DNA of 64,000 nucleotides, from positions 1 through 64,000 of the forward strand of contig NZ_JAGHQU010000011.1 in the NCBI RefSeq assembly GCF_017744135.1, given 5' to 3'. The DNA is from Endozoicomonas sp. G2_2. Its GTDB lineage: Bacteria > Pseudomonadota > Gammaproteobacteria > Nevskiales > Salinisphaeraceae. Positions within the stretch are counted from its first letter, which is position 1; every line of letters starts with the position of its first letter. The notes beneath the pieces were generated by a model. It saw nothing but the letters and a program-made list of their open reading frames with translations, was not told where the DNA came from and made no database searches. A program made the translations under genes and the position numbers. This document shows positions 1 through 64,000 of the stretch, piece by piece.

Positions 1-125
1 GAACAGGGAAAGCAGATTAGCCTCGGGCATGGCGGTGGCCTTTCTTGGTTGCCTGGAATGCGTGGTAGCAATCCAAGCTTAAGCCATGCGGTCACCGCCG
101 CCTTTCACGCTTATCTGCGAAGAAC

Positions 126-161
126 CAAAAAAAAGGGTCGGTCAGTGTGTCTGACCGACCC
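126..161 (-). terminator. Rho-independent terminator of the gene at 215-628
   Basis: An 11-bp perfect inverted repeat, GGGTCGGTCAG (135-145) and CTGACCGACCC (151-161), has a 5-base TGTGT loop. Read on the minus strand, the stem is followed directly by a run of eight T (127-134). It lies just downstream of the minus-strand gene ending at 215, so it most likely ends that transcript. Confidence 0.85.
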
Positions 162-214
162 TATCCACATGCAGCACACGTGCGGCCCTACTTGCCCGAT
201 GCGTGTTTACGAAG

Positions 215-628
215 CTAGTTGACCTTCATGCAAATACGCGCGGGCCCAGGGACCAATGTCCCATTGGAGCGCCGAAATCCGTTGCTAAAATCCATCAAAG
301 CGGCACCTTGGGGACAGTCGCCATCTTGGAATGAGCCGAACTCGTTCGCCTTGCCTATAACGGTGACCCGGTCCCAGATCACTGTGCCACTGCAATATGT
401 GCCACGGTTGATCTTGCGGTTGCCGCCCATGCTGATACAGGTTCCAGTATCACCATCCACCTGCCGTCTCGTCTCCTGCCAGCCGCTAACGGCCTCCAAT
501 CCACCGGAGACGCCACCCGCCATTCTGACCATGGCGTTATCAAGATCAGATGAATCAGCTGCGACACCAGCGGTCGATACGGCCAACAAGCACAGAAGTA
601 CGTAACTGGCATTCAGTGAAATTTTCAT
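215..628 (-). CDS. small secreted protein, unknown function
   Basis: A 137-residue protein with a clear Sec signal peptide: Lys near the start, a hydrophobic run over residues 8-22, then an Ala-X-Ala-type site near 24. The mature part holds four Cys (around 64, 79, 104 and 133), which suggests two disulfides and a periplasmic or secreted location. No family is recognised. It stands alone and is followed by a strong terminator at 126-161, so it is probably a monocistronic unit. The signal peptide, the even cysteine number and the terminator make it a likely real gene. The function is open. Confidence 0.7.
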   Translation of the reverse strand: MKISLNASYVLLCLLAVSTAGVAADSSDLDNAMVRMAGGVSGGLEAVSGWQETRRQVDGDTGTCISMGGNRKINRGTYCSGTVIWDRVTVIGKANEFGSFQDGDCPQGAALMDFSNGFRRSNGTLVPGPARICMKVN

Positions 629-817
629 TACTCACCTCGCTATTTTGTGGACTACGAACCACTCGGAATTCCAGTCACTGGCACATGCCTGCAACCGATG
701 TCCGCGCGGCTACCTCCTCAAAGCACAGCGAGGTGTAGCAAAACTGCAATAAAGGCCGAAAAGACCGCTGGTAGCGTCGCGGGGTCGGGATCACGCGCTG
801 TCACACGGCCGTTTGGA

Positions 818-1336
818 TCAGGACACGCTCAGCACCCATGCCGGCGCGCCTGCCGAGATACCGCCACCGACCTGGGCTTCATCCACGTATAAATGCCGGC
901 ACCAAAGCTGCCGACACGCTCGTTGGCGCGCGCCGCGCGTGGCGGCTATCGCACTCGCGACCAGCACGGCGTGAGCGAGGTAGTAGTACAACGCCGCGCC
1001 GGCGCCTTCGCGGCCTTCGAGCAGGGCATTGATCGCCGGGCCATCGAGTCGGTGCTGATCGAGGGCATAGACCAGAATATCCACGGCACGCTGACACAGC
1101 GCGCCGGCGTCCCATTCGGCCCGCGTGAACAACCCGGCATCGATCGCCTGCTCGAGCGTTGTTGCGGTCAGTGACGCAATACGTGCCCGATCTTCACTGA
1201 CGAAGCCGGCTGTGATCAGACGTATCCCGAAATCCACCGAAGACAACATCTCAGGCGCGATCGCCGCTTTCGAGCGACGCGGGGTCACTGTCGAGTTGAT
1301 CGATCCGAGAGAATAGGCCGGCGACATCACCGACAT
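818..1336 (-). CDS. hypothetical protein
   Basis: A 172-residue open frame without a recognised domain. Residues 30-130 read as a plausible soluble, mostly helical protein with many Ala, Asp and Glu. The C-terminal 50 residues are Arg/Ala-rich and less convincing. Overlapping open frames occur on both strands, as expected in GC-rich DNA, so the coding strand is not certain. An alternative start lies at the fourth codon (Met). It is separated from both neighbours by about 190-340 bases, so there is no operon context to help. Confidence 0.4.
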   Translation of the reverse strand: MSVMSPAYSLGSINSTVTPRRSKAAIAPEMLSSVDFGIRLITAGFVSEDRARIASLTATTLEQAIDAGLFTRAEWDAGALCQRAVDILVYALDQHRLDGPAINALLEGREGAGAALYYYLAHAVLVASAIAATRGARQRACRQLWCRHLYVDEAQVGGGISAGAPAWVLSVS

Positions 1337-1678
1337 GATGTACCCGAGGCGTGGATACGAAGGCCGGGCGCATCAACGCCAGCCCCCTGGGACTGGGTCA
1401 ATCGCGCGTTTGATTGGTGCGTGACGGCTTTCATGGAGCAGAAGATTGCGTGCGGGACCAGCTTTGGGTCTATAAAGGGGGTCGGTATGAACCATCTGCG
1501 CAGGTTTAAGCGACTCATCGGGCAAAAAAGCGCCGCTGGCACCAACGGGGAGATATTCGCGTGACAATTACGCCGCCGAACACCGCTTGCCAGTCTGTGA
1601 CTCACGCCGTTGTCGCGCCGACCCGACGAACTCAAGCCCAGTTGGCGCGTGTCATCCAGGCTCGCTCGCGAGTGTGAG

Positions 1679-2257
1679 ATGGCCAGGCACGCTACGCCCC
1701 TGAACCGGATCCCGCGCGTCTGCCGGCGCTTTCATGCCATCCGCGAGCAGCTGCAATGGACGCAGCGCGACGCCGGTCAGCATCTCAATGTCTGTTCATC
1801 GCTCATCCAGCGTATCGAGCGTGGTCAGGAACGCCCGGGGTGGCGTGTCGCATTCGCGCTACGCAATGAAGGCTTTTGCCTGGACTGGCTCTATACCGAG
1901 CGTGGGCCCATGCTTCTTAGCGAGCCCACGCCATACAGCGCCGGGTTGTTCCCGCTCTATCGCTACTCGATAACCCCACAGCAGCTGCACAGCATTCGAG
2001 CGCAGCTCAGCCTGAGCCAGCGGCGGGCCGCTACGATGTTCGACACGACAGCGGCCACGTGGAAGCGTTGCGAGTCAGGCCAGCTCGAGCCGAAGGGCAC
2101 GCTACTGGAAGCGCTGGCCGAACGGGACGTGAGTATCAACACTCTCATCACGGGTGAAGGCCGGCTTTTCAGAGGCATGCGCTTTGGTAGTCAGATCGAA
2201 CTCGCGCTTGCCGATTCGGGTGAAGAGGGCGCCAGACGAGACGTCTACACGCTCTAG
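1679..2257 (+). CDS. transcriptional regulator with two HTH (XRE-like) domains
   Basis: A DNA-binding protein of about 192 residues. Two XRE/Cro-CI-like helix-turn-helix units are visible. The first is near residues 15-45 (IREQLQWTQRDAGQHL then SSLIQRIERGQERP). The second is near 105-140 (IRAQLSLSQRRAATMF then WKRCESGQLEP). Both show the typical Q-R-x-A-A core and an E-x-G turn. The ATG at 1679 is preferred because it precedes the first HTH directly; the frame is open back to 1610. A doubled HTH in one chain could read a two-part operator or act as an obligate single-chain dimer. No adjacent target gene is obvious. Confidence 0.7.
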   Translation: MARHATPLNRIPRVCRRFHAIREQLQWTQRDAGQHLNVCSSLIQRIERGQERPGWRVAFALRNEGFCLDWLYTERGPMLLSEPTPYSAGLFPLYRYSITPQQLHSIRAQLSLSQRRAATMFDTTAATWKRCESGQLEPKGTLLEALAERDVSINTLITGEGRLFRGMRFGSQIELALADSGEEGARRDVYTL

Positions 2258-2277
2258 CCGCCCCCTCACTCGTGTGG

Positions 2278-3369
2278 TCACAGACCCTGGCAGGCCTTTT
2301 TCGCGATTGCACGAACTCTCGATGGGCCGAGGCCGTTGATCTTGGTCAAGGCGCCGGCCGATGACCACGGCCGTCCCGCGACGATCTCTCGAGCACGCGA
2401 CGGGCCGACCTGGGGCAGGGCATCGAGTCGCGATACCGAGGCCGAGTTGAGGTCGATACATTCTCGCGCGGCCGCTGTCCGGGCTTGTTGTGTGCTGGCG
2501 CCTGTCGACTGGCTCACGCTCGCGTCGACCTGAATGTCGCCGAAGGTCACGTACACCGGCGCATGATCTGACACACGCTTGCGTGCCTCTTGATGGGTCA
2601 TGCCCAGCCACGTCGGGAAGTCAGCGATCCCCGCCGAGGTCACGTCGAACTTGCTGGGGTCGAGCCAGATATTGTCGTAGAGATTCGCGTAGCGACCGTC
2701 CGTGGGCGAAAGCGTTGTCGCGCCGCGCGTGATCATGGGCTTCAAGACCGCCTTCAACTCCGCCCAGCTCGAATCATCCGGGGGCATATTGAAATCGCCC
2801 GCGATCACGACCGGATGGCCGAAGGTATCGCTGAGCCAGCTGTGATAATCGTCGAGCACCTGGATTTCGGGGCGCCGGTCGCGCCGGCCATCGCCGTAGA
2901 CGATATGCACCGTGGCGTAGGTGAAGGTTTGGCCGGTTTCCTTGTCGCTGAAATTCGCCGACAACGGTTCGCGAGCAAAGATGTCGCCCGGATCCAGATA
3001 CTGCAGCGCGCCGCCCTCGAAGGAGACCGCCGATTCCCGCCATGCAAAGGCATAGCGTTCCTTGTAGCTCGATCGGCCTGCCGGTTCGCTGGTCAACGTC
3101 CCCCATGCAGCGCCGGTCTTTCGCTCCAGTGCGCGCTCAAGCGTATCAATGGCCTCGTTGTTCATCGCTTCCTGGATGGCCACCAGGTCGAATCGCGACA
3201 CGATTTCGGCTACCGCTGGCACGTCCTTTTCATTCTTGAACCCGAGATGCTTGATATTGAAAGACGCCACGCGCACCGCGGCGGTAGCGCTGGAACTCAT
3301 GATCGCGAGCACGACGATGACCGCCGGCAGGAAATAGCGCATAGGCTTGCAGTTGGTTTGATGGTTCAT
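2278..3369 (-). CDS. secreted endonuclease/exonuclease/phosphatase-family nuclease with C-terminal HhH domain
   Basis: A 363-residue protein with an N-terminal hydrophobic signal (residues 10-30). The DNase I-like EEP domain shows SFNIKHLG near 36, the IQEAMN Glu near 65, the AGDFN motif near 195 and SDHAPV near 268. A linker leads to a ComEA-like tail from about 308, starting IDLNSASVSRLDALPQVGPS. That tail holds two helix-hairpin-helix turns (QVGPSRA and GLGPSRV) that bind DNA non-specifically. The combination predicts an exported or periplasmic DNase that holds its substrate through the HhH tail. Its start codon overlaps the stop of the upstream lipoprotein gene (ATGA, 3366-3369), indicating translational coupling. 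Confidence 0.85.
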   Translation of the reverse strand: MNHQTNCKPMRYFLPAVIVVLAIMSSSATAAVRVASFNIKHLGFKNEKDVPAVAEIVSRFDLVAIQEAMNNEAIDTLERALERKTGAAWGTLTSEPAGRSSYKERYAFAWRESAVSFEGGALQYLDPGDIFAREPLSANFSDKETGQTFTYATVHIVYGDGRRDRRPEIQVLDDYHSWLSDTFGHPVVIAGDFNMPPDDSSWAELKAVLKPMITRGATTLSPTDGRYANLYDNIWLDPSKFDVTSAGIADFPTWLGMTHQEARKRVSDHAPVYVTFGDIQVDASVSQSTGASTQQARTAAARECIDLNSASVSRLDALPQVGPSRAREIVAGRPWSSAGALTKINGLGPSRVRAIAKKACQGL

Positions 3370-3971
3370 TGAATATCGCCTCGACGCGCGCGTGCGGCCG
3401 CAACGATCGCCGCCGGCTCATCGAACCATGTGGAGAGCGGCAGGCTGTCACTGGTGCCCGAGCTGGTCACGATGCGCCCGATCGGGTCGTGCTCCCGCGC
3501 CTCGAAGGCAACAACCTGTTTCATACGGGTCGGCTGGAATGCCAGGGGCGTCTTGCACCCCATCGACAGAACCTTGGCACCACCGCCGCGACGACGCTCC
3601 ACGATCACGAGCGCGTAGTGGTTGGCACAGTCCGCCGTGGGCGCGTGCAGGGCATAGATCGGCCCGAGCGCCAGCTGATAGGCACCGATCGGCTTGACCG
3701 TTTCGACATCGGCGAGATCGGCGCTGCGGCCGACTGATTCCAGATAGATCGAAATCCCCCGTGAAATGACATGCTGGCGCACGATGATGGTCTCATTACC
3801 CAGCTCGAACGTGTCGAGATCGCGGTATGTCAGGCCGCCCACGTTCGGCTTGATGACCGTCTGGCCATCGTTGAGTTCGATATCGAGCGGGCGTAAACCA
3901 CACCCGGCCAGCACTCCCAGAATGACGGCCACCATAGCTAGGCGTGCCGCGATCAGATGCGATCGGCGCAT
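3366..3971 (-). CDS. lipoprotein of unknown function
   Basis: The ATG at 3971 is chosen because a GGAGGGG ribosome site lies just upstream and the protein then begins with a lipoprotein signal: Arg-rich start, hydrophobic core and lipobox LAGC with Cys near residue 24. The mature domain of about 175 residues is mostly beta-like, with two further Cys in the middle (TADCANHY, SMGCKTP) that may pair. No family is recognised. It is the first gene of a two-gene operon with the EEP-HhH nuclease and overlaps it by four bases. A related envelope role is inferred only from that coupling. Confidence 0.75.
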   Translation of the reverse strand: MRRSHLIAARLAMVAVILGVLAGCGLRPLDIELNDGQTVIKPNVGGLTYRDLDTFELGNETIIVRQHVISRGISIYLESVGRSADLADVETVKPIGAYQLALGPIYALHAPTADCANHYALVIVERRRGGGAKVLSMGCKTPLAFQPTRMKQVVAFEAREHDPIGRIVTSSGTSDSLPLSTWFDEPAAIVAAARARRGDIQ

Positions 3972-4290
3972 TGATTTCCCCTCCAGTTTGTTCGCAATGT
4001 GTCCCGCACCCTCGCGTCCCGAAGGGGCGCCGTAGTGCTCACATCCAGAGTGAGCCGCCACACGAGCGCCGCAAGCCGCGAAATCGGTGCCGGCGCGGGC
4101 GTCAGCTGGCTCGTCGTATCGCCGGCCCCACGCCCCCGGTCACCTCATAAAAGCGCCCGTACGGTGAGCGATCGCCGCGCGCTCGTGCCGTATCGAGCCG
4201 GATGCTGTTCGGCGAACGCTTTTATGCGTCAGAGGGGTTGCGGCGCGCAGACGAGGGACGAGAGTGAATCGAAATCACCGGGGGAAAGCG

Positions 4291-4845
4291 ATGAAAACGA
4301 TTCTCGAACAACGACGCAAGCATCTACTCGCATCGACGACGTATCTTGGCGAGCTGCTGCCGCTACAGGTCGGTAACTTCAAGATCCGCGCGATGCCGTT
4401 GCGCTGCGAAAAGTGCCAGCAATCGATCGATCCAACCGCCAGCCGCGCCCAGGTTAAATGCCACACGAACAACGCGCTCGCGGTGGACATGCTCGTGACG
4501 TGCAGCTGCGGTGAACGTGTCATCCGAAAGGAATATCTGGCGTTGTCGCGCCGGCTCTACATCACGCTCATCGATGAACAGGATCGGCAAACCGTATCGA
4601 CCTATCGTGCAACACCCCAAGCCGCGGGGCCGTCCGTCCTCATGGCGCTGTATTTGGCCGTGCGCGAAACGACCTGGCGTGTCGTGGGCATGGTCTTCGG
4701 CGCCCTGTTGATGGGGTGTATGGCCATGCTGCGCCCGCTGGAGTCGCGCTTGGGCGAACAGCTGCTGCCGCTCGCGCTGCTGCTCACAGCGGTTTTGATC
4801 GTCGTTCTGACCATCGGCGCGCCGAGCAATGGATTGGGGTACTAG
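4291..4845 (+). CDS. membrane protein with zinc-ribbon-like cysteines
   Basis: About 184 residues from the ATG at 4291, which follows a GGGGGAAAG ribosome site; the frame is open from 4264. Residues 35-80 carry CEKC and, after a spacer, CSC, with an extra Cys-His pair between. This resembles a zinc ribbon but is not a standard one. Two hydrophobic segments near residues 120-145 and 155-175 predict a hairpin in the inner membrane, with the cysteine domain on the cytoplasmic side. No family is recognised. It ends five bases before the HAD gene, so the two are probably co-transcribed. Confidence 0.65.
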   Translation: MKTILEQRRKHLLASTTYLGELLPLQVGNFKIRAMPLRCEKCQQSIDPTASRAQVKCHTNNALAVDMLVTCSCGERVIRKEYLALSRRLYITLIDEQDRQTVSTYRATPQAAGPSVLMALYLAVRETTWRVVGMVFGALLMGCMAMLRPLESRLGEQLLPLALLLTAVLIVVLTIGAPSNGLGY

Positions 4846-4850
4846 CATCG

Positions 4851-5483
4851 ATGGCTGAATACGATACCCGCCCGACGATCGCGCTCGATTGTGACGATAC
4901 GCTCGTGAACCTGCGTGACCCCATGATGGCCATGCTCAATCGCTTGTCCCATCGCCAGTCGCACTGGCAGGAATGGGCCGACTATCACCTTCACCGTCGT
5001 TACCGCATGACCCCGTGCCGGCTGCTCGACTTGGTCATAGAACAGGGCGTGCTGGAACAAGCACGCCCGGAGCCGGGCGCTGCTGCAGCGGTACAGGCGC
5101 TGCGAGAGGCGGGATTTCGTATCGAAGTATGGACGGCCCGGCGATTCCACCCGGATGCACTGAAGATTACGGCCGAGACCCTGTCACCGTTGGGCATCGA
5201 GCCCGACAACATTCGGCTGTTTCGACTGACGGAATCGAAAGCCAGACGCATGATCCAGCGCGAGGACGTGCGCTGGCTCGTCGATGATTGCCCGCGGCAT
5301 GCCCGGTGGCTGCACCGGCGCGGCCACGGTGATCGGATCGTGGTACCGGCGTTGCCCTGGAATCGAGACATAGCCGCGACACGCATGCGCTCTCTGGGTC
5401 AGATCGCCACCCACATAATCACACGCAGCCGCCGGGAGCGTGGTTCTTATCGAGCCGTATCCGCTGAAAGCATGGTCGCCTGA
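4851..5483 (+). CDS. HAD-superfamily phosphatase (5'-deoxynucleotidase-like)
   Basis: A 210-residue protein. Motif I of the haloacid dehalogenase superfamily is complete (ALDCDDTLVNLRD, nucleophile Asp near 15 and acid Asp near 17). A WTARR segment near 100 fits motif II (Thr). Lys in ESKARRM near 130 and the DDCPRHA acidic pair near 147 fit motifs III and IV. Size and a cap inserted after motif I resemble the 5'-nucleotidase/deoxy (YorS/NT5C) type, so dephosphorylation of a nucleotide is the most likely activity. The C-terminal 45 residues are an Arg-rich extension. It is co-directional with the membrane protein immediately upstream. Confidence 0.75.
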   Translation: MAEYDTRPTIALDCDDTLVNLRDPMMAMLNRLSHRQSHWQEWADYHLHRRYRMTPCRLLDLVIEQGVLEQARPEPGAAAAVQALREAGFRIEVWTARRFHPDALKITAETLSPLGIEPDNIRLFRLTESKARRMIQREDVRWLVDDCPRHARWLHRRGHGDRIVVPALPWNRDIAATRMRSLGQIATHIITRSRRERGSYRAVSAESMVA

Positions 5484-5672
5484 GCCGGTGGCGGCCTCGC
5501 CTCGGTGCCTGCTGACGGTGGGCGATTACGAAACCCTGGAACGAACGCTGTTCGGTCTTCCCTTTACTGCTGAAAGAGCCCCGCGACGCGCATACAAAAG
5601 GCTTCGCAAGTCTTCTGGATGGTAAGGCTTTCGCCCGCGTTGAACACGTGGCAACAACACGAGAATAAATCC

Positions 5673-6266
5673 ATGAGAACGGTAGTCATCTGGGCAGTGC
5701 TTATCTGCGGCCTGGCTTTGCCAAACTACGCCGCGTCAGCCCCTCACAACTGCGATAGCTACAGCTATATCCTGCGAACCTATGACCTGACTTGTTCGCG
5801 AGAACAGTGGGCTAAAGCCCGCGCCTGGCGGAACCGGCAGAACCGCCAGTTCGAATATAACCTCGAGAGTAGTTCACCCAGCGCGGTGGTTCACTCGATG
5901 AACACCACCACAGCCGCTGCGTTCGGGCGTCTGTACGACCAAACTGTATCGCTTGAGATCGTGAATATGCTGGGCGAACCGAGGGTAATAGCATCGGCAG
6001 CCGGTCCGTTCGAGATGATCGAATTTGAGTGCCCTGGAGACTACTGCCACCTACCGGTTTACGTGAGTAAATCGGAAAGACTCTGGATTCGAGGGCCTTC
6101 GAACGGGGTGACCGTGGTGATGAAAGGGGATCACGCGCGTCAATTCCTGAAGGATATTGAAGGGCGTAGCATCGCCTTAATCGACTTTCCGCTCGAAAAG
6201 CCGCATTTGGAGATCGAGTTCATGTTCGATCTGTCAGGTTTCAGACGTGACCTGTTATTCCCGTAG
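5673..6266 (+). CDS. secreted or periplasmic protein, unknown function
   Basis: The ATG at 5673 gives a 197-residue protein with a standard signal peptide (VVIWAVLICGLALP, cleavage near the Ala-Ser-Ala around residue 24). The frame is open from 5619. The mature chain has Cys at about 27, 38, 117 and 121, of which the last two form a CPGDYC loop. No family is recognised. Codon and amino-acid use look less GC-biased than in the neighbours, as also seen in the following lipoprotein. The stretch 5673-8909 may therefore have come in together from another source. Confidence 0.7.
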   Translation: MRTVVIWAVLICGLALPNYAASAPHNCDSYSYILRTYDLTCSREQWAKARAWRNRQNRQFEYNLESSSPSAVVHSMNTTTAAAFGRLYDQTVSLEIVNMLGEPRVIASAAGPFEMIEFECPGDYCHLPVYVSKSERLWIRGPSNGVTVVMKGDHARQFLKDIEGRSIALIDFPLEKPHLEIEFMFDLSGFRRDLLFP

Positions 6267-6601
6267 TGAAACCGCGATCTAGCGCGACCATGTTGAGCGC
6301 CTCTACTCTGGCAGTTTCTTCTGTTAGCAAGATGCGGCGCCCCGAGTTTGGAAGACAGGATTCTTTGCGGCGAATAAGATGTTCGCGAAGGAGGATCCAT
6401 CGTCCGTTTTCGCTTTATTCGAGGTCATTTCAACGGACTTCGAGACGTAGATCACTACCAGCTAAGGCAGACCACAAAACATTGGTCTGCCTCAGCCGGC
6501 GTGAGGTGTTGGCCGATAGTAACGGTCTCGATAATGACTGCAGCAATCGTGACTGCACTCAACAACAGGCAACGAAATAATACTTAACGGGGGAACTGAG
6601 A
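6267..6601. other. intergenic region without a supported gene
   Basis: A 335-base gap between two secreted-protein genes. A 104-codon plus-strand frame (6266-6580) and a short minus-strand frame are open, but both read as Arg/Ser-rich nonsense with no signal peptide, motif or ribosome site. The downstream end holds a purine-rich GGGGGAACTGAGA just before the lipoprotein start at 6602, a plausible ribosome site. The DNA is AT-richer than the average of the window. The rest is presumably the promoter region of the 6602 gene. Confidence 0.5.
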
Positions 6602-8146
6602 ATGAAAATCGGGATAGCACTAATAGCCTGTGTCTTAACTCTTGCAGGCTGCAGCGACGGTAGTACCAGCATCAGCACGCAAGAAACCAACGCGCCCACA
6701 CAAGACAGACTAGAGGATCAGAGTAGAGCGGTTCTTTTCCCATCGAACAGCTCACAGATCTTGTGGCTGTCGGATGCGATGGGCCGATCACTCAACTATA
6801 CCGGCGATTATCAACACGATGACGCCTACGAGACTTTCCAAATCAACCAGATCACTTCAGTGATCTATGAAAATCCAGTTCTGCCAGAAGACAGCTTCAA
6901 GTACCTGATCCTAAACGACGGCGCTACGCAAGTGCTTATTTTAGCGACGGGTGAACGGCTCGAAGTCACGGATATCGGAGACGACTATAGCGTTACACTC
7001 ACGACGCGCCGTGAGGACAACGGGTCATTCGACACGCTCACAACAACGCTAAGCACACTGGAAGACGAAGCGTCCGAGAGCACGAACGCAGGCGCACAGC
7101 TGCGCTACCAGGCTTCGGGTAGAAAGCAGGGCTCAATGATGGCCGGTTTTCAAAAGGCAGCCGGTGCAGAAATGAAAGTGCTTTCGCAGGTCAATCCAAA
7201 TGGCCCGCAGCAAGTCAGCACTACCGTTCAAGGAGCGTGCGGGCCCATCGAATCAGGCCTTGTCACAAACCAGACGACACTAGGCACGCCGTCAGGCCAA
7301 GGCATCGTGACCTCGCTGTTCGAGGATGCACGCGCGACGGTGACGGTGCCTTTCGATTCGACACGCCAGGCGTTTTACGCAGAGTTCCCAATCAGCGTAT
7401 TTCCAACCGCACTGGAGGCCTCGGCGATCCTCGTGTCACAAACAAGCGTTGGGGTTCTAACGGACAAGATCACGGGCAAAATCAGCAGCAAGACCCAGAT
7501 CCAGCGCCGGGCGCTGATTGCCTTGAGGAAGCGCTCTGGGCCTGCCGCTTCGAGAACCCGTCAGGTCGCCGGGCGGATGATCGAAGCGATCAATCAGATC
7601 AACAGTTTCCAGACAATCAAGGATCAGATCATCGGCGGTGTCAACAAGCTGAAAAACTTGGGGCAAAGCATTGGCATATTGGCCGCCGGCAGTGCTTCGG
7701 GCAATTTGGCCCCCGCACGTATCAGCTCAACCTTCACCGCCTATAGTGATGGCGCCCAAGTCTCCGACTATGAACTCGTCGACTTCCCGGGCGTATCGCT
7801 ACTGGAATTCGAGCTGCGTCCCGACGGTGAATCAGTCACGCCGATGCTATCCGGCGATATCGAGATCAGCCCAGCAAGCCCCGGGCCCGGCGAGTCCTAT
7901 CGGCTAACGCTGTCCACGACGTGCGATTCGGCACCAACATTTAGTGTCCGAATTCAGGTCGCCGGCACCGATGGCTATAGCGATTCTGAAACGATCCCCT
8001 TGATGGAAAACGCGAGTCTTTCGATTCAAGTACCAGGGGCTGGAAATCAGGTTCGCGACACAATCACGATAAGCGTACTGGACGGCGATGATCAGGTCGT
8101 TGACCAGACAACAGCAATCGTCGTATTTGGCAGTAGCTCGCAATAA
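6602..8146 (+). CDS. large lipoprotein of unknown function
   Basis: A 514-residue protein starting with a typical lipoprotein signal (MKIGIALIACVLTLAGC, lipidated Cys at 17). The first 170 mature residues are acidic and Thr/Ser-rich. A middle Ala-rich stretch is helical. The last 130 residues read as beta-sandwich-like repeats (for example ISPASPGPGESYRLTLSTTC and DTITISVLDGDDQVVDQTT), similar in style to Ig-like or Calx-beta surface domains. A GGGGG ribosome site precedes the start. It probably forms an operon with the secreted protein at 8163, sixteen bases downstream. An envelope or surface role is inferred, not shown. Confidence 0.75.
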   Translation: MKIGIALIACVLTLAGCSDGSTSISTQETNAPTQDRLEDQSRAVLFPSNSSQILWLSDAMGRSLNYTGDYQHDDAYETFQINQITSVIYENPVLPEDSFKYLILNDGATQVLILATGERLEVTDIGDDYSVTLTTRREDNGSFDTLTTTLSTLEDEASESTNAGAQLRYQASGRKQGSMMAGFQKAAGAEMKVLSQVNPNGPQQVSTTVQGACGPIESGLVTNQTTLGTPSGQGIVTSLFEDARATVTVPFDSTRQAFYAEFPISVFPTALEASAILVSQTSVGVLTDKITGKISSKTQIQRRALIALRKRSGPAASRTRQVAGRMIEAINQINSFQTIKDQIIGGVNKLKNLGQSIGILAAGSASGNLAPARISSTFTAYSDGAQVSDYELVDFPGVSLLEFELRPDGESVTPMLSGDIEISPASPGPGESYRLTLSTTCDSAPTFSVRIQVAGTDGYSDSETIPLMENASLSIQVPGAGNQVRDTITISVLDGDDQVVDQTTAIVVFGSSSQ

Positions 8147-8162
8147 CGATCGAGGTGACGCT

Positions 8163-8909
8163 GTGACGACACGATCCGCACTCTTTGGCATTCTCGCTAT
8201 TTCAGTCGCGATCTCCTCTGCATCAATCGCCTCGAGCCAATCGGTGGACAGCAGCGAGCTGCACTGGGAATACCGGTCTTTGCGACTACCCGAGATCCAG
8301 CTACAGCCTGAACACGCCGGTTCGGACCAGTACACCCTCAAAGTGATCGGTCCGATTGAGCTGCGCAGTCGTCGAACTGGTATCTCTCGTCTAAGTGAGC
8401 TCCATGGCAGAGCGACTCGAGATTGCGAGTCGCTCTGCACGCTGACACTACGCCTCGAAGCCGACAACATGACGATCTCGACGCTAAGGGCAGGCTCGGC
8501 CGTGCTGCGTCTCACTGTGCCAATCGAGAGCGGGATGGCTGTGTCGACATGGCTCGACCGCCACGCGACGAGCGACAGCCCAGTTGGCTTGCCGACAGGC
8601 ACCGTGCTCGACCTAAAGCAATCTTGGTCTAACGGTGGGATGCGGGTTGTTCTCAGGCACGAAGGCCTCAACCACTGGCGCGGTCAGGCGTCCTTCGGGA
8701 ACTATCCGGTCATGTTCACCGTGCTGCAGGAATTGGCCGGCTGCGATTCGATCGCCGAAGGCGGCGCCCTCTATCGACGTCTTGATTCTGCAGGGCTTGT
8801 CGCGCACCCAACAGAAGGGATTTCTCGAATCGACTTCAGCCTCGCTGGCACAGACGGGGTGGTGTGGTCGGGCGCATCTGAGAGCCAATCCTTCGCGTGC
8901 CGTGGCTGA
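8163..8909 (+). CDS. secreted protein, unknown function
   Basis: A GTG start at 8163, preceded by GAGGTGA, gives a 248-residue protein with a signal peptide (LFGILAISVAISSASIASS). The frame is open from 8088, but those residues overlap the lipoprotein gene and do not look coding. The mature part has about four Cys, including a CESLC pair near residue 93, and is predicted to be rich in beta strands. No family is recognised. Its close spacing after the lipoprotein gene suggests the two act together at the cell envelope. Confidence 0.65.
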   Translation: MTTRSALFGILAISVAISSASIASSQSVDSSELHWEYRSLRLPEIQLQPEHAGSDQYTLKVIGPIELRSRRTGISRLSELHGRATRDCESLCTLTLRLEADNMTISTLRAGSAVLRLTVPIESGMAVSTWLDRHATSDSPVGLPTGTVLDLKQSWSNGGMRVVLRHEGLNHWRGQASFGNYPVMFTVLQELAGCDSIAEGGALYRRLDSAGLVAHPTEGISRIDFSLAGTDGVVWSGASESQSFACRG

Positions 8910-9033
8910 TGTTGCAGTCTGGCCGTAGTCTCAGGGCCAGATTGCGGATGCGGTAACGCCCGCCAGGCGATAGGCCATCAGGCGCACTCGCAGGGCGACG
9001 CCTTTCCAGCTTGAACGCCAACAAGGGCGGAGC

Positions 9034-9519
9034 TTAGATATCGAACCCCAGCCCGCTACATTCGGGCAGTAGGGTGCCGGAGAAGCCGACGTTGAACAGG
9101 TGCATATCCTTTGCGGCGGTCTTTGGGCAGTCGATAAAGTCGCGGTTCAAAGCGGGCTTATGAGCGGCGATCAGTAAAGATTCAATCACTGCGATCGTCG
9201 TCTTGCCGCCCACACGCATATCGCTGCGGCTGTCCCAGGGCACGCCGAAGTAAACCGACAGTCCCACGTGGTACCAGAACCTGCCACCGATATGCTCGGC
9301 AATGCGCTTGAGTACCCCCCGCCCTGAGTCGCTCTTTCGTGTCTGGCCGATATAGAGCAGCACGTTCGGGCCGTAGACGGGATGACGGCCATGAATGCAG
9401 TAGAGACTCGCGCCCTCTGCGACGTCTGGGGGTACATCTTTCGGCACCGTGTAGGCATCGCTTTCGCGGTCATAGCCAATCACGTGCGGGCCGTCCCATT
9501 CGATATCGATTACTCGCAC
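9034..9519 (-). CDS. GIY-YIG-like nuclease domain protein
   Basis: A 161-residue protein. The GIY-YIG hallmarks are recognisable though degenerate. LYCI near 39-42 replaces the first strand. LLYIGQT at 54-60 is the second strand with its Tyr-Ile-Gly. Arg 71-72 lies in the following helix. IESLLIAAHKPALN at 112-125 supplies the metal-binding Glu 113 and the terminal Asn. This matches stand-alone GIY-YIG proteins of phages and plasmids, so DNA strand cleavage is likely but unproven. It is followed in the same direction by a small membrane-protein gene sixteen bases upstream at 9535, suggesting shared transcription. Confidence 0.65.
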   Translation of the reverse strand: MRVIDIEWDGPHVIGYDRESDAYTVPKDVPPDVAEGASLYCIHGRHPVYGPNVLLYIGQTRKSDSGRGVLKRIAEHIGGRFWYHVGLSVYFGVPWDSRSDMRVGGKTTIAVIESLLIAAHKPALNRDFIDCPKTAAKDMHLFNVGFSGTLLPECSGLGFDI

Positions 9520-9534
9520 TCGCGCTCCTTCATC

Positions 9535-9957
9535 TCATTCTGTTGTGGGAGAAGACCTATCACCGCGGCCGCGGTCGGCGCGCAACTCCAGGCCTCGCTT
9601 GATGACATACACGACCAGTGCGACGACGAAGAACACCAGCAACAGCCATGCAATGCTCGACAGCGTGCCGATCAATGTTCTGTAGACCTCGAGGATCCAG
9701 CGGTCAGTCGTCAGCGACAGCGCGTTGGTCTCATGGAGCTGGGGCGTGATGTAGCGCTCGATTTGGCCAATCCGCACGCCGCCCGACACGCCGACAACAC
9801 ACATGGCGAAGTGCAGGTATCGACGCCAAGAGCTGGCCATCTCGCCCGGTGTGATCAGGTTCATGATGGCGCTGATAGAGCCGTTGAAGAGCCGGGCGAC
9901 AAGGGCGCTGGTAGCCAACGCCAGCAGAAAGGTCACGACGAGTAGGGCGATGAACAT
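9535..9957 (-). CDS. small integral membrane protein
   Basis: A 140-residue protein with a hydrophobic N-terminal segment (residues 1-24), a moderately hydrophobic segment near 47-62 and a strong one near 95-120 (SIAWLLLVFFVVALVVYVI). It ends in a charged, Arg/Asp-rich cytoplasmic tail. The N-terminal segment could be an uncleaved signal anchor. No family is recognised. It is the likely first gene of a pair with the GIY-YIG-like gene, in which case both share a promoter in the 93-base gap before the divergent SRAP gene at 10051. Confidence 0.6.
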   Translation of the reverse strand: MFIALLVVTFLLALATSALVARLFNGSISAIMNLITPGEMASSWRRYLHFAMCVVGVSGGVRIGQIERYITPQLHETNALSLTTDRWILEVYRTLIGTLSSIAWLLLVFFVVALVVYVIKRGLELRADRGRGDRSSPTTE

Positions 9958-10050
9958 GGCGCGCTCGGATTCCTGAGCAGGGCTTCATGCCAATCCTACG
10001 CGAGCGCAATCAGCTATTGTCTATCGCTCGGTTGAACGCATGAACAAGCC

Positions 10051-10728
10051 ATGTGTGGACGTTACGGAAGAACAACAGCTGCGGCGGCTTTCGCCGAGCG
10101 TATCGGCGCGAAGCTCTCCTCGAATCTGGACGATCGGCCCGGCCATAATCTCCCGCCCGGCACATTCCAGCTGTGCGCGCTCATCAATCCCGATGATGGA
10201 GCGTTGACCCTGGGCTCGAGCTGGTGGGGCTTCATACCGAACTGGGCCGACAATACGAAGCTGTCACCCATCAATGCCCGGAGCGAGACCGCACACGAGA
10301 AAAAACTGTTCGCTCGTGCCTTCGAGAGTCAGCGGTGTATCTTGCCGGCCGATTACTGGGTGGAGTGGCAGCGCGATGGTGACCATAAACAGCCGTTCCT
10401 GATCCGACCCAAGCAAGCCGATCCATTTTTCTTCGCCGGGATCTGGAGCAAAGCCTCGCGCCTACCCAAGGACCACAAGGCCAGTGGCCAGGTGACATTC
10501 GCAATCCTGACCGGTCGGCCGAATGACGACATAGACCAGATCCACGATCGGCAACCACAAGCCCTCACTCTGGAAGGCGCCCACGAGTGGCTGAATCCCG
10601 ACAAATCAGTCGATGATCTGCAAGAGGTGCTCAGCGAGGGGCGGTACAAGGCCTATGAGCACTGGCCGATCGACCCCAAGGTCGGTAACCCGGCGAACAA
10701 CGACGCATCGCTGTTCGAGCCCCGCTAG
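10051..10728 (+). CDS. SOS response-associated peptidase family protein (YedK/HMCES-like)
   Basis: A 225-residue SRAP-domain protein. These proteins form a covalent link through Cys2 to abasic sites in single-stranded DNA and so shield them. All key positions are present: Cys2 right after the initiator Met (MCGRYG), Asn75 in the INARSE motif, Glu105 in DYWVEW, and His165 in QIHDRQP. The last motif is normally HDRMP, so Met is replaced by Gln here. The length fits the family. Its stop overlaps the 3' end of the convergent AP2-like gene by four bases. Plasmid-borne copies may protect single-stranded DNA during transfer or repair; that is inference. Confidence 0.9.
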   Translation: MCGRYGRTTAAAAFAERIGAKLSSNLDDRPGHNLPPGTFQLCALINPDDGALTLGSSWWGFIPNWADNTKLSPINARSETAHEKKLFARAFESQRCILPADYWVEWQRDGDHKQPFLIRPKQADPFFFAGIWSKASRLPKDHKASGQVTFAILTGRPNDDIDQIHDRQPQALTLEGAHEWLNPDKSVDDLQEVLSEGRYKAYEHWPIDPKVGNPANNDASLFEPR

Positions 10729-11819
10729 GTTGCTAGCGCGGCATGTGCCGTTGAGGGATGGTTGAATTGGACTTTCCAATCGCTGTAGATCGAAGGGTCG
10801 AATGGGATCCCAGCCTCGACAGCGTGCTCGTACTCTCGCCGATACGCGATGGCCGCTTCGAATGCGGCCAGATCATGCATCGCCGTGATCCGATGCTCGC
10901 GACCCGCGTTGAAACGGCGCGGCCGGCGTTTGCCATTCACGTAGACCAGCACTTCATAGGTTACCAGCGCAGATCGTCCCCGGCCGTCCTCGATCAGACG
11001 CCGGCACACGCCCTGGTATCCCGTGGTGCGATTTCGTGAGGTCGGAGCGCTCACCCGCCTGCGACGGTGCAGGCCCAGCTCCTCTTGCCAGTCCATGCAA
11101 CAAAGGATTGCGGCAACCCACGCTTCGTGCTTAGAACCGTAATGGCGAACATTGAAGCTCTGTCGGCGAATACGGCAATCCACGCTCGTTGTTGCAGTGA
11201 GCCAGCCATTGCCATGATCCTGGATGCTGCCACGATGCTCGAGCGCCCGCAGTTCGAACGGATCACCGCCGAACTGCTCATAGGCAAAGAGCATGAAGCG
11301 GACCCAGTCTGCTTCACGCAGTTGGCTGAGATGGCCATAGAAGCGACGCTCCCATTCGAGCCGCTTCCGAATGGCGTGTCGCAACGCGGCCTCGAGGCCG
11401 TATCGGTCAACAGAAAACCGCCTGGTATGCACCGTACCGTTCGCGTGATCCTTCCCTGTCGCGCTCACAGTCAAGCTTTTTACGCCCCTGGACTCTATGT
11501 GCGAGATCGTGACGCCCGCACGACCAAGAACTGAGCGAACCCTATGGGTGACGCCACGCACCGCAGGAAGAGGGCCAAGCTCACGCTCGCGCCCACGCCG
11601 ATCCACTCGAGCGCGATGGCTCATCGGGAGCTTCCGATCGCGATAGCGACGCGCGCTATTCTGAGCCTCTATAGGGCTCCTATTCGCTAGAGAAAAGGAC
11701 TTCGCCGGGCAACCGAGATCGTCAGGCAGATTGACGATATAAGCGCCTTGGTGGAAGACGATATACGGCAGGATTGGCAGGCCATGGACGTCGACATTGG
11801 AAGGGTTCATATTTCTCAA
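10725..11819 (-). CDS. protein with three AP2-like DNA-binding repeats
   Basis: A 364-residue basic protein. The C-terminal unit (about 268-335, GYQGVCRRL then YVNGKRRPRRFNAG then AFEAAIAYRREYE) has the AP2/ERF layout: a G-[YF]-x-GV strand, an Arg-rich strand, a phenylalanine strand and a helix starting with Ala. Two weaker units precede it, near 90-160 (RGVTHRVR to RKRLEWERR) and 190-250. A further short unit near 20-55 may be a fourth. Bacterial and phage AP2 domains bind DNA, often in homing endonucleases, but no nuclease motif is seen. It probably acts as a DNA-binding or regulatory factor. The start codon is not certain. Confidence 0.55.
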   Translation of the reverse strand: MRNMNPSNVDVHGLPILPYIVFHQGAYIVNLPDDLGCPAKSFSLANRSPIEAQNSARRYRDRKLPMSHRARVDRRGRERELGPLPAVRGVTHRVRSVLGRAGVTISHIESRGVKSLTVSATGKDHANGTVHTRRFSVDRYGLEAALRHAIRKRLEWERRFYGHLSQLREADWVRFMLFAYEQFGGDPFELRALEHRGSIQDHGNGWLTATTSVDCRIRRQSFNVRHYGSKHEAWVAAILCCMDWQEELGLHRRRRVSAPTSRNRTTGYQGVCRRLIEDGRGRSALVTYEVLVYVNGKRRPRRFNAGREHRITAMHDLAAFEAAIAYRREYEHAVEAGIPFDPSIYSDWKVQFNHPSTAHAALAT

Positions 11820-11863
11820 GGGGCGTCTTTCTCGTCGGTCCGGTGCGAAAATTAAAGGGCCTT

Positions 11864-12913
11864 CTACGACTTCTTCCGTGATGCTCGCTTTCGTGACCCG
11901 GCGCGGGCCTGGCGCAGCTCCTCATTGAGCATGCTGATCGTCGATTGACGCTCATCGGCCAACGCCTGGGCCTTGCCCGCCTCAGCCACCTGAGAAGCGA
12001 GACTGCGTTCGAGTTCCTGCTCACGTGTCGCCGATGCATCGAGTTTCGACTGCACGTTCTCGAGTGATTCATGGAGACGGGTTCGATCCTGCTCGGCCAC
12101 GGTCAGCGCCTTCTGAAGGCCTTGATTCTCACCACCAAGGGCCCGCGCACGCTCCTCTGCGCGATCACGGGCTGTCGCCACTCTCTCGAGTTCTGCAGCT
12201 GCTTTGTCTCGTACAGTCTGAGTTTCGGCGCGAGCCGCCATTTCAGCTTGCCGGGCCTCATCTATCTGTTTCGCCCATGCCGCTTGCTGGCTTTCCATGC
12301 GCTCCTGGGATAGGCGCAATGCCTCCGTCAGACGCTCGCGTTCCGCCTCGACCTGGGCAATCTGGGTACGGCTCGTATGACGCACATGCCGGAGCTGGGC
12401 GGCGGCCTGTTTGCGATCATTCTTGAGCTGCTGGCCTAGTTCTTCCCGCTGCTGGTCGAGGTGGTGCGCCTGAGCTTGCGCTTTGGCCAGCTCCTCTTTT
12501 GTCTCATCGAGCGTGCCTTGTGTCTTGTCGAGCAGAATATCGAGACGTTGCGTCTGCTCCACAGCAGTCGTTGCTTTCGTCTGTGCTTCGGTCAGCTTGT
12601 CCTGAAATTCCTGTTCGCGCGCCTGCAGCAGCTCGCGTTCTTTTTCGAGATTCGCCTTGGCGTGTTCGCCGGCATGTCGCCACATCGTGCGTGCCGCGGC
12701 CACGACGGGATCCGGTAAATCGAGGGGCTGGCCTGTATCGAGCTGTTTACCGATTACAGCCCATTGCTCATGGATACGCCGCTGCAGGGTCTGCTGTGAT
12801 GCCGTGGTCCCCAACACCGATCGCACACGCGCGAGAGACGGGTACTCGCCCTCGACGAGGAGGCCTCGCATCGCCTCGAAAACACCATCGTCTGTGAGTG
12901 TAGTGCGCGTCAT
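11864..12913 (-). CDS. kfrA: KfrA-type plasmid DNA-binding protein with long coiled coil
   Basis: A 349-residue protein. Residues 1-85 match the KfrA N-terminal DNA-binding region (TDDGVFEAMRGLLVEGEYPSL, then LGTTASQQTLQRRI). Residues 85-335 are an almost unbroken alpha-helical coiled coil full of Glu, Gln, Arg and Ala, followed by a Lys/Arg tail. In IncP plasmids KfrA represses its own promoter and aids plasmid stability through its coiled coil. Its start overlaps the stop of the 108-residue gene upstream (ATGA, 12910-12913), so the two are coupled. Palindromes at 13254-13320 upstream of that gene are the likely operator. Its presence is a main argument for a plasmid. Confidence 0.85.
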   Translation of the reverse strand: MTRTTLTDDGVFEAMRGLLVEGEYPSLARVRSVLGTTASQQTLQRRIHEQWAVIGKQLDTGQPLDLPDPVVAAARTMWRHAGEHAKANLEKERELLQAREQEFQDKLTEAQTKATTAVEQTQRLDILLDKTQGTLDETKEELAKAQAQAHHLDQQREELGQQLKNDRKQAAAQLRHVRHTSRTQIAQVEAERERLTEALRLSQERMESQQAAWAKQIDEARQAEMAARAETQTVRDKAAAELERVATARDRAEERARALGGENQGLQKALTVAEQDRTRLHESLENVQSKLDASATREQELERSLASQVAEAGKAQALADERQSTISMLNEELRQARAGSRKRASRKKS

Positions 12914-13236
12914 GATCGTGGATCGTAGCCCATCGACGCCGGCTCAGGTGTCGGGATCTGGGCGATCGCGTCCGTGACCTTAGATGCGCCGATCGCGAAA
13001 TACCCAGTGAAACCGTACCCATCATGCGCGAGACCGTGCCACGTGTTCTCCGTGTCCCGGTAAACAACAGGCCTCGAACCCAAGCCATGCGATGTGCCGC
13101 GCAAGAAAGCGATTACGGCCTCCGCATCGTTCGTGACCGTGCGTCCAATGTCCTCATCCACGATCGCTATGTACTCCAGATCATCGTACGTGAGCACTTC
13201 GTGGGTAAACGTGCATCGCAAAGTCGTGAGGGTCAT
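12910..13236 (-). CDS. hypothetical protein coupled to kfrA
   Basis: A 108-residue acidic protein with no recognised domain. The sequence looks like a small mixed alpha/beta fold, with no signal or membrane segment. It is the first gene after the palindromic operator region at 13254-13320 and overlaps kfrA by four bases, so it is very likely co-transcribed and co-regulated with it. A role in plasmid maintenance is inferred only from this position. It could be an accessory of the KfrA system or an unrelated passenger in the operon. Confidence 0.65.
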   Translation of the reverse strand: MTLTTLRCTFTHEVLTYDDLEYIAIVDEDIGRTVTNDAEAVIAFLRGTSHGLGSRPVVYRDTENTWHGLAHDGYGFTGYFAIGASKVTDAIAQIPTPEPASMGYDPRS

Positions 13237-13253
13237 TTCTGATGCCTGTTATG

Positions 13254-13281
13254 TGTTACGTGTACCGTAACATACGTTACG
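13254..13281. promoter_or_regulatory. cluster of three GTTACG/CGTAAC half-sites, candidate operator
   Basis: TGTTACG (13254-13260) and CGTAACA (13266-13272) form an inverted repeat. CGTAAC (13266-13271) also pairs with GTTACG (13276-13281). The three half-sites repeat about every 10-11 bp, that is on one face of the helix, which is typical of an operator. They lie 18-45 bases upstream of the kfrA operon start at 13236. Confidence 0.6.
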
Positions 13282-13296
13282 TTTTTAGCGTGCTGT

Positions 13297-13320
13297 TGAC
13301 CATAAGTGTACTTATGGTCA
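13297..13320. promoter_or_regulatory. perfect 11-bp palindrome, candidate KfrA operator
   Basis: TGACCATAAGT (13297-13307) and ACTTATGGTCA (13310-13320) are exact inverted repeats around a central GT. A 24-bp near-perfect palindrome upstream of a KfrA operon is the expected form of a KfrA autoregulatory site. The assignment to KfrA rather than another regulator is inference. Confidence 0.6.
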
Positions 13321-13361
13321 GTAGGGTTTGCGCCGAAAAAATTTCCTCACCGGAGGTCGAA

Positions 13362-13529
13362 CAAGTAAACCTTTCTTGTTTCGCCAACTAAACCTTTGGA
13401 ACCGAGGGATAAAGGTTCAGTTGTAGTGCCATCAGCGCCGCGACCTTTCCAAAGGTTTACTTGCAAATCACAAATCGACCCGTCGTTAAGTCACTGATTT
13501 ATTGAGCGTGCATTCCAAAGGTTGTCTTG
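13362..13529. repeat. five iteron-like 17-bp repeats, candidate plasmid origin or partition site
   Basis: The consensus CAAGTAAACCTTTGGAA occurs on the plus strand at 13362-13378 (last four bases differ) and 13385-13401 (one mismatch). On the minus strand it occurs at 13407-13423 (weak), 13447-13463 (exact) and 13513-13529 (two to three mismatches). The stretch has no gene and is AT-richer than its surroundings. It lies beside kfrA and its operators. Such clusters serve as iterons for a Rep protein or as centromere-like sites. No Rep or ParAB gene is recognised in the window, so the binding protein is unknown. Confidence 0.55.
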
Positions 13530-13652
13530 GCTGCTCCAAGGCGTGAAGCAAGCCATCAGTGCTCGAATGCGTCCTTTCGACTACATGACTTGTTCGAAAC
13601 CGCAGGGCCATACTGGGCTGTGGGATGCCCTTGAACGTAGTAAGTTCGCAGG

Positions 13653-14699
13653 ATGCTCGGCTTTTCAAATGGCTATTTCGGATGGGCGGAGAACGCCAGT
13701 GGCACCATGGTCCATGTGGGTGAAGTCGAACGCGGCCTCGCCTGCGGCTGTTACTGCGTCACATGCAGTCGACCCGTTCTCGCACGCCAAGGCACAAAGC
13801 GGATCTGGCATTTCGCGCATAGGGCTGACACCACTTGCGAAGGTGAAAGCGCACTTCATCGAGCAGCCAAGGCAGTGCTCGTCGAAGCGGCAGAGCAGCA
13901 GCTGCTGATTCGCCTTCCATCGGGCCTGACTCCGAGGCTCGAGGCCGCAACCACCGAGTCACCCATAGGCAAAACCCGTAAGGCAGACGTACTCGCCACG
14001 ATCGGCGGTCGCTCATACGGAATCGAGATACGTGTGACCCATGCGAAGAATCAAGCGGCGCGCGATGACTACGCCGTAGCGGATGTCGAAGCGTTCGAGA
14101 TTGATCTCAGGAAGGTGCCGCATCACCTGGACCGCGGCGAGCTCACTCGGGCCGTATTGGACGGCGCAGACCGGCACTGGCTTTACAAACGCGGCCTACC
14201 GAATCGGACGCCTCGTGCGCATAGCGCACGCACTGCGAGACCGGCCACTCGACCTGAAAGTTACGAGGAGATCACGAACAAGGTTATCGACTATCTGACA
14301 AGCCGAAACGGTCAAAACGATCCATTCGTATCATGGCCGGTGATCCGGGCTGACGGCATTACCCGCCTGGCCGCATCACAAGCCCAATGGGAACGCGGCA
14401 CAGTGTCACCGAAGCTATATATGGTCCGGCGTCCGGGGATCTACACGAGTCGTGAGTCTGGCGGCCCGAGGCTTCGCATAGAAGGCAAGGTAGCCACACC
14501 TAAAGGCGTAGCTCGTGTCGATGTCGAGTTGGTCTTCGATATCATCTCGCCGTCAGCGGTTGAGCGCCCTACTTTGCTCATCGTGTGCCCCGGCATCCTA
14601 GTTGAGTCGAGCTGGCCAGGCGCCCTGTTCATGCAGTGGCACGGCATCGACTCGTGGCGAGACAAACTGACGTCGATCTACCACAGCACAGACGTCTGA
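13653..14699 (+). CDS. CoiA-like competence/nuclease-family protein
   Basis: A 348-residue protein. The N-terminal part shows the CoiA-type layout: a CYCVTC zinc pair near 33-38, then WHFAHRADTTC near 52-62 with further Cys and His. Next comes a restriction-endonuclease-like core with KTRKADVLATIGGRSYGIEI near 109-128, in which D115, E127 and the following R fit a PD-(D/E)XK site. CoiA proteins act on incoming DNA during transformation, and related proteins occur on mobile elements. The C-terminal 170 residues are unassigned. The start at 13653 overlaps poor upstream sequence, and a later Met is possible. Confidence 0.6.
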   Translation: MLGFSNGYFGWAENASGTMVHVGEVERGLACGCYCVTCSRPVLARQGTKRIWHFAHRADTTCEGESALHRAAKAVLVEAAEQQLLIRLPSGLTPRLEAATTESPIGKTRKADVLATIGGRSYGIEIRVTHAKNQAARDDYAVADVEAFEIDLRKVPHHLDRGELTRAVLDGADRHWLYKRGLPNRTPRAHSARTARPATRPESYEEITNKVIDYLTSRNGQNDPFVSWPVIRADGITRLAASQAQWERGTVSPKLYMVRRPGIYTSRESGGPRLRIEGKVATPKGVARVDVELVFDIISPSAVERPTLLIVCPGILVESSWPGALFMQWHGIDSWRDKLTSIYHSTDV

Positions 14700-14791
14700 T
14701 CTTGTCTTAGATGTTGATGCTGATGGTGTCCTTGCGGCTGATACGCTAGCCAGGGCTAGAAGTAGCGCATCTCTGCATTCAGTGGCACGTA

Positions 14792-15492
14792 GGGTCCATC
14801 CCCGCTTTCGGGGTGCAACTTGATGTGTGCCAGTGATGAAGAAATAGCGTTCGGATGATCCCCTCGGGCAGGGGGTGAAACGCGAACAGGCCCTCATGCA
14901 ACGCCATTTCAGGCGAATAACCCCCGCCGGACGGGGTGCGACGCGCTGGCTATGCACGCCGCTGCCTTTCTTTGGATAATCCCCGCAAGCGGGGTGGTGT
15001 GACTAGGCCAGCGTTCGCAGTAGCTCGAGCACGACCGGAAAATCCCCGCGAGCGGGGATGCGACGCTGCTTGATGATGCCGACGCCGGTGTTGAAGTCGG
15101 ATAATTCCCGCGAGCGGGGATGAGACCAGAACTTCGTTCCGGAGATGCCGTTGTCGCCGGGGTAATCCCCTGGTGCAGGGGGCACCTGGTCGCTCAAGTC
15201 AGGCATTTAGCCTCCATCGGGATGATCCCCGCGAGCGGGGGTGCGTCGGCATATCGCTGGTGCGCAAGCCGAGCATGACCGGATAATCCCCGCGAGTGGG
15301 GGGTGTGTCTTTGTAACTCCACGCCGAAAATATCGAAAACGCGGTTAATCCCCGCGAGCGGGGGTGCGTCGGATTTGATCCATTTCCAGTAGCGCGTAAT
15401 CACGGATAATCCCCGCGAGCGGGGGTGCGTCAAATGATTTCGGGGCCGCTATGATCTCGCGTGCGGATAATCCCCGCGAGCGGGGGTGCGTC
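14792..15492 (-). CRISPR. CRISPR array, 12 repeats and 11 spacers, type IV-A/I-E-like repeat
   Basis: Twelve repeats of about 29 bp have a regular 59-63-bp period (mostly 61), giving spacers of about 32 bp. Repeat starts are 14792, 14852, 14914, 14973, 15036, 15098, 15159, 15219, 15280, 15342, 15403 and 15464. On the minus strand each has a CCCCGC-TC-GCGGGG hairpin followed by the 8-base end ATTATCCG. This is the I-E-like form in which Cas6 cuts below the stem to leave an 8-nt 5' handle. The last four repeats, nearest csf4, are almost identical, while those towards 14792 are degenerate. The leader is therefore on the csf4 side and transcription runs with the csf operon. The csf4-array gap is only 58 bases. 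Confidence 0.95.
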
Positions 15493-15550
15493 TCTAATAG
15501 ACAAGCTCATGTAAAAGAACGGCAATCCCGGAGCACCAAAAAGCCACCGA

Positions 15551-17521
15551 CTACAGCGGCAACGCTTTGAGTGCATCCGATGGACGGACAACGTCGAGGA
15601 ACACGCGCCGAAACCGCTGTGGGATTGCGGCGGCCAAGCCTTTTAACTGCCCGATCGATTCACCGGCCTCTGATCGAAAGCGTGGATCCAGTATCACAAT
15701 CTCGGCGCTATCAGCCGGGTGCCTGAGAGCACGCCCGATACCCTGGCGCACGCGGTGAACAGACTTGGTGCGCATCTGGGCGTGTACCGTTCGATTCGCC
15801 TTGGCCTCGGACTCTACTCGACTCAGTCCACGCACCTGAAACGCCATCATCGTCATCAGAAGATGTGCCGGGTCGATTGACTGCGCCGGGTTCCGAAGCA
15901 AGACAACCCGTTTCCAGAACGTCTCGCCGCTTCGGCTCGGTGATAGCCCTTCCCATCCCGCCGGTGTGAGCAAGACGTTGTCATCGTTCATGCCGTGGGC
16001 GATCTCGTTCAAATCAGCGCCTCGAGGGTGGGTTACAGCTCTCGAGCGTGCTCTATTGGGCCAGTGTTCCAGCAAGCTATCCACGTCTCTATAGCTGCAG
16101 CACAGAACGAGGGTGCGACCGGGTGAGCCAGCAAGAATCTGATTCACAGCAAACCGTGCGTAGAGCGGATTCAATGCGAATCCCTCATCGTCGCGAATCA
16201 GAGGCACACACGGCGCAGTCGGCACCGAGAAGCGAAGCTGTCCGAACTTCTTCGCCTCGTGGCGTCTAAGCACGCCCAGACGCGCATCGCTCTGGTTGAT
16301 TCGAATTCGGGACAGCAGGTAGCGAAACGCCGGATCGTTAGCCGATCCGGACATATCGGACAACGTCGCGGACGTGAAAATCGTAATTCGCTGATCCAGA
16401 TCGTTGCGGATCATTGCACCCGCGTCTTCGCGAGCACATACCAGACGAGGGTGTCCCTGCACTGGCGAGTAGGATAGAACAAGGTTCTTTCGCCCTGCCC
16501 TCATTTCCTGTTCGATCATTCTCGCGGAACTACGAATGATGGCCCACGCAGCATGGTTCGCTGATAGATCCGGATCGGGTACGGGTGTGTGCTTGATCGA
16601 GACAAGGGCATCGAGGATCTCATCCCGGTCACGGTCACTGATCAGCATTGCTTGATCCGCGAGCTTCGGGTCGCGCTTGTGATGGAACAGGGCCGACCAG
16701 CGCTCGGCGTTCGTCTTGTAGCCCAGATTGCGCGCCACTCGCATGACGTTGTTGAAGCTCAAGCCATAGGACATGGCTTCTTCCGCAACATCCGGGAAAT
16801 GCTCGGCCTCGTCCACGATCAAGGCGACATCGCTTTCCGCATCATCAAGATCGGCAACACCTCCTCTCAGCAGATCCATCACCAGTAGTGACTGATTGAT
16901 TACGAGAATGTCCGCATCTCGTGCATCGGCGAAGGTCTGCTTGAGAACTTCAGGCAAGGGCTCCTCATGGCCAATCGAGATATCGCCCAGCCTTATGCCA
17001 TCCGGTAGCTCGTTCTCATCGAGATCAAGAAGACAGCCCTCCGACGTGAGTGCCCAGTGAGCCAGCCCGCGGGTTGAGGGCGGACGATTCGGATCATCGA
17101 CAACGTCGGCCAAGGTCTCAGCATCGAGGGCCAAAGCGAGCCGTGTGGGCGAGACGTAGTTACGCCGGCCCATTCGCGTGGCGATTCTCAATGGTCCGCG
17201 ACCGTTGTAGCGCTGGAAGCCGTTTATCAACTCGACGTTTCCCGGCGCGACAAGCTGGCGCTGTAGAGCGCGCGTGTACGTCGCGACCACGACACGACGC
17301 CGGTGCCCACGCGCGCCGGCAATCCAGTCGGCTGCACTCAGTAGATAGCCGAGTGATTTGCCCAGGCCAGTGCTGCCTTCAACGCAGTGGATGGAGCCCA
17401 AGCCGTGCTCGAAACAATCAGCGATCGACGCCGCGTACTCGATCTGAGCGGCGTTGTGCCGAAACGAAGGCACCCTGTTGGGTAGAACCTGATCGATATA
17501 GTCAGTCGCGCATGTGGGCAT
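15551..17521 (-). CDS. csf4: Csf4 / CasDinG helicase of a type IV-A CRISPR system
   Basis: A 656-residue superfamily 2 helicase of the XPD/DinG type. Walker A is EGSTGLGKS (48-56), motif II is DEAEH (237-241), and motif VI is QGIGRALR near the C-terminus. The four cysteines of the DinG/XPD iron-sulfur cluster are absent between Walker A and motif II; only one Cys is there. This agrees with CasDinG of type IV-A, which acts as an ATP-driven 5'-3' helicase needed for plasmid interference. The ATG at 17521 overlaps the csf5 stop by one base (TGATG). The open frame continues upstream, but there it only shadows csf5. It is the last gene before the array. Confidence 0.92.
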   Translation of the reverse strand: MPTCATDYIDQVLPNRVPSFRHNAAQIEYAASIADCFEHGLGSIHCVEGSTGLGKSLGYLLSAADWIAGARGHRRRVVVATYTRALQRQLVAPGNVELINGFQRYNGRGPLRIATRMGRRNYVSPTRLALALDAETLADVVDDPNRPPSTRGLAHWALTSEGCLLDLDENELPDGIRLGDISIGHEEPLPEVLKQTFADARDADILVINQSLLVMDLLRGGVADLDDAESDVALIVDEAEHFPDVAEEAMSYGLSFNNVMRVARNLGYKTNAERWSALFHHKRDPKLADQAMLISDRDRDEILDALVSIKHTPVPDPDLSANHAAWAIIRSSARMIEQEMRAGRKNLVLSYSPVQGHPRLVCAREDAGAMIRNDLDQRITIFTSATLSDMSGSANDPAFRYLLSRIRINQSDARLGVLRRHEAKKFGQLRFSVPTAPCVPLIRDDEGFALNPLYARFAVNQILAGSPGRTLVLCCSYRDVDSLLEHWPNRARSRAVTHPRGADLNEIAHGMNDDNVLLTPAGWEGLSPSRSGETFWKRVVLLRNPAQSIDPAHLLMTMMAFQVRGLSRVESEAKANRTVHAQMRTKSVHRVRQGIGRALRHPADSAEIVILDPRFRSEAGESIGQLKGLAAAIPQRFRRVFLDVVRPSDALKALPL

Positions 17522-18120
17522 CAGGCGGCCTCGTCGCGAAGCGCGCTGACGGTCGCCAGCTGGAGCAGGCCGCAGCCATAACCACGCCGGCGCCCAATGC
17601 CATCGAGATACGCTCTGGCAAAGGCGCTGACATCGTCGATACGAGCGGTGCAGCGGGCAGTGATCAGAGGGACCGTGAAACGCTTGTGGTTGAACTGCCG
17701 CAAGGTGATCAGGTGCGCCCAGTCGGGCATTTCGGCCAGAGCAAGCCCCGAGCGCTCGAACAGCCGCTGCGAGTAAGCGGTCCATTCTTCGGAGGGCAAT
17801 GTTCCTTCCTTTCTCGAATCGGGCCCAAATCGATGCAGTGGCAGCGACGCCAAGTCGATTGTCGCGTAATCGCCCTGCTCTACTGCGATGCGTCGCTCAC
17901 GCGAACCCTTGAAGGACCGGTCGGAACGGATGGTCAACAGCCACCGGCGCTCATCGAAGGGCTCAGAGCGGAAAATAAACGGCCGCTTCTCGATCTTCTT
18001 ATCGTCCGCGGTAGTCGAAAAGAGAGACCAGACATACTTGTGCAAGTCGTCTAGCGTCAGGCGATCGCCCTGCGGTTCGATACGAGCTAGGACTGTCGCT
18101 TCGTTATATTCGATGTTCAT
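17521..18120 (-). CDS. csf5: Csf5 (Cas6-like crRNA endonuclease)
   Basis: A 199-residue protein in the csf operon position of the crRNA-processing enzyme. The C-terminus has the glycine-rich RNA-binding loop of Cas6/RAMP proteins (GIGRRRGYGCGLLQL, 174-188). A histidine that could serve catalysis lies in the FNHKRF segment near 144. The predicted product would cut the I-E-like repeat hairpin of the adjacent array to leave an 8-nt handle. Csf5 and Cas6e cannot be told apart by eye. The gene overlaps csf1 upstream (ATGA) and csf4 downstream (TGATG), so translation is coupled. Confidence 0.82.
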   Translation of the reverse strand: MNIEYNEATVLARIEPQGDRLTLDDLHKYVWSLFSTTADDKKIEKRPFIFRSEPFDERRWLLTIRSDRSFKGSRERRIAVEQGDYATIDLASLPLHRFGPDSRKEGTLPSEEWTAYSQRLFERSGLALAEMPDWAHLITLRQFNHKRFTVPLITARCTARIDDVSAFARAYLDGIGRRRGYGCGLLQLATVSALRDEAA

Positions 18121-18944
18121 TGCGCCGCCTGTAAGATTTTTTCCATCTTCTTGTGTAGTCCGAGTCGGTCATGCGGGTCGCTTGGCAGGCGATGAACGAG
18201 CTCACGTGCGTTGGGCGTCTTTGCCAGCCAACGGGTTAAGGCGTCCTGATCTAGCTTGCCCCGCGCGGCAGTCGTGATCGGCTGCCAGAAGCCGCTCTTC
18301 TGTGCTTGCGTGACGTGATCGTTCTCCCGCGCCCACCTCGCCACGTCGAGCAATGCGGATAGGTCGGTACAGGAGGCGCCTGTGTCCGAGTTATCCCAGA
18401 GTTCGCGCAGATCAGTTGTCATGCGCAGTGCGCCCATGAGGACCAGCGACTTACGTCCGAAGTTGCTGATATAGACGAACCCCTCCTTCGGGTCGCCCAA
18501 ACGACCGTCGCTATAAAGCGCCATCAGCAGTGACAGTGGGTCGGTCCTGTAGACCCGGCCCTTCGCCGCGAGCGCGCCATCTTCCACGCGTAAGCGAAAG
18601 CCCTCGTTGACTGCGAGAAATAGCTGATTGCTACTCGTGATCACAGCACCACAGCCAGTCATCATGCCAAGCATGACCGGGACTGGGATTTTGTTCGGAC
18701 CGCGCCGGCTACCGATCCCCAGCTCATCGAATGATCCGATCTTCGGTGAGTAACAGGTCGTGCACAGATACTGCTTAGCAAACCCGCTGCCGTAAACATA
18801 GGGGATCGCCAAGGCGGAATCTTCGACCGAAGCCCACGGGCGACCACAACACGCGCACGCGCCTGTTTCCGGGGTGACCGACTGGAGATCTGCCACCTCA
18901 CGCAATCGCGTTGTCGCCGCGTGAAAGCGACTATAGGCATCCAT
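18117..18944 (-). CDS. csf1: Csf1, Cas8-like subunit with zinc finger
   Basis: A 275-residue protein, signature gene of type IV systems. A four-cysteine zinc-finger pattern is present (CACC near 30-33 and CTTC near 61-64), as in known Csf1 proteins. The rest is a mixed alpha/beta body with a helical C-terminal 90 residues, compatible with a Cas8-like large subunit that contacts the crRNA handle. The ATG at 18944 overlaps the csf3 stop (TGATG); a GTG one codon earlier is also open. The stop overlaps the csf5 start (ATGA). Confidence 0.88.
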   Translation of the reverse strand: MDAYSRFHAATTRLREVADLQSVTPETGACACCGRPWASVEDSALAIPYVYGSGFAKQYLCTTCYSPKIGSFDELGIGSRRGPNKIPVPVMLGMMTGCGAVITSSNQLFLAVNEGFRLRVEDGALAAKGRVYRTDPLSLLMALYSDGRLGDPKEGFVYISNFGRKSLVLMGALRMTTDLRELWDNSDTGASCTDLSALLDVARWARENDHVTQAQKSGFWQPITTAARGKLDQDALTRWLAKTPNARELVHRLPSDPHDRLGLHKKMEKILQAAQ

Positions 18945-19564
18945 CACGCCACCTCGCGTTGAACACGGCCGGGCCGCAGCACAGACACAACCTCGCCACA
19001 GGGCGTGAGTCTCTCCTGCGATGCGATGGGATCGAAAGGTAGATCACGGTCGATGTCGCCAGGCCAAGAACGACGCTGCCAGCCAGCCGTATCGTCAGGT
19101 TCGACCGAGACCACAGTGAAGCTACCGGCCCCGCGCGTATGGCCGCGCCCTATTCCATCGAGCAGTTCGATCAATTCGGCACAGGACTCGGGGTCACCAT
19201 CTCCATAGAAGACCAGATACGGCGATAGGTAGCCGGGATATTTGTTCAGCCGCGTCAGGAAGCGCCCACCCGCCTCGTCGATACGCTTGAGGGGATCAGA
19301 TACCAGGTGTCGCTCGAGCTGGTCGAAGCTCGATACGGTGGGTATCTTCGCCGCCGCAGCAGGCGCTTCAGGCGTTGAAACAAAGATAATCTGGCTCGCC
19401 CGATAACCCTGGACCTCGTCATCGAAGCTCAGGGGCAACTCGTGCTCGACGTCCCAACGACCCGCCAGACGGCAAGCCGCCTCGTGCAGTAACCCGTCCA
19501 GGCGCGGCGGAACGGTGGTCAGTAGCACAGGCGAGTGCAACGCCAACAGCATGCGGAACTGCAT
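18944..19564 (-). CDS. csf3: Csf3, Cas5-like subunit
   Basis: A 206-residue protein with a RAMP-like start (MQFRMLLALHSPVLL, a beta strand followed by a loop) and a Gly-rich region near 145-155 (GIGRGHTRGAGSFTV) typical of Cas5/Csf3. It caps the 5' handle of the crRNA in the effector complex. The ATG at 19564 is chosen because it directly follows the csf2 stop; the longer frame to 19681 only shadows csf2. Gene order and size fit Csf3 well. Confidence 0.88.
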   Translation of the reverse strand: MQFRMLLALHSPVLLTTVPPRLDGLLHEAACRLAGRWDVEHELPLSFDDEVQGYRASQIIFVSTPEAPAAAAKIPTVSSFDQLERHLVSDPLKRIDEAGGRFLTRLNKYPGYLSPYLVFYGDGDPESCAELIELLDGIGRGHTRGAGSFTVVSVEPDDTAGWQRRSWPGDIDRDLPFDPIASQERLTPCGEVVSVLRPGRVQREVA

Positions 19565-19565
19565 A

Positions 19566-20624
19566 TCAGCTCGCCGCCCGCGCACGCTCGACCGTGTAGG
19601 TCTGGAAATCGTACTCAGTGAGGCCGTCGACGAAGTTCTCAAATGCGCGCTCGAGTTCCTCGCCTTCGAGGACCAAGCCATCGGCTGATAGCTTGACCAC
19701 GCCTTTGCGCTGGGGCTTGAGCTTCATGGGGAGCCATTCAAGGACTTCCCATTCTGCGCTGAACTCTCCGAGGCCGGTATTACGATGGCCCCCGAGAAAG
19801 GGATGGCGCGCAAATTCAGCCAAGCCCAGCAGAAGCATACCCAGATCGGTATCGGTGCCGCTGATCAGCGTCATGCGATGGCTCATTTCGGAACCCGGTG
19901 CGATTGACTCGAATCCGGCCAGCGGGTGCTTGATCGACTCAGACGCCCCTTCACGCTCTTCCTTGATCTGGCGCTTCTGGGTTTCCTTAGCCTTGATCTC
20001 GTCGTTGAGTTTCTTGCGATCGGCCTTTGATTCTGACGTCGCAGCTTCGCGCTTGAGCTTTTTAATATCGCTGTCGAGGGTGGCGATATCGCTTTGCGTT
20101 TCGCGCGCATTTGCCAGCTGAGAGAGCAGCACGTCTCGATCTTCCGGCGATAGGTACTCAACCTCCTGCGAGTCACGCTCGAACATATCCGATCGCGCAC
20201 CCCGCCCTGCAGTCATGACATTGTCCTGCGAAGTACGCAGTTCGCCGACCGCCAAACGACCTGCGAGTTTCCACCGGCCAAACAGGTCCATGAGTGGATT
20301 GTTCTCACGCACCATAACCTGGCCTATCGGGTCCGCGAAGCTGCCGGCTTCATTGCTGGTCTCGCGCGTAGTGTCCACGCCCTCACCGAGCATATAGGCA
20401 TCGCGGAGCGTAAATACCTCGCTCTCTGGCACCCCACGGGCGTGTGCCAGCGCCTGACGTACAGCCCGATAACTGGCTTTGCGCAACGGCCCACGGAAGG
20501 TGCCCCCATGGAGCATGACTTCACCATGCGGGGTTCTGGGCAGGCCTTGATGATCAGGGTAGGAAACACTGATGGGTGAAACTGCGGTTACGGTGCCTTG
20601 AAGTCGAATCATCGTACGAACCAT
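19566..20624 (-). CDS. csf2: Csf2, Cas7-like backbone subunit with helical insertion
   Basis: A 352-residue Cas7-family protein that would polymerise along the crRNA. N-terminal RAMP strands (IRLQGTVTAVSPISV), the GTFRGPLRKA segment near 41 and the C-terminal HPFLGGHRNTGLGEFS glycine loop fit Csf2. Residues about 162-229 form a highly charged, Lys/Glu-rich helical stretch that looks like an antiparallel coiled-coil hairpin placed within the fold. I do not recall it as standard in the family. It is the first gene of the csf operon. A second in-frame ATG lies four codons in. Confidence 0.88.
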   Translation of the reverse strand: MVRTMIRLQGTVTAVSPISVSYPDHQGLPRTPHGEVMLHGGTFRGPLRKASYRAVRQALAHARGVPESEVFTLRDAYMLGEGVDTTRETSNEAGSFADPIGQVMVRENNPLMDLFGRWKLAGRLAVGELRTSQDNVMTAGRGARSDMFERDSQEVEYLSPEDRDVLLSQLANARETQSDIATLDSDIKKLKREAATSESKADRKKLNDEIKAKETQKRQIKEEREGASESIKHPLAGFESIAPGSEMSHRMTLISGTDTDLGMLLLGLAEFARHPFLGGHRNTGLGEFSAEWEVLEWLPMKLKPQRKGVVKLSADGLVLEGEELERAFENFVDGLTEYDFQTYTVERARAAS

Positions 20625-20948
20625 TGCTGTGGCGAGTGTTAGGCCGAGCCCTTCAATAGCGCCCGGATGCTTGAGTATCGGTTGCGGCCTCTACGAGGCG
20701 AGCTAAAAAGGACTGTATGCAGGCTCAGCAAGAAGCCCTAATTCGTCGGGCAGACGCGTCCCGGTACCGGCATTCAAGTGGCGGAGTCTACGGGCAGGCG
20801 ATCGGTTCCTTGAAGAGGCCCCGAAAAACAACCTCAAACCGTGGCTTGCTCGGGTAAGCTAATGCATGTTGTGAGGGCGAACTCTCTCAGATGGCGGTGG
20901 GCTCCCGCCCTTCCCCTTTCATGTAGTAAGTAAAAAACCAGGATCGAT
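20625..20948. other. intergenic region upstream of the csf operon
   Basis: A 324-base gap between the minus-strand csf2 start and the plus-strand lipoprotein. It must hold both divergent promoters, but no convincing -35/-10 pair was found by eye for either. No gene, repeat or additional CRISPR unit is visible. A short GGCGG/CCGCC hairpin near 20893-20910 is too weak to call. Confidence 0.5.
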
Positions 20949-21317
20949 ATGTTTTGCCGCCTCTTATTCACCATCGCTCTTCTTCTTATTCTGGCTGGTT
21001 GTTCACCCGAACCACCGACTACTGAACGCATGCAGGCCCTTCTTGAGGACATGGTTCAGACCACGATCGAGCAAGAGCGTGGCCAAGTCGAGTCAACCCG
21101 AGCGGGTCGCCTCATGATGCAGTTCTCCGACCTGCCGGCGGCCGATGAAGCGAAGGTAGAAAACGTGCTGATCAGAAAGACGGAAGCGGCACAGGACGAT
21201 AATCTCTATGTCACGGTGTCATTCGACGTCGTCGTGCGCAGCGATACCTTCCAGGAAACCAAAATCGTGCTGATCGCTCACGAAAACGATGAATGGGTGT
21301 TGGAAAAGGTTCTCTAA
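20949..21317 (+). CDS. small lipoprotein, unknown function
   Basis: A 122-residue protein with a lipoprotein signal (LLFTIALLLILAGC, Cys at 18). The mature 104 residues hold a helical segment (ERMQALLEDMVQTTIEQERG) and a beta-rich second half ending in a typical NDEWVLEKV strand. The pattern is reminiscent of small NTF2-like or DUF-type periplasmic domains. No family is assigned. It is encoded divergently from csf2 and is probably unrelated to CRISPR function. Confidence 0.7.
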   Translation: MFCRLLFTIALLLILAGCSPEPPTTERMQALLEDMVQTTIEQERGQVESTRAGRLMMQFSDLPAADEAKVENVLIRKTEAAQDDNLYVTVSFDVVVRSDTFQETKIVLIAHENDEWVLEKVL

Positions 21318-21410
21318 CGCATGTATGTAGGCGCCCTCTTCCACCTATTCTGGCTAGGTCATGCGCTGCATACTCAGAATTAGTCGATGCAGAGAGGGAT
21401 GTCATCACCG

Positions 21411-22502
21411 ATGAGTAACCCCCCGGTCAAAAAAATACACTCGCCTGTCACGACACCTGACCTGTCTCGTGCGGCAGTCCTTGACGCTGAGGTACGACTC
21501 ACCACGGCTCAAACAGACGTCGAGGCAGTGCGGGCTTGGCTACGAGCACGTGGGCAGCGCAGCGAGGCGACTTTCGATCGCTATGCCCGACAGGGACGTC
21601 GCCTGCTGGAGTTTCTGCATAGCCGCGGCGAATCATTCGCGACCATGACCATCGAAACCGTCCATGCCTACGAGCAGGCAATGATGGCCGGTCACGTTGG
21701 GTCGAAGCCTCTATCCAAGCAGTACGTCGATGAGGCCTCGGTTGTCCTGAGTTCGATGTTCTCTCTGCTGGTACAAAGCGAGTACATCAGGCGCAACCCT
21801 TTTGTTCTGCGAGAGCGAACCGAACCGACAGAGGACGATACATCGCTCGAACGCTATCTCGACAACGAACAGCTCGACGCCCTGTTCACTGAAACCGACG
21901 CACTGAGGGACGTTGACCCTCGCACAGAAGCCGGCCTGAAAGCGGCACGTACACGATTCCTGTTGCTCTGGATACTGATCACAGGCGCACGAATCAGTGA
22001 GGTTCTGAAGTCACCCATGAAAGGTGGTGTCGTGCTCGCCGACGACGGCTGGGTCTGGAAAATCGTTCGCAAGGGCAGGAAGAAAGGTGAGATCCCATTG
22101 CGAAGTGATGCGCTGGATGCCCTACGGGACTACCGACGGTGCTTCGGGTACGATTATTCCCTGCCGAGTGAGTATGAGGACGATGCCTTTCTGATCCTGC
22201 CGGTACGGGGCAAATCCATCAAGCCGCTCAGTCGAAGCATCATCTGGCGCGACCTGAAAGAGTTCTTCGCTCGAGCCTCAGCCCACCTGGATAGTCCAGA
22301 GAAAGCTGCCAAGATGCAACGTGCCTCGGCTCACTGGTTGCGCCACACGGCCGCGACTCAGCTGCTGAATGAAGGCGCGACCATGCGCTTTGTGCAGAAG
22401 CTACTCGGCCACAACCATGTCGGCACTACTTCCAGCATTTACGACCATCTTGAGCGCAAGGAATTCAGGCGCGAAATGGAAAAAGGTCGTCAATTTCGCT
22501 GA
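21411..22502 (+). CDS. tyrosine recombinase (phage integrase family)
   Basis: A site-specific recombinase of about 363 residues. Counted from the longer frame start at 21387, the catalytic set is complete: Arg202 (GARISE), His316-x-x-Arg319 (HWLRH), His342 (LLGHNH) and the nucleophile Tyr352 (SSIYDHL). An N-terminal SAM-like core-binding domain covers about 45-140. The role could be resolving replicon multimers or integrating the element; no attachment site was identified nearby. The start is uncertain: ATG codons lie at 21387, 21399 and 21411, with a GAGAGGG about 12 bases before the last. Confidence 0.88.
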   Translation: MSNPPVKKIHSPVTTPDLSRAAVLDAEVRLTTAQTDVEAVRAWLRARGQRSEATFDRYARQGRRLLEFLHSRGESFATMTIETVHAYEQAMMAGHVGSKPLSKQYVDEASVVLSSMFSLLVQSEYIRRNPFVLRERTEPTEDDTSLERYLDNEQLDALFTETDALRDVDPRTEAGLKAARTRFLLLWILITGARISEVLKSPMKGGVVLADDGWVWKIVRKGRKKGEIPLRSDALDALRDYRRCFGYDYSLPSEYEDDAFLILPVRGKSIKPLSRSIIWRDLKEFFARASAHLDSPEKAAKMQRASAHWLRHTAATQLLNEGATMRFVQKLLGHNHVGTTSSIYDHLERKEFRREMEKGRQFR

Positions 22503-22566
22503 GTAGGCCGGAAGTGATTGTGTGTGGACCCCTTTAAGGGACAAACCCTCCATACACAGGTGCTAC

Positions 22567-23235
22567 ATGCTCGATCCTCACCGCGCTGCGACATCAACCG
22601 GCCAAACGCGCCACGCTTTCCGCAACGGCTCGGCTCATACGTCGCCCCATGGTCATAGCGAGCCGTTGGCACCGATCGCCGCGTACCGCACGGATCATGA
22701 GACGCGCTATCGGATCACTTACAAGGACATCTCTGCAAAGGATCCCGAGTTCGATGATATCCAGATCGCCAAGATCTCTGTCATCGGTGAATCGCTGAAG
22801 CACGGCGATGCTGTGATGTGGGCTTACTCGATTCGAAGTGTCGGTGACACCGCCGATATCGACCAGCTGTATCAGGCTGCTACCAATGCTTCGCAAGAGC
22901 TGGCCGATGCCCTGGCCACGCTGCGCGGCTGGGAACCCGGCATCGTCGGAAATCCCGACCCGGGGCCGATCCTGGTACTCGATTCAATGGATATACCGCC
23001 CAACGCGAACGCCTTCGTTCGAGGCTTGGTGGCCGCGTTGTCCCAGGGCGTGGTGGACAAGCCGGGCTACCTCGATGCCAGCCGCCTGATCGTATCGATC
23101 CAGTCGCCGGCGCCGTTTACTCAGGATGCACTCGGGCCAGAGATGGGCCTGTTGATGGATCGCCTCAAGGTCAAACCTTCATGGGTCGTGCCTTGGAAGC
23201 CGGCAGATCCGGATTTTCACGCCCTCGTTAAGTAG
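22567..23235 (+). CDS. hypothetical protein
   Basis: A 222-residue protein from the ATG at 22567; the frame is open from 22522. The first 35 residues are low-complexity and His/Thr/Ser-rich. The rest is a well-formed soluble protein with alternating strands and helices (for example TRYRITYKDIS and ADIDQLYQAATNASQELADALATL). No family is recognised. It starts a co-directional run of three genes ending with the DUF2726 protein, so a shared transcript is likely. Confidence 0.6.
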   Translation: MLDPHRAATSTGQTRHAFRNGSAHTSPHGHSEPLAPIAAYRTDHETRYRITYKDISAKDPEFDDIQIAKISVIGESLKHGDAVMWAYSIRSVGDTADIDQLYQAATNASQELADALATLRGWEPGIVGNPDPGPILVLDSMDIPPNANAFVRGLVAALSQGVVDKPGYLDASRLIVSIQSPAPFTQDALGPEMGLLMDRLKVKPSWVVPWKPADPDFHALVK

Positions 23236-23265
23236 TCGGCAATCGACACCCAGGGATTGCCGACA

Positions 23266-23523
23266 ATGACGACACCCGCGGTCCAGACGCGCATCGACGA
23301 ACTCAAGGCTTCCGCCGTGGAGCCTTCGGGCTTCATCTGGTGCGCCATTCATCCCGAATACGGCGAGGTCTACGAAATCGCATTCAACATACCGGGGGTG
23401 GCAGCACCGATCGAAGACCTCGTGGCGCCCTGGTATCGGGATGGGGCAATCGTGCTCTGCCTGCCGAACGATATTGCCATCGACTCGATCACTCGCCTGC
23501 TCGCGAATCGGGGGTATTCCTAA
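23266..23523 (+). CDS. small hypothetical protein
   Basis: An 85-residue soluble protein from the ATG at 23266; a TTG three codons earlier is also open. No motif or signal is seen. It lies 30 bases after the 22567 gene and one base before the DUF2726 gene, so it is most likely the middle gene of a three-gene operon. Its amino-acid make-up is normal for a folded protein. Confidence 0.55.
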   Translation: MTTPAVQTRIDELKASAVEPSGFIWCAIHPEYGEVYEIAFNIPGVAAPIEDLVAPWYRDGAIVLCLPNDIAIDSITRLLANRGYS

Positions 23524-23524
23524 G

Positions 23525-24058
23525 ATGGAAATTGTTCAGGTCGTGACATCCCCGCTGTGCTTGGTGGCGATCGCGCTTGCGCTTTTGTTTCCGGTGGTGC
23601 TTTTAACCAAAGGCAAGAAGGCGCCGCGTGGGGCGCAATACCACTACAGGCGCCTCCCATATTTGCTCTCAAAGGCCGAGCGCTCTTTCTACGGGGCCTT
23701 GATTCAGGCGACTGAGGACACCGGCCTGGTCTTCGCGAAAGTCCGTGTGGCGGACGTATTGCAGCCGCGTCGGGGAGGCGGTCGATCGGATTGGCAGCGC
23801 GCATTCAATGCGATCTCGTCGAAGCATTTCGACTTTGTCATCTGCGATCCAAGAGACTGCGCGTACCTGCTAGCCGTCGAGCTCGATGATTCGAGCCACG
23901 CCTCGGCGAAAGCTCAGACCCGAGACCGCTTCCTCAACGCTGCCTGTGAATCCGCCGAGTTGCCCCTGCTTCGGGTGCCGGCTCAGCGGGCTTATTCGAT
24001 CACAGGATTGCGTGAATCGATCGAGACAGCACTCGCGTCACCGGAAAAGAAAGGCTAA
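23525..24058 (+). CDS. DUF2726-domain protein, nuclease-like fold, membrane-anchored
   Basis: A 177-residue protein. An N-terminal membrane anchor covers residues 8-28 (LCLVAIALALLFPVVLL). The rest matches the DUF2726 pattern: LLSKAERSFYGALIQA near 47, VRVADVL near 74, then SKHFDFVICD near 98, and VELDDSSHA near 115 followed by a DRFLNAACESAELPLLRVP segment. DUF2726 is related to restriction-endonuclease folds; the D...ELDD acidic residues would be the site. Its biological role is not known. It overlaps nothing and directly follows the small gene upstream. Confidence 0.8.
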   Translation: MEIVQVVTSPLCLVAIALALLFPVVLLTKGKKAPRGAQYHYRRLPYLLSKAERSFYGALIQATEDTGLVFAKVRVADVLQPRRGGGRSDWQRAFNAISSKHFDFVICDPRDCAYLLAVELDDSSHASAKAQTRDRFLNAACESAELPLLRVPAQRAYSITGLRESIETALASPEKKG

Positions 24059-24094
24059 TCGCGACCAGCGCCGCGCCCGTAGCGACTCGCCACG

Positions 24095-24244
24095 CTACCG
24101 GCTTTGTGAGTTCATCTGATCGCGCAGGCGTTTGCGTTTTTGCCAACGCTCGCGAACCTTCGGATCGCCCGCGTCCTGCGATGTCAAAAGCCCGTAGCGC
24201 GCTCTACTCGCCTTGTCCTGCGTGGCGGATTGATCTCGACTCAT
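24095..24244 (-). CDS. small basic protein coupled to the broken nuclease gene
   Basis: A 49-residue frame whose ATG (24244) overlaps the nuclease stop codon in an ATGA arrangement. The product is very basic and Arg/Lys/Gln-rich, with no membrane segment. The coupling suggests it was translated with the thermonuclease before the transposon arrived. It is now cut off from its original promoter. It is too short for firm support. Confidence 0.4.
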   Translation of the reverse strand: MSRDQSATQDKASRARYGLLTSQDAGDPKVRERWQKRKRLRDQMNSQSR

Positions 24245-24600
24245 CGGCTGTGACGATAGTCGCTGGGCCGCATACGAAGCTCTGGCGGTAATGCCCACAA
24301 TCCCCAGTTCTGGTTCTGTGCTGTCCGCTGTGCGGCCAGATAACGCGGATCATCGTTGTACTGGTTATATCGCCATGCATGACCGGCCTGAACCATCCAG
24401 TAATTCACGCAGCGACCGTTGACCCACACACGCCCGACAATGCGCCCGTACTGATCTCGATCGATCACCTCGACGCGTACTTCTTCGTCACCCAGAGCGC
24501 GCTCTAGCGCTTCACCCGCCTCCTCGCCGTATGCCTGACTCGACTCAGGCGCATCGATGCCCCACAGGCGAATCCTGGGCTCCTGGTTGCCGTCCTCCAT
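24241..24600 (-). pseudogene. thermonuclease (SNase family), 3' part separated by transposon insertion
   Basis: This holds the C-terminal two-thirds of a staphylococcal-nuclease-like enzyme. IRLWGIDAPES carries the equivalents of the catalytic Arg and Glu, and DRDQYGRIVGRV carries the second Arg. The N-terminal third, with the signal peptide and the DGDT calcium-site segment, lies 15.6 kb away at 40165-40292. The ATG at 24600 that opens this fragment comes from the 5-bp target duplication. Removing the transposon and one TCCAT copy restores the frame exactly, giving about 160 residues. Without the N-terminal strand and signal peptide, activity is unlikely. Confidence 0.92.
24596..24600. repeat. 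target-site duplication TCCAT, left copy
   Basis: TCCAT directly abuts the transposon's left inverted repeat and recurs directly after the right one at 40165-40169. Five base pairs is the usual duplication length of Tn3-family transposition. Confidence 0.95.
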
Positions 24601-24638
24601 GGGGTCAACTCACGAAACGGAAAAAATCGTACGCTAAG
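24601..24638 (+). repeat. Tn3-family left terminal inverted repeat (38 bp)
   Basis: It starts with GGGGTCAACTCACGAAACGG and ends in ACGCTAAG, the classical Tn3/Tn21 outer and inner motifs. It is identical over all 38 bp to the right end. The tnpA stop codon (TAG at 24634-24636) lies inside it. Confidence 0.96.
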
Positions 24639-27603
24639 CCTCGCGAGGCGTCCGAAGCGGTCGGAATCTGCCACGCTCGACCCGTTTATCCTGCTGCCAG
24701 ATATAGTCTCCGGTCAGATTGATGTGCTCCCAGCCCAACGGTGACAGGTGCGACAGCAGCGTGTCGTCGATTTCTTGCCCGGATTCGCGCAGTGCTTCAA
24801 CGGCTCGCTCTATATAGACCGTGTTCCAGAGAATGATGGCGCTCACCACGAGATTGAGTCCGCTGGCGCGGTAGCGCTGGTTTTCGTAGCTGCGATCGCG
24901 AATTTCACCCAGGCGATTCAAGAAGACGGCGCGGGCCAATGCGTTCTTGGCCTCGCCCTTATTCAAACCCACCTGCACGCGACGGCGCAGCTCGACGTTT
25001 TGCATCCAGTCGAGTGCGAACAAGGTGCGCTCGATGCGGCCCAGCTCGCGCAATGCCACAGCTAGCCCGTTCTGGCGCGGATAGCTGCCGAGTTTTCGGA
25101 GCATCAAAGATGCCGTTACCGTGCCTTGCTTTATCGACGCGGCCAGGCGCAGGATCTCGTCCCAATGTGTTCGGATGTGTTTGACGTTAACGCGTCCGCC
25201 GATCATGCCCGCGAGCGTTGGATATTGCTTGGCGTCGCCGTGAATATACAGCCGCCGGTCGGCCAGATCGCGAATACGCGGCGCGAAGCGATATCCAAGC
25301 AACTGCATCAACGCAAACACATGGTCGGTAAAGCCGGCCGTGTCCGTATAGTGCTCTTCGATTCGCAGGTCCGACTCGTGATACAGCAGGCCGTCCAATA
25401 CATGGGTGGCATCCCGCACCGTGGCATTGATGACCTTGGTATGGAACGGCGCGTACTGATCGGAGATATGCGTGTAGAACTGCACGCCCGGCTCCTGGCC
25501 ATACTTCAGGTTCACATGACCAGCAAACTGACCTCGGCCACCGGCTTTGAAATTCTGGCCGTCCGAGGATGACGTGGTGCCTTCGCCCCAGTAGACCGCG
25601 AACGGCTGGCGGAACTGGGCGTTGACCAGCTCGGCCAGCCCCGCTGAATAGGTCTCATCGCGGATGTGCCAGGCCTGGAGCCAAGTCAACTTGGCGTAGG
25701 TGGTGCCGGGACAAGATTCAGCCATCTTGGACAGGCCCAGGTTGATCGCATCGGCCAGAATCGTGGTGAGTAGTAGTTGCCGATCGCTCGCGATCGCGGT
25801 GCTTTTGAGATGCTTAAAGTGCTGCGTAAAGCCGGTCCAGTCATCGACTTCCAGCAGGAGTTCGGTGATCTTGAGGCGTGGCAACCGGCTATAGACCTGC
25901 TGCATCAACGCATCGACACTGTCGGGTACGGCGTTATCCAGCGGCGTGATTTTGAGGCGACCGGCGGACGTAATACCCGCCTCCGGTAACGCATCGGCGG
26001 CCGCCAGGCGTTCAACGGTGGCAAGCTCGTGCTCCAAAAGCGCCAACCGCGATTCCAGATAAATATCGCAATCGGTTTCAACAGCCAACCCGAGATTCTG
26101 GTGCGCACGCTGATCGGCGAAGCGTGTCGGCGGCAGTAGATAGTCCTCAAAGTCCTTGAATTGGCGCGAGTCCTGAACCCAGATATCGCCCGAGCGTAAA
26201 GCGTTCTTGAGCTCGGATAATACGCACAACTCATAGAAGCGACGATCGATCCCACCCGTTGTAAACACCAGGCTTTCCCAGCGCTTGCGTACGAAGCGGG
26301 TCGGCGCGACGTCCGGCACTTTCCGTGCTTGGCGCTGGTTCATGTCTTTCAACAATTCGATACCGGCGAGTAGATTACGCGCCGCCGGCGCGGCCTTCAT
26401 ATCCAGTGCTTCCAATAACGCCGGCGTATAGCGTCGGAGGGAATTGAAGCCGCTACCGATCAAGGCGAGGTAGTCGAAATCTTCCGACTGCGCCAGTTTC
26501 TCCGCTTCGGCGATGCTGTCGCTGAACGCCTGCCATGGCATGATCGCCTCAATCGCGGCGAATGGGTCGCTGCCGGCCTGTTTGGCATCGAGCAGAGCGC
26601 GCCCAACACGCGAGTACAGACGCACCTTATTATTGATGTCTTTGCCGGAGCGCTGGAATTGTTCCGCGTGCTTGCGCTTGGCCTTGTTAAACAGCGATCC
26701 TATGAAACGATCGTGCAGATCGATGATCTCGTCGATCAGCGTGGCGCGGGTGTCGAGGATGATCGCCACCAGCGTCGCATAGCGACGGGTCGGTTCCAGA
26801 TCGCGCAAGTGCTGTGCGGTCATCTGCCCGCCTTCGCGGGCCAGTTTCAACAGACGGTTCTGGTGGATGGCGTGTTCCAGCCCGGCCGGGATGTCGAGAT
26901 CGCGTACGGTCTGCAATCGTTCGAGGTGGATCAGAATATGTTTGGGTCTCGGCGGGCCAGGCGACTGGCGCAGCCAAACCAGGACACTGCTCGACCTCTC
27001 CTTGCGAATCGCCAGAAGCTGCTCAAAGGCGCGGCGATGGTGATCCGTTAATGATTCGGTCAGCGCCTCATACACGAGCCGGGTACCGCGCGTGAGCGCT
27101 TCGCTGCACACGCGCTCAAGGACATCGAGCGGCGGCAGGATGATGCGTTGTTGTCGTAGCATCTCGACCAGCGCTTCAGCCAGAACGATGCCTCGGTCTG
27201 TTTGTTGAGCGAGATCAGCGATCGGATCAATGAGACGCCGATAATCGACGAGGCTGAACGGCGACAGGTTCAACCACGCCCGCAATTCCGCCAAGTGCTC
27301 ACGTCGTGTTTCAGGCCGCTGGGCATACTGCGACCAAATGTCGGGCTCGATATCCAACTGTTGGCCGATAAGGGTCAGCAAAGACGCAGGCGGTGCGGCA
27401 TCGGTCGGCAGCGCGATGCCGGGATAGCGCAGGTAACACAATTGCACCGCGAAACCGAAACGATTGTGTTGGCCACGCCGCTGTCGGATCACCGACAGGT
27501 CGGGCTCGGAGAACGCGTAGTGTCGGATGAGTTCGTCGTCCGTCGCCGGGAAGGCGAGTAGGCTGGCGCGTTCGGCGGCAGTCAATAGGCGGCGACGGGG
27601 CAT
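24634..27603 (-). CDS. tnpA: Tn3-family transposase TnpA
   Basis: A 989-residue DDE transposase of normal family length. The N-terminal region ([19 protein letters not shown]) is the conserved DNA-binding start. The catalytic acids fit the Asp in SSSDGQNF, the Asp in [13 protein letters not shown] and the Glu in [11 protein letters not shown]. It would bind the 38-bp ends and perform replicative transposition to a cointegrate, resolved afterwards by TnpR. It is intact, with its stop within the left end and only two bases between its start and the tnpR stop. No frameshift is seen. Confidence 0.97.
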
Positions 27604-27605
27604 CG

Positions 27606-28166
27606 TCAGGCATCCGTCTTCAGGTATTGATAGAGCGTTTCACGACTGATACCAAAATCCCGAGCCAGCTTGGCTTTTTGCTCGCCATTCGCGACGCGCT
27701 GCCGAAGCTCAGCAATCCTGTTGGATGAGAGGGCTTTCTTGCGCCCCCGATACGCTCCACGCTTTTTAGCCAAGGCGATGCCTTCGCGTTGACGCTCGCC
27801 AATCAACGCGCGCTCGAACTCGGCGAATGCACCCATGACGGACAGCATAAGATTGGCCATCGGCGACGCCTCGCCGGTGAAGGTCAGATTCTCTTTGACG
27901 AACTCGATGCATACGCCGCGTTCAGTCAGCGCATGGACCAGACGGCGTAAATCGTCGAGATTCCGGGCCAGGCGGTCCATGCTATGAACGACGACGGTAT
28001 CGCCCTCCCGGACAAAAGCGATCAGCCGATCCAACTCGGGCCGGTGGGTATCCTTACCCGATGCCTTATCTGTGAATACCCGATCCACCGCAACCTGCTC
28101 AAGCTGGCGATCGGGATTCTGATCGAGGCTGCTAACTCGGATATAACCAATGCGGTGACCGTCCAA
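27606..28166 (-). CDS. tnpR: serine resolvase TnpR
   Basis: A serine recombinase of the resolvase/invertase family. The catalytic Ser follows GYIRV near the N-terminus. The [18 protein letters not shown] and [22 protein letters not shown] signatures are complete, and a C-terminal HTH ([18 protein letters not shown]) binds res. The TTG at 28166 gives 186 residues, the usual length, and is preceded by GGGAAGG. The frame is open to another TTG at 28226, but that would run through the res-like repeats. No ATG exists in frame before the conserved core, so translation relies on a weak start. Confidence 0.92.
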
Positions 28167-28186
28167 AATGCCTTCCCGAGCCAAAG

Positions 28187-28255
28187 TGTCAGAATGAACT
28201 CTATGACCCTTGGTAACGTGCGTCAATGATTATTAAATTTGACCCTATTCTGACA
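28187..28255. promoter_or_regulatory. candidate res site of the transposon
   Basis: Inverted copies TGTCAGAAT (28187-28195) and ATTCTGACA (28247-28255) flank an AT-rich stretch just upstream of tnpR. This is where Tn3-family res sites with their resolvase subsites lie. The tnpR promoter should be within it. Subsite boundaries were not resolved. Confidence 0.55.
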
Positions 28256-28442
28256 GTTTTACAATCCGACCCCTGACGTCCGGATAGGGTGTGCTTTACC
28301 TTGACGCACTAGCGCAAGGTATTGCGTTCCCAGTAGTCGAGAGGCGTAGCGTTAGGTACGGATTCAAGCTCGGCCAAGTCCAAAATCCGGGCACAAAAGT
28401 TAGGTGTGCCCGGGTGATCGCTTATATAGTGCATTCTGCACA

Positions 28443-29078
28443 TTACTTGTTGGGCTGCTTGGTCATGCGCAGATAGGGCTTGAGTTCGTTCCAGCCGGCG
28501 GGGAAGAGTTTTTCGGCCTCCTCGTTGGACAGCGCGGGCGATACGATCACGTCGTCGCCGTCCTGCCAGTTCGCCGGCGTGGTCACCTTGTAATTGTCGG
28601 TCAGCTGCAGCGAGTCGATCACACGCAGGATCTCATCGAAGTTGCGCCCGGCGCTCTTCGGATAAGTCAGCGTCATGCGGATCTTCTTGTTCGGATCGAT
28701 GATGAACACTGAGCGCACGGTGGACGTGTCCCCGGCGTTGGGGTGGATCATGCCGTAGAGTTCGGCGACCTTGCGATCCGCATCACCGATAATCGGGAAA
28801 TTCACGGCGCAGCCCTGGGTTTCCTCGATATCGCTCGACCAAAGCTTGTGATCCTCCACCGAGTCCACCGATACCACGATGGCTTTAGTGTCGCGCTTGG
28901 CGAACTGTTCCTTGAGGCCGCCGACCGCGCCCAGCTCGGTGGTGCAGACCGGCGTGAAATCCGCCGGATGCGACATCAACATGCCCCAGCCGTCGCCGAG
29001 CCATTTGTGGAAATTGATCTGGCCTTCTGTAGTATCCGCCGTGAAGTCGGGGGCGGTATCGCCTAGACGTAAACTCAT
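28443..29078 (-). CDS. 1-Cys peroxiredoxin (Prx6 family)
   Basis: A 211-residue peroxidase that reduces hydrogen peroxide and organic peroxides. The active-site motif HPADFTPVCTTE places the peroxidatic Cys at 45 with the helper Thr at 42. The length and the C-terminal extension (DGDDVIVSPALSNEEAEKLFP) fit Prx6. A second Cys near 89 (GCAVNFPI) is not in the resolving position of 2-Cys enzymes. It is a passenger between the resolvase and copper oxidase genes, plausibly protecting against metal-driven oxidative stress. It stands apart from its neighbours by 93 and about 215 bases. Confidence 0.92.
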   Translation of the reverse strand: MSLRLGDTAPDFTADTTEGQINFHKWLGDGWGMLMSHPADFTPVCTTELGAVGGLKEQFAKRDTKAIVVSVDSVEDHKLWSSDIEETQGCAVNFPIIGDADRKVAELYGMIHPNAGDTSTVRSVFIIDPNKKIRMTLTYPKSAGRNFDEILRVIDSLQLTDNYKVTTPANWQDGDDVIVSPALSNEEAEKLFPAGWNELKPYLRMTKQPNK

Positions 29079-29171
29079 GATGTCACTCCTATGTTCTGAG
29101 ATTGAAAATTCGATAATGACGACTCTGCTTGCGCGTCACATAACTACCTCCTGAGATAGCGATAAGTATCA

Positions 29172-30800
29172 TCAGGCACGCACGCGGTAATACCGCATCA
29201 TGCCGTTGTCCTCGTGCTCCATGTTGTGGCAGTGATACAAATAAAGCCCCTCGAAGTCGGCGAAGGTCAACGCGATGCGTACGCGTTCGCCCGGGAGGAC
29301 GAGTACCGTGTCGTGTAGCCCGGAATCGACCAGTCCGGCCGCCAGACCGCTCCAGCCCCGGCCGCCGCCGATTTGCTCTCGCCCGACGACCGCAAACTGC
29401 AGCCCGTGCACGTGCATGGGATGCGGCATCATGGAGTCGTTGACAAACTCCCAGACCTCGGTGCTTCCCAAGTGCACGATTTCGTCGTCGGCCACGGTGG
29501 CACCTTCGAATTGGCGGCCGTTGATGGCGAAGCCACGCATCATCACCATGCTCAGTTTGAACCGGCGTACCGGGGCGTCGCGCTCGACCGGCGGCGCCTG
29601 CAAATCCTCGGCGAGACGTTTGGGCAGTCGTTCGTTGCCGCGTTCGCGCCGCGTTACACGCAGGGGGAGTATGTCGAAGCGGGCGCCGGCTGGCAGTTCC
29701 GAGCCACCCATCATGTTTCCCATCCTGCCGCCCCTACGACTACCTCTCTTGCAACCGTCGCCCATGCCGTCACCCATCATCCCGGCTTGGTAGCTGTCGC
29801 TGAGCAGGTGCAATTCATCGCCGGGCTCGTTGGCGGACAAATCCACCCACAGATCGATACGTTGGGCCGGCGCCAGGGTAACGAACGGGTATTGACGCGG
29901 CGCACCCAGCAGGCCGCCGTCGGTACCGAGCACGGTCATGGGGCGGCCGTCGCTCCACGCCAGTTTGTAGATACGCGAATTGGAGCCGTTGAGTATGCGT
30001 AGACGGTACGGTCGGGTGGCGACTTCGCGTGCCGTATCCGGTTGTCCGTTGACCAGGATGCGGTCGCCGAGGAAGCCGCGCATGCGGGTCATCATGGTGC
30101 CCATGCCGCTGTCGAGATAGGTCAACTCGTTGTCGCCGGCGAAACTGCGGTCCTGGATGACCAGGAACATTTCCCGCTCCCCGGCCGGCAGGCCGAGCGC
30201 GCGTTCAGCCTCGTCCTCGATGACCAGCGGCCCGGCCAGCCCGGCATAGGATTGAAAGCCGACTCGGCCACCATTAGGGCCGTGTGGATGCGGGTGGTAC
30301 CAATACAGCCCAGCGCGATCGACGACATCGAAGGCGACAGTCATCGCCTCGCCGGGCTTGATCGGCAGCCGCGGCTGGCCATCCACATCCGACGGCACGT
30401 GCAGGCCGTGCCAATGCACGGTGGTGTCCTCCGGCAGGCCGTTCTCCAGCCGGGCGTGGAAACGCTGGCCGCGGCGCAGCCGGATCAACGGGCCGGTGTA
30501 GCTGCCGCCCACCGGGGTGATGGTATCCGCGGGACCGTTGCGCAGCTCGGCCGTATAGCGCCAGACCTCGCTGGGCGTCCCGGGGAGAATGGGCGCCGTG
30601 TGCGGCTGCGCACGCAGCCGGATGTCGACGTCGAACGGGCCGTTTTCGAGGCCGTAATGAGCCGCGCCATCGCGATTTGTACCTGCGACTGCTGTGTCGT
30701 GATATGCCGTCAATAGGGCTGTGGGCGCCAAAACGGTGATACCCGCGAGGCCGCCCACGGACCGCAACAGCATGCGGCGTTTCAGGTCGATCGTCGTCAT
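29172..30800 (-). CDS. multicopper oxidase (CueO/CopA-like)
   Basis: A 542-residue protein with a Tat-type signal (RRMLLRSVGGLAG) and three cupredoxin domains. All four copper-ligand motifs are present: HWHG near 128, HPHPHG near 170, HPMHVHG near 448, and HCH at 523-525 with His529 and Met534 for the type 1 site. A Met/Gly-rich loop (GMMGDGMGDGC to GNMMGG, around 345-370) resembles the substrate copper-binding insert of CueO. It should oxidise Cu(I) to Cu(II) in the periplasm. The Met-rich membrane peptide gene 76 bases upstream on the same strand is a likely partner. Confidence 0.94.
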   Translation of the reverse strand: MTTIDLKRRMLLRSVGGLAGITVLAPTALLTAYHDTAVAGTNRDGAAHYGLENGPFDVDIRLRAQPHTAPILPGTPSEVWRYTAELRNGPADTITPVGGSYTGPLIRLRRGQRFHARLENGLPEDTTVHWHGLHVPSDVDGQPRLPIKPGEAMTVAFDVVDRAGLYWYHPHPHGPNGGRVGFQSYAGLAGPLVIEDEAERALGLPAGEREMFLVIQDRSFAGDNELTYLDSGMGTMMTRMRGFLGDRILVNGQPDTAREVATRPYRLRILNGSNSRIYKLAWSDGRPMTVLGTDGGLLGAPRQYPFVTLAPAQRIDLWVDLSANEPGDELHLLSDSYQAGMMGDGMGDGCKRGSRRGGRMGNMMGGSELPAGARFDILPLRVTRRERGNERLPKRLAEDLQAPPVERDAPVRRFKLSMVMMRGFAINGRQFEGATVADDEIVHLGSTEVWEFVNDSMMPHPMHVHGLQFAVVGREQIGGGRGWSGLAAGLVDSGLHDTVLVLPGERVRIALTFADFEGLYLYHCHNMEHEDNGMMRYYRVRA

Positions 30801-30875
30801 AGGAGATTCGCTCTTGAGCCGGGCTCGCTTTCAGTGATTCAGGGGAATGATGGGCCCATCGGATCCTGGAGTTGC

Positions 30876-31112
30876 TCAACTACGCAGGTATTTGATCAGC
30901 GCCACGATGGCTAGCACCAGCACGACAAGGACAAGGAGTACGAACAATAGCCAGGCGATCATCATCGGGCCGCCCATCATCCCGCATTGCATCATCGATC
31001 CGTTCATCAGATCGCCGTCGCCCATGCGGCCCGGGCCGGTCTGACCCGCGGCAGGGGCGATCCCCACGAGGACGCCCAGCACGCTCAACAGCAATGCTAC
31101 GAACAGTTTCAT
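30876..31112 (-). CDS. small Met-rich membrane protein
   Basis: A 78-residue protein from the ATG at 31112 (an ATG at 31124 and the open frame to 31268 are alternatives). It has a cleavable signal (residues 3-22, ending PAAGQ), a Met/Cys/Gly segment (MNGSMMQCGMMGGPMM) that could bind copper, and one strong transmembrane helix (WLLFVLLVLVVLVLAIVALI) near the end. Such short proteins occur with copper oxidases in metal islands. A periplasmic copper-handling role is inferred from composition and position next to the multicopper oxidase. Confidence 0.65.
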   Translation of the reverse strand: MKLFVALLLSVLGVLVGIAPAAGQTGPGRMGDGDLMNGSMMQCGMMGGPMMIAWLLFVLLVLVVLVLAIVALIKYLRS

Positions 31113-31248
31113 GGTGTTTTCCATGCTTTTGGCCGGTAGGAATTTAGGTATCGTGCGGTACTTGTCGTTCAAAATTACTCCAGCATGCCCGGCCAGCGGT
31201 GGGGATTCAGGCAGCCCGAGCCGGAACTCAACGATCCGGCCGATACGC

Positions 31249-31752
31249 TCACTCGCGGTATTGTGCATGTGCCCACATCAGTAATGCAGCGCCGGTTGTG
31301 ATCCAGACATCGGCCAGGTTGAATGCCGGCCAGTGGTACTGTGCGTAATGGAAATCGAGAAAGTCGACGACATGGCCGCGTAGCAGGCGATCCGTCAAGT
31401 TACCCAGCGCACCGCCTAAAATCGCACTGAGCGCGATCGCTTGACCTTGCGAAGTCACCCCGCGCCACAGCCAGCCCAGCAGCGAGGCTGATATAACAAC
31501 GGCGACACCGATCAGGAATGCCCGCTGCCACCCACCGGCATCGGCCAGAAAGCTGAATGCGGCACCCGTATTGTGACGGTGTGTCCAGCTAAAAAATTCT
31601 GTGACGGCTCTGCGCTCGCCATAGTCAACATAGGTGCTGGCCGCGTACTTGGCTGCTTGATCTACGAGCAGAAGCGCAAGAGACAACCCCAACCAACGCA
31701 GTTTGTCGGCCGGGCTAGCACTTTTCAGCGTGCCTATCGACCCCGTAGACAC
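31249..31752 (-). CDS. lspA: lipoprotein signal peptidase (signal peptidase II)
   Basis: A 167-residue inner-membrane aspartic protease with four hydrophobic segments. The catalytic pair is visible in GNLTDRLLRG and FNLADVWI, and the NTGAAFSFL motif is conserved. It cuts the signal peptide of prolipoproteins ahead of the lipidated Cys. This is an accessory copy: lspA and lnt homologues regularly accompany CDF or P-type exporters under MerR control in lead/cadmium/zinc islands. It lies 42 bases after the CDF gene in the same direction and probably shares its MerR-type promoter. Confidence 0.94.
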   Translation of the reverse strand: MSTGSIGTLKSASPADKLRWLGLSLALLLVDQAAKYAASTYVDYGERRAVTEFFSWTHRHNTGAAFSFLADAGGWQRAFLIGVAVVISASLLGWLWRGVTSQGQAIALSAILGGALGNLTDRLLRGHVVDFLDFHYAQYHWPAFNLADVWITTGAALLMWAHAQYRE

Positions 31753-31794
31753 GAACTGTGCCTCCTGCCCGAATCGCGCTTAAATATCGTCACG

Positions 31795-32424
31795 TCAAAG
31801 TGCTTCTGAGGGCGATGATGCCTGAAGTTCGTCTCGCGTTTGGCGCGCGTCCTTCAGGATGCGGACACCGCCGCGTAGGACGATAAAACCAACGACCAGA
31901 CCGATAATGAGATCGGGGTAACGCGTGTCGAAGTAATAGACAAGCGCGCCGCCGATGATGACGCCGACATTGGCGATCACATCGTTGGCCGAAAATATCC
32001 AGCTCGCGCGCATATGCACATCGCCTTGTCGGTGGCGTGCGATGATAAGCAAACAGGCCGTATTGGCGACGAGTGCAGCCACGCCCATCAGCACCATGTA
32101 GCTGGGCTCGGGATTGCTGCCCATCAGGGTTCGCCGAACCACCTCACCCACGGCGAACAACGCGAGCAATATTTGCACGACGCCGCCAATGGAAGCGGCG
32201 CGCGCCTTGTGCTGAGCGGCGCGTCCGACCGCATACAGCCCGGCAGAATAAACCGCCGCATCGGCGAAGTTGTCGAGTGAATCGGCGATCAGTGCGGTCG
32301 AGCCGCCCAGCAAACCAATCGCGAATTCAGCCAGAAACATGACGCCGTTGATCGCCAACAGCCAGTAGAGCGCCTTTTGTTGAGCCTGGTCTTTGGCCTC
32401 GAATTCACAGCCGCAATCGCTCAT
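31795..32424 (-). CDS. cation diffusion facilitator metal exporter
   Basis: A CDF transporter of about 209 residues from the Met at 32424 (frame open to 32445). It begins with a cysteine pair (SDCGCEFE) that may sense or bind metal. Five to six hydrophobic segments follow, with the metal-site motifs DSLDNFADA in helix 2 and SANDVIANV in helix 5; HxxxD is replaced by NDxxxN-type residues. It lacks the long cytoplasmic C-terminal domain of full-size CDF proteins, so it is a short form. Likely substrates are divalent metals such as Zn, Cd or Pb, exported against protons. The upstream promoter has a MerR-type layout. Confidence 0.88.
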   Translation of the reverse strand: MSDCGCEFEAKDQAQQKALYWLLAINGVMFLAEFAIGLLGGSTALIADSLDNFADAAVYSAGLYAVGRAAQHKARAASIGGVVQILLALFAVGEVVRRTLMGSNPEPSYMVLMGVAALVANTACLLIIARHRQGDVHMRASWIFSANDVIANVGVIIGGALVYYFDTRYPDLIIGLVVGFIVLRGGVRILKDARQTRDELQASSPSEAL

Positions 32425-32487
32425 TTCATGTCCTCTTCTTCGCAAACATCGGCGCAGTCGAGTATCGACTGTGATTTCTGTACTATA

Positions 32488-32518
32488 ACCCTAGAACCTC
32501 TAGCCACTAGAGGGTCAA
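32488..32518 (-). promoter_or_regulatory. MerR-type promoter of the CDF-lspA genes
   Basis: On the minus strand, TTGACC (-35, 32513-32518) and TAGGGT (-10, 32488-32493) are separated by 19 bp. The spacer is filled by the dyad CCTCTAG-N3-CTAGAGG (32497-32513). The overlong spacer with a central dyad is the hallmark of promoters untwisted by MerR activators. The same CTCTAG-N3-CTAGAG core recurs before lnt. Confidence 0.8.
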
Positions 32519-32522
32519 GCGA

Positions 32523-33203
32523 TCAGCGCGAAGAATTTCGTTTGCCTTTTCTCCCTACCCCAACGAGAACGCTCAGCGCGATCCCAATGAAAGCCAGCAC
32601 CGGCTTGTCCCGCCAGCGGACATAGGGCGTGCTCCCCGTGCGCGGCGTGACCTCTGCCGGCAAAACAGTCGGCTCGAACTGTGGCGCGCGCGCCAGCAGT
32701 TGACCGTTGTGATCGATCACGGCCGTGAGGCCAGTGTTGGTTGATCGTAAGAGCGGACGCCCAGTTTCAATGGCGCGCATTTGCGCAATTTGCAGATGTT
32801 GATGCGGCCCGAGAGAATCCCCGAACCAGGCGTCGTTACTCAGGTTGACCAACAACTGCGCGGCCGGGAGCAGGTCGGCGACTTCAGCGCCGAACGCCAC
32901 ATCAAAGCAAATCAATGCACCGATGGGCACGCCGGAGGCATATAGCAGTCGCGGTTGCTGGCCTGCACTGAAGTCTTCTACCGGTGCGCCCAGGATATTG
33001 AGCCATGGACCGACCAGTCCGCGCAGTGGGACGTATTCACCGAAGGGCACCAGATGGCGCTTGTAATAGAATCGACGCGGACGAGCCAAACTGACGGCGG
33101 CATTGTATGCCTGGCCTTGGTCGGTGCGTACGGGAATCCCGAGTATCAGGGTCGATCCGCGTGCGCCGAGGCGTGTTTGGAGTCGGTCTAAATATTCAGA
33201 CAA
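32523..33203 (-). pseudogene. lnt: apolipoprotein N-acyltransferase, C-terminal part split off by insertion
   Basis: About 226 residues of the nitrilase-like domain of Lnt. The catalytic Lys is in FYYKRHLVPFGE (residue 48) and the catalytic Cys in GALICFD (residue 99). The third catalytic residue, Glu, is in the N-terminal part at 38729-39601. The fragment has no ATG, only a TTG at the insertion boundary, and no ribosome site. A minimal join of the two parts reads in frame (...FDQDNA then LSEYLDRL...), giving about 516 residues, the normal Lnt length. As it stands the enzyme should be inactive. Confidence 0.9.
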
Positions 33204-33204
33204 A

Positions 33205-33241
33205 GTGCAGCTTCAAAAGTGTTGCGTTTTTGCGCAGCTAG
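33205..33241 (+). repeat. left end of the ptx element: terminal and subterminal inverted repeats
   Basis: The terminal repeat is 33205-33227. The inner repeat TTGCGCAGCTAG is 33230-33241. Both have inverted counterparts at the right end. Paired sites at each end resemble the multiple transposase-binding sites of Tn7- or Tn5053-like elements. Confidence 0.7.
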
Positions 33242-33979
33242 GCAGCCAAACGCGACCGCTAGCTTTTCGTGAACGGTGGATTCTTCATCGTGAGAAAGGT
33301 CGGCTATCGATCCATAGTGGTCATTAAGCAACTGTTTTATTAGCTATCTGAATAGCTCATATCCGACTGCGGTCAATCGAGGGTTTTGAGCGGGTCTGTT
33401 CACGCAACGAATTACGCTCAGAAAAGCAAGAAAGGGAAACCCGATGTTCGGCTATTCAAACGCCGAAAGGCTAGCGCGAACGAGCTGCAAGACGAGCACC
33501 AATATCAGCATCGACGGCGCGTGACCTGAATTCTCGAAACCTATGGGCGCGGCGATATGTCGGCGTAGGAGGACAGCGACTTAGCCGAAGTCACGAAGTT
33601 AGTCAGATGCTCGCCGTTAGTGCGCTTGCGTGGCAGCAAGTAACTATGGATGGGATAATCGGCCGAAGCACGCATAGTTGGCGCCGCGGCCCTCACAGCA
33701 TCCCCGTAGCCGGCATGACAGGCGAGCATAGGCCAGCATCGGCAATGACCGCATCGGCAACGCTGCCCCTTCAGCCCCGATTGCCTTAACACGAAGCGGA
33801 AGCCGAAGGGGCTTTATTCAGCCGGCTCCAGCTCGGCCGCGTAATTTGGCTAGGCGGAACGCGTCAGAAAAGATTCATCGCCACAGTCACACCGTCGTCA
33901 TACACGTGCGCCAAGGTGAACGAAAATATCGATCGGCAACCCCAGCCGATCGACCGTTTTCGATCATCAGAGGTGCGCC
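33242..33979. other. 738-base gene-free stretch ahead of ptxA
   Basis: Several short frames are open on both strands, but none has a recognisable product, signal or ribosome site. A long-armed inverted repeat, CCCCTTC (near 33766) and GAAGGGG (near 33806), is followed by CTTTATT and could be a weak terminator. The ptx promoter must lie in the last 150 bases, but no clear Pho box (two CTGTCAT-like units) was seen. It may hold a decayed gene. Confidence 0.45.
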
Positions 33980-34750
33980 ATGCTGCGTGTCGAACAACTC
34001 GCCGTTCGCTTCGGTGGCAACATTACGGCATTACATTCGACCGATCTGGCTTTTAATACCGGCGAGCTTACGGTGCTCCTCGGCCCTTCAGGCGCTGGTA
34101 AGTCAACGCTGCTGCGATGTCTGAATCGCCTCCATACTCCAACGTCGGGCCGCGTTGTTAGCCAGGGGCTGGGCGCCCTCGACTCCGCACGCAAGATCCG
34201 CGCGCATCGGGCGCAGACTGCCATGATCTTCCAACAGCATCAGCTGCTACCACGGTCGAGCGTTCTGCGGAACACGCTAACAGCGCGTCTGGGTCATCAC
34301 GGCTTCTGGCGTACGCTTTGGCCGCTGTCGCAGGACGATCGGCAGCTCGCACTGGAAAGCCTTGAGCGCGTCGATCTGCTCGACAAGGCGCTCGTGCGTG
34401 CCGATCAGCTCTCCGGTGGCCAGCAACAGCGCGTTGGAATCGCCCGGGCGTTGACCCAGCAGGCGCCGCTGATCCTCGCCGATGAACCCGTGGCAAGCCT
34501 GGATCCCCATGCCTCCCGCAAGGTGCTCTCGCTGTTGCGCAACGTCTGCCGCGAACGAGGGCTGACCGCGATTGTGAGCCTGCACCAAGTGGAATACACA
34601 CGCGAGTTCGCTGACCGCGTGGTCGGCCTGGCCGACGGCGGCGTTGTTTTTGATGGGCCGGTCACCCAGCTGTGTGACGACAGCCTGACCCGTATCTACG
34701 GCAGCAATGCGGTTACCGCAACAGCCGCTCAATCACGCAGCGCTGCCTGA
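33980..34750 (+). CDS. ptxA: phosphite/phosphonate ABC transporter ATPase PtxA
   Basis: A 256-residue ABC ATPase. Walker A is GPSGAGKST (35-43), the Q-loop FQQHQLLP follows near 86, the signature is LSGGQQQRV near 142, and Walker B is LILADEPVASLDP near 163, with a switch His (SLHQVEY). It resembles PhnC/PtxA. It energises import of phosphite through PtxB and PtxC, encoded next. A purine-rich site precedes the ATG. It is the first gene of a five-gene operon with short or overlapping junctions. Confidence 0.93.
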   Translation: MLRVEQLAVRFGGNITALHSTDLAFNTGELTVLLGPSGAGKSTLLRCLNRLHTPTSGRVVSQGLGALDSARKIRAHRAQTAMIFQQHQLLPRSSVLRNTLTARLGHHGFWRTLWPLSQDDRQLALESLERVDLLDKALVRADQLSGGQQQRVGIARALTQQAPLILADEPVASLDPHASRKVLSLLRNVCRERGLTAIVSLHQVEYTREFADRVVGLADGGVVFDGPVTQLCDDSLTRIYGSNAVTATAAQSRSAA

Positions 34751-34792
34751 GTCGCTGATTCGACACTTCACACGTACCAAGAGGGATCTCAC

Positions 34793-35626
34793 ATGCTTCG
34801 CAAGTTATTCGCCCTATCGCTGTTCGCCCTGTGCGTACCGGCGATCGCCGGGCAGGCCAACCCCGACACGCTGCGAGTTGCCCTGCTACCGGACGAATCG
34901 CCTCAGACCATCATCAAAGAGAACGCCGCGCTACAAAGCTATCTCGAAGATCGCCTGGGTAAACAGATCAAACTTGTGGTCACCACCGACTACTCCTCCA
35001 TGATCGAAGCCGCCCGGTTCGAGCGGATCGATCTGGCCTATTTCGGCCCGCTTTCTTATGTACTCGCAAATAAAAGCGGCGCACAACTCGAGCCGTTTGC
35101 GGCCAAACTCAAGGACGGCGAGACAACCTACCGTTCCGTTCTGGTGGGCAACGTTGCAGCCGGAGTCGACAAGATCAGCGATATTCAGGGCAAACCGATG
35201 GCGTACGGTGATCCGGCCTCGACTTCTAGTCACCTGATTCCCAAAAAGGTGCTGCTCGACGCAGGCCTCGAAACCGATCGCGACTACCAAGAGAACTTCA
35301 CTGGCTCGCACGACGCGGTCGCGACCGCGGTTCAGAACGGACATGCCAAGGCTGGCGGCCTGTCTAAGCCTATCTTCGAGTCGCTCATTGAGCGCGGAAT
35401 CATCTCAAAGGACAAGGTGCAGGTGCTCACCTATTCCGAACCCTACCCGCAATACCCTTGGGTGATGCAGTCCTATCTCGACGATCAGCTCAAGGACAAG
35501 ATCCGCAGCGCTTTCATGGAACTTGCGGACGAAGACATCCTCGGCGCTCTAGGCGCTGAAGGCTTTGGGAAGATCGAGGACAGCGATTATGACGTCGTAC
35601 GCGATCTCATGCCGCTGCTGGATTAA
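34793..35626 (+). CDS. ptxB: phosphite-binding periplasmic protein PtxB
   Basis: A 277-residue protein with a signal peptide (LFALSLFALCVPAIAGQA) and the PhnD/PtxB fold. Typical segments are LPDESPQTI near 28, the YSSMIEAARFERIDLAYFGPLSYVLA-type helix-strand segment near 66-90 that forms part of the ligand site, and GDPASTSSHLIP near 140. It captures phosphite (or a related reduced phosphorus oxyanion) and hands it to PtxC. A GAGGGATC ribosome site precedes the ATG. It lies 42 bases after ptxA and three bases before ptxC. Confidence 0.93.
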   Translation: MLRKLFALSLFALCVPAIAGQANPDTLRVALLPDESPQTIIKENAALQSYLEDRLGKQIKLVVTTDYSSMIEAARFERIDLAYFGPLSYVLANKSGAQLEPFAAKLKDGETTYRSVLVGNVAAGVDKISDIQGKPMAYGDPASTSSHLIPKKVLLDAGLETDRDYQENFTGSHDAVATAVQNGHAKAGGLSKPIFESLIERGIISKDKVQVLTYSEPYPQYPWVMQSYLDDQLKDKIRSAFMELADEDILGALGAEGFGKIEDSDYDVVRDLMPLLD

Positions 35627-35629
35627 CCG

Positions 35630-36433
35630 ATGAGCATGTCCTCCACTTATGACAGCCTGCTCGCCGGGGAGCGCCGCCGGCGGCGCTGGCTAATCGCCCA
35701 GCTCACCGTCGTTATCGTTCTTATCGGCATCGCCTGCGAGTTCGTTGGCCTGCTAGATGCTTCACGTCTGGCCCTCGGACTGCCGGCCCTGTTCGAACTG
35801 ATGGTTAACATGCTGCCGCCCGATTTCTCAGATTGGCGCAGCTGGATGATGCCTTTGGCCGATACCTTAGCTATGAGTGTCGCGGGCACGGCAGTAGCGG
35901 TTCTAGCGTCGGTGCCGATGGCCTTTCTAAGCGCGCGCACCACCACACCCAATCTTGGCGTGTACTACGCCACCCGTAACGTGCTCAATTTTCTGCGTAC
36001 GGTGCCGGAACTCATCATGGGCATCATCTTCGTTGCCGCGGTGGGCTTCGGCCCGCTAGCCGGCGTGCTCGCGGTCGGCCTGCATTCGATCGGCATGGTC
36101 GGCAAGTTTTTCGCCGAAACCATCGAACATGCCGATCCCGCGCCGGTCGAAGCCGTGCGCGCAACAGGCGCGAGCCGTTTTCAGACCATATGGCACGGCG
36201 TGCTGCCCCAGGTATTGCCGCAGTTCCTCGATGTGTCGATCTATCGTTGGGAATACAACTTCCGCGCTTCCACGGTGATGGGCCTGGTCGGTGCAGGCGG
36301 CATCGGCTTCGAACTGATTGGCAGTCTGCGAATCCTCCAGTACAAAGAAGTCTTTGCCATCCTTCTGCTGATTCTGGCGATGGTCATGATCGTCGATGGT
36401 ATTGGCTCCTATCTGCGCCGGCGTTTGCAATGA
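35630..36433 (+). CDS. ptxC: phosphite ABC transporter permease PtxC
   Basis: A 267-residue inner-membrane permease with six hydrophobic segments. The coupling loop, which contacts the ATPase, is EAVRATGASRFQTIWHGVLPQ near 170, the EAA motif of the PhnE family. The N-terminal cytoplasmic stretch is Arg-rich. It starts three bases after ptxB and overlaps ptxD by four bases (ATGA, 36430-36433), so the transporter and dehydrogenase are translationally linked. Confidence 0.93.
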   Translation: MSMSSTYDSLLAGERRRRRWLIAQLTVVIVLIGIACEFVGLLDASRLALGLPALFELMVNMLPPDFSDWRSWMMPLADTLAMSVAGTAVAVLASVPMAFLSARTTTPNLGVYYATRNVLNFLRTVPELIMGIIFVAAVGFGPLAGVLAVGLHSIGMVGKFFAETIEHADPAPVEAVRATGASRFQTIWHGVLPQVLPQFLDVSIYRWEYNFRASTVMGLVGAGGIGFELIGSLRILQYKEVFAILLLILAMVMIVDGIGSYLRRRLQ

Positions 36434-37449
36434 ACGTGCGCGTAAACAGCAAACGCCCAGCCGTCGTACTCACGCAGAAGGCCTTCGCGGAGACTCGCGA
36501 GCGTCTCGCCGAACACGCCCGATTGATCCTTAACGACGGCCGTAACGCTTGGTCTGCGTCGCGGCTGAAGGAAGAAGCCTACACAGCCGAAGCGATCATG
36601 GCCTTCATGACCGATCGTGTGGACGAGGACCTGCTGGCCGGTTGCCCACAGCTGAAGGTAGTGGGTGGGGCGTTGAAGGGCTACGACAATATCGATATCG
36701 AGGCCTGCACACAGCGCGGGATCTGGGTTACAAACGTGCCCGACCTGCTGACTGTGCCGACCGCCGAACTGGCCATCGGACTCACGATCGGCCTCGCCCG
36801 ACATATTGTCGCCGGCGATGCATTCGTACGTAGCGGCGCTTTTACCGGGTGGAGCCCGCGTTTCTATGGCACGGGTCTGGCGAACCGAACGGTCGGCATC
36901 ATAGGGTTCGGCGCCATTGGCCAGGCGATCGCGCAACGCATGGCGGGCTTCGATGTGCGGCTCTGCTATAGCGAGATCAGTGATCGCAGCGAGACTCGTG
37001 AATATCCCGAGCACTTACCCCTGCACGCGTTGCTCGAAGCCAGCGATATCGTGGTCCTCGCCGCCCCGCTGACGGATACTACTTTGCACCTGATTAACCG
37101 CGAGACGGTAGCCATGATGCGGCCTCATGCGCTGCTTATTAATCCGGGGCGCGGCTCGGTAGTCGATGAGGTAGCGGTACGCGAAGCGCTGCTCGCTAAC
37201 CGGCTTGGCGGCTACGCGGCGGATGTGTTCGAGATGGAAGATCTATCACGCGAACCGCGGCCGAAAGCGATCGACAGCGCTTTGCGGCGACACCCCCGTA
37301 CGCTGTTCACCCCGCATCTCGGCTCGGCGGTGGCCGACGTGCGCCGGGCCATCGAGATGCGCGCGGCGGAAAACATCATTCGAGTTTTGATGGGCGGCGA
37401 ACCGCTGGATCCTGTGAACAGGCCGCTTAAACACGACATCGAATGCTGA
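36430..37449 (+). CDS. ptxD: phosphite dehydrogenase PtxD
   Basis: A 339-residue NAD-dependent D-2-hydroxyacid dehydrogenase-type enzyme that oxidises phosphite to phosphate. It is closely similar to the Pseudomonas stutzeri enzyme as I remember it: AFMTDRVD, VVGGALKGYDN, VPDLLTVPTAELAIGL and YGTGL segments, Rossmann motif GFGAIGQ (159-165), and catalytic Arg241 (NPGRGS), Glu270 (DVFEMED) and His296 (TPHLGSA). An acidic residue after the second strand (near 182) favours NAD over NADP. The start is fixed by the overlap with ptxC; its stop overlaps the ptxE start by seven bases. Confidence 0.96.
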   Translation: MNVRVNSKRPAVVLTQKAFAETRERLAEHARLILNDGRNAWSASRLKEEAYTAEAIMAFMTDRVDEDLLAGCPQLKVVGGALKGYDNIDIEACTQRGIWVTNVPDLLTVPTAELAIGLTIGLARHIVAGDAFVRSGAFTGWSPRFYGTGLANRTVGIIGFGAIGQAIAQRMAGFDVRLCYSEISDRSETREYPEHLPLHALLEASDIVVLAAPLTDTTLHLINRETVAMMRPHALLINPGRGSVVDEVAVREALLANRLGGYAADVFEMEDLSREPRPKAIDSALRRHPRTLFTPHLGSAVADVRRAIEMRAAENIIRVLMGGEPLDPVNRPLKHDIEC

Positions 37450-38300
37450 ACCTGGTGTATGTACAAAGCTACGTTAGCGTGCTCCGCGAAGGCGGCTTTC
37501 GAAGTGCTGCAACAGCGTTGGGGATATCCCAGGCGAGCCTGTCGCACCGCATTCGACGTCTGGAAGCTGATATCGGCATTGCGCTTTTGCATCGGCACGG
37601 CGGGCGCGCTGCGCCGACGGCCGCCGGTTCACGTTTTTTGCCGCGTGCCCATGCGTTGCTAAGCCTGAGCGCACAGGCACGCCGCGATGCACTGGAAGAA
37701 CACCTGTCGATCGGTGCTTCATCGAATATCGGTATCTATCTGTTGCCTCGGTTGCTTCAGCGTCTGCGCGAAAGCCGACCTGAAATACGGACGCCCGAGG
37801 TATCCATCGACCGTAACGCACATATCATAGAGCGTATGGAACGCGGGGAAATCGACCTCGCACTGACCGAACATTGGCACGAACGTAGCGACCTCGAAGC
37901 GCGCCTATGGCAGCGCGAAGAGATGGTCGTGATCGTCGCACCGATCCACCCCTGGGCGAAACGTCAGACTGTAGCGCGCGAGGAACTAGCGGCCATGCCG
38001 CTTCTGGGCGGTGAGCCGGGTACCGGTACGGGGCGACTGCTACGCGAATTCTTCGGCAACGAACTGCTACCAAAAGTTGCGGCCGAACTCGGTAGTACCG
38101 AAGCCGTCAAGCAGGCGGTCATTCACGAACAAGGCATATCGCTGGTCCTGCGTTCGGCGGTGTCTGCGGACGTCGCTGCTGCCCGACTATGCGCTTTGTC
38201 GCTCCGCCCTAAAAGACTCTATAAACCGCTCTGGGCTATCACGCCGAGCGAACGGCAAAGCGAGTCTACCCAAGCTTTTATATCCATTCTACAAGCCTGA
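37443..38300 (+). CDS. ptxE: LysR-family regulator PtxE
   Basis: A 285-residue LysR-type regulator. The N-terminal winged HTH is clear (GGFRSAATALGISQASLSHRIRRLE, 17-41), followed by an effector domain from about 90. Its place as the last gene of ptxABCDE matches the classical operon, where PtxE is thought to control ptx expression. It overlaps ptxD, so it is co-transcribed with its targets, and either feedback or phosphite sensing is possible. Confidence 0.92.
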   Translation: MLNLVYVQSYVSVLREGGFRSAATALGISQASLSHRIRRLEADIGIALLHRHGGRAAPTAAGSRFLPRAHALLSLSAQARRDALEEHLSIGASSNIGIYLLPRLLQRLRESRPEIRTPEVSIDRNAHIIERMERGEIDLALTEHWHERSDLEARLWQREEMVVIVAPIHPWAKRQTVAREELAAMPLLGGEPGTGTGRLLREFFGNELLPKVAAELGSTEAVKQAVIHEQGISLVLRSAVSADVAAARLCALSLRPKRLYKPLWAITPSERQSESTQAFISILQA

Positions 38301-38640
38301 AGTAGGCCCGCGTTGCTCCACGGAAAACGAACAAGTCCGGCTCGGCTGGCGTCCCATACTTCATCGCCTAGGTCGGCAGCAACTGACAGCGACATACGGC
38401 CCAACGCCGCGAGCGACTAAGCGATCCCGGGCTTTACTTTCGCCGCGGTGTAAAGAAAGGCGGCTCCGCACTCCCGACCATACCCCGCTATCGACTACCG
38501 CCCCCCATCTATGAGTCATAGCAAGCTAGCCGAATCAGTGATCACGAGGTCCGCTTCTGGCCCGAAAGCCGCTACACCGGCTGATCCTTCGAAGCCCGCC
38601 GCGCTGCTCGGCTCATGTGGACGCAACAAACCAGCGTTCT
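38301..38640. other. gene-free stretch between ptxE and the element's right end
   Basis: No supported gene. A hairpin CTTTAC...GTAAAG (near 38434-38457) lies downstream of ptxE but lacks a T-run, so it is a weak terminator candidate. An open frame at 38511-38744 crosses the element boundary and has no features of a real protein. Confidence 0.45.
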
Positions 38641-38727
38641 CTAGCTGCGCAACAGTCCGAGCCGATAATCTCTCGCGGCGATATATGAATCAGACACTCA
38701 GCTACGCAACAGCTTCCGAAACTGCAC
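38641..38727 (-). repeat. right end of the ptx element: terminal and subterminal inverted repeats
   Basis: The terminal repeat is 38704-38727, the inverse of 33205-33227 with three differences and one gap. The inner 12 bp, CTAGCTGCGCAA at 38641-38652, is the exact inverse of 33230-33241. AGCTACGCAACAG (38700-38712) and AGCTGCGCAACAG (38643-38655) are direct repeats of each other, which supports repeated protein-binding sites. Confidence 0.7.
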
Positions 38728-38728
38728 C

Positions 38729-39601
38729 CTACGCGTTGTCTTGATCGAACCACGCCGGCACGGCGGTTTCCGGCCAGACGATAAGGTCGATTCCCGCGTA
38801 GGGTTGGGTAAGCGCTCGATAGCGCCTCAAGGTGAACGCGAGCGCCTCCGGCTTCCACTTCCTGTCTTGTTCCACATTCCCCTGCACAAGTGCGATGGAC
38901 AGTGGCTTGGCTACCGGCTCGGTCCATTCACGATCAAGCAGTCTTGCGCCGATCAATAGCGCGACCAGTGCGCCGCTGGTGATTGCCAGGCGCCGCAGAT
39001 TCACACAAAGCGCCGTCCACGCCAGAGCCCCTGCCATCACGGTCACCACAAAGCTCACGCCCAGCACGCCAAACACCGGTGCGATTGCGGCAAGCGGTGT
39101 GCCGATCTGGCTGTAACCTAGAAAGAGCCAAGGAAAGCCGGTCAGGAACCAGAGCCGGGCCCATTCGCTCAATACCCATGCCGCCGGCAATCCAAGCCAC
39201 AGTGCGAAACCACCCATCCGCGGGCATAAGGTGCGCACGAGAAACACCGCTGACCACGGGAACAAGGCCAACAAGGCCACAAAGCCCACAGTGACGAGCA
39301 TGGCAGTCACAGGTCCGCTGCCGTAGCGACTGATGCTGATAAACACCCAGGACACGCCTACGCCGAAGTAACCCAGACCGAAGAAATAGCTCGCCCAGAG
39401 CGCCTGGCGTTTCGGTAGACGGGCGGCCAGTAGGAATAGAACAGCCGGCGACAGCACGGCTAGCCAATACCAACCCAACGGCGCGAAAGCCAGCGGCAGG
39501 ACGGCGCCAACAAGCAACGCCAAGGCATACACCGCGCACATGCCCGAAAATACTGTCGCGTTGCGCGCCGACACATGGCTGATCAAGGCTTGCTTGCACA
39601 C
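38729..39601 (-). pseudogene. lnt: apolipoprotein N-acyltransferase, N-terminal part split off by insertion
   Basis: About 290 residues holding the membrane domain of Lnt (six to eight hydrophobic segments) and the first third of the nitrilase-like domain. The catalytic Glu is at residue 278 (VWPETAVP). The frame stops at a TAG at the edge of the ptx element. The Lys and Cys of the catalytic triad are in the other part at 32523-33203. A GTG at 39601 is the apparent start, after a MerR-type promoter at 39646-39676. Lnt normally adds the third acyl chain to lipoproteins; this accessory copy is now broken. Confidence 0.9.
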
Positions 39602-39645
39602 GCGATCTTCCTACGCTTGATTTGCCAGCGGATGACAGAAACCGC

Positions 39646-39676
39646 ACAGTGAATCCTCTAGTTGCTAGAGCTTCAA
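39646..39676 (-). promoter_or_regulatory. MerR-type promoter of lnt
   Basis: On the minus strand TTGAAG (39671-39676) and CACTGT (39646-39651) are 19 bp apart, with the dyad CTCTAG-N3-CTAGAG (39656-39670) between them. The dyad core matches the one before the CDF gene. It lies in the divergent region between lnt and merR, so it may also repress merR itself. Confidence 0.75.
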
Positions 39677-39689
39677 GCGCGAGGTATTC

Positions 39690-40097
39690 ATGACGCAATC
39701 CGATCTGCGTATTGGCGATCTGGCTCGACGCACAGGCGTGGGGGCGGCCACGATCCGTTACTATGGCGATATAGGTTTGCTGCCGGAAGCGGGCCGCAGT
39801 GAGGGTGGCCAGCGCCACTACGGCCCGCCACACGTCGAACGGCTTACGTTCATCAAGCGCTGCCGGGAAATGGGGTTCAGTCAAAACGATGTGCGCACGC
39901 TGCTGAAACAAGCGGATCAACGCGATGCTTCCTGTGAAGACGTGGCGCGGCTGGCGGGAAAGCATCTTGAATCCGTGCGGGGCAAGCTTGCGGCCCTGCA
40001 CGCGCTGGAAGAATCACTGGAGGATATGCTCCATGCCTGCAACGGGGGTCGAATTGGGGATTGCCGCATTGTCGAGTGCTTGGCGAATCACGAGTAG
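39690..40097 (+). CDS. MerR-family metal-responsive regulator
   Basis: A 135-residue protein. The N-terminal MerR HTH is clear (RIGDLARRTGVGAATIRYYGDIGLL, 7-31), followed by a dimerisation helix. Metal-binding Cys occur near 82 (ASCEDVARLAG), 115 (HACNGG) and 122 (GDCRIVE), with a His near 113. This pattern fits the PbrR/CadR/ZntR branch sensing Pb, Cd or Zn rather than the mercury sensor. It faces away from lnt, with the shared operator at 39656-39670 in between, and its targets very likely include the CDF-lspA promoter at 32488-32518. Confidence 0.9.
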   Translation: MTQSDLRIGDLARRTGVGAATIRYYGDIGLLPEAGRSEGGQRHYGPPHVERLTFIKRCREMGFSQNDVRTLLKQADQRDASCEDVARLAGKHLESVRGKLAALHALEESLEDMLHACNGGRIGDCRIVECLANHE

Positions 40098-40126
40098 CTA
40101 TTATGCGCCGCGTGCTAGCGGCGCGG

Positions 40127-40164
40127 CTTAGCGTACGATTTTTTCCGTTTCGTGAGTTGACCCC
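40127..40164 (-). repeat. Tn3-family right terminal inverted repeat (38 bp)
   Basis: Exact inverse of 24601-24638 over all 38 bp, ending TTGACCCC at the outer edge and followed by the TCCAT duplication at 40165-40169. Confidence 0.96.
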
Positions 40165-40292
40165 TCCATCTCCAGAATGAAAGTGTCGCCATCGAAGACT
40201 TTGCCGGCGGTGCCAGTGAGCGTCTTGGCATGGGCATGGCCGACGCCAAGGCACAGCGCCAGCATGAGGACTGCAAAACGGGGGCGAAGCAT
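40165..40292 (-). pseudogene. thermonuclease (SNase family), 5' part separated by transposon insertion
   Basis: Forty-two codons from the ATG at 40292: a signal peptide (RPRFAVLMLALCLGVGHAHA), then TLTGTAGKVFDGDTFILEM. The DGDT motif is the calcium-site segment of SNase proteins. Translation then runs into the transposon end. The rest of the gene is at 24241-24600, and joining them over one TCCAT gives LEMEDGNQEPRIRLWGIDAP without frameshift. The gene follows the conjugation-type genes at 40358-42120 by 65 bases and was probably in their operon. Confidence 0.92.
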
Positions 40293-40357
40293 GGTTGTTC
40301 TCGTGCGTTTATGAGCGGGTCGGGCAAGTCTCGCGCGCGTATGGCGCGCCGCAACTG

Positions 40358-40975
40358 CTACAGGCCGTACTGCATGGCCAGCTGCTCGATCTTGTGGCGA
40401 TAGCTGGCCAAGTCACCTTGTACGGTCTTTCCACCGTAATGAGCGGCGAAATACGGCAGCTGCGGCACGCCGCGGCCGCGGGTGATCTCGCCGCCGTAGT
40501 CGGTCGTGGCATGCCAATCGTCCAGGCAGTCAGTTGATACCGATACACTCGGCTGGACGGACTCAGGCTCAAGCACAACATAGTTCCGGTGCTCGACTGT
40601 CACCTGGACCTTGTCGCCGATCCCCTTGAGCGCGCACAGCGCGCCGACAACCTGATCGGTCATGGCCGGGGTGATGAACGTCTCGATAACCAGCCGATCC
40701 CGTGCTATCGGCGACGGTGCCTTTCGAGCCACGGCGCCCAGCTGTTCGGACGTGGGACGCTCATGTGCCGCGCTCGCGAGCTGGGCACTTGCCGAGGCAT
40801 TGGCCGGCTCGATGAGATGCCGGCGTAGATAGCCGACTCGCTGCTCGAGTGAGACGTTTGCCAGGCCGTCCGGTAGCCGGTGATCTCGCCATTGAGGCTG
40901 GGCGTGGGCCGTGACCGCAACCACAACGATCATGAGCGCGCCGGCCCCATGGCTTATCCAGTTGCTGCGGTACAT
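40358..40975 (-). CDS. exported protein of a conjugation gene cluster (TrbC/TIGR03757-like)
   Basis: A 205-residue protein from the ATG at 40975, which has a CAGGAG site five bases upstream. A signal peptide is present (GAGALMIVVVAVTAHAQ). The middle region (RLVIETFITPAM then KVQVTVEH) is reminiscent of the thioredoxin-like periplasmic TrbC/TIGR03757 proteins that accompany TraU-like proteins in integrative conjugative elements, but the match is weak. Two Cys (near 120 and 160) may pair. It overlaps the end of the TraU-like gene by 22 bases. Its neighbour is the main reason for the call. Confidence 0.5.
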   Translation of the reverse strand: MYRSNWISHGAGALMIVVVAVTAHAQPQWRDHRLPDGLANVSLEQRVGYLRRHLIEPANASASAQLASAAHERPTSEQLGAVARKAPSPIARDRLVIETFITPAMTDQVVGALCALKGIGDKVQVTVEHRNYVVLEPESVQPSVSVSTDCLDDWHATTDYGGEITRGRGVPQLPYFAAHYGGKTVQGDLASYRHKIEQLAMQYGL

Positions 40976-42120
40976 CCGTACTCCTGGAAGTCGATACAAC
41001 AGGTGACAGGCGTCCAGTAGATGAAGGCATATCGGCCATCTTCGGAAACGCCAATCTCATCCTCGAGGTGTTCAACGGAATCGGTCAGGCGAAAGCAGCT
41101 GCTACCGACATTCGGATAGAGCATTTGCCACTTGTTGTCGTTGGGGTCGACCCGGTAGTTGAACGTGCTCAGATCGAAGTGAGCCAGGTGAAGCGCACGC
41201 CATGCAGTGACCAATGCACCGATAGGGTCGGTCTTGCCCTGTGCGTTCATCTGCCGTGGGTACAACGGCCCCATGCCACCGATACAAACGTCACTACGGC
41301 TGATGCTGCCTGGCATGTAATTGCCAATCTGACCGGCACGCTCGCTGAGTGCGTCCGCAACCCCGTCGGGCAGACTCACCGAGCACATCGGAGGCACCAA
41401 GGGCGCGCGAACCGTTGCCTCGAATCGATCACGACAGCCCGTCGTCCAGTGCTCTTGATCGATGCCCGAGGAGTACGCCAACGGCAGGGTAATGCCGCCC
41501 GCCGAGAAGCCGCCGAGCTGGTTTAGGCCTGAAACGATCGAGCCCAGGCTGAGCCCGCAGCCCATCAAGTTATCCGCGGCGTCCAGGGACCCAGTGCCCG
41601 AGGGACCAGAAGTTGAACTATGCGAGTCGCGGGCGTCGCCAGAGTCACACCAGCCGCAGTTGCTGAATCCATAGGTTAATCCCGAGCGAACGGCATCGTT
41701 GATCGCCCAGACATTCGTATCGAAACCCGTCTGGCGATCGGGGCCGCTCGTGGATAACCGGCGTGTACCCGAGAGGCTGGCGGTGCTCGAACCTATGATG
41801 ACGCTGTCGTCCGGCGAGGTAATGCACTCGACCATGGCCACCGGCAGGTAGTGACGGACTCGAAATCCACACGGCACGGGCGGAAAGCCACAAGTGCAGA
41901 CACCGACGATTTGGTGATCGAAACAATCACCCATCGCCGGAATCACGGAGCCGAGCAGGTTTGCTTTGGCGGCGTAGGCCTCGACCGGGGTCAGAGAAGC
42001 CCCGGCCCCGAGTCCGCCCAACGCCATTCCGCCCACGGCCTTGATGAAGTCGCGGCGGCTCGCGTCCAATGACGACGCGTCACTGCAGCCACACCCGCAG
42101 TCCTTATCAGTTCCGCACAT
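40954..42120 (-). CDS. TraU-family conjugation protein (TIGR03756-like) with Tat signal
   Basis: A 388-residue Cys-rich protein. The C-terminal TPVTCC motif, paired cysteines throughout the mature part (GVCTCGFPPVPCG, FSNCGWC, VGSSCF) and overall length fit the TraU/TIGR03756 group, which is needed for DNA transfer in F-type and ICE type IV secretion. The N-terminus is unusual: a Cys cluster (CGTDKDCGCGC, 2-12), then a full Tat motif SRRDFIKAVGG (21-31) and a hydrophobic run. TraU proteins normally use a Sec signal. It overlaps the downstream exported-protein gene. Confidence 0.7.
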   Translation of the reverse strand: MCGTDKDCGCGCSDASSLDASRRDFIKAVGGMALGGLGAGASLTPVEAYAAKANLLGSVIPAMGDCFDHQIVGVCTCGFPPVPCGFRVRHYLPVAMVECITSPDDSVIIGSSTASLSGTRRLSTSGPDRQTGFDTNVWAINDAVRSGLTYGFSNCGWCDSGDARDSHSSTSGPSGTGSLDAADNLMGCGLSLGSIVSGLNQLGGFSAGGITLPLAYSSGIDQEHWTTGCRDRFEATVRAPLVPPMCSVSLPDGVADALSERAGQIGNYMPGSISRSDVCIGGMGPLYPRQMNAQGKTDPIGALVTAWRALHLAHFDLSTFNYRVDPNDNKWQMLYPNVGSSCFRLTDSVEHLEDEIGVSEDGRYAFIYWTPVTCCIDFQEYGCTAATG

Positions 42121-42123
42121 GGC

Positions 42124-42363
42124 TTAACGGCGCACGAGCGCTGCTTTGGGCGGCGACACATGCGTCGAGGGCAACGGCACGAACCACCCGAAGACCAGCA
42201 CCATAGGCCATGCGAACAAGATCAGATCCAGAACCGAGGTCGGGGTATGCGTTATATCGCGAGCGATCAGCAACAGCAGCAACGGAATCAGCGATAAGCC
42301 GAACCGCAGGTGGAAACGATCGGCGTATAGACGCAACGGGGCGTACAAGCAGTATTGAAACAT
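42124..42363 (-). CDS. small membrane protein of the conjugation cluster
   Basis: A 79-residue protein with two hydrophobic segments (about 22-36 and 46-66) separated by a charged loop. It ends three bases before the TraU-like start, so it belongs to the same operon. Small two-helix proteins of this kind occur in type IV secretion clusters, but no family is recognised here. Confidence 0.5.
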   Translation of the reverse strand: MFQYCLYAPLRLYADRFHLRFGLSLIPLLLLLIARDITHTPTSVLDLILFAWPMVLVFGWFVPLPSTHVSPPKAALVRR

Positions 42364-42625
42364 CTGGCGGGTCTGCGTCGTCGTGGGCTTTGCCCCTTAA
42401 AGGGCAAGCACCACAGCGATTCGGCTCGACTCGCGAAAAAATACCGCTGGTACGTCGAATGCCAGTCCTTCAGTCTACGAGCGAGACTCCTCGTTCACCC
42501 TCTTTATATGATTGTTACAGCGGTCAATGGAAAATCATTTCTGCCGATGGCAGACTCTGATGGCTCACACGACATCTGCGTAACGGCGTAAGCCTGTTGG
42601 CGACGTCTTATCTACCAGGTCGAAT

Positions 42626-43021
42626 ATGGCTGACACGAATCGCCATCCCAGCGGAACCTACAACCGCACCCCTCGCACCGGCGAAACACGGCTTTCGGCA
42701 TGTCAGCGCCTATGGGAACCCGTGCGCGGTTCGATCGTGCAGCAGCCGTCTATGGGGCAGACCGACCAGAAAGAACCCGGCGTTGTCGTTGACTACAGGC
42801 AAAAGCACTTCCCGGCGAAAGTCCCTGAAGATATCGAAGTGGTGACGTTATTCCGGTCAGGCCGGATCGAACACTTCGACCTCGAGCGATTTCACCGCGA
42901 GGTGATTCCAACACGCCGGCTCAATCGCGCTCTGGCCGATTACGGCTACGTTGATGATGCGACGGTGAACAGCGACTACATGAACGGTCGCTTCGACGCC
43001 GCTTTCAGCGACGATGATTAA
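42626..43021 (+). CDS. hypothetical protein
   Basis: A 131-residue soluble protein with an acidic tail (FSDDD). The second half (EDIEVVTLFRSGRIEHFDLERFH then LNRALADYGYVDD) looks like a compact domain; the N-terminal 45 residues are polar and probably disordered. No family is recognised. It is the only plus-strand gene between two minus-strand groups. The preceding 260-base gap shows nothing else. Confidence 0.5.
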   Translation: MADTNRHPSGTYNRTPRTGETRLSACQRLWEPVRGSIVQQPSMGQTDQKEPGVVVDYRQKHFPAKVPEDIEVVTLFRSGRIEHFDLERFHREVIPTRRLNRALADYGYVDDATVNSDYMNGRFDAAFSDDD

Positions 43022-43108
43022 TCGACCACGCGCTCGTCTTGCCGATTGTCATAGAGCTAGCGGCCGCATGTGGTCTGGGGTTTACGCCAACGCCACCAGC
43101 TCAGTAGT

Positions 43109-43840
43109 TCACCAGCCGGGATAAACCGCCAGCGCTTGCACGAACGCGTCGAATGCTATCGGTTGACGCTCAGCGCGATCCCGCACATAACGGCCCAGCG
43201 CCCCAGCTCTCAAAGTCCAGCCGCGGCCTTTGAACGACACAGCCGTATCTTCGCTGTTGTAGATCGAGAGAATGGTGACCAGCGCGACGCGCCGACCCTC
43301 GTCCATGCGCTCACGCTGGGCGCGTTTTCGAAGTGCGTCAAACACACCCCAGTCGGGTGGATTGCCTTCGCTAAGGGTCGCGTGATTGAACGCCGCGTAT
43401 CCCGAAGGCCTGATCGTGTAGTGCTGCCATACAGGCTCGATGTCTGTATGCGCTTCGTGCTCGAAGTAATCCTGAAGATCCTCGATCTGGATCAGCGTGG
43501 AGACCGCCTCATAAAGCGTTGGCCGGAGATCGGTTCGTGCCAACGCGAACAAGGCATCTTTCTGCTTCGAGTCGAGCGAAGAAATCAGGCCGATCATTTT
43601 CGGTAGACGCCAGACCGGATCTTGCGCCTGCTCTGCCTGTTCCGGATTCGCCAGGCCTGCCAGCAGCGCCAGTATCAACTCGTTGGAGTGATGCCCACCG
43701 AAGCCGACACGCAGGTAGGAGCCATCCACGGCAACCGGCTGAGCACTGGCTATACCGGTCTTGCGTATCTGATGCCAGGTTCGCAGGATCGCCTCGCCGG
43801 CACGCCCATTCGGAATCGGATAGAGGAAGTTCGACATCAC
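43109..43840 (-). CDS. hypothetical protein next to the GmrSD-like gene
   Basis: A 243-residue soluble protein with mixed helices and strands and no recognised motif. The frame is clean and long, with normal composition. It lies 73 bases downstream of the DUF262 gene in the same direction, so it is probably in the same transcript. A partner or immunity role for the restriction enzyme is possible but only inferred. Confidence 0.6.
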   Translation of the reverse strand: MMSNFLYPIPNGRAGEAILRTWHQIRKTGIASAQPVAVDGSYLRVGFGGHHSNELILALLAGLANPEQAEQAQDPVWRLPKMIGLISSLDSKQKDALFALARTDLRPTLYEAVSTLIQIEDLQDYFEHEAHTDIEPVWQHYTIRPSGYAAFNHATLSEGNPPDWGVFDALRKRAQRERMDEGRRVALVTILSIYNSEDTAVSFKGRGWTLRAGALGRYVRDRAERQPIAFDAFVQALAVYPGW

Positions 43841-43913
43841 GCAATTCTATACTCGGATCGGCGAGAGCCGAGACAACACCGCGTCTCGGGGCTAGCACCG
43901 ATGGATTGTTGAG

Positions 43914-45824
43914 TCAGGTCTGTTCGTCAATATCAGTGACCGGCGCGGCCGGCTTCGGCCAGATCTCGGTAGCGACCTCAAACAATCGGCGTCCGCGCTG
44001 CTCGATATCGCGCTCATCCCATTGTTCGAACACCCCATCTCGAAAGTGGGCATTGAGGCGTAGATCACTGTCGTCCCGTATCTTGGCCACACGTTTGCCG
44101 ATCGCAGCATTACCGACTGAGCTATTTAGGCTGGACGTGAGTAGGGTTAGGTTCCCGATGGTGTCGCAGAGCCGCTGACGTCGATTAACCAACGTCTCTT
44201 CGTTCTCTGGTTCCGGCAACTCGTCAGAAAACGGGTAATGGGCCTCCCACTTCTGGGGCATCAAATGCTCCACAGTGAGATCGGAAGGCGGCGTCATCGC
44301 CTCTGAGCGGCTGGTGCGCATACCGTCATTCAATGCCCGAAGCACCATCGCGGCGCGAAACGGCTTCGTCTTGTAGTAGATCGGTCGGTTGAGCCACCCG
44401 TGGAGGAACGCACTATCGCTAGGCCAGATATTTGTCGGCCCCTCCCCTTCCAGCAGGTACTCGCGCACGACATCCTGCGGCTGCAATGATGTGTCGTGGT
44501 CGCTCGACAGACGACGCAACAAACCGATGAAGAAATTGTTGTAGTTCTTCGGGGTATAGCCACCCACGAACCTGCGCACGAGGTAAGACTCAAGGTCGCT
44601 GACGATTCGATCGCGCGACTCTTCGCTGAGCTGGCTCGGGCTACGCTCCATCATCCATAGAAGAATCGGATAGACGGTGCTGGTCTCCAGGGCCTTCAGG
44701 CGCTTGGCGAAGACGCCCAGGCGATCGGTGCCGGCGGGATTGACCAGCTGCGCGAAATTTTTGCTTCGCCGCTCAAGGCTGGCCAGATAGGTTTCCGTGT
44801 CGAGAGCCGCCCGCGACCTCCACTCACGGAAGGTTCTGAATAGGTGGCTGATATTCAGGACACGTTCGGTGCGAAGCACGAGGTCGTGATAGAAGAACAG
44901 ATCGATACGTGGCCGATAGAGGCGCCCTTGGCTCTCCATGGCGTGCCAGAACAGGCGGTGGTCGTCGTTGGCAGCACTCTGGGTCGTATCGAAGTGACTC
45001 CAGTACCGCGTGTAGAGATCCTCGCCATTGAGCTTTCTACGCGAGGCCTCGAGAAAGATCGTGTTGCGAATCAGGTCCGAGGGCATGAGCGGCTGTCCGC
45101 GTGCGTTGAGCGTCTCGAAGATGATCTGCGGGTCGTCGTTCTCTTCCAGCTGAATAACGACCAATGACACGGCAGTGCGAAGCGCATGAATGATCGCGTA
45201 GACCCGCTGTGCATGGTCGGCCTCGCGCACAGCAGGCAAGCTATCCTCATCGTTCTCGAGGAACGACGTGATTGTGCGGTGAAAGAACTCGTACGCGCGC
45301 GCCAGCTGCGGCAGCTTCCCTTGGGTTATCTGATCGTCCAAAAGGTCGCGCAGAGCCTCGGGCGAACCCGCAGTCATCACCGCAGCGAATGCCTGACGAT
45401 CGCTATTGGTCGGCCAAACCTTGAAACGCTGTTCGTAATCAGAGCCTGAGACACGGTTCTGCGTAAGCACGCGAACTGCCTCGGCGTCTTCCTCGCTGTA
45501 TTTCTCAGCCACGTCTCGAAGCGCGGCGAGAAAGATTTGCAGCGTGGTCAGTCGCTGCTGGCCGTCGATCACATTCGCGCGTGCAACACCGCGGCCGTAG
45601 ACCTTGGCAGAGTCCACCACGATCGCGCCCAGAAAGTGGGACGTCTGGATCTCCCCTGTTCGATCGAATGACTCAAGACAATTCTGTGCCTGCGTCTCGA
45701 TATCATCCCAGAGAGGCGCCCATTGATCGTCCTGTGACCAGACATAGGGACGCTGAAACAACGGTACGACGTGCAACCGCTCTTTCTCGAAGATTTCGTG
45801 AACGGTCATTGTGTGCGGCTGCAT
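43914..45824 (-). CDS. GmrSD-like DUF262/DUF1524 protein, putative modification-dependent restriction enzyme
   Basis: A 636-residue fusion. The N-terminal DUF262 (ParB-like NTPase) shows VPLFQRPYVWSQDDQW near 19-34 and VIDGQQRLTTL near 85-95. The C-terminal DUF1524 HNH-type region shows LTVEHLMPQ near 535 and the IGNLTLL segment with downstream Asn. Single-chain GmrSD enzymes use nucleotide hydrolysis to cut DNA with modified bases, as in glucosylated phage DNA. This is a likely anti-phage gene on a mobile element. Substrate preference cannot be told from sequence. Confidence 0.82.
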   Translation of the reverse strand: MQPHTMTVHEIFEKERLHVVPLFQRPYVWSQDDQWAPLWDDIETQAQNCLESFDRTGEIQTSHFLGAIVVDSAKVYGRGVARANVIDGQQRLTTLQIFLAALRDVAEKYSEEDAEAVRVLTQNRVSGSDYEQRFKVWPTNSDRQAFAAVMTAGSPEALRDLLDDQITQGKLPQLARAYEFFHRTITSFLENDEDSLPAVREADHAQRVYAIIHALRTAVSLVVIQLEENDDPQIIFETLNARGQPLMPSDLIRNTIFLEASRRKLNGEDLYTRYWSHFDTTQSAANDDHRLFWHAMESQGRLYRPRIDLFFYHDLVLRTERVLNISHLFRTFREWRSRAALDTETYLASLERRSKNFAQLVNPAGTDRLGVFAKRLKALETSTVYPILLWMMERSPSQLSEESRDRIVSDLESYLVRRFVGGYTPKNYNNFFIGLLRRLSSDHDTSLQPQDVVREYLLEGEGPTNIWPSDSAFLHGWLNRPIYYKTKPFRAAMVLRALNDGMRTSRSEAMTPPSDLTVEHLMPQKWEAHYPFSDELPEPENEETLVNRRQRLCDTIGNLTLLTSSLNSSVGNAAIGKRVAKIRDDSDLRLNAHFRDGVFEQWDERDIEQRGRRLFEVATEIWPKPAAPVTDIDEQT

Positions 45825-45943
45825 CTATATCCCCTGTGAGGTTGCCACTGAACGCGTGAGAAAAGACTTCTACCGCGGACCAAGGGTATGACGTTGCCAG
45901 AAGATCGGTGCATTCCGCACATCGCATGGCTAACTGTGGGTGC

Positions 45944-46318
45944 TCAATGTGAGGATGTGGCCACACCCCGCGCCGTTCGTTTTTTGGTGGCCAGAATGGT
46001 GACGTCGAGCGCGAGCGCGCACGGCATCTGCAGCTCGCGCATCGCCTCGATCACTTCTTGGTTGACGGCTCGTAGTCGTACTCGCCGGCCGTGAATCCGC
46101 ATCTGACGCAACGGCTGCTCTGTGGCAACGATGGGGTCTCCGACCCGCCGATATGCACTCGGGCCGGAGACCGCAATTTCCCATTGGCGAGCAAATCCCA
46201 GGAGCCGCTGCACGGCTACATCGCAGGTATCAGGCTGTGCGCCTTCTATCGTGATATCGATCGTGCAGGCTGCTGGTTTTTTTCGTCTGGGCATCGCGTG
46301 CAGTGGTATGCGCCTCAT
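45944..46318 (-). CDS. small hypothetical protein
   Basis: A 124-residue basic protein (an alternative start is the Met at codon 9, MPRRKKPAACTIDITIEG). The order of short strands and helices looks like a small alpha/beta domain. No family is recognised. It lies 42 bases downstream of the AddA-like gene in the same direction and may be co-transcribed with the helicase-nuclease pair. Confidence 0.5.
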   Translation of the reverse strand: MRRIPLHAMPRRKKPAACTIDITIEGAQPDTCDVAVQRLLGFARQWEIAVSGPSAYRRVGDPIVATEQPLRQMRIHGRRVRLRAVNQEVIEAMRELQMPCALALDVTILATKKRTARGVATSSH

Positions 46319-46360
46319 CCATGAAAGCGTCCTGCTGCGTAGCGAATTCGCCCTGGAGCA

Positions 46361-49300
46361 CTATGCCGCTGCCTCCTCGGTGGCCGTATCGACCACCTCC
46401 AGGTGACCGAATGCCGGAATGAAAAGCGCCGTGCGTACGTCAAAGCCCGGATTTAGGGCCCGGACGGCGTCTGCGTACTCCACCAGCTGACCGCGATAAC
46501 GCACGACCAGCCCGGCAATCAGGCCCGCGCGATCGGTGATGGCCGGATCGACCACGCTCGCCTTGTAGTCCAAGACCCAGATCGTGCGCTCAGCCTGGCT
46601 CGACCAGCTCACCAAATCGATGATGCCGGTTGTCCAGCGACCTCCGACCTGGCCGGTGTAGTGATACTCCGAGACCAGACTCCGCCCTGCCTTGAAGACC
46701 TCATCGGCCAACGCCTTGCAGCGTCGGGTGCGATCGAGCATTTCGATTACATGCCCGGCGGCGCGCGCCACATCCGGCTCCGGCATCCCCTCACGTCGCG
46801 CCATTGCCACCAGCGCAGCCCGTAGCTCAGACGGCTCGAAATCCAGAGGCGCAGCGCGGCGCGCGCGCGTCTCCATGACCCGGTGATACATGATGCCAAT
46901 GATTCGGGCGGTCTCACCGTCTTCGACGCTATGCTGCTTCACGGGTGCGGCCTTAAACACGCGCTCACTCGGCGAGGTGCTCTTGATCGCGGGCGCAAGG
47001 ATATCGCGGCCTTCGAGAGGGCAAGCATGCCCTGCCGGCAGACGCGGCGGACACGGGACGAAACGCGCCTTGTCATCTACCTTCGACAAGGTGAGCGCCG
47101 GCGGAGCCTGCTCATAAGCAACCAACGCATCCCATACGGGCTCGACCAGCGTGCTCTTCTCCGGGCGATCGCCTTTGAGATTGACCACCACATGCAGCTG
47201 ACTCTTTGCGCGGGTCATGGCCACGTACAGCAGGCGCATGGACTCGTTGCGCTGCACCGAGGTAGCCATCACATGCGCGAACTCGTAGAGCGCTACTGTG
47301 GGATCTTTCTTGTCGGCGAATCGCGGCGCGCGCGGCACAGTCAGCACGCCATGACGGGTACGCACGCGATGCAACAGCGGCCGATCTGGAGACGCCGTCC
47401 CGCGCCCCGTCCCGACCAGGAACACGGTATCGAATTCCAGCCCCTTTGCCTTGTGAATAGTCATGACCTGGACGCGGCCTTCGCTGGTGTTCGCGAACAG
47501 ACGATTAAGCTGGGCGGTGAAACGCTCCAGAGATTCGAGCTGGCCGGCGACGCAATGCTCGGCAAGAACGTCAAACACGCGCTCGACATCTCGCTCGGCG
47601 GTGGCATCCATGCAGGCCGGGCCATCGAGTGCGAGCCATACGCTCCCCGCGAGACGATCCAGACGTTTGCAACGATTCACGTCAGCGCGGGCCGCTTCAA
47701 TCGCATCCATCAGGCGCGCGACACGCTGGCGACCGTCATCGCTGAGCATGGCCATGCGTTCATCGTCCGCCAGTAACGAAGGGATCGGCACATAAAGCGC
47801 GTTGCGACAGAGCAACACGAGATCGGCATGCGATAGGCCGACCAGCGGCGAGCGCAGCAACTCCACCCACGAGCCCCGGTCTGCGGCGTGCCACAGCGCG
47901 CGAATCAGCGCGATAGCATCCGCCGCCGGGCCACGCCCGGTGAGGGTATTGAGATCCTGGCTGGCGTACGCAATGCCGCGTGCGGCGAGCGCTTCGAGAA
48001 TGCGCGCGACATGAGACTTCGCCCGAGTGAGGATTGCCACATCGGCGCCGGGTTTCTCTTCGAGGCGCTCGGCCACAAGACCAGCGACACGCTCTGCCTC
48101 ATCCGTCCAGTCTTCGTAGTCGACCCGGTGCATCCACACGCCGGCCCCGGCCTCGGGGTCACGGGCGGCTTTCGATCGACTCAGCGACACGACGCCGTTG
48201 TCACGATCTCCGATACTCGGGAAGCCGGCAGCGAGAATGTTATTGCAGCCATCGACCACCGCCGGGCGCGAGCGGAAGTTCTGGGTCAAGGTCAGGCAGG
48301 TAAGCGGCAGGCCCGCGAAGGCCGCGTTCTCCCAGATCGACATGAACTCGCGCACTTCAGCCTGGCGAAAGCCATAGATGGACTGCTGCGGATCGCCGAC
48401 AAGGAACAACGAGCGCCCCTCTTCTGCATCCCAGGCCTCGACCAGCGAGGCAATCAGCTCGTTCTGAAGCGTACTGGTGTCTTGATATTCATCCACCAGC
48501 AGATGCTCGATGAGCATGTTCTGCCGCGACATCACCGACATATCCTCGCTGGCGCCGCCGCGCAGGGCGGCTGCGGCACGCAAGGCGATTTCGGAGAAGT
48601 CCACGCCGGCCTCGGCATGAAACGACAGCATCAGATGCGCCACGCAGCGAGACAGCGTCTGCGAGAGCGCCCGACGTAAGGTATCGGCGTACTCGGGGTA
48701 TTCCAGCACGGGCAAGGTCATCATGGAGACCAGCCGCTCGCGCACGGTTTCGCTGTCCGGATGACCTTTGAGCGCTTCCAGCGCCGCCCGCGCGTCGGGT
48801 GTCTGCGGATCGTCGGCGGCAAAACCCTCTCGCTTGGTGAGCTTCGCGCGCCAGTCGCCCAGGGTTGTCAGCAGTGTCCGTGCAAAACCCTGCCACGCGA
48901 CAACCTGCCCCGGCGAGCGGCCCGAGGAGCGATGCAGCGCAGCGGCCCAGTCGGTGTTCGCGTGAGAGACTGAATCAGCGATGGCAATCAACGTCCATGC
49001 TTCAACGGGCAGCACATCGACCAGATCGTTTACACGCTGGCCAACCAGCGCCGTGAGGACGGCCTGCTCATCGCCGGTATCGCCCGCGTCACCCAGCAGA
49101 TCACGCCACTGCTCACGCTTTTCGAGCATCGAGACGAACATCGGCATGAGCCGGTCGAGGCTGTTGTCTGCGAACACGAGCACCTGTTCGAGCGCCGCGC
49201 GCACGTCCGTATCGAGACTGTCGTTCTCGTACTCCTCGAATAGGGCCGTGACCGCCTGCTCATAGGCCGGATAGGGATTGTCGAGCGCATCGATCGGGCC

Positions 49301-49705
49301 ACCCAATCCGCTCAGGATCGGCAGCTGACGAATCAGGCGCGCGTTGAGCGCATCGATGGTGAGCGCCTGCAGTCGCGCCGGATTAACCAGCAGTCCCCAG
49401 CCCATCGCCTCGTCCCGTTCGAGCACACGCTTGGCCAGCTGCCATGTCGTGAGCGCATGTTCGGCCGCCGGCGCCTCGCCGGTTCCCCGCTCCAGCGCGC
49501 TATACAGGCGCTGACGGATTTCGTTCGCGGCCTTCACGGTAAATGTGATGGCAACAACGCTCTCCGGCTCGCTCGCCACGGCCAGTGCCGCGAGGCATCG
49601 CTGTACCAGCAGCTCGGTTTTGCCTGAGCCAGCCGGCGCACGCACGATCACATGCTGGGTAATGTCGAGCGCCTGTGCTCGTTGTGTCGCGTCTTCAGGA
49701 GTCAT
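46361..49705 (-). CDS. AddA-like UvrD-family helicase with C-terminal PD-(D/E)XK nuclease
   Basis: A 1114-residue protein. Superfamily 1 helicase motifs are clear: Walker A APAGSGKTELL near 24-34, ITFTVKAANEIRQRL (motif Ia), DEYQDT (motif II, near 402), LVGDPQQSIYGFR (motif III), TIHKAKGLEFDTVFL (motif V) and VAMTRAKSQL (motif VI). The last 200 residues hold a RecB-like nuclease with the WVLDYKAS catalytic segment. With the next protein it would form an AddAB-type complex that unwinds and resects DNA ends. Its ATG overlaps the partner's stop (TAATG). Confidence 0.9.
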   Translation of the reverse strand: MTPEDATQRAQALDITQHVIVRAPAGSGKTELLVQRCLAALAVASEPESVVAITFTVKAANEIRQRLYSALERGTGEAPAAEHALTTWQLAKRVLERDEAMGWGLLVNPARLQALTIDALNARLIRQLPILSGLGGPIDALDNPYPAYEQAVTALFEEYENDSLDTDVRAALEQVLVFADNSLDRLMPMFVSMLEKREQWRDLLGDAGDTGDEQAVLTALVGQRVNDLVDVLPVEAWTLIAIADSVSHANTDWAAALHRSSGRSPGQVVAWQGFARTLLTTLGDWRAKLTKREGFAADDPQTPDARAALEALKGHPDSETVRERLVSMMTLPVLEYPEYADTLRRALSQTLSRCVAHLMLSFHAEAGVDFSEIALRAAAALRGGASEDMSVMSRQNMLIEHLLVDEYQDTSTLQNELIASLVEAWDAEEGRSLFLVGDPQQSIYGFRQAEVREFMSIWENAAFAGLPLTCLTLTQNFRSRPAVVDGCNNILAAGFPSIGDRDNGVVSLSRSKAARDPEAGAGVWMHRVDYEDWTDEAERVAGLVAERLEEKPGADVAILTRAKSHVARILEALAARGIAYASQDLNTLTGRGPAADAIALIRALWHAADRGSWVELLRSPLVGLSHADLVLLCRNALYVPIPSLLADDERMAMLSDDGRQRVARLMDAIEAARADVNRCKRLDRLAGSVWLALDGPACMDATAERDVERVFDVLAEHCVAGQLESLERFTAQLNRLFANTSEGRVQVMTIHKAKGLEFDTVFLVGTGRGTASPDRPLLHRVRTRHGVLTVPRAPRFADKKDPTVALYEFAHVMATSVQRNESMRLLYVAMTRAKSQLHVVVNLKGDRPEKSTLVEPVWDALVAYEQAPPALTLSKVDDKARFVPCPPRLPAGHACPLEGRDILAPAIKSTSPSERVFKAAPVKQHSVEDGETARIIGIMYHRVMETRARRAAPLDFEPSELRAALVAMARREGMPEPDVARAAGHVIEMLDRTRRCKALADEVFKAGRSLVSEYHYTGQVGGRWTTGIIDLVSWSSQAERTIWVLDYKASVVDPAITDRAGLIAGLVVRYRGQLVEYADAVRALNPGFDVRTALFIPAFGHLEVVDTATEEAAA

Positions 49706-52350
49706 TACGCTTCCTCTCGTTGTCCCATCAGCCGGGCGATGTCTTCGTAGCCACGCGGGTTGCGAAGCATCTCGTGGGTCACCCCCACGTCTCCGGCCAT
49801 GAATGCCTCGGCGTTCGACTGCAGCGCCTCACGCCACTTTTCCAACTGCACGTCCCAGTCCGCGACCCCGTGCCCGATCTCACCCTTGCGGTCGGCGATG
49901 AAGTGATCCGCGAACGATGAACACAGCTTGAACCCGGTTCCGTGCGCCGCAACGTGCGCGAGTCCTATGCCGTCGCAACCGCCCACATCCAGCGATTCGA
50001 CCGCATCAGAACTGGCATAGAGGGGCAGCTGCGGGTCGGTCAGCTTCTCGGCTTTCCAGCCCGCCGTGCTCACGTAGCCGCCGGTCTTGTAGTCCAGCAG
50101 GACAATCTGGTCTTGCCCGTTGACGTGTACCCGATCCACGCGATCGATCTTGAGCTTCAGAGGCAGCCCGGCAATCACCGTCTGTACTTCACGCTCACGC
50201 GCGACCACCTCGAAGGGATAGACACGCTGCGATTCCAGGCGCAGCCAGCGCTCGCAAAGGTCAGCGACACGACGACGCTCCAACGCAGCCAGCGCACGGC
50301 CGTAGATCGCCGCCGGCAACATCTGGTCGTCCTCGGCCGCCGCGTAGGTTTGCGCCGCGACCAGCTCGCGCCGGTTTTGAGCGTCCATTGCCAACAAGGC
50401 ATCGCTGTTATTGATGTGGCCCCAAAGGCGTTCGAGTACCCGGTGAATGAACGTGCCCTGCACAGCCGGCGTCAGCGGTGCACCCGTCTCCGGCATCGGT
50501 TTGACCCCGATACGCGAGCGCATGAACGCCACATAGGGCACCTGTGCCTGCCAGGCCAGAATCGAGACGCCACCACGCACGCCCTCGGCTTCTTCGACGG
50601 ACACCGCCGGTACCGGATCATCATCGGGCGTAACCAGAGCACAGGCCGCGCGCGGGCGTGCCCCCAGCTGGGTTGTCGCAGGCCATGGCCCGAACAATGG
50701 ACTGGGCATCTGAAGCGCGCCGCGCGCCCCGAAGGCATGTGTACTCAACGTCACCGACGCAGCACTACCCGCCAGCCAGCCTGCGAGGCTGCGAGCCGTT
50801 TCCAGACACTGATCCGGCGTCGCATCCGACACGCCCGCCTCGGCCAGGAGATCGGGCTCGAAGAACGGGCTCTGACGTACCGGACGCGGCAAGGTGTCGC
50901 CCGTCAGGCCCAGCACGAAGGCATGGTCGAAACGCATGCCCGGCGCGTCTTCGAATTCGAGGATGCGGATTGGCTCGATCGCCTGCGAACGCGGGTTGAA
51001 GTCTCGCGCGACCAACAGCTCGTTCATCCAGGCCCACGCGCGGCCCTGATTGATCTCGCCGAGCTGGTCATCCATCGCGGCCATCTGACGCTGAATTTCG
51101 CGCCACGCGCTGAGCAGCTGGAAGTCTTCCGAACTGGCCTCGCGGAATAGCTCCCACCGCGCAGCAGCAAGACGTGTATCGAAGACCTTGCACCATGCCG
51201 AAGGCAAGGCAATGGCCGGCGTGTCCTCAACCGTATCGCACAGGGCGTCAATGCTCTTGCGCGTGAACTCGCCGATCTCAAGGCGTTGTGACAGGCGCCG
51301 CAGGACGCTCACGCCGTGACGACGCCCACCGAGGGAGCGCAGCGCGTATTCGAGCTGTGCCCGGTCAATGGCACTCGCACGACCCCAGAAGCTCGTCGAG
51401 AGCAGCACACGGCTGAGATGGGCCGCTTCATTGTCGCGCCGGGACAACTTGAGCAGATCCATTGCGGCACCGATCGCCGCCGTATCGCTCATCGCCAGAC
51501 CGCGTGCATACGTCCACGGGCGCGGCGCGTCCTCACCGCCCCCACCGGGCAGGCGGCTATCCGGCGTCAGGGTAGCTGCAAAGATCCGGTCGAGCGTGCC
51601 TCGCCATTTCTGTATGTCCGGCACGAACACGGCCACGCGCGGCTGCGTGTCGCCGCCAGCCGCCAAAAGCGCATGGAGATCGTCCGCAAGGGCGCGCACT
51701 TCATCGTCAGGATCGCTGAGCACACGCAACGTAGCGTCGGCTGCATCCGGCGCATCCAGAAGATGGACATCCACGGTGCTGCCCCGCGCACGCAATGCGT
51801 CGGCGAGATAGCTCTGCTGGCCAGTCAGCGAGACGAAGCCGTAGAAACCGATGTGAGCGTCCGGCGTCCATTCGCCGGCGTCCGCTCGATCAATCAGATC
51901 ATCGACGACACGCTCGGCGGTAATCCAGCGGCGCTCCGCCAGACGTTCTTCAACCTGGCCACGCAAGCGCATGAACACCGCGTATTCGTCGGTGGAGCCG
52001 ATGTTGGGCGTGTCCAGTACCAGGCGGTGGTTGTCGGCCACACGATCAGCCTCGCGCACTTGGCGCGCGAGATTCATCGGGGCAACGACACGCTCGCCCA
52101 GCCCATCGGCTTCGAGCACATAACGATGCAGTGCCAGTTCTTGGGCCGGGTGCAGCAGCTGGAGATCCGGCAGACAATCGGCCCAGCGCGCCAGCGTCCA
52201 CTGACGAAACGCCACGATATGCGGCGCGGCCCAGATCGTGTTGTCGAGGCTGCGCCGGCGGCTATATTCGATACGCAGCTCGCGCGCCATACGCTCACTG
52301 GGAACGATGACGGTCGCACCCGACAGGGCGCATTCAAACCAGCTTTTCAT
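49705..52350 (-). CDS. AddB-like PD-(D/E)XK nuclease (TIGR03623-type DNA repair protein)
   Basis: An 881-residue protein. The N-terminal half resembles an inactivated helicase scaffold (ATVIVPSERMARELR; no intact Walker A). The C-terminal region has the RecB-like nuclease motif IVLLDYKTGGY near 775 and an upstream conserved His-containing FIHRVLERLW segment. This fits the TIGR03623 probable-repair family encoded beside AddA-like proteins. It is the first gene of the pair, with a coupled one-base overlap. Chromosomal copies are common in some bacteria; here it lies between a restriction gene and a pilus operon. Confidence 0.82.
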   Translation of the reverse strand: MKSWFECALSGATVIVPSERMARELRIEYSRRRSLDNTIWAAPHIVAFRQWTLARWADCLPDLQLLHPAQELALHRYVLEADGLGERVVAPMNLARQVREADRVADNHRLVLDTPNIGSTDEYAVFMRLRGQVEERLAERRWITAERVVDDLIDRADAGEWTPDAHIGFYGFVSLTGQQSYLADALRARGSTVDVHLLDAPDAADATLRVLSDPDDEVRALADDLHALLAAGGDTQPRVAVFVPDIQKWRGTLDRIFAATLTPDSRLPGGGGEDAPRPWTYARGLAMSDTAAIGAAMDLLKLSRRDNEAAHLSRVLLSTSFWGRASAIDRAQLEYALRSLGGRRHGVSVLRRLSQRLEIGEFTRKSIDALCDTVEDTPAIALPSAWCKVFDTRLAAARWELFREASSEDFQLLSAWREIQRQMAAMDDQLGEINQGRAWAWMNELLVARDFNPRSQAIEPIRILEFEDAPGMRFDHAFVLGLTGDTLPRPVRQSPFFEPDLLAEAGVSDATPDQCLETARSLAGWLAGSAASVTLSTHAFGARGALQMPSPLFGPWPATTQLGARPRAACALVTPDDDPVPAVSVEEAEGVRGGVSILAWQAQVPYVAFMRSRIGVKPMPETGAPLTPAVQGTFIHRVLERLWGHINNSDALLAMDAQNRRELVAAQTYAAAEDDQMLPAAIYGRALAALERRRVADLCERWLRLESQRVYPFEVVAREREVQTVIAGLPLKLKIDRVDRVHVNGQDQIVLLDYKTGGYVSTAGWKAEKLTDPQLPLYASSDAVESLDVGGCDGIGLAHVAAHGTGFKLCSSFADHFIADRKGEIGHGVADWDVQLEKWREALQSNAEAFMAGDVGVTHEMLRNPRGYEDIARLMGQREEA

Positions 52351-52486
52351 GTCGGTCCTAACGTGGATTAACTTAATCTCACGCTAGTCCCCGGCATATG
52401 CGCCGCAAGCCCTATTCGCGCCCCCGCACGAAGGCATATTCGGCCTTTGCGCGTGCGGCCCCTACGGCGTGGTCAGACCAATGGCC

Positions 52487-53692
52487 CTATCGCTCGCAGC
52501 GCGTGAAAGCCAAGGCGTAGTCCAGCCCATCTGGCGGGTTATGCGAGTTGAGGTTGTTGGTGTCCGTCACGTTCATATAGAGCTGGTAATAATTGCCGGT
52601 CCGCACCATTCGCGTTGTGATCGACCCCATCGGGGCCGTCTGGTTAGTAGCGACACCACCACCAATTCGGACCGGCGTCGCGAACACGGTCGGGGTGCTG
52701 CCTGGCGCGCAGTTCGGTGCAGCGATCCGGTTGCTGAACGTGCTGTTGCTATTCACCTTCAGAATCTGCGTCTCCTGCAGTGATTCCGACAGGCGTACGC
52801 CTTCGCGGGTCACGATATCGTCGGCGTAGATCGTCCCGCCCACATCGAGATCACCGCTGATGTTCCCGCGGCCGCTAACATCGAGATTGCCGTTCAAGTC
52901 TGTCGGGCCGTCGACCTGAAGCTCGTTATTGATCCGGGTCCGATCCGCATAGATGCGCAACGTATCCCCGCTTTGCGACACCATGCGCACACCATTGACC
53001 ATCACGACTTCCTGAACCGCTCTGGCCCGGCCGCCGCCAAATGTGACGTCGCCGCCGCCGGTATTGAGGTCGCCGCCAGTCAGCAGCATGTTGTTGGCCT
53101 CTACTCGCCCGTTGAAGTCCCCTGTGTCGGCGCGCACGGTATCGGCATCAAGCAAACCAGCGCTTCGGATATCGTTGCCATCCATGAGGATATCTTCCTG
53201 CATGGTTCGCTCGGACGGGTCAGATGAGTCGAGGGACAGATAGTTGCCACCGCCCGGAATCATGTTGGGTGTCGGCACCGACGAGGTGACCGTCTCCCCA
53301 GACGCGGAACTGTCGATCAGGCTGTTCAGCGCGCGTCGGTTATACGGATCAGGGATGTCTACCGACACTTCGAAACGCGGGCCTGGCGTCGGGCAAGCCG
53401 TACTGTAGGACGAGCCCCACGGTGAGGTCGTATCGATCGCGAGTAAGTAATCGTTGCTTCGCAGTACGCTGATCGCCGAGCTGCAGCTCGATCCCCCGGG
53501 CAAATTACCGTTGTCGAGGAAGTAGTTCTGAGCGGCTTCCTGGATCATGTAGATCTCGCCGATCGTTTTATCGTTGATGCCGCTGCGGTACTGGGGCACG
53601 AGCACCGACGCCGCAATCGCCGCGAGTACGCTGGCCACGGCCGTGGCCACAACAAGCTCGATCAGCGTAAAACCGGTCTGACGAGACGTCAT
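52487..53692 (-). CDS. pilV: PilV-like minor pilin/adhesin of the thin type IV pilus
   Basis: A 401-residue protein with a type IV prepilin leader (MTSRQTGFTLIELVVATAVAS; cleavage after Gly7). A pilin domain spans to about 110. A long middle part has repeated DLNGNLDVSGRGNISGDLDVGG-type beta-helix units, and the C-terminal domain has two Cys (APNCAPG, FTRCER). In IncI plasmids PilV sits at the pilus tip and selects recipients. No alternative C-terminal segments or shufflon recombinase are visible, so the tip is fixed. It is the last gene of the pil operon and overlaps the previous one by four bases. Confidence 0.8.
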   Translation of the reverse strand: MTSRQTGFTLIELVVATAVASVLAAIAASVLVPQYRSGINDKTIGEIYMIQEAAQNYFLDNGNLPGGSSCSSAISVLRSNDYLLAIDTTSPWGSSYSTACPTPGPRFEVSVDIPDPYNRRALNSLIDSSASGETVTSSVPTPNMIPGGGNYLSLDSSDPSERTMQEDILMDGNDIRSAGLLDADTVRADTGDFNGRVEANNMLLTGGDLNTGGGDVTFGGGRARAVQEVVMVNGVRMVSQSGDTLRIYADRTRINNELQVDGPTDLNGNLDVSGRGNISGDLDVGGTIYADDIVTREGVRLSESLQETQILKVNSNSTFSNRIAAPNCAPGSTPTVFATPVRIGGGVATNQTAPMGSITTRMVRTGNYYQLYMNVTDTNNLNSHNPPDGLDYALAFTRCER

Positions 53693-54174
53693 CGTGAATC
53701 CTCTGAGTAAAGCTGCTTCTTGATGAGACGAAGTCGACGGGTATATGGGCCGCCCGACCCGCCGATGTACTGCTTTTCCAGCCGCGTACGCTGGCCGCTG
53801 AGCGCAGTCACTCGAAAGCCAGGGGGTTCTGCCCTGACCGGAATCACAGTTCTTACGATCTCGTTTACAGGGCCAGTGACGATTTCGTAGTCGCCGCCCC
53901 AGGGATTCTGTAGAGCCAGTGACACATCGAACCGCTGATTGAGCGTCGCCACATCGACACTGCCGGTCGAGATGTAGTCGTCGCCGGCGGTGCTGCGCAT
54001 TCGGCGGTAATCACCAGCAATCCGAGCGATCGCGCTCATCTGTTCGCTGGTCGTCTGCAAATTCCGCTGAGTCCGCTGACCCGACAGAACAGTCACGATC
54101 GCTATGCCCAGCATCGAGACGAGCGCAATCGCGGCGAGCAGCTCGATCATCGTGAAACCCGCCTGGGATCGCAT
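53689..54174 (-). CDS. minor type IV prepilin
   Basis: A 161-residue protein from the ATG at 54174, overlapping the platform-protein stop (TGATG). The short leader MRSQAG is followed by FTMIELLAAIALVS, a type IV prepilin cleavage site and hydrophobic helix with the conserved Glu5. The rest is a small globular domain without Cys. The upstream open frame to 54321 only shadows the platform gene. Together with the PilV-like protein it may form the pilus tip or priming complex. Confidence 0.8.
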   Translation of the reverse strand: MRSQAGFTMIELLAAIALVSMLGIAIVTVLSGQRTQRNLQTTSEQMSAIARIAGDYRRMRSTAGDDYISTGSVDVATLNQRFDVSLALQNPWGGDYEIVTGPVNEIVRTVIPVRAEPPGFRVTALSGQRTRLEKQYIGGSGGPYTRRLRLIKKQLYSEDSR

Positions 54175-55346
54175 CACATACCCATCGAGGGCTGCATGCT
54201 CGCCAGTGCGAGATAGCCGCCTACGGCCATGAGCAGGATCGCGGTAATCACAAGCACGAAGCCGCCCGTTGTGAGAACGCGTTTGATCATGGTGACCTTC
54301 ATTCGGGCGCGCGACTGGCACAGGCGCAGTTGGGTGCGCATGACCTGTTGCTGTGTCGCGTTGTCGTTGCCCTCGAAACCCACGAAGCCGCTGCGAATGA
54401 TCTGCGGCATCGATGGATGATCGAGGAGCACGGACAAGGGCGAGTTATCGCGTTTCATCTGGGCCAGCATCTGCTGATAGATGCGCTTATCGTCGCCGCC
54501 ACTCGCCTTGGCCAGCTGCTCCAGCGCCACGCGATGGCTGACGCCCACGTCGAAGAGCGGCTTGTACGCGGTCAGGAACCGCATGCCCCGCTGCAGCTTG
54601 AAATACTCGAATATGCTGTCGAGGCCGGGCATGTCCGAAAGACGCCTGGCGATGCTCTTGCGCAAGGCAAAGACACCGCCGATTGCGCCTGCGAGCAACC
54701 ACCAGAATCCGCGTAGGAAATCGTTGATCGCAAACAAGACGTAAGTGGCGAAGTTGAGCGTGATCTCCAGACCACCGCCACCGGTGAAGTCGCGGATCGT
54801 CGGCGTCATGAACAGCGCGATACCGCAGAGTAGACAGATTGAGATGCCGATAAGGGCCACGCTGCCAAATAGCCCTCGCTTGAGGTCTGCGAGCAAGTCT
54901 CGGCGCCAAAGCAGAGTCTCGTTCGCATTGAGCAGCGCCTCTCCCAAGGTTGAGGTTGATTCCCCGATCTGGGCGAGCAGAACCGCCTGAAAGTCGAACT
55001 CCAGAAGCTCCAGTCGACGCGACACCAGCATCTCGTTCTGAACACGGGGAATCTCTTTCTTGAGGTTCCGGTTCTCGCTCATCAGACGCAGGAACGTCTT
55101 ATTGGCTGATTGCCCGCTCATGATCGCACCGCCCAACTGGGCCAAGAACATCGCCTGAAACTCTTCTGTCAGGCGCGTCTTGGTCAGCTCGCGATGCAGA
55201 CCAGCAAGAAGGGTCCGTCGAGGCCCGGAGATGAACCGGGCCGGTGGGAAAGGACACAGCGGCCGCGCCTCATCGGCATTACGGGCCTCGACGAGATGGC
55301 TTACAACGGCCCCGCGGCCGTTGTAGCCCTTGAACTCGAACATCAT
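54174..55346 (-). CDS. pilR: type IV pilus inner-membrane platform protein (PilR/GspF family)
   Basis: A 390-residue polytopic protein with three to four transmembrane segments (near 163-182, 200-235 and 365-385) and two repeated cytoplasmic helical domains. FLAQLGGAIMSGQS and FLTAYKPLFDVGVSHRVALEQLA correspond to the duplicated GspF motifs. It anchors the assembly ATPase and moves pilins into the fibre. It lies directly downstream of the three pilin genes. Confidence 0.88.
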   Translation of the reverse strand: MMFEFKGYNGRGAVVSHLVEARNADEARPLCPFPPARFISGPRRTLLAGLHRELTKTRLTEEFQAMFLAQLGGAIMSGQSANKTFLRLMSENRNLKKEIPRVQNEMLVSRRLELLEFDFQAVLLAQIGESTSTLGEALLNANETLLWRRDLLADLKRGLFGSVALIGISICLLCGIALFMTPTIRDFTGGGGLEITLNFATYVLFAINDFLRGFWWLLAGAIGGVFALRKSIARRLSDMPGLDSIFEYFKLQRGMRFLTAYKPLFDVGVSHRVALEQLAKASGGDDKRIYQQMLAQMKRDNSPLSVLLDHPSMPQIIRSGFVGFEGNDNATQQQVMRTQLRLCQSRARMKVTMIKRVLTTGGFVLVITAILLMAVGGYLALASMQPSMGM

Positions 55347-55365
55347 GGCTCGACAAGCCCGTCAG

Positions 55366-55860
55366 TTAGAACTGACGAACTTTGGCGGTCAGCGAACTGT
55401 TGTTGTAAGACACGTCGGTGATATACGGAAACTGCGGGTCACCACCAGACTTGGTGGACGTGAGCAAAGATTCGAGATTGGCCCCAATATCGTCGGGATT
55501 GCTGCCGCCGATCGGGTAGGTGATTTCCACGCCGGTACGTGCCGGGCCGTTGGTCGAGACCTCCCAGGCTTCACCCCAGGCCGTGTCCGCCGGGACGCCG
55601 TAGGGAATGATGTCGTCCGGATCGGTGACATCGGTGTTCTGGCCAACCGCAGAGCCGAACGACGTCAGCGCACTGGGCAGATCTTCGGTGAAGAACGAAC
55701 GGGCCGAACCGACACGCGCGGTGTCCTGCTGGCCGCCCAAGGCCTGTACGGCGAGAAAGCCCAGGAGACTGGCCACTGCGATCGCGACCATCAGTTCGAT
55801 AAGGGTGAAGCCGTGCTGTTTGTGAGCCGTGCGACGGGTCAGTTGGCGATGGGGGGTCAT
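55366..55860 (-). CDS. type IV prepilin, copy 3 of three tandem genes
   Basis: A 164-residue prepilin with leader MTPHRQLTRRTAHKQHG and then FTLIELMVAIAVASLLGFLA, the conserved N-methylated helix. Then come GQQDTARVGSARSFFTEDLPSAL and a C-terminal domain ending in SLTAKVRQF. It shares the same plan and exact length with the two upstream pilin genes. Which of the three forms the main shaft cannot be told. No cysteine disulfide loop is present, unlike many type IVb pilins. Confidence 0.88.
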   Translation of the reverse strand: MTPHRQLTRRTAHKQHGFTLIELMVAIAVASLLGFLAVQALGGQQDTARVGSARSFFTEDLPSALTSFGSAVGQNTDVTDPDDIIPYGVPADTAWGEAWEVSTNGPARTGVEITYPIGGSNPDDIGANLESLLTSTKSGGDPQFPYITDVSYNNSSLTAKVRQF

Positions 55861-55935
55861 GAAATGCTCCGAGAGGTTATGTTTGCGGTCATCTATCTAA
55901 AGGGGCGGCATGTGAAGCGATCGCATGTATTCGCC

Positions 55936-56430
55936 CTAATAAGCGCGGACTTTCGCGCTCACAGCGCTAGATCCGCTTTCGTAACTCGCGTCCCCGATCA
56001 CGAAGGGGTAGCGTTCGCTGCCCGATGCGGTCACGGAATTGAGAAAAGACGCGAGATTGGTTCCGATGGTGTCCGGGGTCCGTCCACTAATCGGGTAAGT
56101 CACATCGACACCGCCGCGGGCGCTGCCTGATTCGATCGTCCAAATCTCATCCCAGGCAGTGCTTTTCTGCAGGCCATAGACCAGCAATGAAGGCTTGTCG
56201 ACGGCGGCATGGCTGCCGTGCTCGGACTCGTAGGTGGTCAGCGCTCTTGGCAGCTCCTCGATGAAAAAATCGCGCGCTGCATTCGATCGCGCCTGATCCT
56301 GATGCCCGCCGAGCATCTGGACCGCGAGATAGCCCAGAAGCAACGCCACCGAGATCGCCACCATCACTTCGATGAGCGTGAAACCTCGGCCCCGCGTGGG
56401 CAGGTGATTCGGGATTCGCGATCCGCGCAT
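55936..56430 (-). CDS. type IV prepilin, copy 2 of three tandem genes
   Basis: A 164-residue prepilin. The leader ends RGRG, followed by FTLIEVMVAISVALLLGYLA. Conserved blocks shared with its neighbours are GGHQDQARSNAARDFFIEELPRALTTYE, the IRYP/VTYPISG-type strand and a closing VSAKVRAY strand. Residue 5 of the mature chain is Glu, as needed for assembly. It is separated from the next copies by 75 and 128 bases, enough for individual translation signals. Confidence 0.88.
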   Translation of the reverse strand: MRGSRIPNHLPTRGRGFTLIEVMVAISVALLLGYLAVQMLGGHQDQARSNAARDFFIEELPRALTTYESEHGSHAAVDKPSLLVYGLQKSTAWDEIWTIESGSARGGVDVTYPISGRTPDTIGTNLASFLNSVTASGSERYPFVIGDASYESGSSAVSAKVRAY

Positions 56431-56558
56431 GATGGCTTGTTGGAATCCTCGTGCCTGTGGTCATTGCTGTCTAAAGCCCCCTGGGGTGAATCGATTGCGG
56501 CATCACACGAGGGCGTTCTTTGCGTTCAACGAACGGGAGTCGCGCTGTGCCCTCGCGT

Positions 56559-57053
56559 TTACAGCAGGGGTGAATAGGTCACGGTCAGATTGCCGTTGCT
56601 ATAGCTGGCGCTCTGGATAAAGCTAAAGCGCGCGCTTCCGGCTTCGGTGTCGCCCTTCAGATATGCCGCGAGCGCCTGCCCGCGGACATCTGCGTCACTT
56701 CCGCCAATCGGGTAGCGAATGGTGTGCGCCCCGTTGACCACGGCGTTGTTGCGCACCGACCAGGCACTGCCCCAAGGCGTTACGAGGGCAACGCCGTATT
56801 GCTCAAGCTGGCTCGCATTGTTCAATCGAGTCGACGAACTCGAGGAGCGCGCAAGATCGATCATTGCAGCGGGCAAATCTTCAATCAGGAAACGCTGAGC
56901 CTCTTGCGCACGGGTTTGATTGCTGCCGCTCGTCACGGTCTGGATCGTCAGCGCGGCCAAGAGTGAAGCGACTGCGATCGCAACCATCAACTCGATCATC
57001 GTGAAGCCACGCATGCGGCGCACTGATGTGTGTGAATGAGTCCGCGTGCTCAT
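56559..57053 (-). CDS. type IV prepilin, copy 1 of three tandem genes
   Basis: A 164-residue prepilin from the ATG at 57053, which has an AGGAA site seven bases upstream; the frame is open to 57095. The leader ends RMRG, followed by FTMIELMVAIAVASLLAALT. The blocks SNQTRAQEAQRFLIEDLPAAM and HTIRYPIGGSD are shared with the other two copies. It is the first pilin after the ATPase gene. Equal lengths of all three copies argue for duplication followed by divergence. Confidence 0.88.
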   Translation of the reverse strand: MSTRTHSHTSVRRMRGFTMIELMVAIAVASLLAALTIQTVTSGSNQTRAQEAQRFLIEDLPAAMIDLARSSSSSTRLNNASQLEQYGVALVTPWGSAWSVRNNAVVNGAHTIRYPIGGSDADVRGQALAAYLKGDTEAGSARFSFIQSASYSNGNLTVTYSPLL

Positions 57054-57072
57054 GACCATTTCCTGTGTCTGA

Positions 57073-58839
57073 TCAGCCCACGACCGCTTCATCACGTGCC
57101 AGCTGGGGCACGCGCGATGCGTCTCGGATGGGCTTGATGGTTGGTTGTCGTTGACCCAGCGTCCGTTCGATCTCTGCGAACGTGGTGATGCCCTCCCCTA
57201 CGAGCTGCATGCCGTGCTCCCACATCGGCCGAAAGCCCTGTGTCACGGCGTGCCGCTCGAGCTGGGCGCGCGTGGCCCCGTCGCTGATCATTTCCGACAG
57301 GGTCTCGTCGATGGTGAGGAACTCTGCGATGACCGTTCGGCCCCGGTAGCCGCCGCGGCACCGCTCACAACCGACTCTATTCGCCACTCGGATAGCGGCA
57401 TCCGCTTGGGGGTAGAAGAACAGGTCTGAATAACGGTTCGGAATCTCGGCGATCGTTTCGCGGAAGATGCCGCGCAAATCGCGCAGGAACGGATGCTTGA
57501 GTTCCAGGTAGTCCGAAAGGGATACCGTTTCACTGCAGTGCTGACAGACCCGTCGTACGGTGCGCTGAGCCATGACACCGGCAATGGCCTCACTGAGCTG
57601 GTCGGCTTCGGCTCCCATATCCAACAGGCGCGGCACACACCCCAGCGCTGTCTTCGTATGCAGCGACGTCAGAACCAAATGGCCGGTGTTGCTGGCACGG
57701 ATACCCAGGCTCATCGAGTTCTTGTCGCGCATCTCACCGATCATCACGACATCAGGATCTTGGCGAAGGAACGCTCTCAGAGCCGACTCGAACGTAACGC
57801 CGGCCCTTTCATTGATCTCGACCTGGGTGACGGTCGGATTTTCGATCTCCACAGGATCTTCTGCCGCGAAGAACGTCTTCGTCGGCATCGTTCGTGTCAT
57901 CCAGCGCAGGCCGGCATTGAGCGTCGTCGTCTTACCCGACCCGGTTGGGCCCGACACGATCACAAGGCCCGAGGTCTGAGACAGCACCCGCTTGATCGCA
58001 GCCATCTGGTCATTATCGGGATGCGAGGACAAGCCGATCTCGTCGAGATCGACCAGGTCCATTTCCAAGCCCAGCAGACGGAGGGCAAAGCGCGGCGCGA
58101 TTCCCGACCCGACCTTGCCCGGCACCATGCTCATACGAACATTGATTTCGCGGTGTCGCAGCGACCACGAGAATTGGCCATCGCGGGGCCGCAGATACTC
58201 ACCGGCCTGCTCACCGGACTCCTCAAGAATGTAGTTGGCAAGCGGCAGATAATCGGTGTTCAGCTCGATCTGGCCATACTTCTGGACCAGACCATCGACG
58301 CGCAGTCGAATGTCCGCTCGGTCGGCCACCGGCTCAAGGTGAATATCCGAGGCGCGATGCTGGATGGCCAGGTCAACGATGCGGCGCATAAGCTGGTCAG
58401 CGCCCTCGCCGACCCGTGCCTCGACCATCGTTTGTTTGTTGCCCGATTCGTTAATCAGATCGAGCTGGTGATAGCCGAGTACGCCCTGCTTCTGAATGTT
58501 CAGCTTGGGGTTGCGCAGCAACTCCTGATACGCCGTGACATCGAGCGGGTTGGTCATGTAGCACACGCCATCCGTGCCTACTGCCCAATCGACGCCTTGA
58601 GCGGCCACCTGAGTAGTTGGTGAAAAACGCGGCAGACCCAGAGACTCCGCAAGGATCTCTGCGATCGTATGAGGACGTATGCCCGCCTCAGCCAGCTCGC
58701 GGCCGAGCACGCGTCCCGCATCCCGTGCGCTAGAGCGTCTCAGCGACTCGATAAGCTCCCGATAGGCGGCATCCGACAGGTGTTCGTTCTGACGGAAATG
58801 CTCGAGTACACGCTCGCACTTGATCACCAACTGTGACAT
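57073..58839 (-). CDS. pilQ: type IV pilus assembly ATPase (PilQ/GspE family)
   Basis: A 588-residue secretion ATPase. Walker A is GPTGSGKTTTLNAGL near 300, an Asp box follows, Walker B is DPDVVMIGEMRDKNS near 365, and a His box is in VLTSLHTKTA. A Cys pair motif (VCQHC and CERC near 440-480) is the zinc site typical of assembly ATPases. The N-terminal 120 residues are the GspE-like domain. It powers pilus extension. Its ATG overlaps the pilP stop by one base (TGATG). Confidence 0.93.
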   Translation of the reverse strand: MSQLVIKCERVLEHFRQNEHLSDAAYRELIESLRRSSARDAGRVLGRELAEAGIRPHTIAEILAESLGLPRFSPTTQVAAQGVDWAVGTDGVCYMTNPLDVTAYQELLRNPKLNIQKQGVLGYHQLDLINESGNKQTMVEARVGEGADQLMRRIVDLAIQHRASDIHLEPVADRADIRLRVDGLVQKYGQIELNTDYLPLANYILEESGEQAGEYLRPRDGQFSWSLRHREINVRMSMVPGKVGSGIAPRFALRLLGLEMDLVDLDEIGLSSHPDNDQMAAIKRVLSQTSGLVIVSGPTGSGKTTTLNAGLRWMTRTMPTKTFFAAEDPVEIENPTVTQVEINERAGVTFESALRAFLRQDPDVVMIGEMRDKNSMSLGIRASNTGHLVLTSLHTKTALGCVPRLLDMGAEADQLSEAIAGVMAQRTVRRVCQHCSETVSLSDYLELKHPFLRDLRGIFRETIAEIPNRYSDLFFYPQADAAIRVANRVGCERCRGGYRGRTVIAEFLTIDETLSEMISDGATRAQLERHAVTQGFRPMWEHGMQLVGEGITTFAEIERTLGQRQPTIKPIRDASRVPQLARDEAVVG

Positions 58840-59519
58840 CAGCGGCCTCCGGCCGGACGACGTCCTCCCTGACCTCTCAGGGTTTCAACGCTCGGGCGCT
58901 CAGCCCATTCGATCATCACCCGACGAGTGTCACCGTCAGACTGTTTGAGCGTGGCGCCTTGGTTATCGATCGATGCGAGCTTGTAGCGCTTGTTGATCGT
59001 GTCGCCGGGACTCGCCGAGATGGTGTTGTTCATGACCCGGAAGATTGCGACGTTGCCGGAAATCGATGTGAGTGTCGGCACCGCGAAATCGGCGGGACTC
59101 ATCGGCATCGGCATAGGTGCAGGCGCGGATTCCGGCTCGCTCTCGGACGCTACGATCGGGCCTTGGGCAGGCAGGCCGAGAAGCACGCGCAGCTTCGCCG
59201 GGTCGATGTCATCAATGGACTTCTTCTCACCTTTCGGCTCGCTACGCTTCTTCGCCTCGGCGACCCGAGCGTTGGCTTCCGCGATGCGTGCCTGAATCTC
59301 CACCAGGTCGGCTTCCTGGTTGAGTGCCTGACGTTGCAGGTTGAAGTTGCTCTGACGCTCTGTAATGGCGCTGGAAGTGCCAGTGACATTTGCCATGCCC
59401 GGCAGAGCCGGTACCGAGTCCGGCTGGTCTGCTGGCAGAGGGGCGACTTGAGCACTGGCTACTGAGCAGAAGGCCACCAGTACGCTCGTCAGGAAAGTTC
59501 GGCTCATTGCAGTTCTCAT
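58839..59519 (-). CDS. pilP: type IV pilus biogenesis protein PilP
   Basis: A 226-residue exported protein: signal peptide (FLTSVLVAFCSVASAQ), a helical region around 50-95 with Ala/Glu-rich repeats, a Pro/Met-rich linker (APAPMPMPMSP) and a C-terminal PilP-type beta domain (GNVAIFRVMNNT, DTINKRYKLASI). It would link the secretin to the inner-membrane parts in the periplasm. The order secretin, PilO-like, PilP, ATPase agrees with R64-type operons. Confidence 0.85.
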   Translation of the reverse strand: MRTAMSRTFLTSVLVAFCSVASAQVAPLPADQPDSVPALPGMANVTGTSSAITERQSNFNLQRQALNQEADLVEIQARIAEANARVAEAKKRSEPKGEKKSIDDIDPAKLRVLLGLPAQGPIVASESEPESAPAPMPMPMSPADFAVPTLTSISGNVAIFRVMNNTISASPGDTINKRYKLASIDNQGATLKQSDGDTRRVMIEWAERPSVETLRGQGGRRPAGGR

Positions 59520-59545
59520 CGTTGGTCCTCGATTCGACCCAAGCC

Positions 59546-60010
59546 CTACTCGGGCGTAAAGGTTCCGTACATGCTGAAAGTCACTTGGGCGACCTGATAC
59601 TGATCGTCGGTGACGATTTCGACGTCCTCGAATGCCACCTGATCGAGCTCGCTGAGCTGATCAGCACAAGCCAAAACGGCGATCGCATCGCCAGAGAGCT
59701 GCGCCGTCCAGAACTGGCCGGCGCCGGCATACTGAGAATCCCTGTCTTCGCCAGTTATGACCGTGCGTTCCACACCGCAGCTGCTCGTAATTTCCCGGCT
59801 CTGCATCCAGGCCGAAGTCAGCGGCTGCATGTCCGGCAGCGACTGCAATCGATCCCGTGTTGCGGTGAGTTGGTCGACTATCGTTCGAGTTGAGGCCACT
59901 TCTTCGGCGACAACCGCGGAGCCACCATTCAGCGCGGTAATGGCGAAATAGCCCGAGATCGCGAGCACGGCGATCACGGCGATATCCATCAGCTTTTCAT
60001 CGCCAATCAT
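59546..60010 (-). CDS. single-span membrane protein of the pil operon (PilO/GspM-like periplasmic part)
   Basis: A 154-residue protein from the ATG at 60010, which overlaps the upstream gene's stop (ATGA). One transmembrane helix (IAVIAVLAISGYFAITAL, 10-27) is followed by a helical stretch and a small periplasmic beta domain with two Cys (SSCGVERT, LACADQ). The layout resembles the periplasmic alignment proteins of type IV pili and type II secretion. No exact family is recognised. The longer frame to 60121 only shadows the neighbouring gene. Confidence 0.65.
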   Translation of the reverse strand: MIGDEKLMDIAVIAVLAISGYFAITALNGGSAVVAEEVASTRTIVDQLTATRDRLQSLPDMQPLTSAWMQSREITSSCGVERTVITGEDRDSQYAGAGQFWTAQLSGDAIAVLACADQLSELDQVAFEDVEIVTDDQYQVAQVTFSMYGTFTPE

Positions 60011-60870
60011 TGCGCTACCCCACTCCAGCGAACCAGAACCGTGCTGGTCGGCTCGGGCACGACACGGACCTTGCTCGACCAGTCGGGCAGGATCGTGAAA
60101 TCGTCTACTCGCACGAGCCATTGCTCGGCATCGAACTTCGTTACCTCGAGTTCGATGAAATCCGCCCGATACGACAATTCGAGCAGTCGATCCAAGATCA
60201 GGCCCTGATTCTCAGGTGTGACGCCCTCCGCCTTCTTGGTGGCACGCAAGGCCCCAAGCTCGCCTGCGGCCTGGCGCTGACGGCTTTTCAGTGCGGCGAG
60301 GTTTGTTTCCAGCTGTTCGATGCGCCAGTGGTCGATGACCTGGAAGGCACCAACAACCACAACGGCAACCGCGGCATAGGCCCCCCATCTGATGAACCGG
60401 GCCCGACGCTTACCACGCTGAATCGCACCGAGCTCGGTCGCCATCCGTGCCTGTTCGCCAGGAAGGGATAGTTCTTCCGGCGCGATGTCGACGACCGGTA
60501 GCCGGTCAACGGACAGGTCGAGATCAATAATCTCCTGACCGCGATACTGACCGCTCAGAACGATCTTGCGTTCTTCGGCCTGGATGAAGAATCCGGACGA
60601 GTCGTCGAGCGGCAGAACCTGGACGTCGACATCCAGGTCGACCAGACCATTGAAAAACACGATCTGCCAGAAACCGTAGATGGGCAGATCCGGGTACTCC
60701 TCTCGGACGCGGCTGAGTTCGGCCTCGTCGATCCATATCCGGTTGTTGTGGTCTGGCGCGGCGCCGAGTTCCACATAGGAACCGTCTTCAGGCTCGAATC
60801 CCGACAGCACGTCGGGAAGCACGATGACTTCGTGCTCGCCGATCCATGTAGGACTACCGATCTCCAACAT
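60007..60870 (-). CDS. PilO-like type IV pilus assembly protein
   Basis: A 287-residue protein with a cytoplasmic N-terminal domain (about 1-165, acidic and beta-rich), one transmembrane helix (WGAYAAVAVVVVGAFQVI, 172-189), a coiled-coil stretch (WRIEQLETNLAALKSRQRQAAGELGALRA) and a C-terminal periplasmic domain. This arrangement fits a fused PilM/PilN- or PilO-type component of thin pili, shorter than R64 PilO. Its gene follows the secretin by two bases and overlaps the next gene. Confidence 0.7.
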   Translation of the reverse strand: MLEIGSPTWIGEHEVIVLPDVLSGFEPEDGSYVELGAAPDHNNRIWIDEAELSRVREEYPDLPIYGFWQIVFFNGLVDLDVDVQVLPLDDSSGFFIQAEERKIVLSGQYRGQEIIDLDLSVDRLPVVDIAPEELSLPGEQARMATELGAIQRGKRRARFIRWGAYAAVAVVVVGAFQVIDHWRIEQLETNLAALKSRQRQAAGELGALRATKKAEGVTPENQGLILDRLLELSYRADFIELEVTKFDAEQWLVRVDDFTILPDWSSKVRVVPEPTSTVLVRWSGVAQ

Positions 60871-60872
60871 GA

Positions 60873-62426
60873 CTACACCTCGGTCAAGGTCGGCGTGATG
60901 GAGATCACCATTTCCCGACGCTCAAGCTCGTTCGCCTCGGAGGAGAACAGCCAGTTGATCAGGCCGGTCTTGCGGCGAAGCGGAAGCCGGTTCATTTCGT
61001 TGGCGACTCGGCTGGTAATCAAACCACCGAGCTGGACCGGCTCGCCCGGGCGCGTGATCACCTGCGTCGAGAGTTCGCTCAGCGCGATCCGCGGGTTCGA
61101 GAAGGAGAAGTCCCCGACATTGAATGCATCGAAGCCTTGCAGCGAGCTGATGACAGGCGTGACCTCAATCAGGATGCGATCGTCAGGCAGTATTCGCGGG
61201 GTCACCGCCATTGTGACGCCGACACGAATACGGTCGAGCTGAGGCGTGACGGTGTTGGTTCCCTCGGTGCCCAGGAACTGAGTCACGCTCGAGATGAAGC
61301 TGAACTCATCCACGGACGACAGATATGCGGTGCCGCCGTTGAGCGTCGAGAGGTTCGGCTCAGTGAGCAGTGAGACCGTCCCGTATTGAGACAGCAGATT
61401 GACCATGGCGCCAACCGAGTCGTTTCCGTTCGTGTAATTGACGCCCACATTGGTGCTGCTCGGACTGTCTGCCTGCAGCGCGATCGGATTGTTCTGATCG
61501 ATGACGACTTGGAACGGGCTACCGTCAAAGGTGGTGTTGAGTACGGCATCCCAGTTGATGCCACGAGCCCGGCTGTCGTTGAGTGTGACCTCGAACGCCT
61601 TGACGTCGAGATGGACCTGTCGCTTGCTCTGCTTGGCAATGGTGGACAGGAAGGTATCGACGCGTTTGATCCGATCCGGCGGCGCAGTGACCGTCACGGT
61701 CCCGATGCTGCGTACGCTGCCGATCTGTACTTGCTCGTCGGCGTTCTGATCGTCTTCGAGACCCAAATAACTGCGGATCTGGTTCATCAGCTGCAGCCAC
61801 TGATCCTCCTCTTGCAGCGACGAGATCGTAGTACCACTGCCCTCATTGCTGGATCCACCGATCGAGGCCAATCCACCGCCGCTGCCACCACCGGAGCCGA
61901 AGCTGCTGCCAGAATTAGTGTCGCCACTACCGCTGAATCCGGTCTCGCCACCCACGCTGCTGACAGACTGTCGGTTCGAAGCGAGCGGTGCGAGATTCCA
62001 GGTCTTGGTCTGACTCGAACTGATCGTGAGCGTGCCGTTCTTCGACACGAACGCGTATCCGGTCATATCCGTGAGCTGGTCGAGGAAATCGTCCAGCGGC
62101 ATGTTGTTCGCGTAGACGACCGTTGTCTGGCCCAGATCTACGCCGGGGTCGGCGATCCGAACATTCATGTTCGGCACTGTCGTGCTGAGCACGCGCGCCA
62201 GCGGCATCCCAGAGGACGTGAGCGTCACCTTGCGCGACATCTGCGAGTCTTCTTTCGAACGACGCTTGATGTAGGTCGACGGGCGTTCCTGATGGATCCC
62301 GATGCTGGTTTCCGAGGGCGCAAGAAGCGGCCCCATGTTTTCTTCACGCCGGACGTTCGTGTCGATGCACGCGCTCAGCGAAAGGGTGAGTCCGACTAGG
62401 ACGATAGACTTGAGACGCATAATCAT
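60873..62426 (-). CDS. pilN: outer-membrane secretin of the type IV pilus (PilN family)
   Basis: A 517-residue lipoprotein secretin: signal SIVLVGLTLSLSAC with lipidated Cys at 20, N-domains to about 270 including a Gly/Ser-rich loop (GDTNSGSSFGSGGGSGGG, near 170), and the secretin beta domain with GEPVQLGGLITSRV near 458 and REMVISITPTL at the end. It forms the outer-membrane pore for the pilus. Its start overlaps the pilL stop (ATGA). The family resembles R64 PilN and toxin-coregulated-pilus secretins. Confidence 0.92.
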   Translation of the reverse strand: MIMRLKSIVLVGLTLSLSACIDTNVRREENMGPLLAPSETSIGIHQERPSTYIKRRSKEDSQMSRKVTLTSSGMPLARVLSTTVPNMNVRIADPGVDLGQTTVVYANNMPLDDFLDQLTDMTGYAFVSKNGTLTISSSQTKTWNLAPLASNRQSVSSVGGETGFSGSGDTNSGSSFGSGGGSGGGLASIGGSSNEGSGTTISSLQEEDQWLQLMNQIRSYLGLEDDQNADEQVQIGSVRSIGTVTVTAPPDRIKRVDTFLSTIAKQSKRQVHLDVKAFEVTLNDSRARGINWDAVLNTTFDGSPFQVVIDQNNPIALQADSPSSTNVGVNYTNGNDSVGAMVNLLSQYGTVSLLTEPNLSTLNGGTAYLSSVDEFSFISSVTQFLGTEGTNTVTPQLDRIRVGVTMAVTPRILPDDRILIEVTPVISSLQGFDAFNVGDFSFSNPRIALSELSTQVITRPGEPVQLGGLITSRVANEMNRLPLRRKTGLINWLFSSEANELERREMVISITPTLTEV

Positions 62427-63469
62427 TGCTCCGAAACCACCAGAATCCGGTTTTCCACATAGGGCTCCGCTTGGACGCGAAGTTGATGCTCAAGCGACGC
62501 TATGATCTGGCCGCGCGTTGTCTCCGCGGTGATGTCGTAGGTGTCGTTTAATAGGGTGCTGTCTTCGATCTCGAGCCGAACATCCCAGCCGAGCGGAGTA
62601 ATCGCCTCGAAGACTTCCTGTAGCGATGCCGCGCGCAAATCCGGCGTGATGTATTCCGCGAGATATTCCTGATAGGTCAGGTGCGTATTCGGCTCATCCG
62701 TCGCGCCGGCGTCTGGACCGTCCGCACCAGTTGCCGCAGGCTCGCCGGCAGTGGCATAGGGATCGGGGCCGTTCGGGATCGTGGAGGAGCCATTGGCCAT
62801 CCGCTGCGCCATACCCGGCGACGTAGCAACGGCAATCAGGCAAGGCGAATTCACGATGCTCAGGTACAAGCCGGCGTCGTTGACCATCGGTCGCATGACT
62901 TGATCCCACGGGAGACCGTTGCTCTTCCACGTAACGGATGTGTCCTGAATCCCGTCCTGCACATCGAGTTCGCAACGGTCCGGCGCGAGGGCGCGAAGCC
63001 CATTGATGAGGGGTTCGTTATAGCCGCGGGAATAGGCGCTGCTGGCCACAGCGTTCTGACCAACAGACCGGGTCAGCTGTGGCGACTGGCCTGCGCTTTG
63101 ATCGCTGACAGGCGCTTTGCTGTCGACCTGAACCACTGCATCAGTGCCGCTCCCCTGGGGCATCGATGCGCCGCGCGAATTCGGGCCACTGATGATTTCG
63201 CGATCCGGACCTTGGTTGCTCGGGATCTGCGGAACCGGTGCCTGATAGGAGTTCGAGACAGTACCCGAGGGACGCTGCGACGGCAGGCGCCCGCCCGAGC
63301 GCCCAGTGACTTCGGCCGCGCCAGGGCGAGTCATGAATTTGTCGGAGTATCGATCGCGGGTTACCGATTCACCCGTGCCATAGTCCGCGCTGGTATCACT
63401 CGCCTGGGCGGTGGCAGCCGTGGTTGCCAGCACGCAAAGCGCGATCGTGTAGAGATGCATTCTGGTCAT
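62423..63469 (-). CDS. pilL: PilL/TcpQ-like pilus secretin partner
   Basis: A protein of about 348 residues from the ATG at 63469 (a Met three codons on is possible; the frame is open to 63520). It has a signal peptide (LYTIALCVLATTAATAQAS), a low-complexity Pro/Ser/Gly region to about 130, a middle domain with two Cys (DRCELDV, SPCLIAV), and a C-terminal TcpQ/STN-like domain (LRAASLQEVFEAITPLGWDV). TcpQ-type proteins localise and stabilise the secretin. It is the first recognised gene of the operon, and the promoter should lie in the 125 bases before the divergent gene at 63595. Confidence 0.82.
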   Translation of the reverse strand: MTRMHLYTIALCVLATTAATAQASDTSADYGTGESVTRDRYSDKFMTRPGAAEVTGRSGGRLPSQRPSGTVSNSYQAPVPQIPSNQGPDREIISGPNSRGASMPQGSGTDAVVQVDSKAPVSDQSAGQSPQLTRSVGQNAVASSAYSRGYNEPLINGLRALAPDRCELDVQDGIQDTSVTWKSNGLPWDQVMRPMVNDAGLYLSIVNSPCLIAVATSPGMAQRMANGSSTIPNGPDPYATAGEPAATGADGPDAGATDEPNTHLTYQEYLAEYITPDLRAASLQEVFEAITPLGWDVRLEIEDSTLLNDTYDITAETTRGQIIASLEHQLRVQAEPYVENRILVVSEQ

Positions 63470-63594
63470 TGGCTCGTCTGCCTGTTTCAAGTGCGTCTGA
63501 TCCAACAAAGCACCCCGCACACCATCAAATGGCGTCGTTAGGCAAAAAAAATTCGCAGCGACTCGCTTTGTAGGGGCAAAGGGAGGAATTGCTG

Positions 63595-64000
63595 ATGGCC
63601 TTTGATACTCAGTTCAGCCGGGTGTCCATGCCCGATGGGACGTTCTCTACAGTTTTCACGATGCTGATGCTTTCGATCGGTTGGACGATCTATCTGCACT
63701 ACCGATCGTTCGCCAACGAATTCCAGGCGAGCGTGCTCAGCGCCCAATGGGTGTTCCGTCCCGACTGGTTTATGGATATCGCTCGGATAGGCGGGCCGTT
63801 TACAACGCTCGCGTGCGCTCTGCTGCTGATGATTCACGTCACCGCAGTGGTCTTCGTATCGGGGGTGCTGATCTACGGCGTCGTGCGCCTGTTCGACGGC
63901 TTGAGCGAAGGCCGAATCACTGTGCGGCCGCGCTTCCCGTTCATCACGACGACGGCATCACCTCGCGAGGAGCGCCGGATCAACTCCGGGCATACGCCCA
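63595..64000 (+). CDS. membrane protein, partial (cut by the window edge)
   Basis: An open frame from the ATG at 63595, with a GGGAGGA site six bases upstream, running to the window end without a stop (135 codons). It has two hydrophobic segments (about 20-37 and 74-103, ALLLMIHVTAVVFVSGVLIYGVV) and a basic cytoplasmic tail. It is divergent from the pil operon. No family is recognised from this part. A conjugation or secretion role is plausible from the neighbourhood only. Confidence 0.6.
   Translation, partial: MAFDTQFSRVSMPDGTFSTVFTMLMLSIGWTIYLHYRSFANEFQASVLSAQWVFRPDWFMDIARIGGPFTTLACALLLMIHVTAVVFVSGVLIYGVVRLFDGLSEGRITVRPRFPFITTTASPREERRINSGHTP

Follow-up and report, generated by a model that had tools for sequence, protein, structure and literature searches.

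A five-copy, mixed-orientation repeat array beside a kfrA operon, possibly a repetitive operator

What reads five copies of one short word that lie, in both orientations, beside a kfrA operon? The question is raised by positions 13362-13529 of the window, by which we mean the whole stretch of 64,000 nucleotides that was analysed (bases 1-64000 of the 100,307-bp contig C2, in a genome of 33 contigs). The initial annotation described five 17-bp iteron-like repeats at this place, suggested iterons or parS-like sites and named KfrA, or a Rep encoded outside the window, as the protein that might recognise them. The repeats sit between divergent units, with the kfrA operon running leftward from 13236 and a CoiA-like gene (13653-14699, plus strand; Pfam CoiA_N) running rightward on the other side.

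All five copies are where they had been placed, two forward and three reverse within 168 bp. The unit that they have in common is a 13-bp core, CAAnnnAACCTTT, and not the 17-mer, which is unchanged in one copy only, that at 13447. The two forward copies lie at 13362-13378 (CAAGTAAACCTTTCTTG) and 13385-13401 (CAACTAAACCTTTGGAA), the three reverse copies at 13407-13423 (CAACTGAACCTTTATCC), 13447-13463 (CAAGTAAACCTTTGGAA, the exact match to the 17-mer consensus) and 13513-13529 (CAAGACAACCTTTGGAA). Copies 1, 2, 3 and 5 differ from the 17-mer at 4, 1, 6 and 2 positions; in copies 1 and 3 the core is complete and the right end is divergent. Ten of the 13 core positions are fixed across all five copies, and GGAA directly follows the core in three of them. 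Spacing from centre to centre is uneven (about 23, 26, 40 and 66 bp). The stretch is gene-free and AT-richer, as had been noted, with a G+C content of 44.6% against 59.4% for the contig.

The array is real and clearly non-random. In the 3.73-Mb genome the core occurs exactly five times, every time inside the array, whereas base composition predicts about 2.8 occurrences genome-wide and 0.07 in the 100-kb contig C2. Shuffles of the intergenic region never attain the observed number and clustering of copies (0 of 60). The weight-matrix scores of the five sites range from 21 to 28 bits, and nothing else on C2 exceeds 12.0; a site at position 30048 of contig C14 (CAAGTAAAACCTTGCTA) scores 14.4 bits but lacks the core. 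A search for the repeat elsewhere, which the annotation had proposed, thus shows that it is not scattered over the genome.

Two palindromes accompany the array, again as originally noticed. Palindrome B (13297-13320, TGACCATAAGTGTACTTATGGTCA) is the nearer one; two related elements have, upstream of their kfrA operon, a 22-bp palindrome with which it can be aligned. Palindrome A (13254-13272, TGTTACGTGTACCGTAACA) lies between palindrome B and the start of the operon and is less clearly preserved in relatives. The operon opens with a gene for a 108-aa protein of no known family (12910-13236, minus strand), 36-42% identical in two relatives. It is followed by kfrA (11864-12913, minus strand; KfrA_N of Pfam, 1e-17), the product of which has a coiled-coil tail, and by a gene for an AP2-like protein (10725-11819, minus strand) with a weak AP2-domain match. 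A 31% identical homologue of the latter is found in the G015 operon, where it stands between the 108-aa gene and kfrA, so the order of the operon varies. Matches to the 108-aa protein, with internal stop codons reported in both, are also present on contig C4 (317-541) and on contig C176 of G010 (9355-9579); they are possibly a decayed relative.

Counted from the first gene of the operon, the array extends from 126 to 293 bp upstream, a region in which no clear promoter was found. A scan for sigma-70-like promoters gave none in the array region, though the promoters of this organism may differ. A structured RNA was considered and rejected: the single match to Rfam, a microRNA family, scored 23.8 against a threshold of 80, far below it, and is probably an effect of the inverted copies.

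KfrA is the first candidate for a reader, since the array adjoins its gene. KfrA of the IncU plasmid RA3 offers a real precedent: its operator OK consists of five 9-bp repeats, three opposed to two, which are unique on the plasmid, and four of the repeats suffice for full repression; binding of KfrA to them is needed for stable maintenance (PMC7783346). The two have in common five repeats of one word in mixed orientation, in a single place on the plasmid and beside the kfrA operon. If KfrA also read the array described here, the latter would be a repetitive operator or a centromere-like site on which KfrA polymerises, as in RA3. The array weakly resembles one half of palindrome B (best ungapped p 0.07), and a sixth weak site overlaps that palindrome; both would fit such a reading. 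There are differences, however. The RA3 units are 9 bp long and packed around the kfrA promoter, whereas here a 13-bp core is spread over 168 bp, not clearly over the promoter, and begins at least 42 bp beyond a separate palindrome.

Related kfrA operons were detected in two genomes, G015 and G016. Each of the three operons has upstream of it a 22-bp palindrome (within TGACCATAAGTGTACTTATGGTCA here, imperfect in G015), and a partly conserved promoter-proximal stretch comes next. The KfrA segment TTASQQTL, predicted to be the recognition helix by analogy with the helix-turn-helix mapped in RA3 (PMC7783346), is identical in all three proteins. Comparison with shuffles brought out no clear repeated motif upstream of either relative's kfrA operon, and AAACCTTTGGAA is absent from the G015 and G016 genomes. 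Because the relatives keep both the palindrome and TTASQQTL but have no such repeats, the palindrome rather than the array is most likely what KfrA reads. The palindrome alone may suffice: the KfrA operator of R751 is an extended inverted repeat (PMC7821693), and palindrome B is of the same kind, whereas the array has no counterpart there. To judge from these alignments, palindrome B is likely the KfrA operator, a neighbour of the array rather than a part of it. We therefore regard KfrA, the protein that the annotation had put forward, as an unlikely reader of the array. On this reading the conserved mark of this KfrA group is the neighbouring palindrome, not the repeats.

The other protein that had been suggested is a Rep, and here the nature of the replicon matters. 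Contig C2 carries a PRTRC cassette (PRTRC ParB and ThiF above curated cut-offs), a TraU-like gene and a type IV-A CRISPR system, and its ends do not overlap. In a species of the same genus, the 180-kb contig C6 of G016 has PRTRC genes, a kfrA operon, a parA-parB pair and a Rep_3-related gene together, which makes it very probable, by analogy, that C2 belongs to a PRTRC plasmid. The 32-kb contig C14 has, at 19.8-29.1 kb, parA, a parB-like gene, two Rep_3 genes, parS-like palindromes (GAGTTTCAGGTGAAACTC) and seven 35-bp repeats, and we infer that C2 and C14 are perhaps one plasmid.

Several other features of the window can be mentioned. The CRISPR system occupies 14794-20624 (DinG/Csf4, Cas6-like, Csf1, Csf3 and Csf2, with about a dozen degenerate repeats in its array). 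A Tn3-like transposon region at 24591-32419 is 99.96% identical over 7.8 kb to the plasmid-like C6 contig of G016, which points to recent transfer. Genes for a PhnC/PhnD-type transporter adjoin one for a D-2-hydroxyacid dehydrogenase at 33980-37449, an arrangement suggestive of phosphite use. The protein encoded at 43914-45824 matches the PADLOC model for type IV methyl-directed restriction (3.7e-89) and is a possible defence gene product.

A scan of C2 for repeated 10-mers returned three clusters only: the array at 13.4 kb, the CRISPR array and one at 93.1-93.6 kb. The last of these (93,093-93,614) is an iteron array of eight copies near ATGTGAACGGATTTGGGAT, all in one direction; to its right are words like AATAAAGTCTGTC, with a transposase-like gene beyond them. 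Two copies of this word stand on C14, immediately before the Rep_3 gene at 27534-28805. The second Rep_3 gene of C14 (19835-21361) has its own one-direction repeats, of the GGTGTAAGAAATAA type, after which come the seven 35-bp repeats, towards parAB. On the C6 contig of G016, at least twelve one-direction iterons lie upstream of rep, so a single direction is common to the three Rep_3 iteron sets of this plasmid family. As an iteron set the array at 93 kb is stronger than that at 13.4 kb, and its cognate-looking Rep_3 gene is on C14.

Could the array at 13.4 kb nevertheless be a third iteron array? In appearance it is iteron-like, with several imperfect copies of a short word, about 17 bp long, clustered in an AT-richer, gene-free stretch of plasmid DNA. 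A genome with two Rep_3 genes and several arrays may well contain a multi-replicon mosaic, and iterons that lie away from rep can exert incompatibility. The array would then serve as an accessory origin or be the relic of one, or control copy number as an incompatibility element; its Rep would have been lost or gone unrecognised. No Rep gene was recognised on C2, which extends to the contig what the annotation had said of the neighbourhood; a genome-wide search for the Rep_3, RPA and TrfA families yielded two Rep_3 genes, both on C14 and each beside a repeat other than the array, and no Rep of the other two families. The Rep_3 iterons of this plasmid family adjoin a Rep_3 gene or share their word with a set that adjoins one, and they run in one direction; the array has neither property and consists of a different word in mixed orientation. 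No DnaA-box-like site is present within one mismatch in 13201-13700, and GC skew, which the annotation had proposed as a guide to the origin, falls steadily along the incomplete contig without a turn at 13.4 kb; the 93-kb array likewise has no DnaA-box-like site, which makes this a weak test, and shows no clear turn of the skew either.

Each recognised Rep_3 gene thus has other, one-direction iterons. This largely amounts to an origin elsewhere with its own rep and iterons, the outcome that the annotation had named as counting against the origin reading; some caution is due, as the rep gene and the 93-kb array are on different contigs. The main origin of replication was considered for the array and is weakened as a candidate by the 93-kb array and the C14 Rep_3 genes; the array is probably not that origin. 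An accessory or incompatibility role as a third iteron set we consider improbable as well.

The array was also compared, as a motif, with other site families. Against the Rep iterons of the plasmid it gave p 0.33 and 0.91, against the 35-bp repeats by parAB p 0.82, and against the G016 iterons p 0.70; the value for the parS-like boxes, p 0.027, is that before correction for six comparisons. The idea that the array is the same word as another site family of the plasmid was therefore rejected. A gapped likeness to the 93-kb iterons, GTRAAC..TTTGGRA, was also discarded, as it needs a 2-bp shift and places GT on positions that vary among the array copies. Nor does the array look like parS, the other form that had been suggested: its core is not palindromic, and the ParB-box palindromes stand beside parAB on C14.

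We also looked for relatives of the array itself. Among 369 genomes of the class the core is present as scattered singletons only; plasmid records gave chance-level matches only, and viral contigs gave single matches and other, regular tandem repeats. No second array was seen in any of these three sets. A search of genome contigs with the direct-pair pattern returned, among the matches listed, single matches and other regular tandem repeats only. Since no relative was found, the array cannot be tied to a gene by conservation. Further CoiA-like matches are present in the same genome, on contigs C9 (49,284-54,161) and C12 (36,982-38,025), 31-45% identical to the one beside the array. The upstream stretches examined of these genes have none of the repeats, and a standard coiA operator was rejected on this account.

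A site of DNA processing can be imagined as well: arm sites of a recombinase, an array flanking oriT, or a relic of an earlier insertion. A tyrosine recombinase is encoded 8 kb away (21387-22502), and in single-stranded DNA the opposed copies could pair as a hairpin (z -2.1). That folding is modest, however, and a consequence of the repeats as such; neither a recombinase core site nor a relaxase or nic-like feature was recognised next to the array, and the contig that encodes a 47% identical recombinase in G016 has no such array. We think such a role quite improbable.

The explanation that we tentatively prefer, though with somewhat less than even confidence, is that the array acts as an operator of several sites, to which one plasmid DNA-binding protein other than KfrA binds cooperatively and by which the divergent intergenic region is controlled. 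In this model the five CAAnnnAACCTTT sites, whichever way they point, would be filled by several copies of the protein along some 168 bp of AT-rich DNA; the CoiA-like promoter, the upstream side of the promoter of the kfrA operon, or both, would thereby be repressed or activated. Protein binding, cooperativity and transcription as the output are what we infer here. With the five genomic copies of the core all in one place, the reader would serve this locus only, as a local regulator would. The position between divergent genes fits this, and mixed orientation with uneven spacing suits an operator better than it suits the one-direction iterons of the family. RA3 OK shows that an operator can have this very architecture (PMC7783346), KfrA itself already has a conserved palindrome next door, and the motif is unlike the Rep iterons, the 35-bp repeats and the G016 iterons. 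Against an operator speak the negative promoter scan, the further CoiA-like genes without such repeats in the upstream DNA examined, and a length of 168 bp with a 66-bp gap, which is long for a simple operator. Conservation would be the best sign of function, and the searches above returned no relative of the array.

A bolder suggestion is that a plasmid DNA-binding protein of a hitherto undescribed sort, e.g. the product of the AP2-like gene in the kfrA operon or a Rep that escaped recognition, targets the array; it would read a new word, CAAnnnAACCTTTGGAA, and form on it a mixed-orientation, multi-site complex important for plasmid maintenance. We hold this to be rather unlikely. Whatever its reader is, the array is new in its word and ordinary in its kind, and it reveals no new replication system. 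If the array is indeed an operator, it would be another repetitive, mixed-orientation operator beside a KfrA module, in this case on a large type IV-A CRISPR plasmid, and it would offer a clean, single-locus target for fishing out the protein that reads it.
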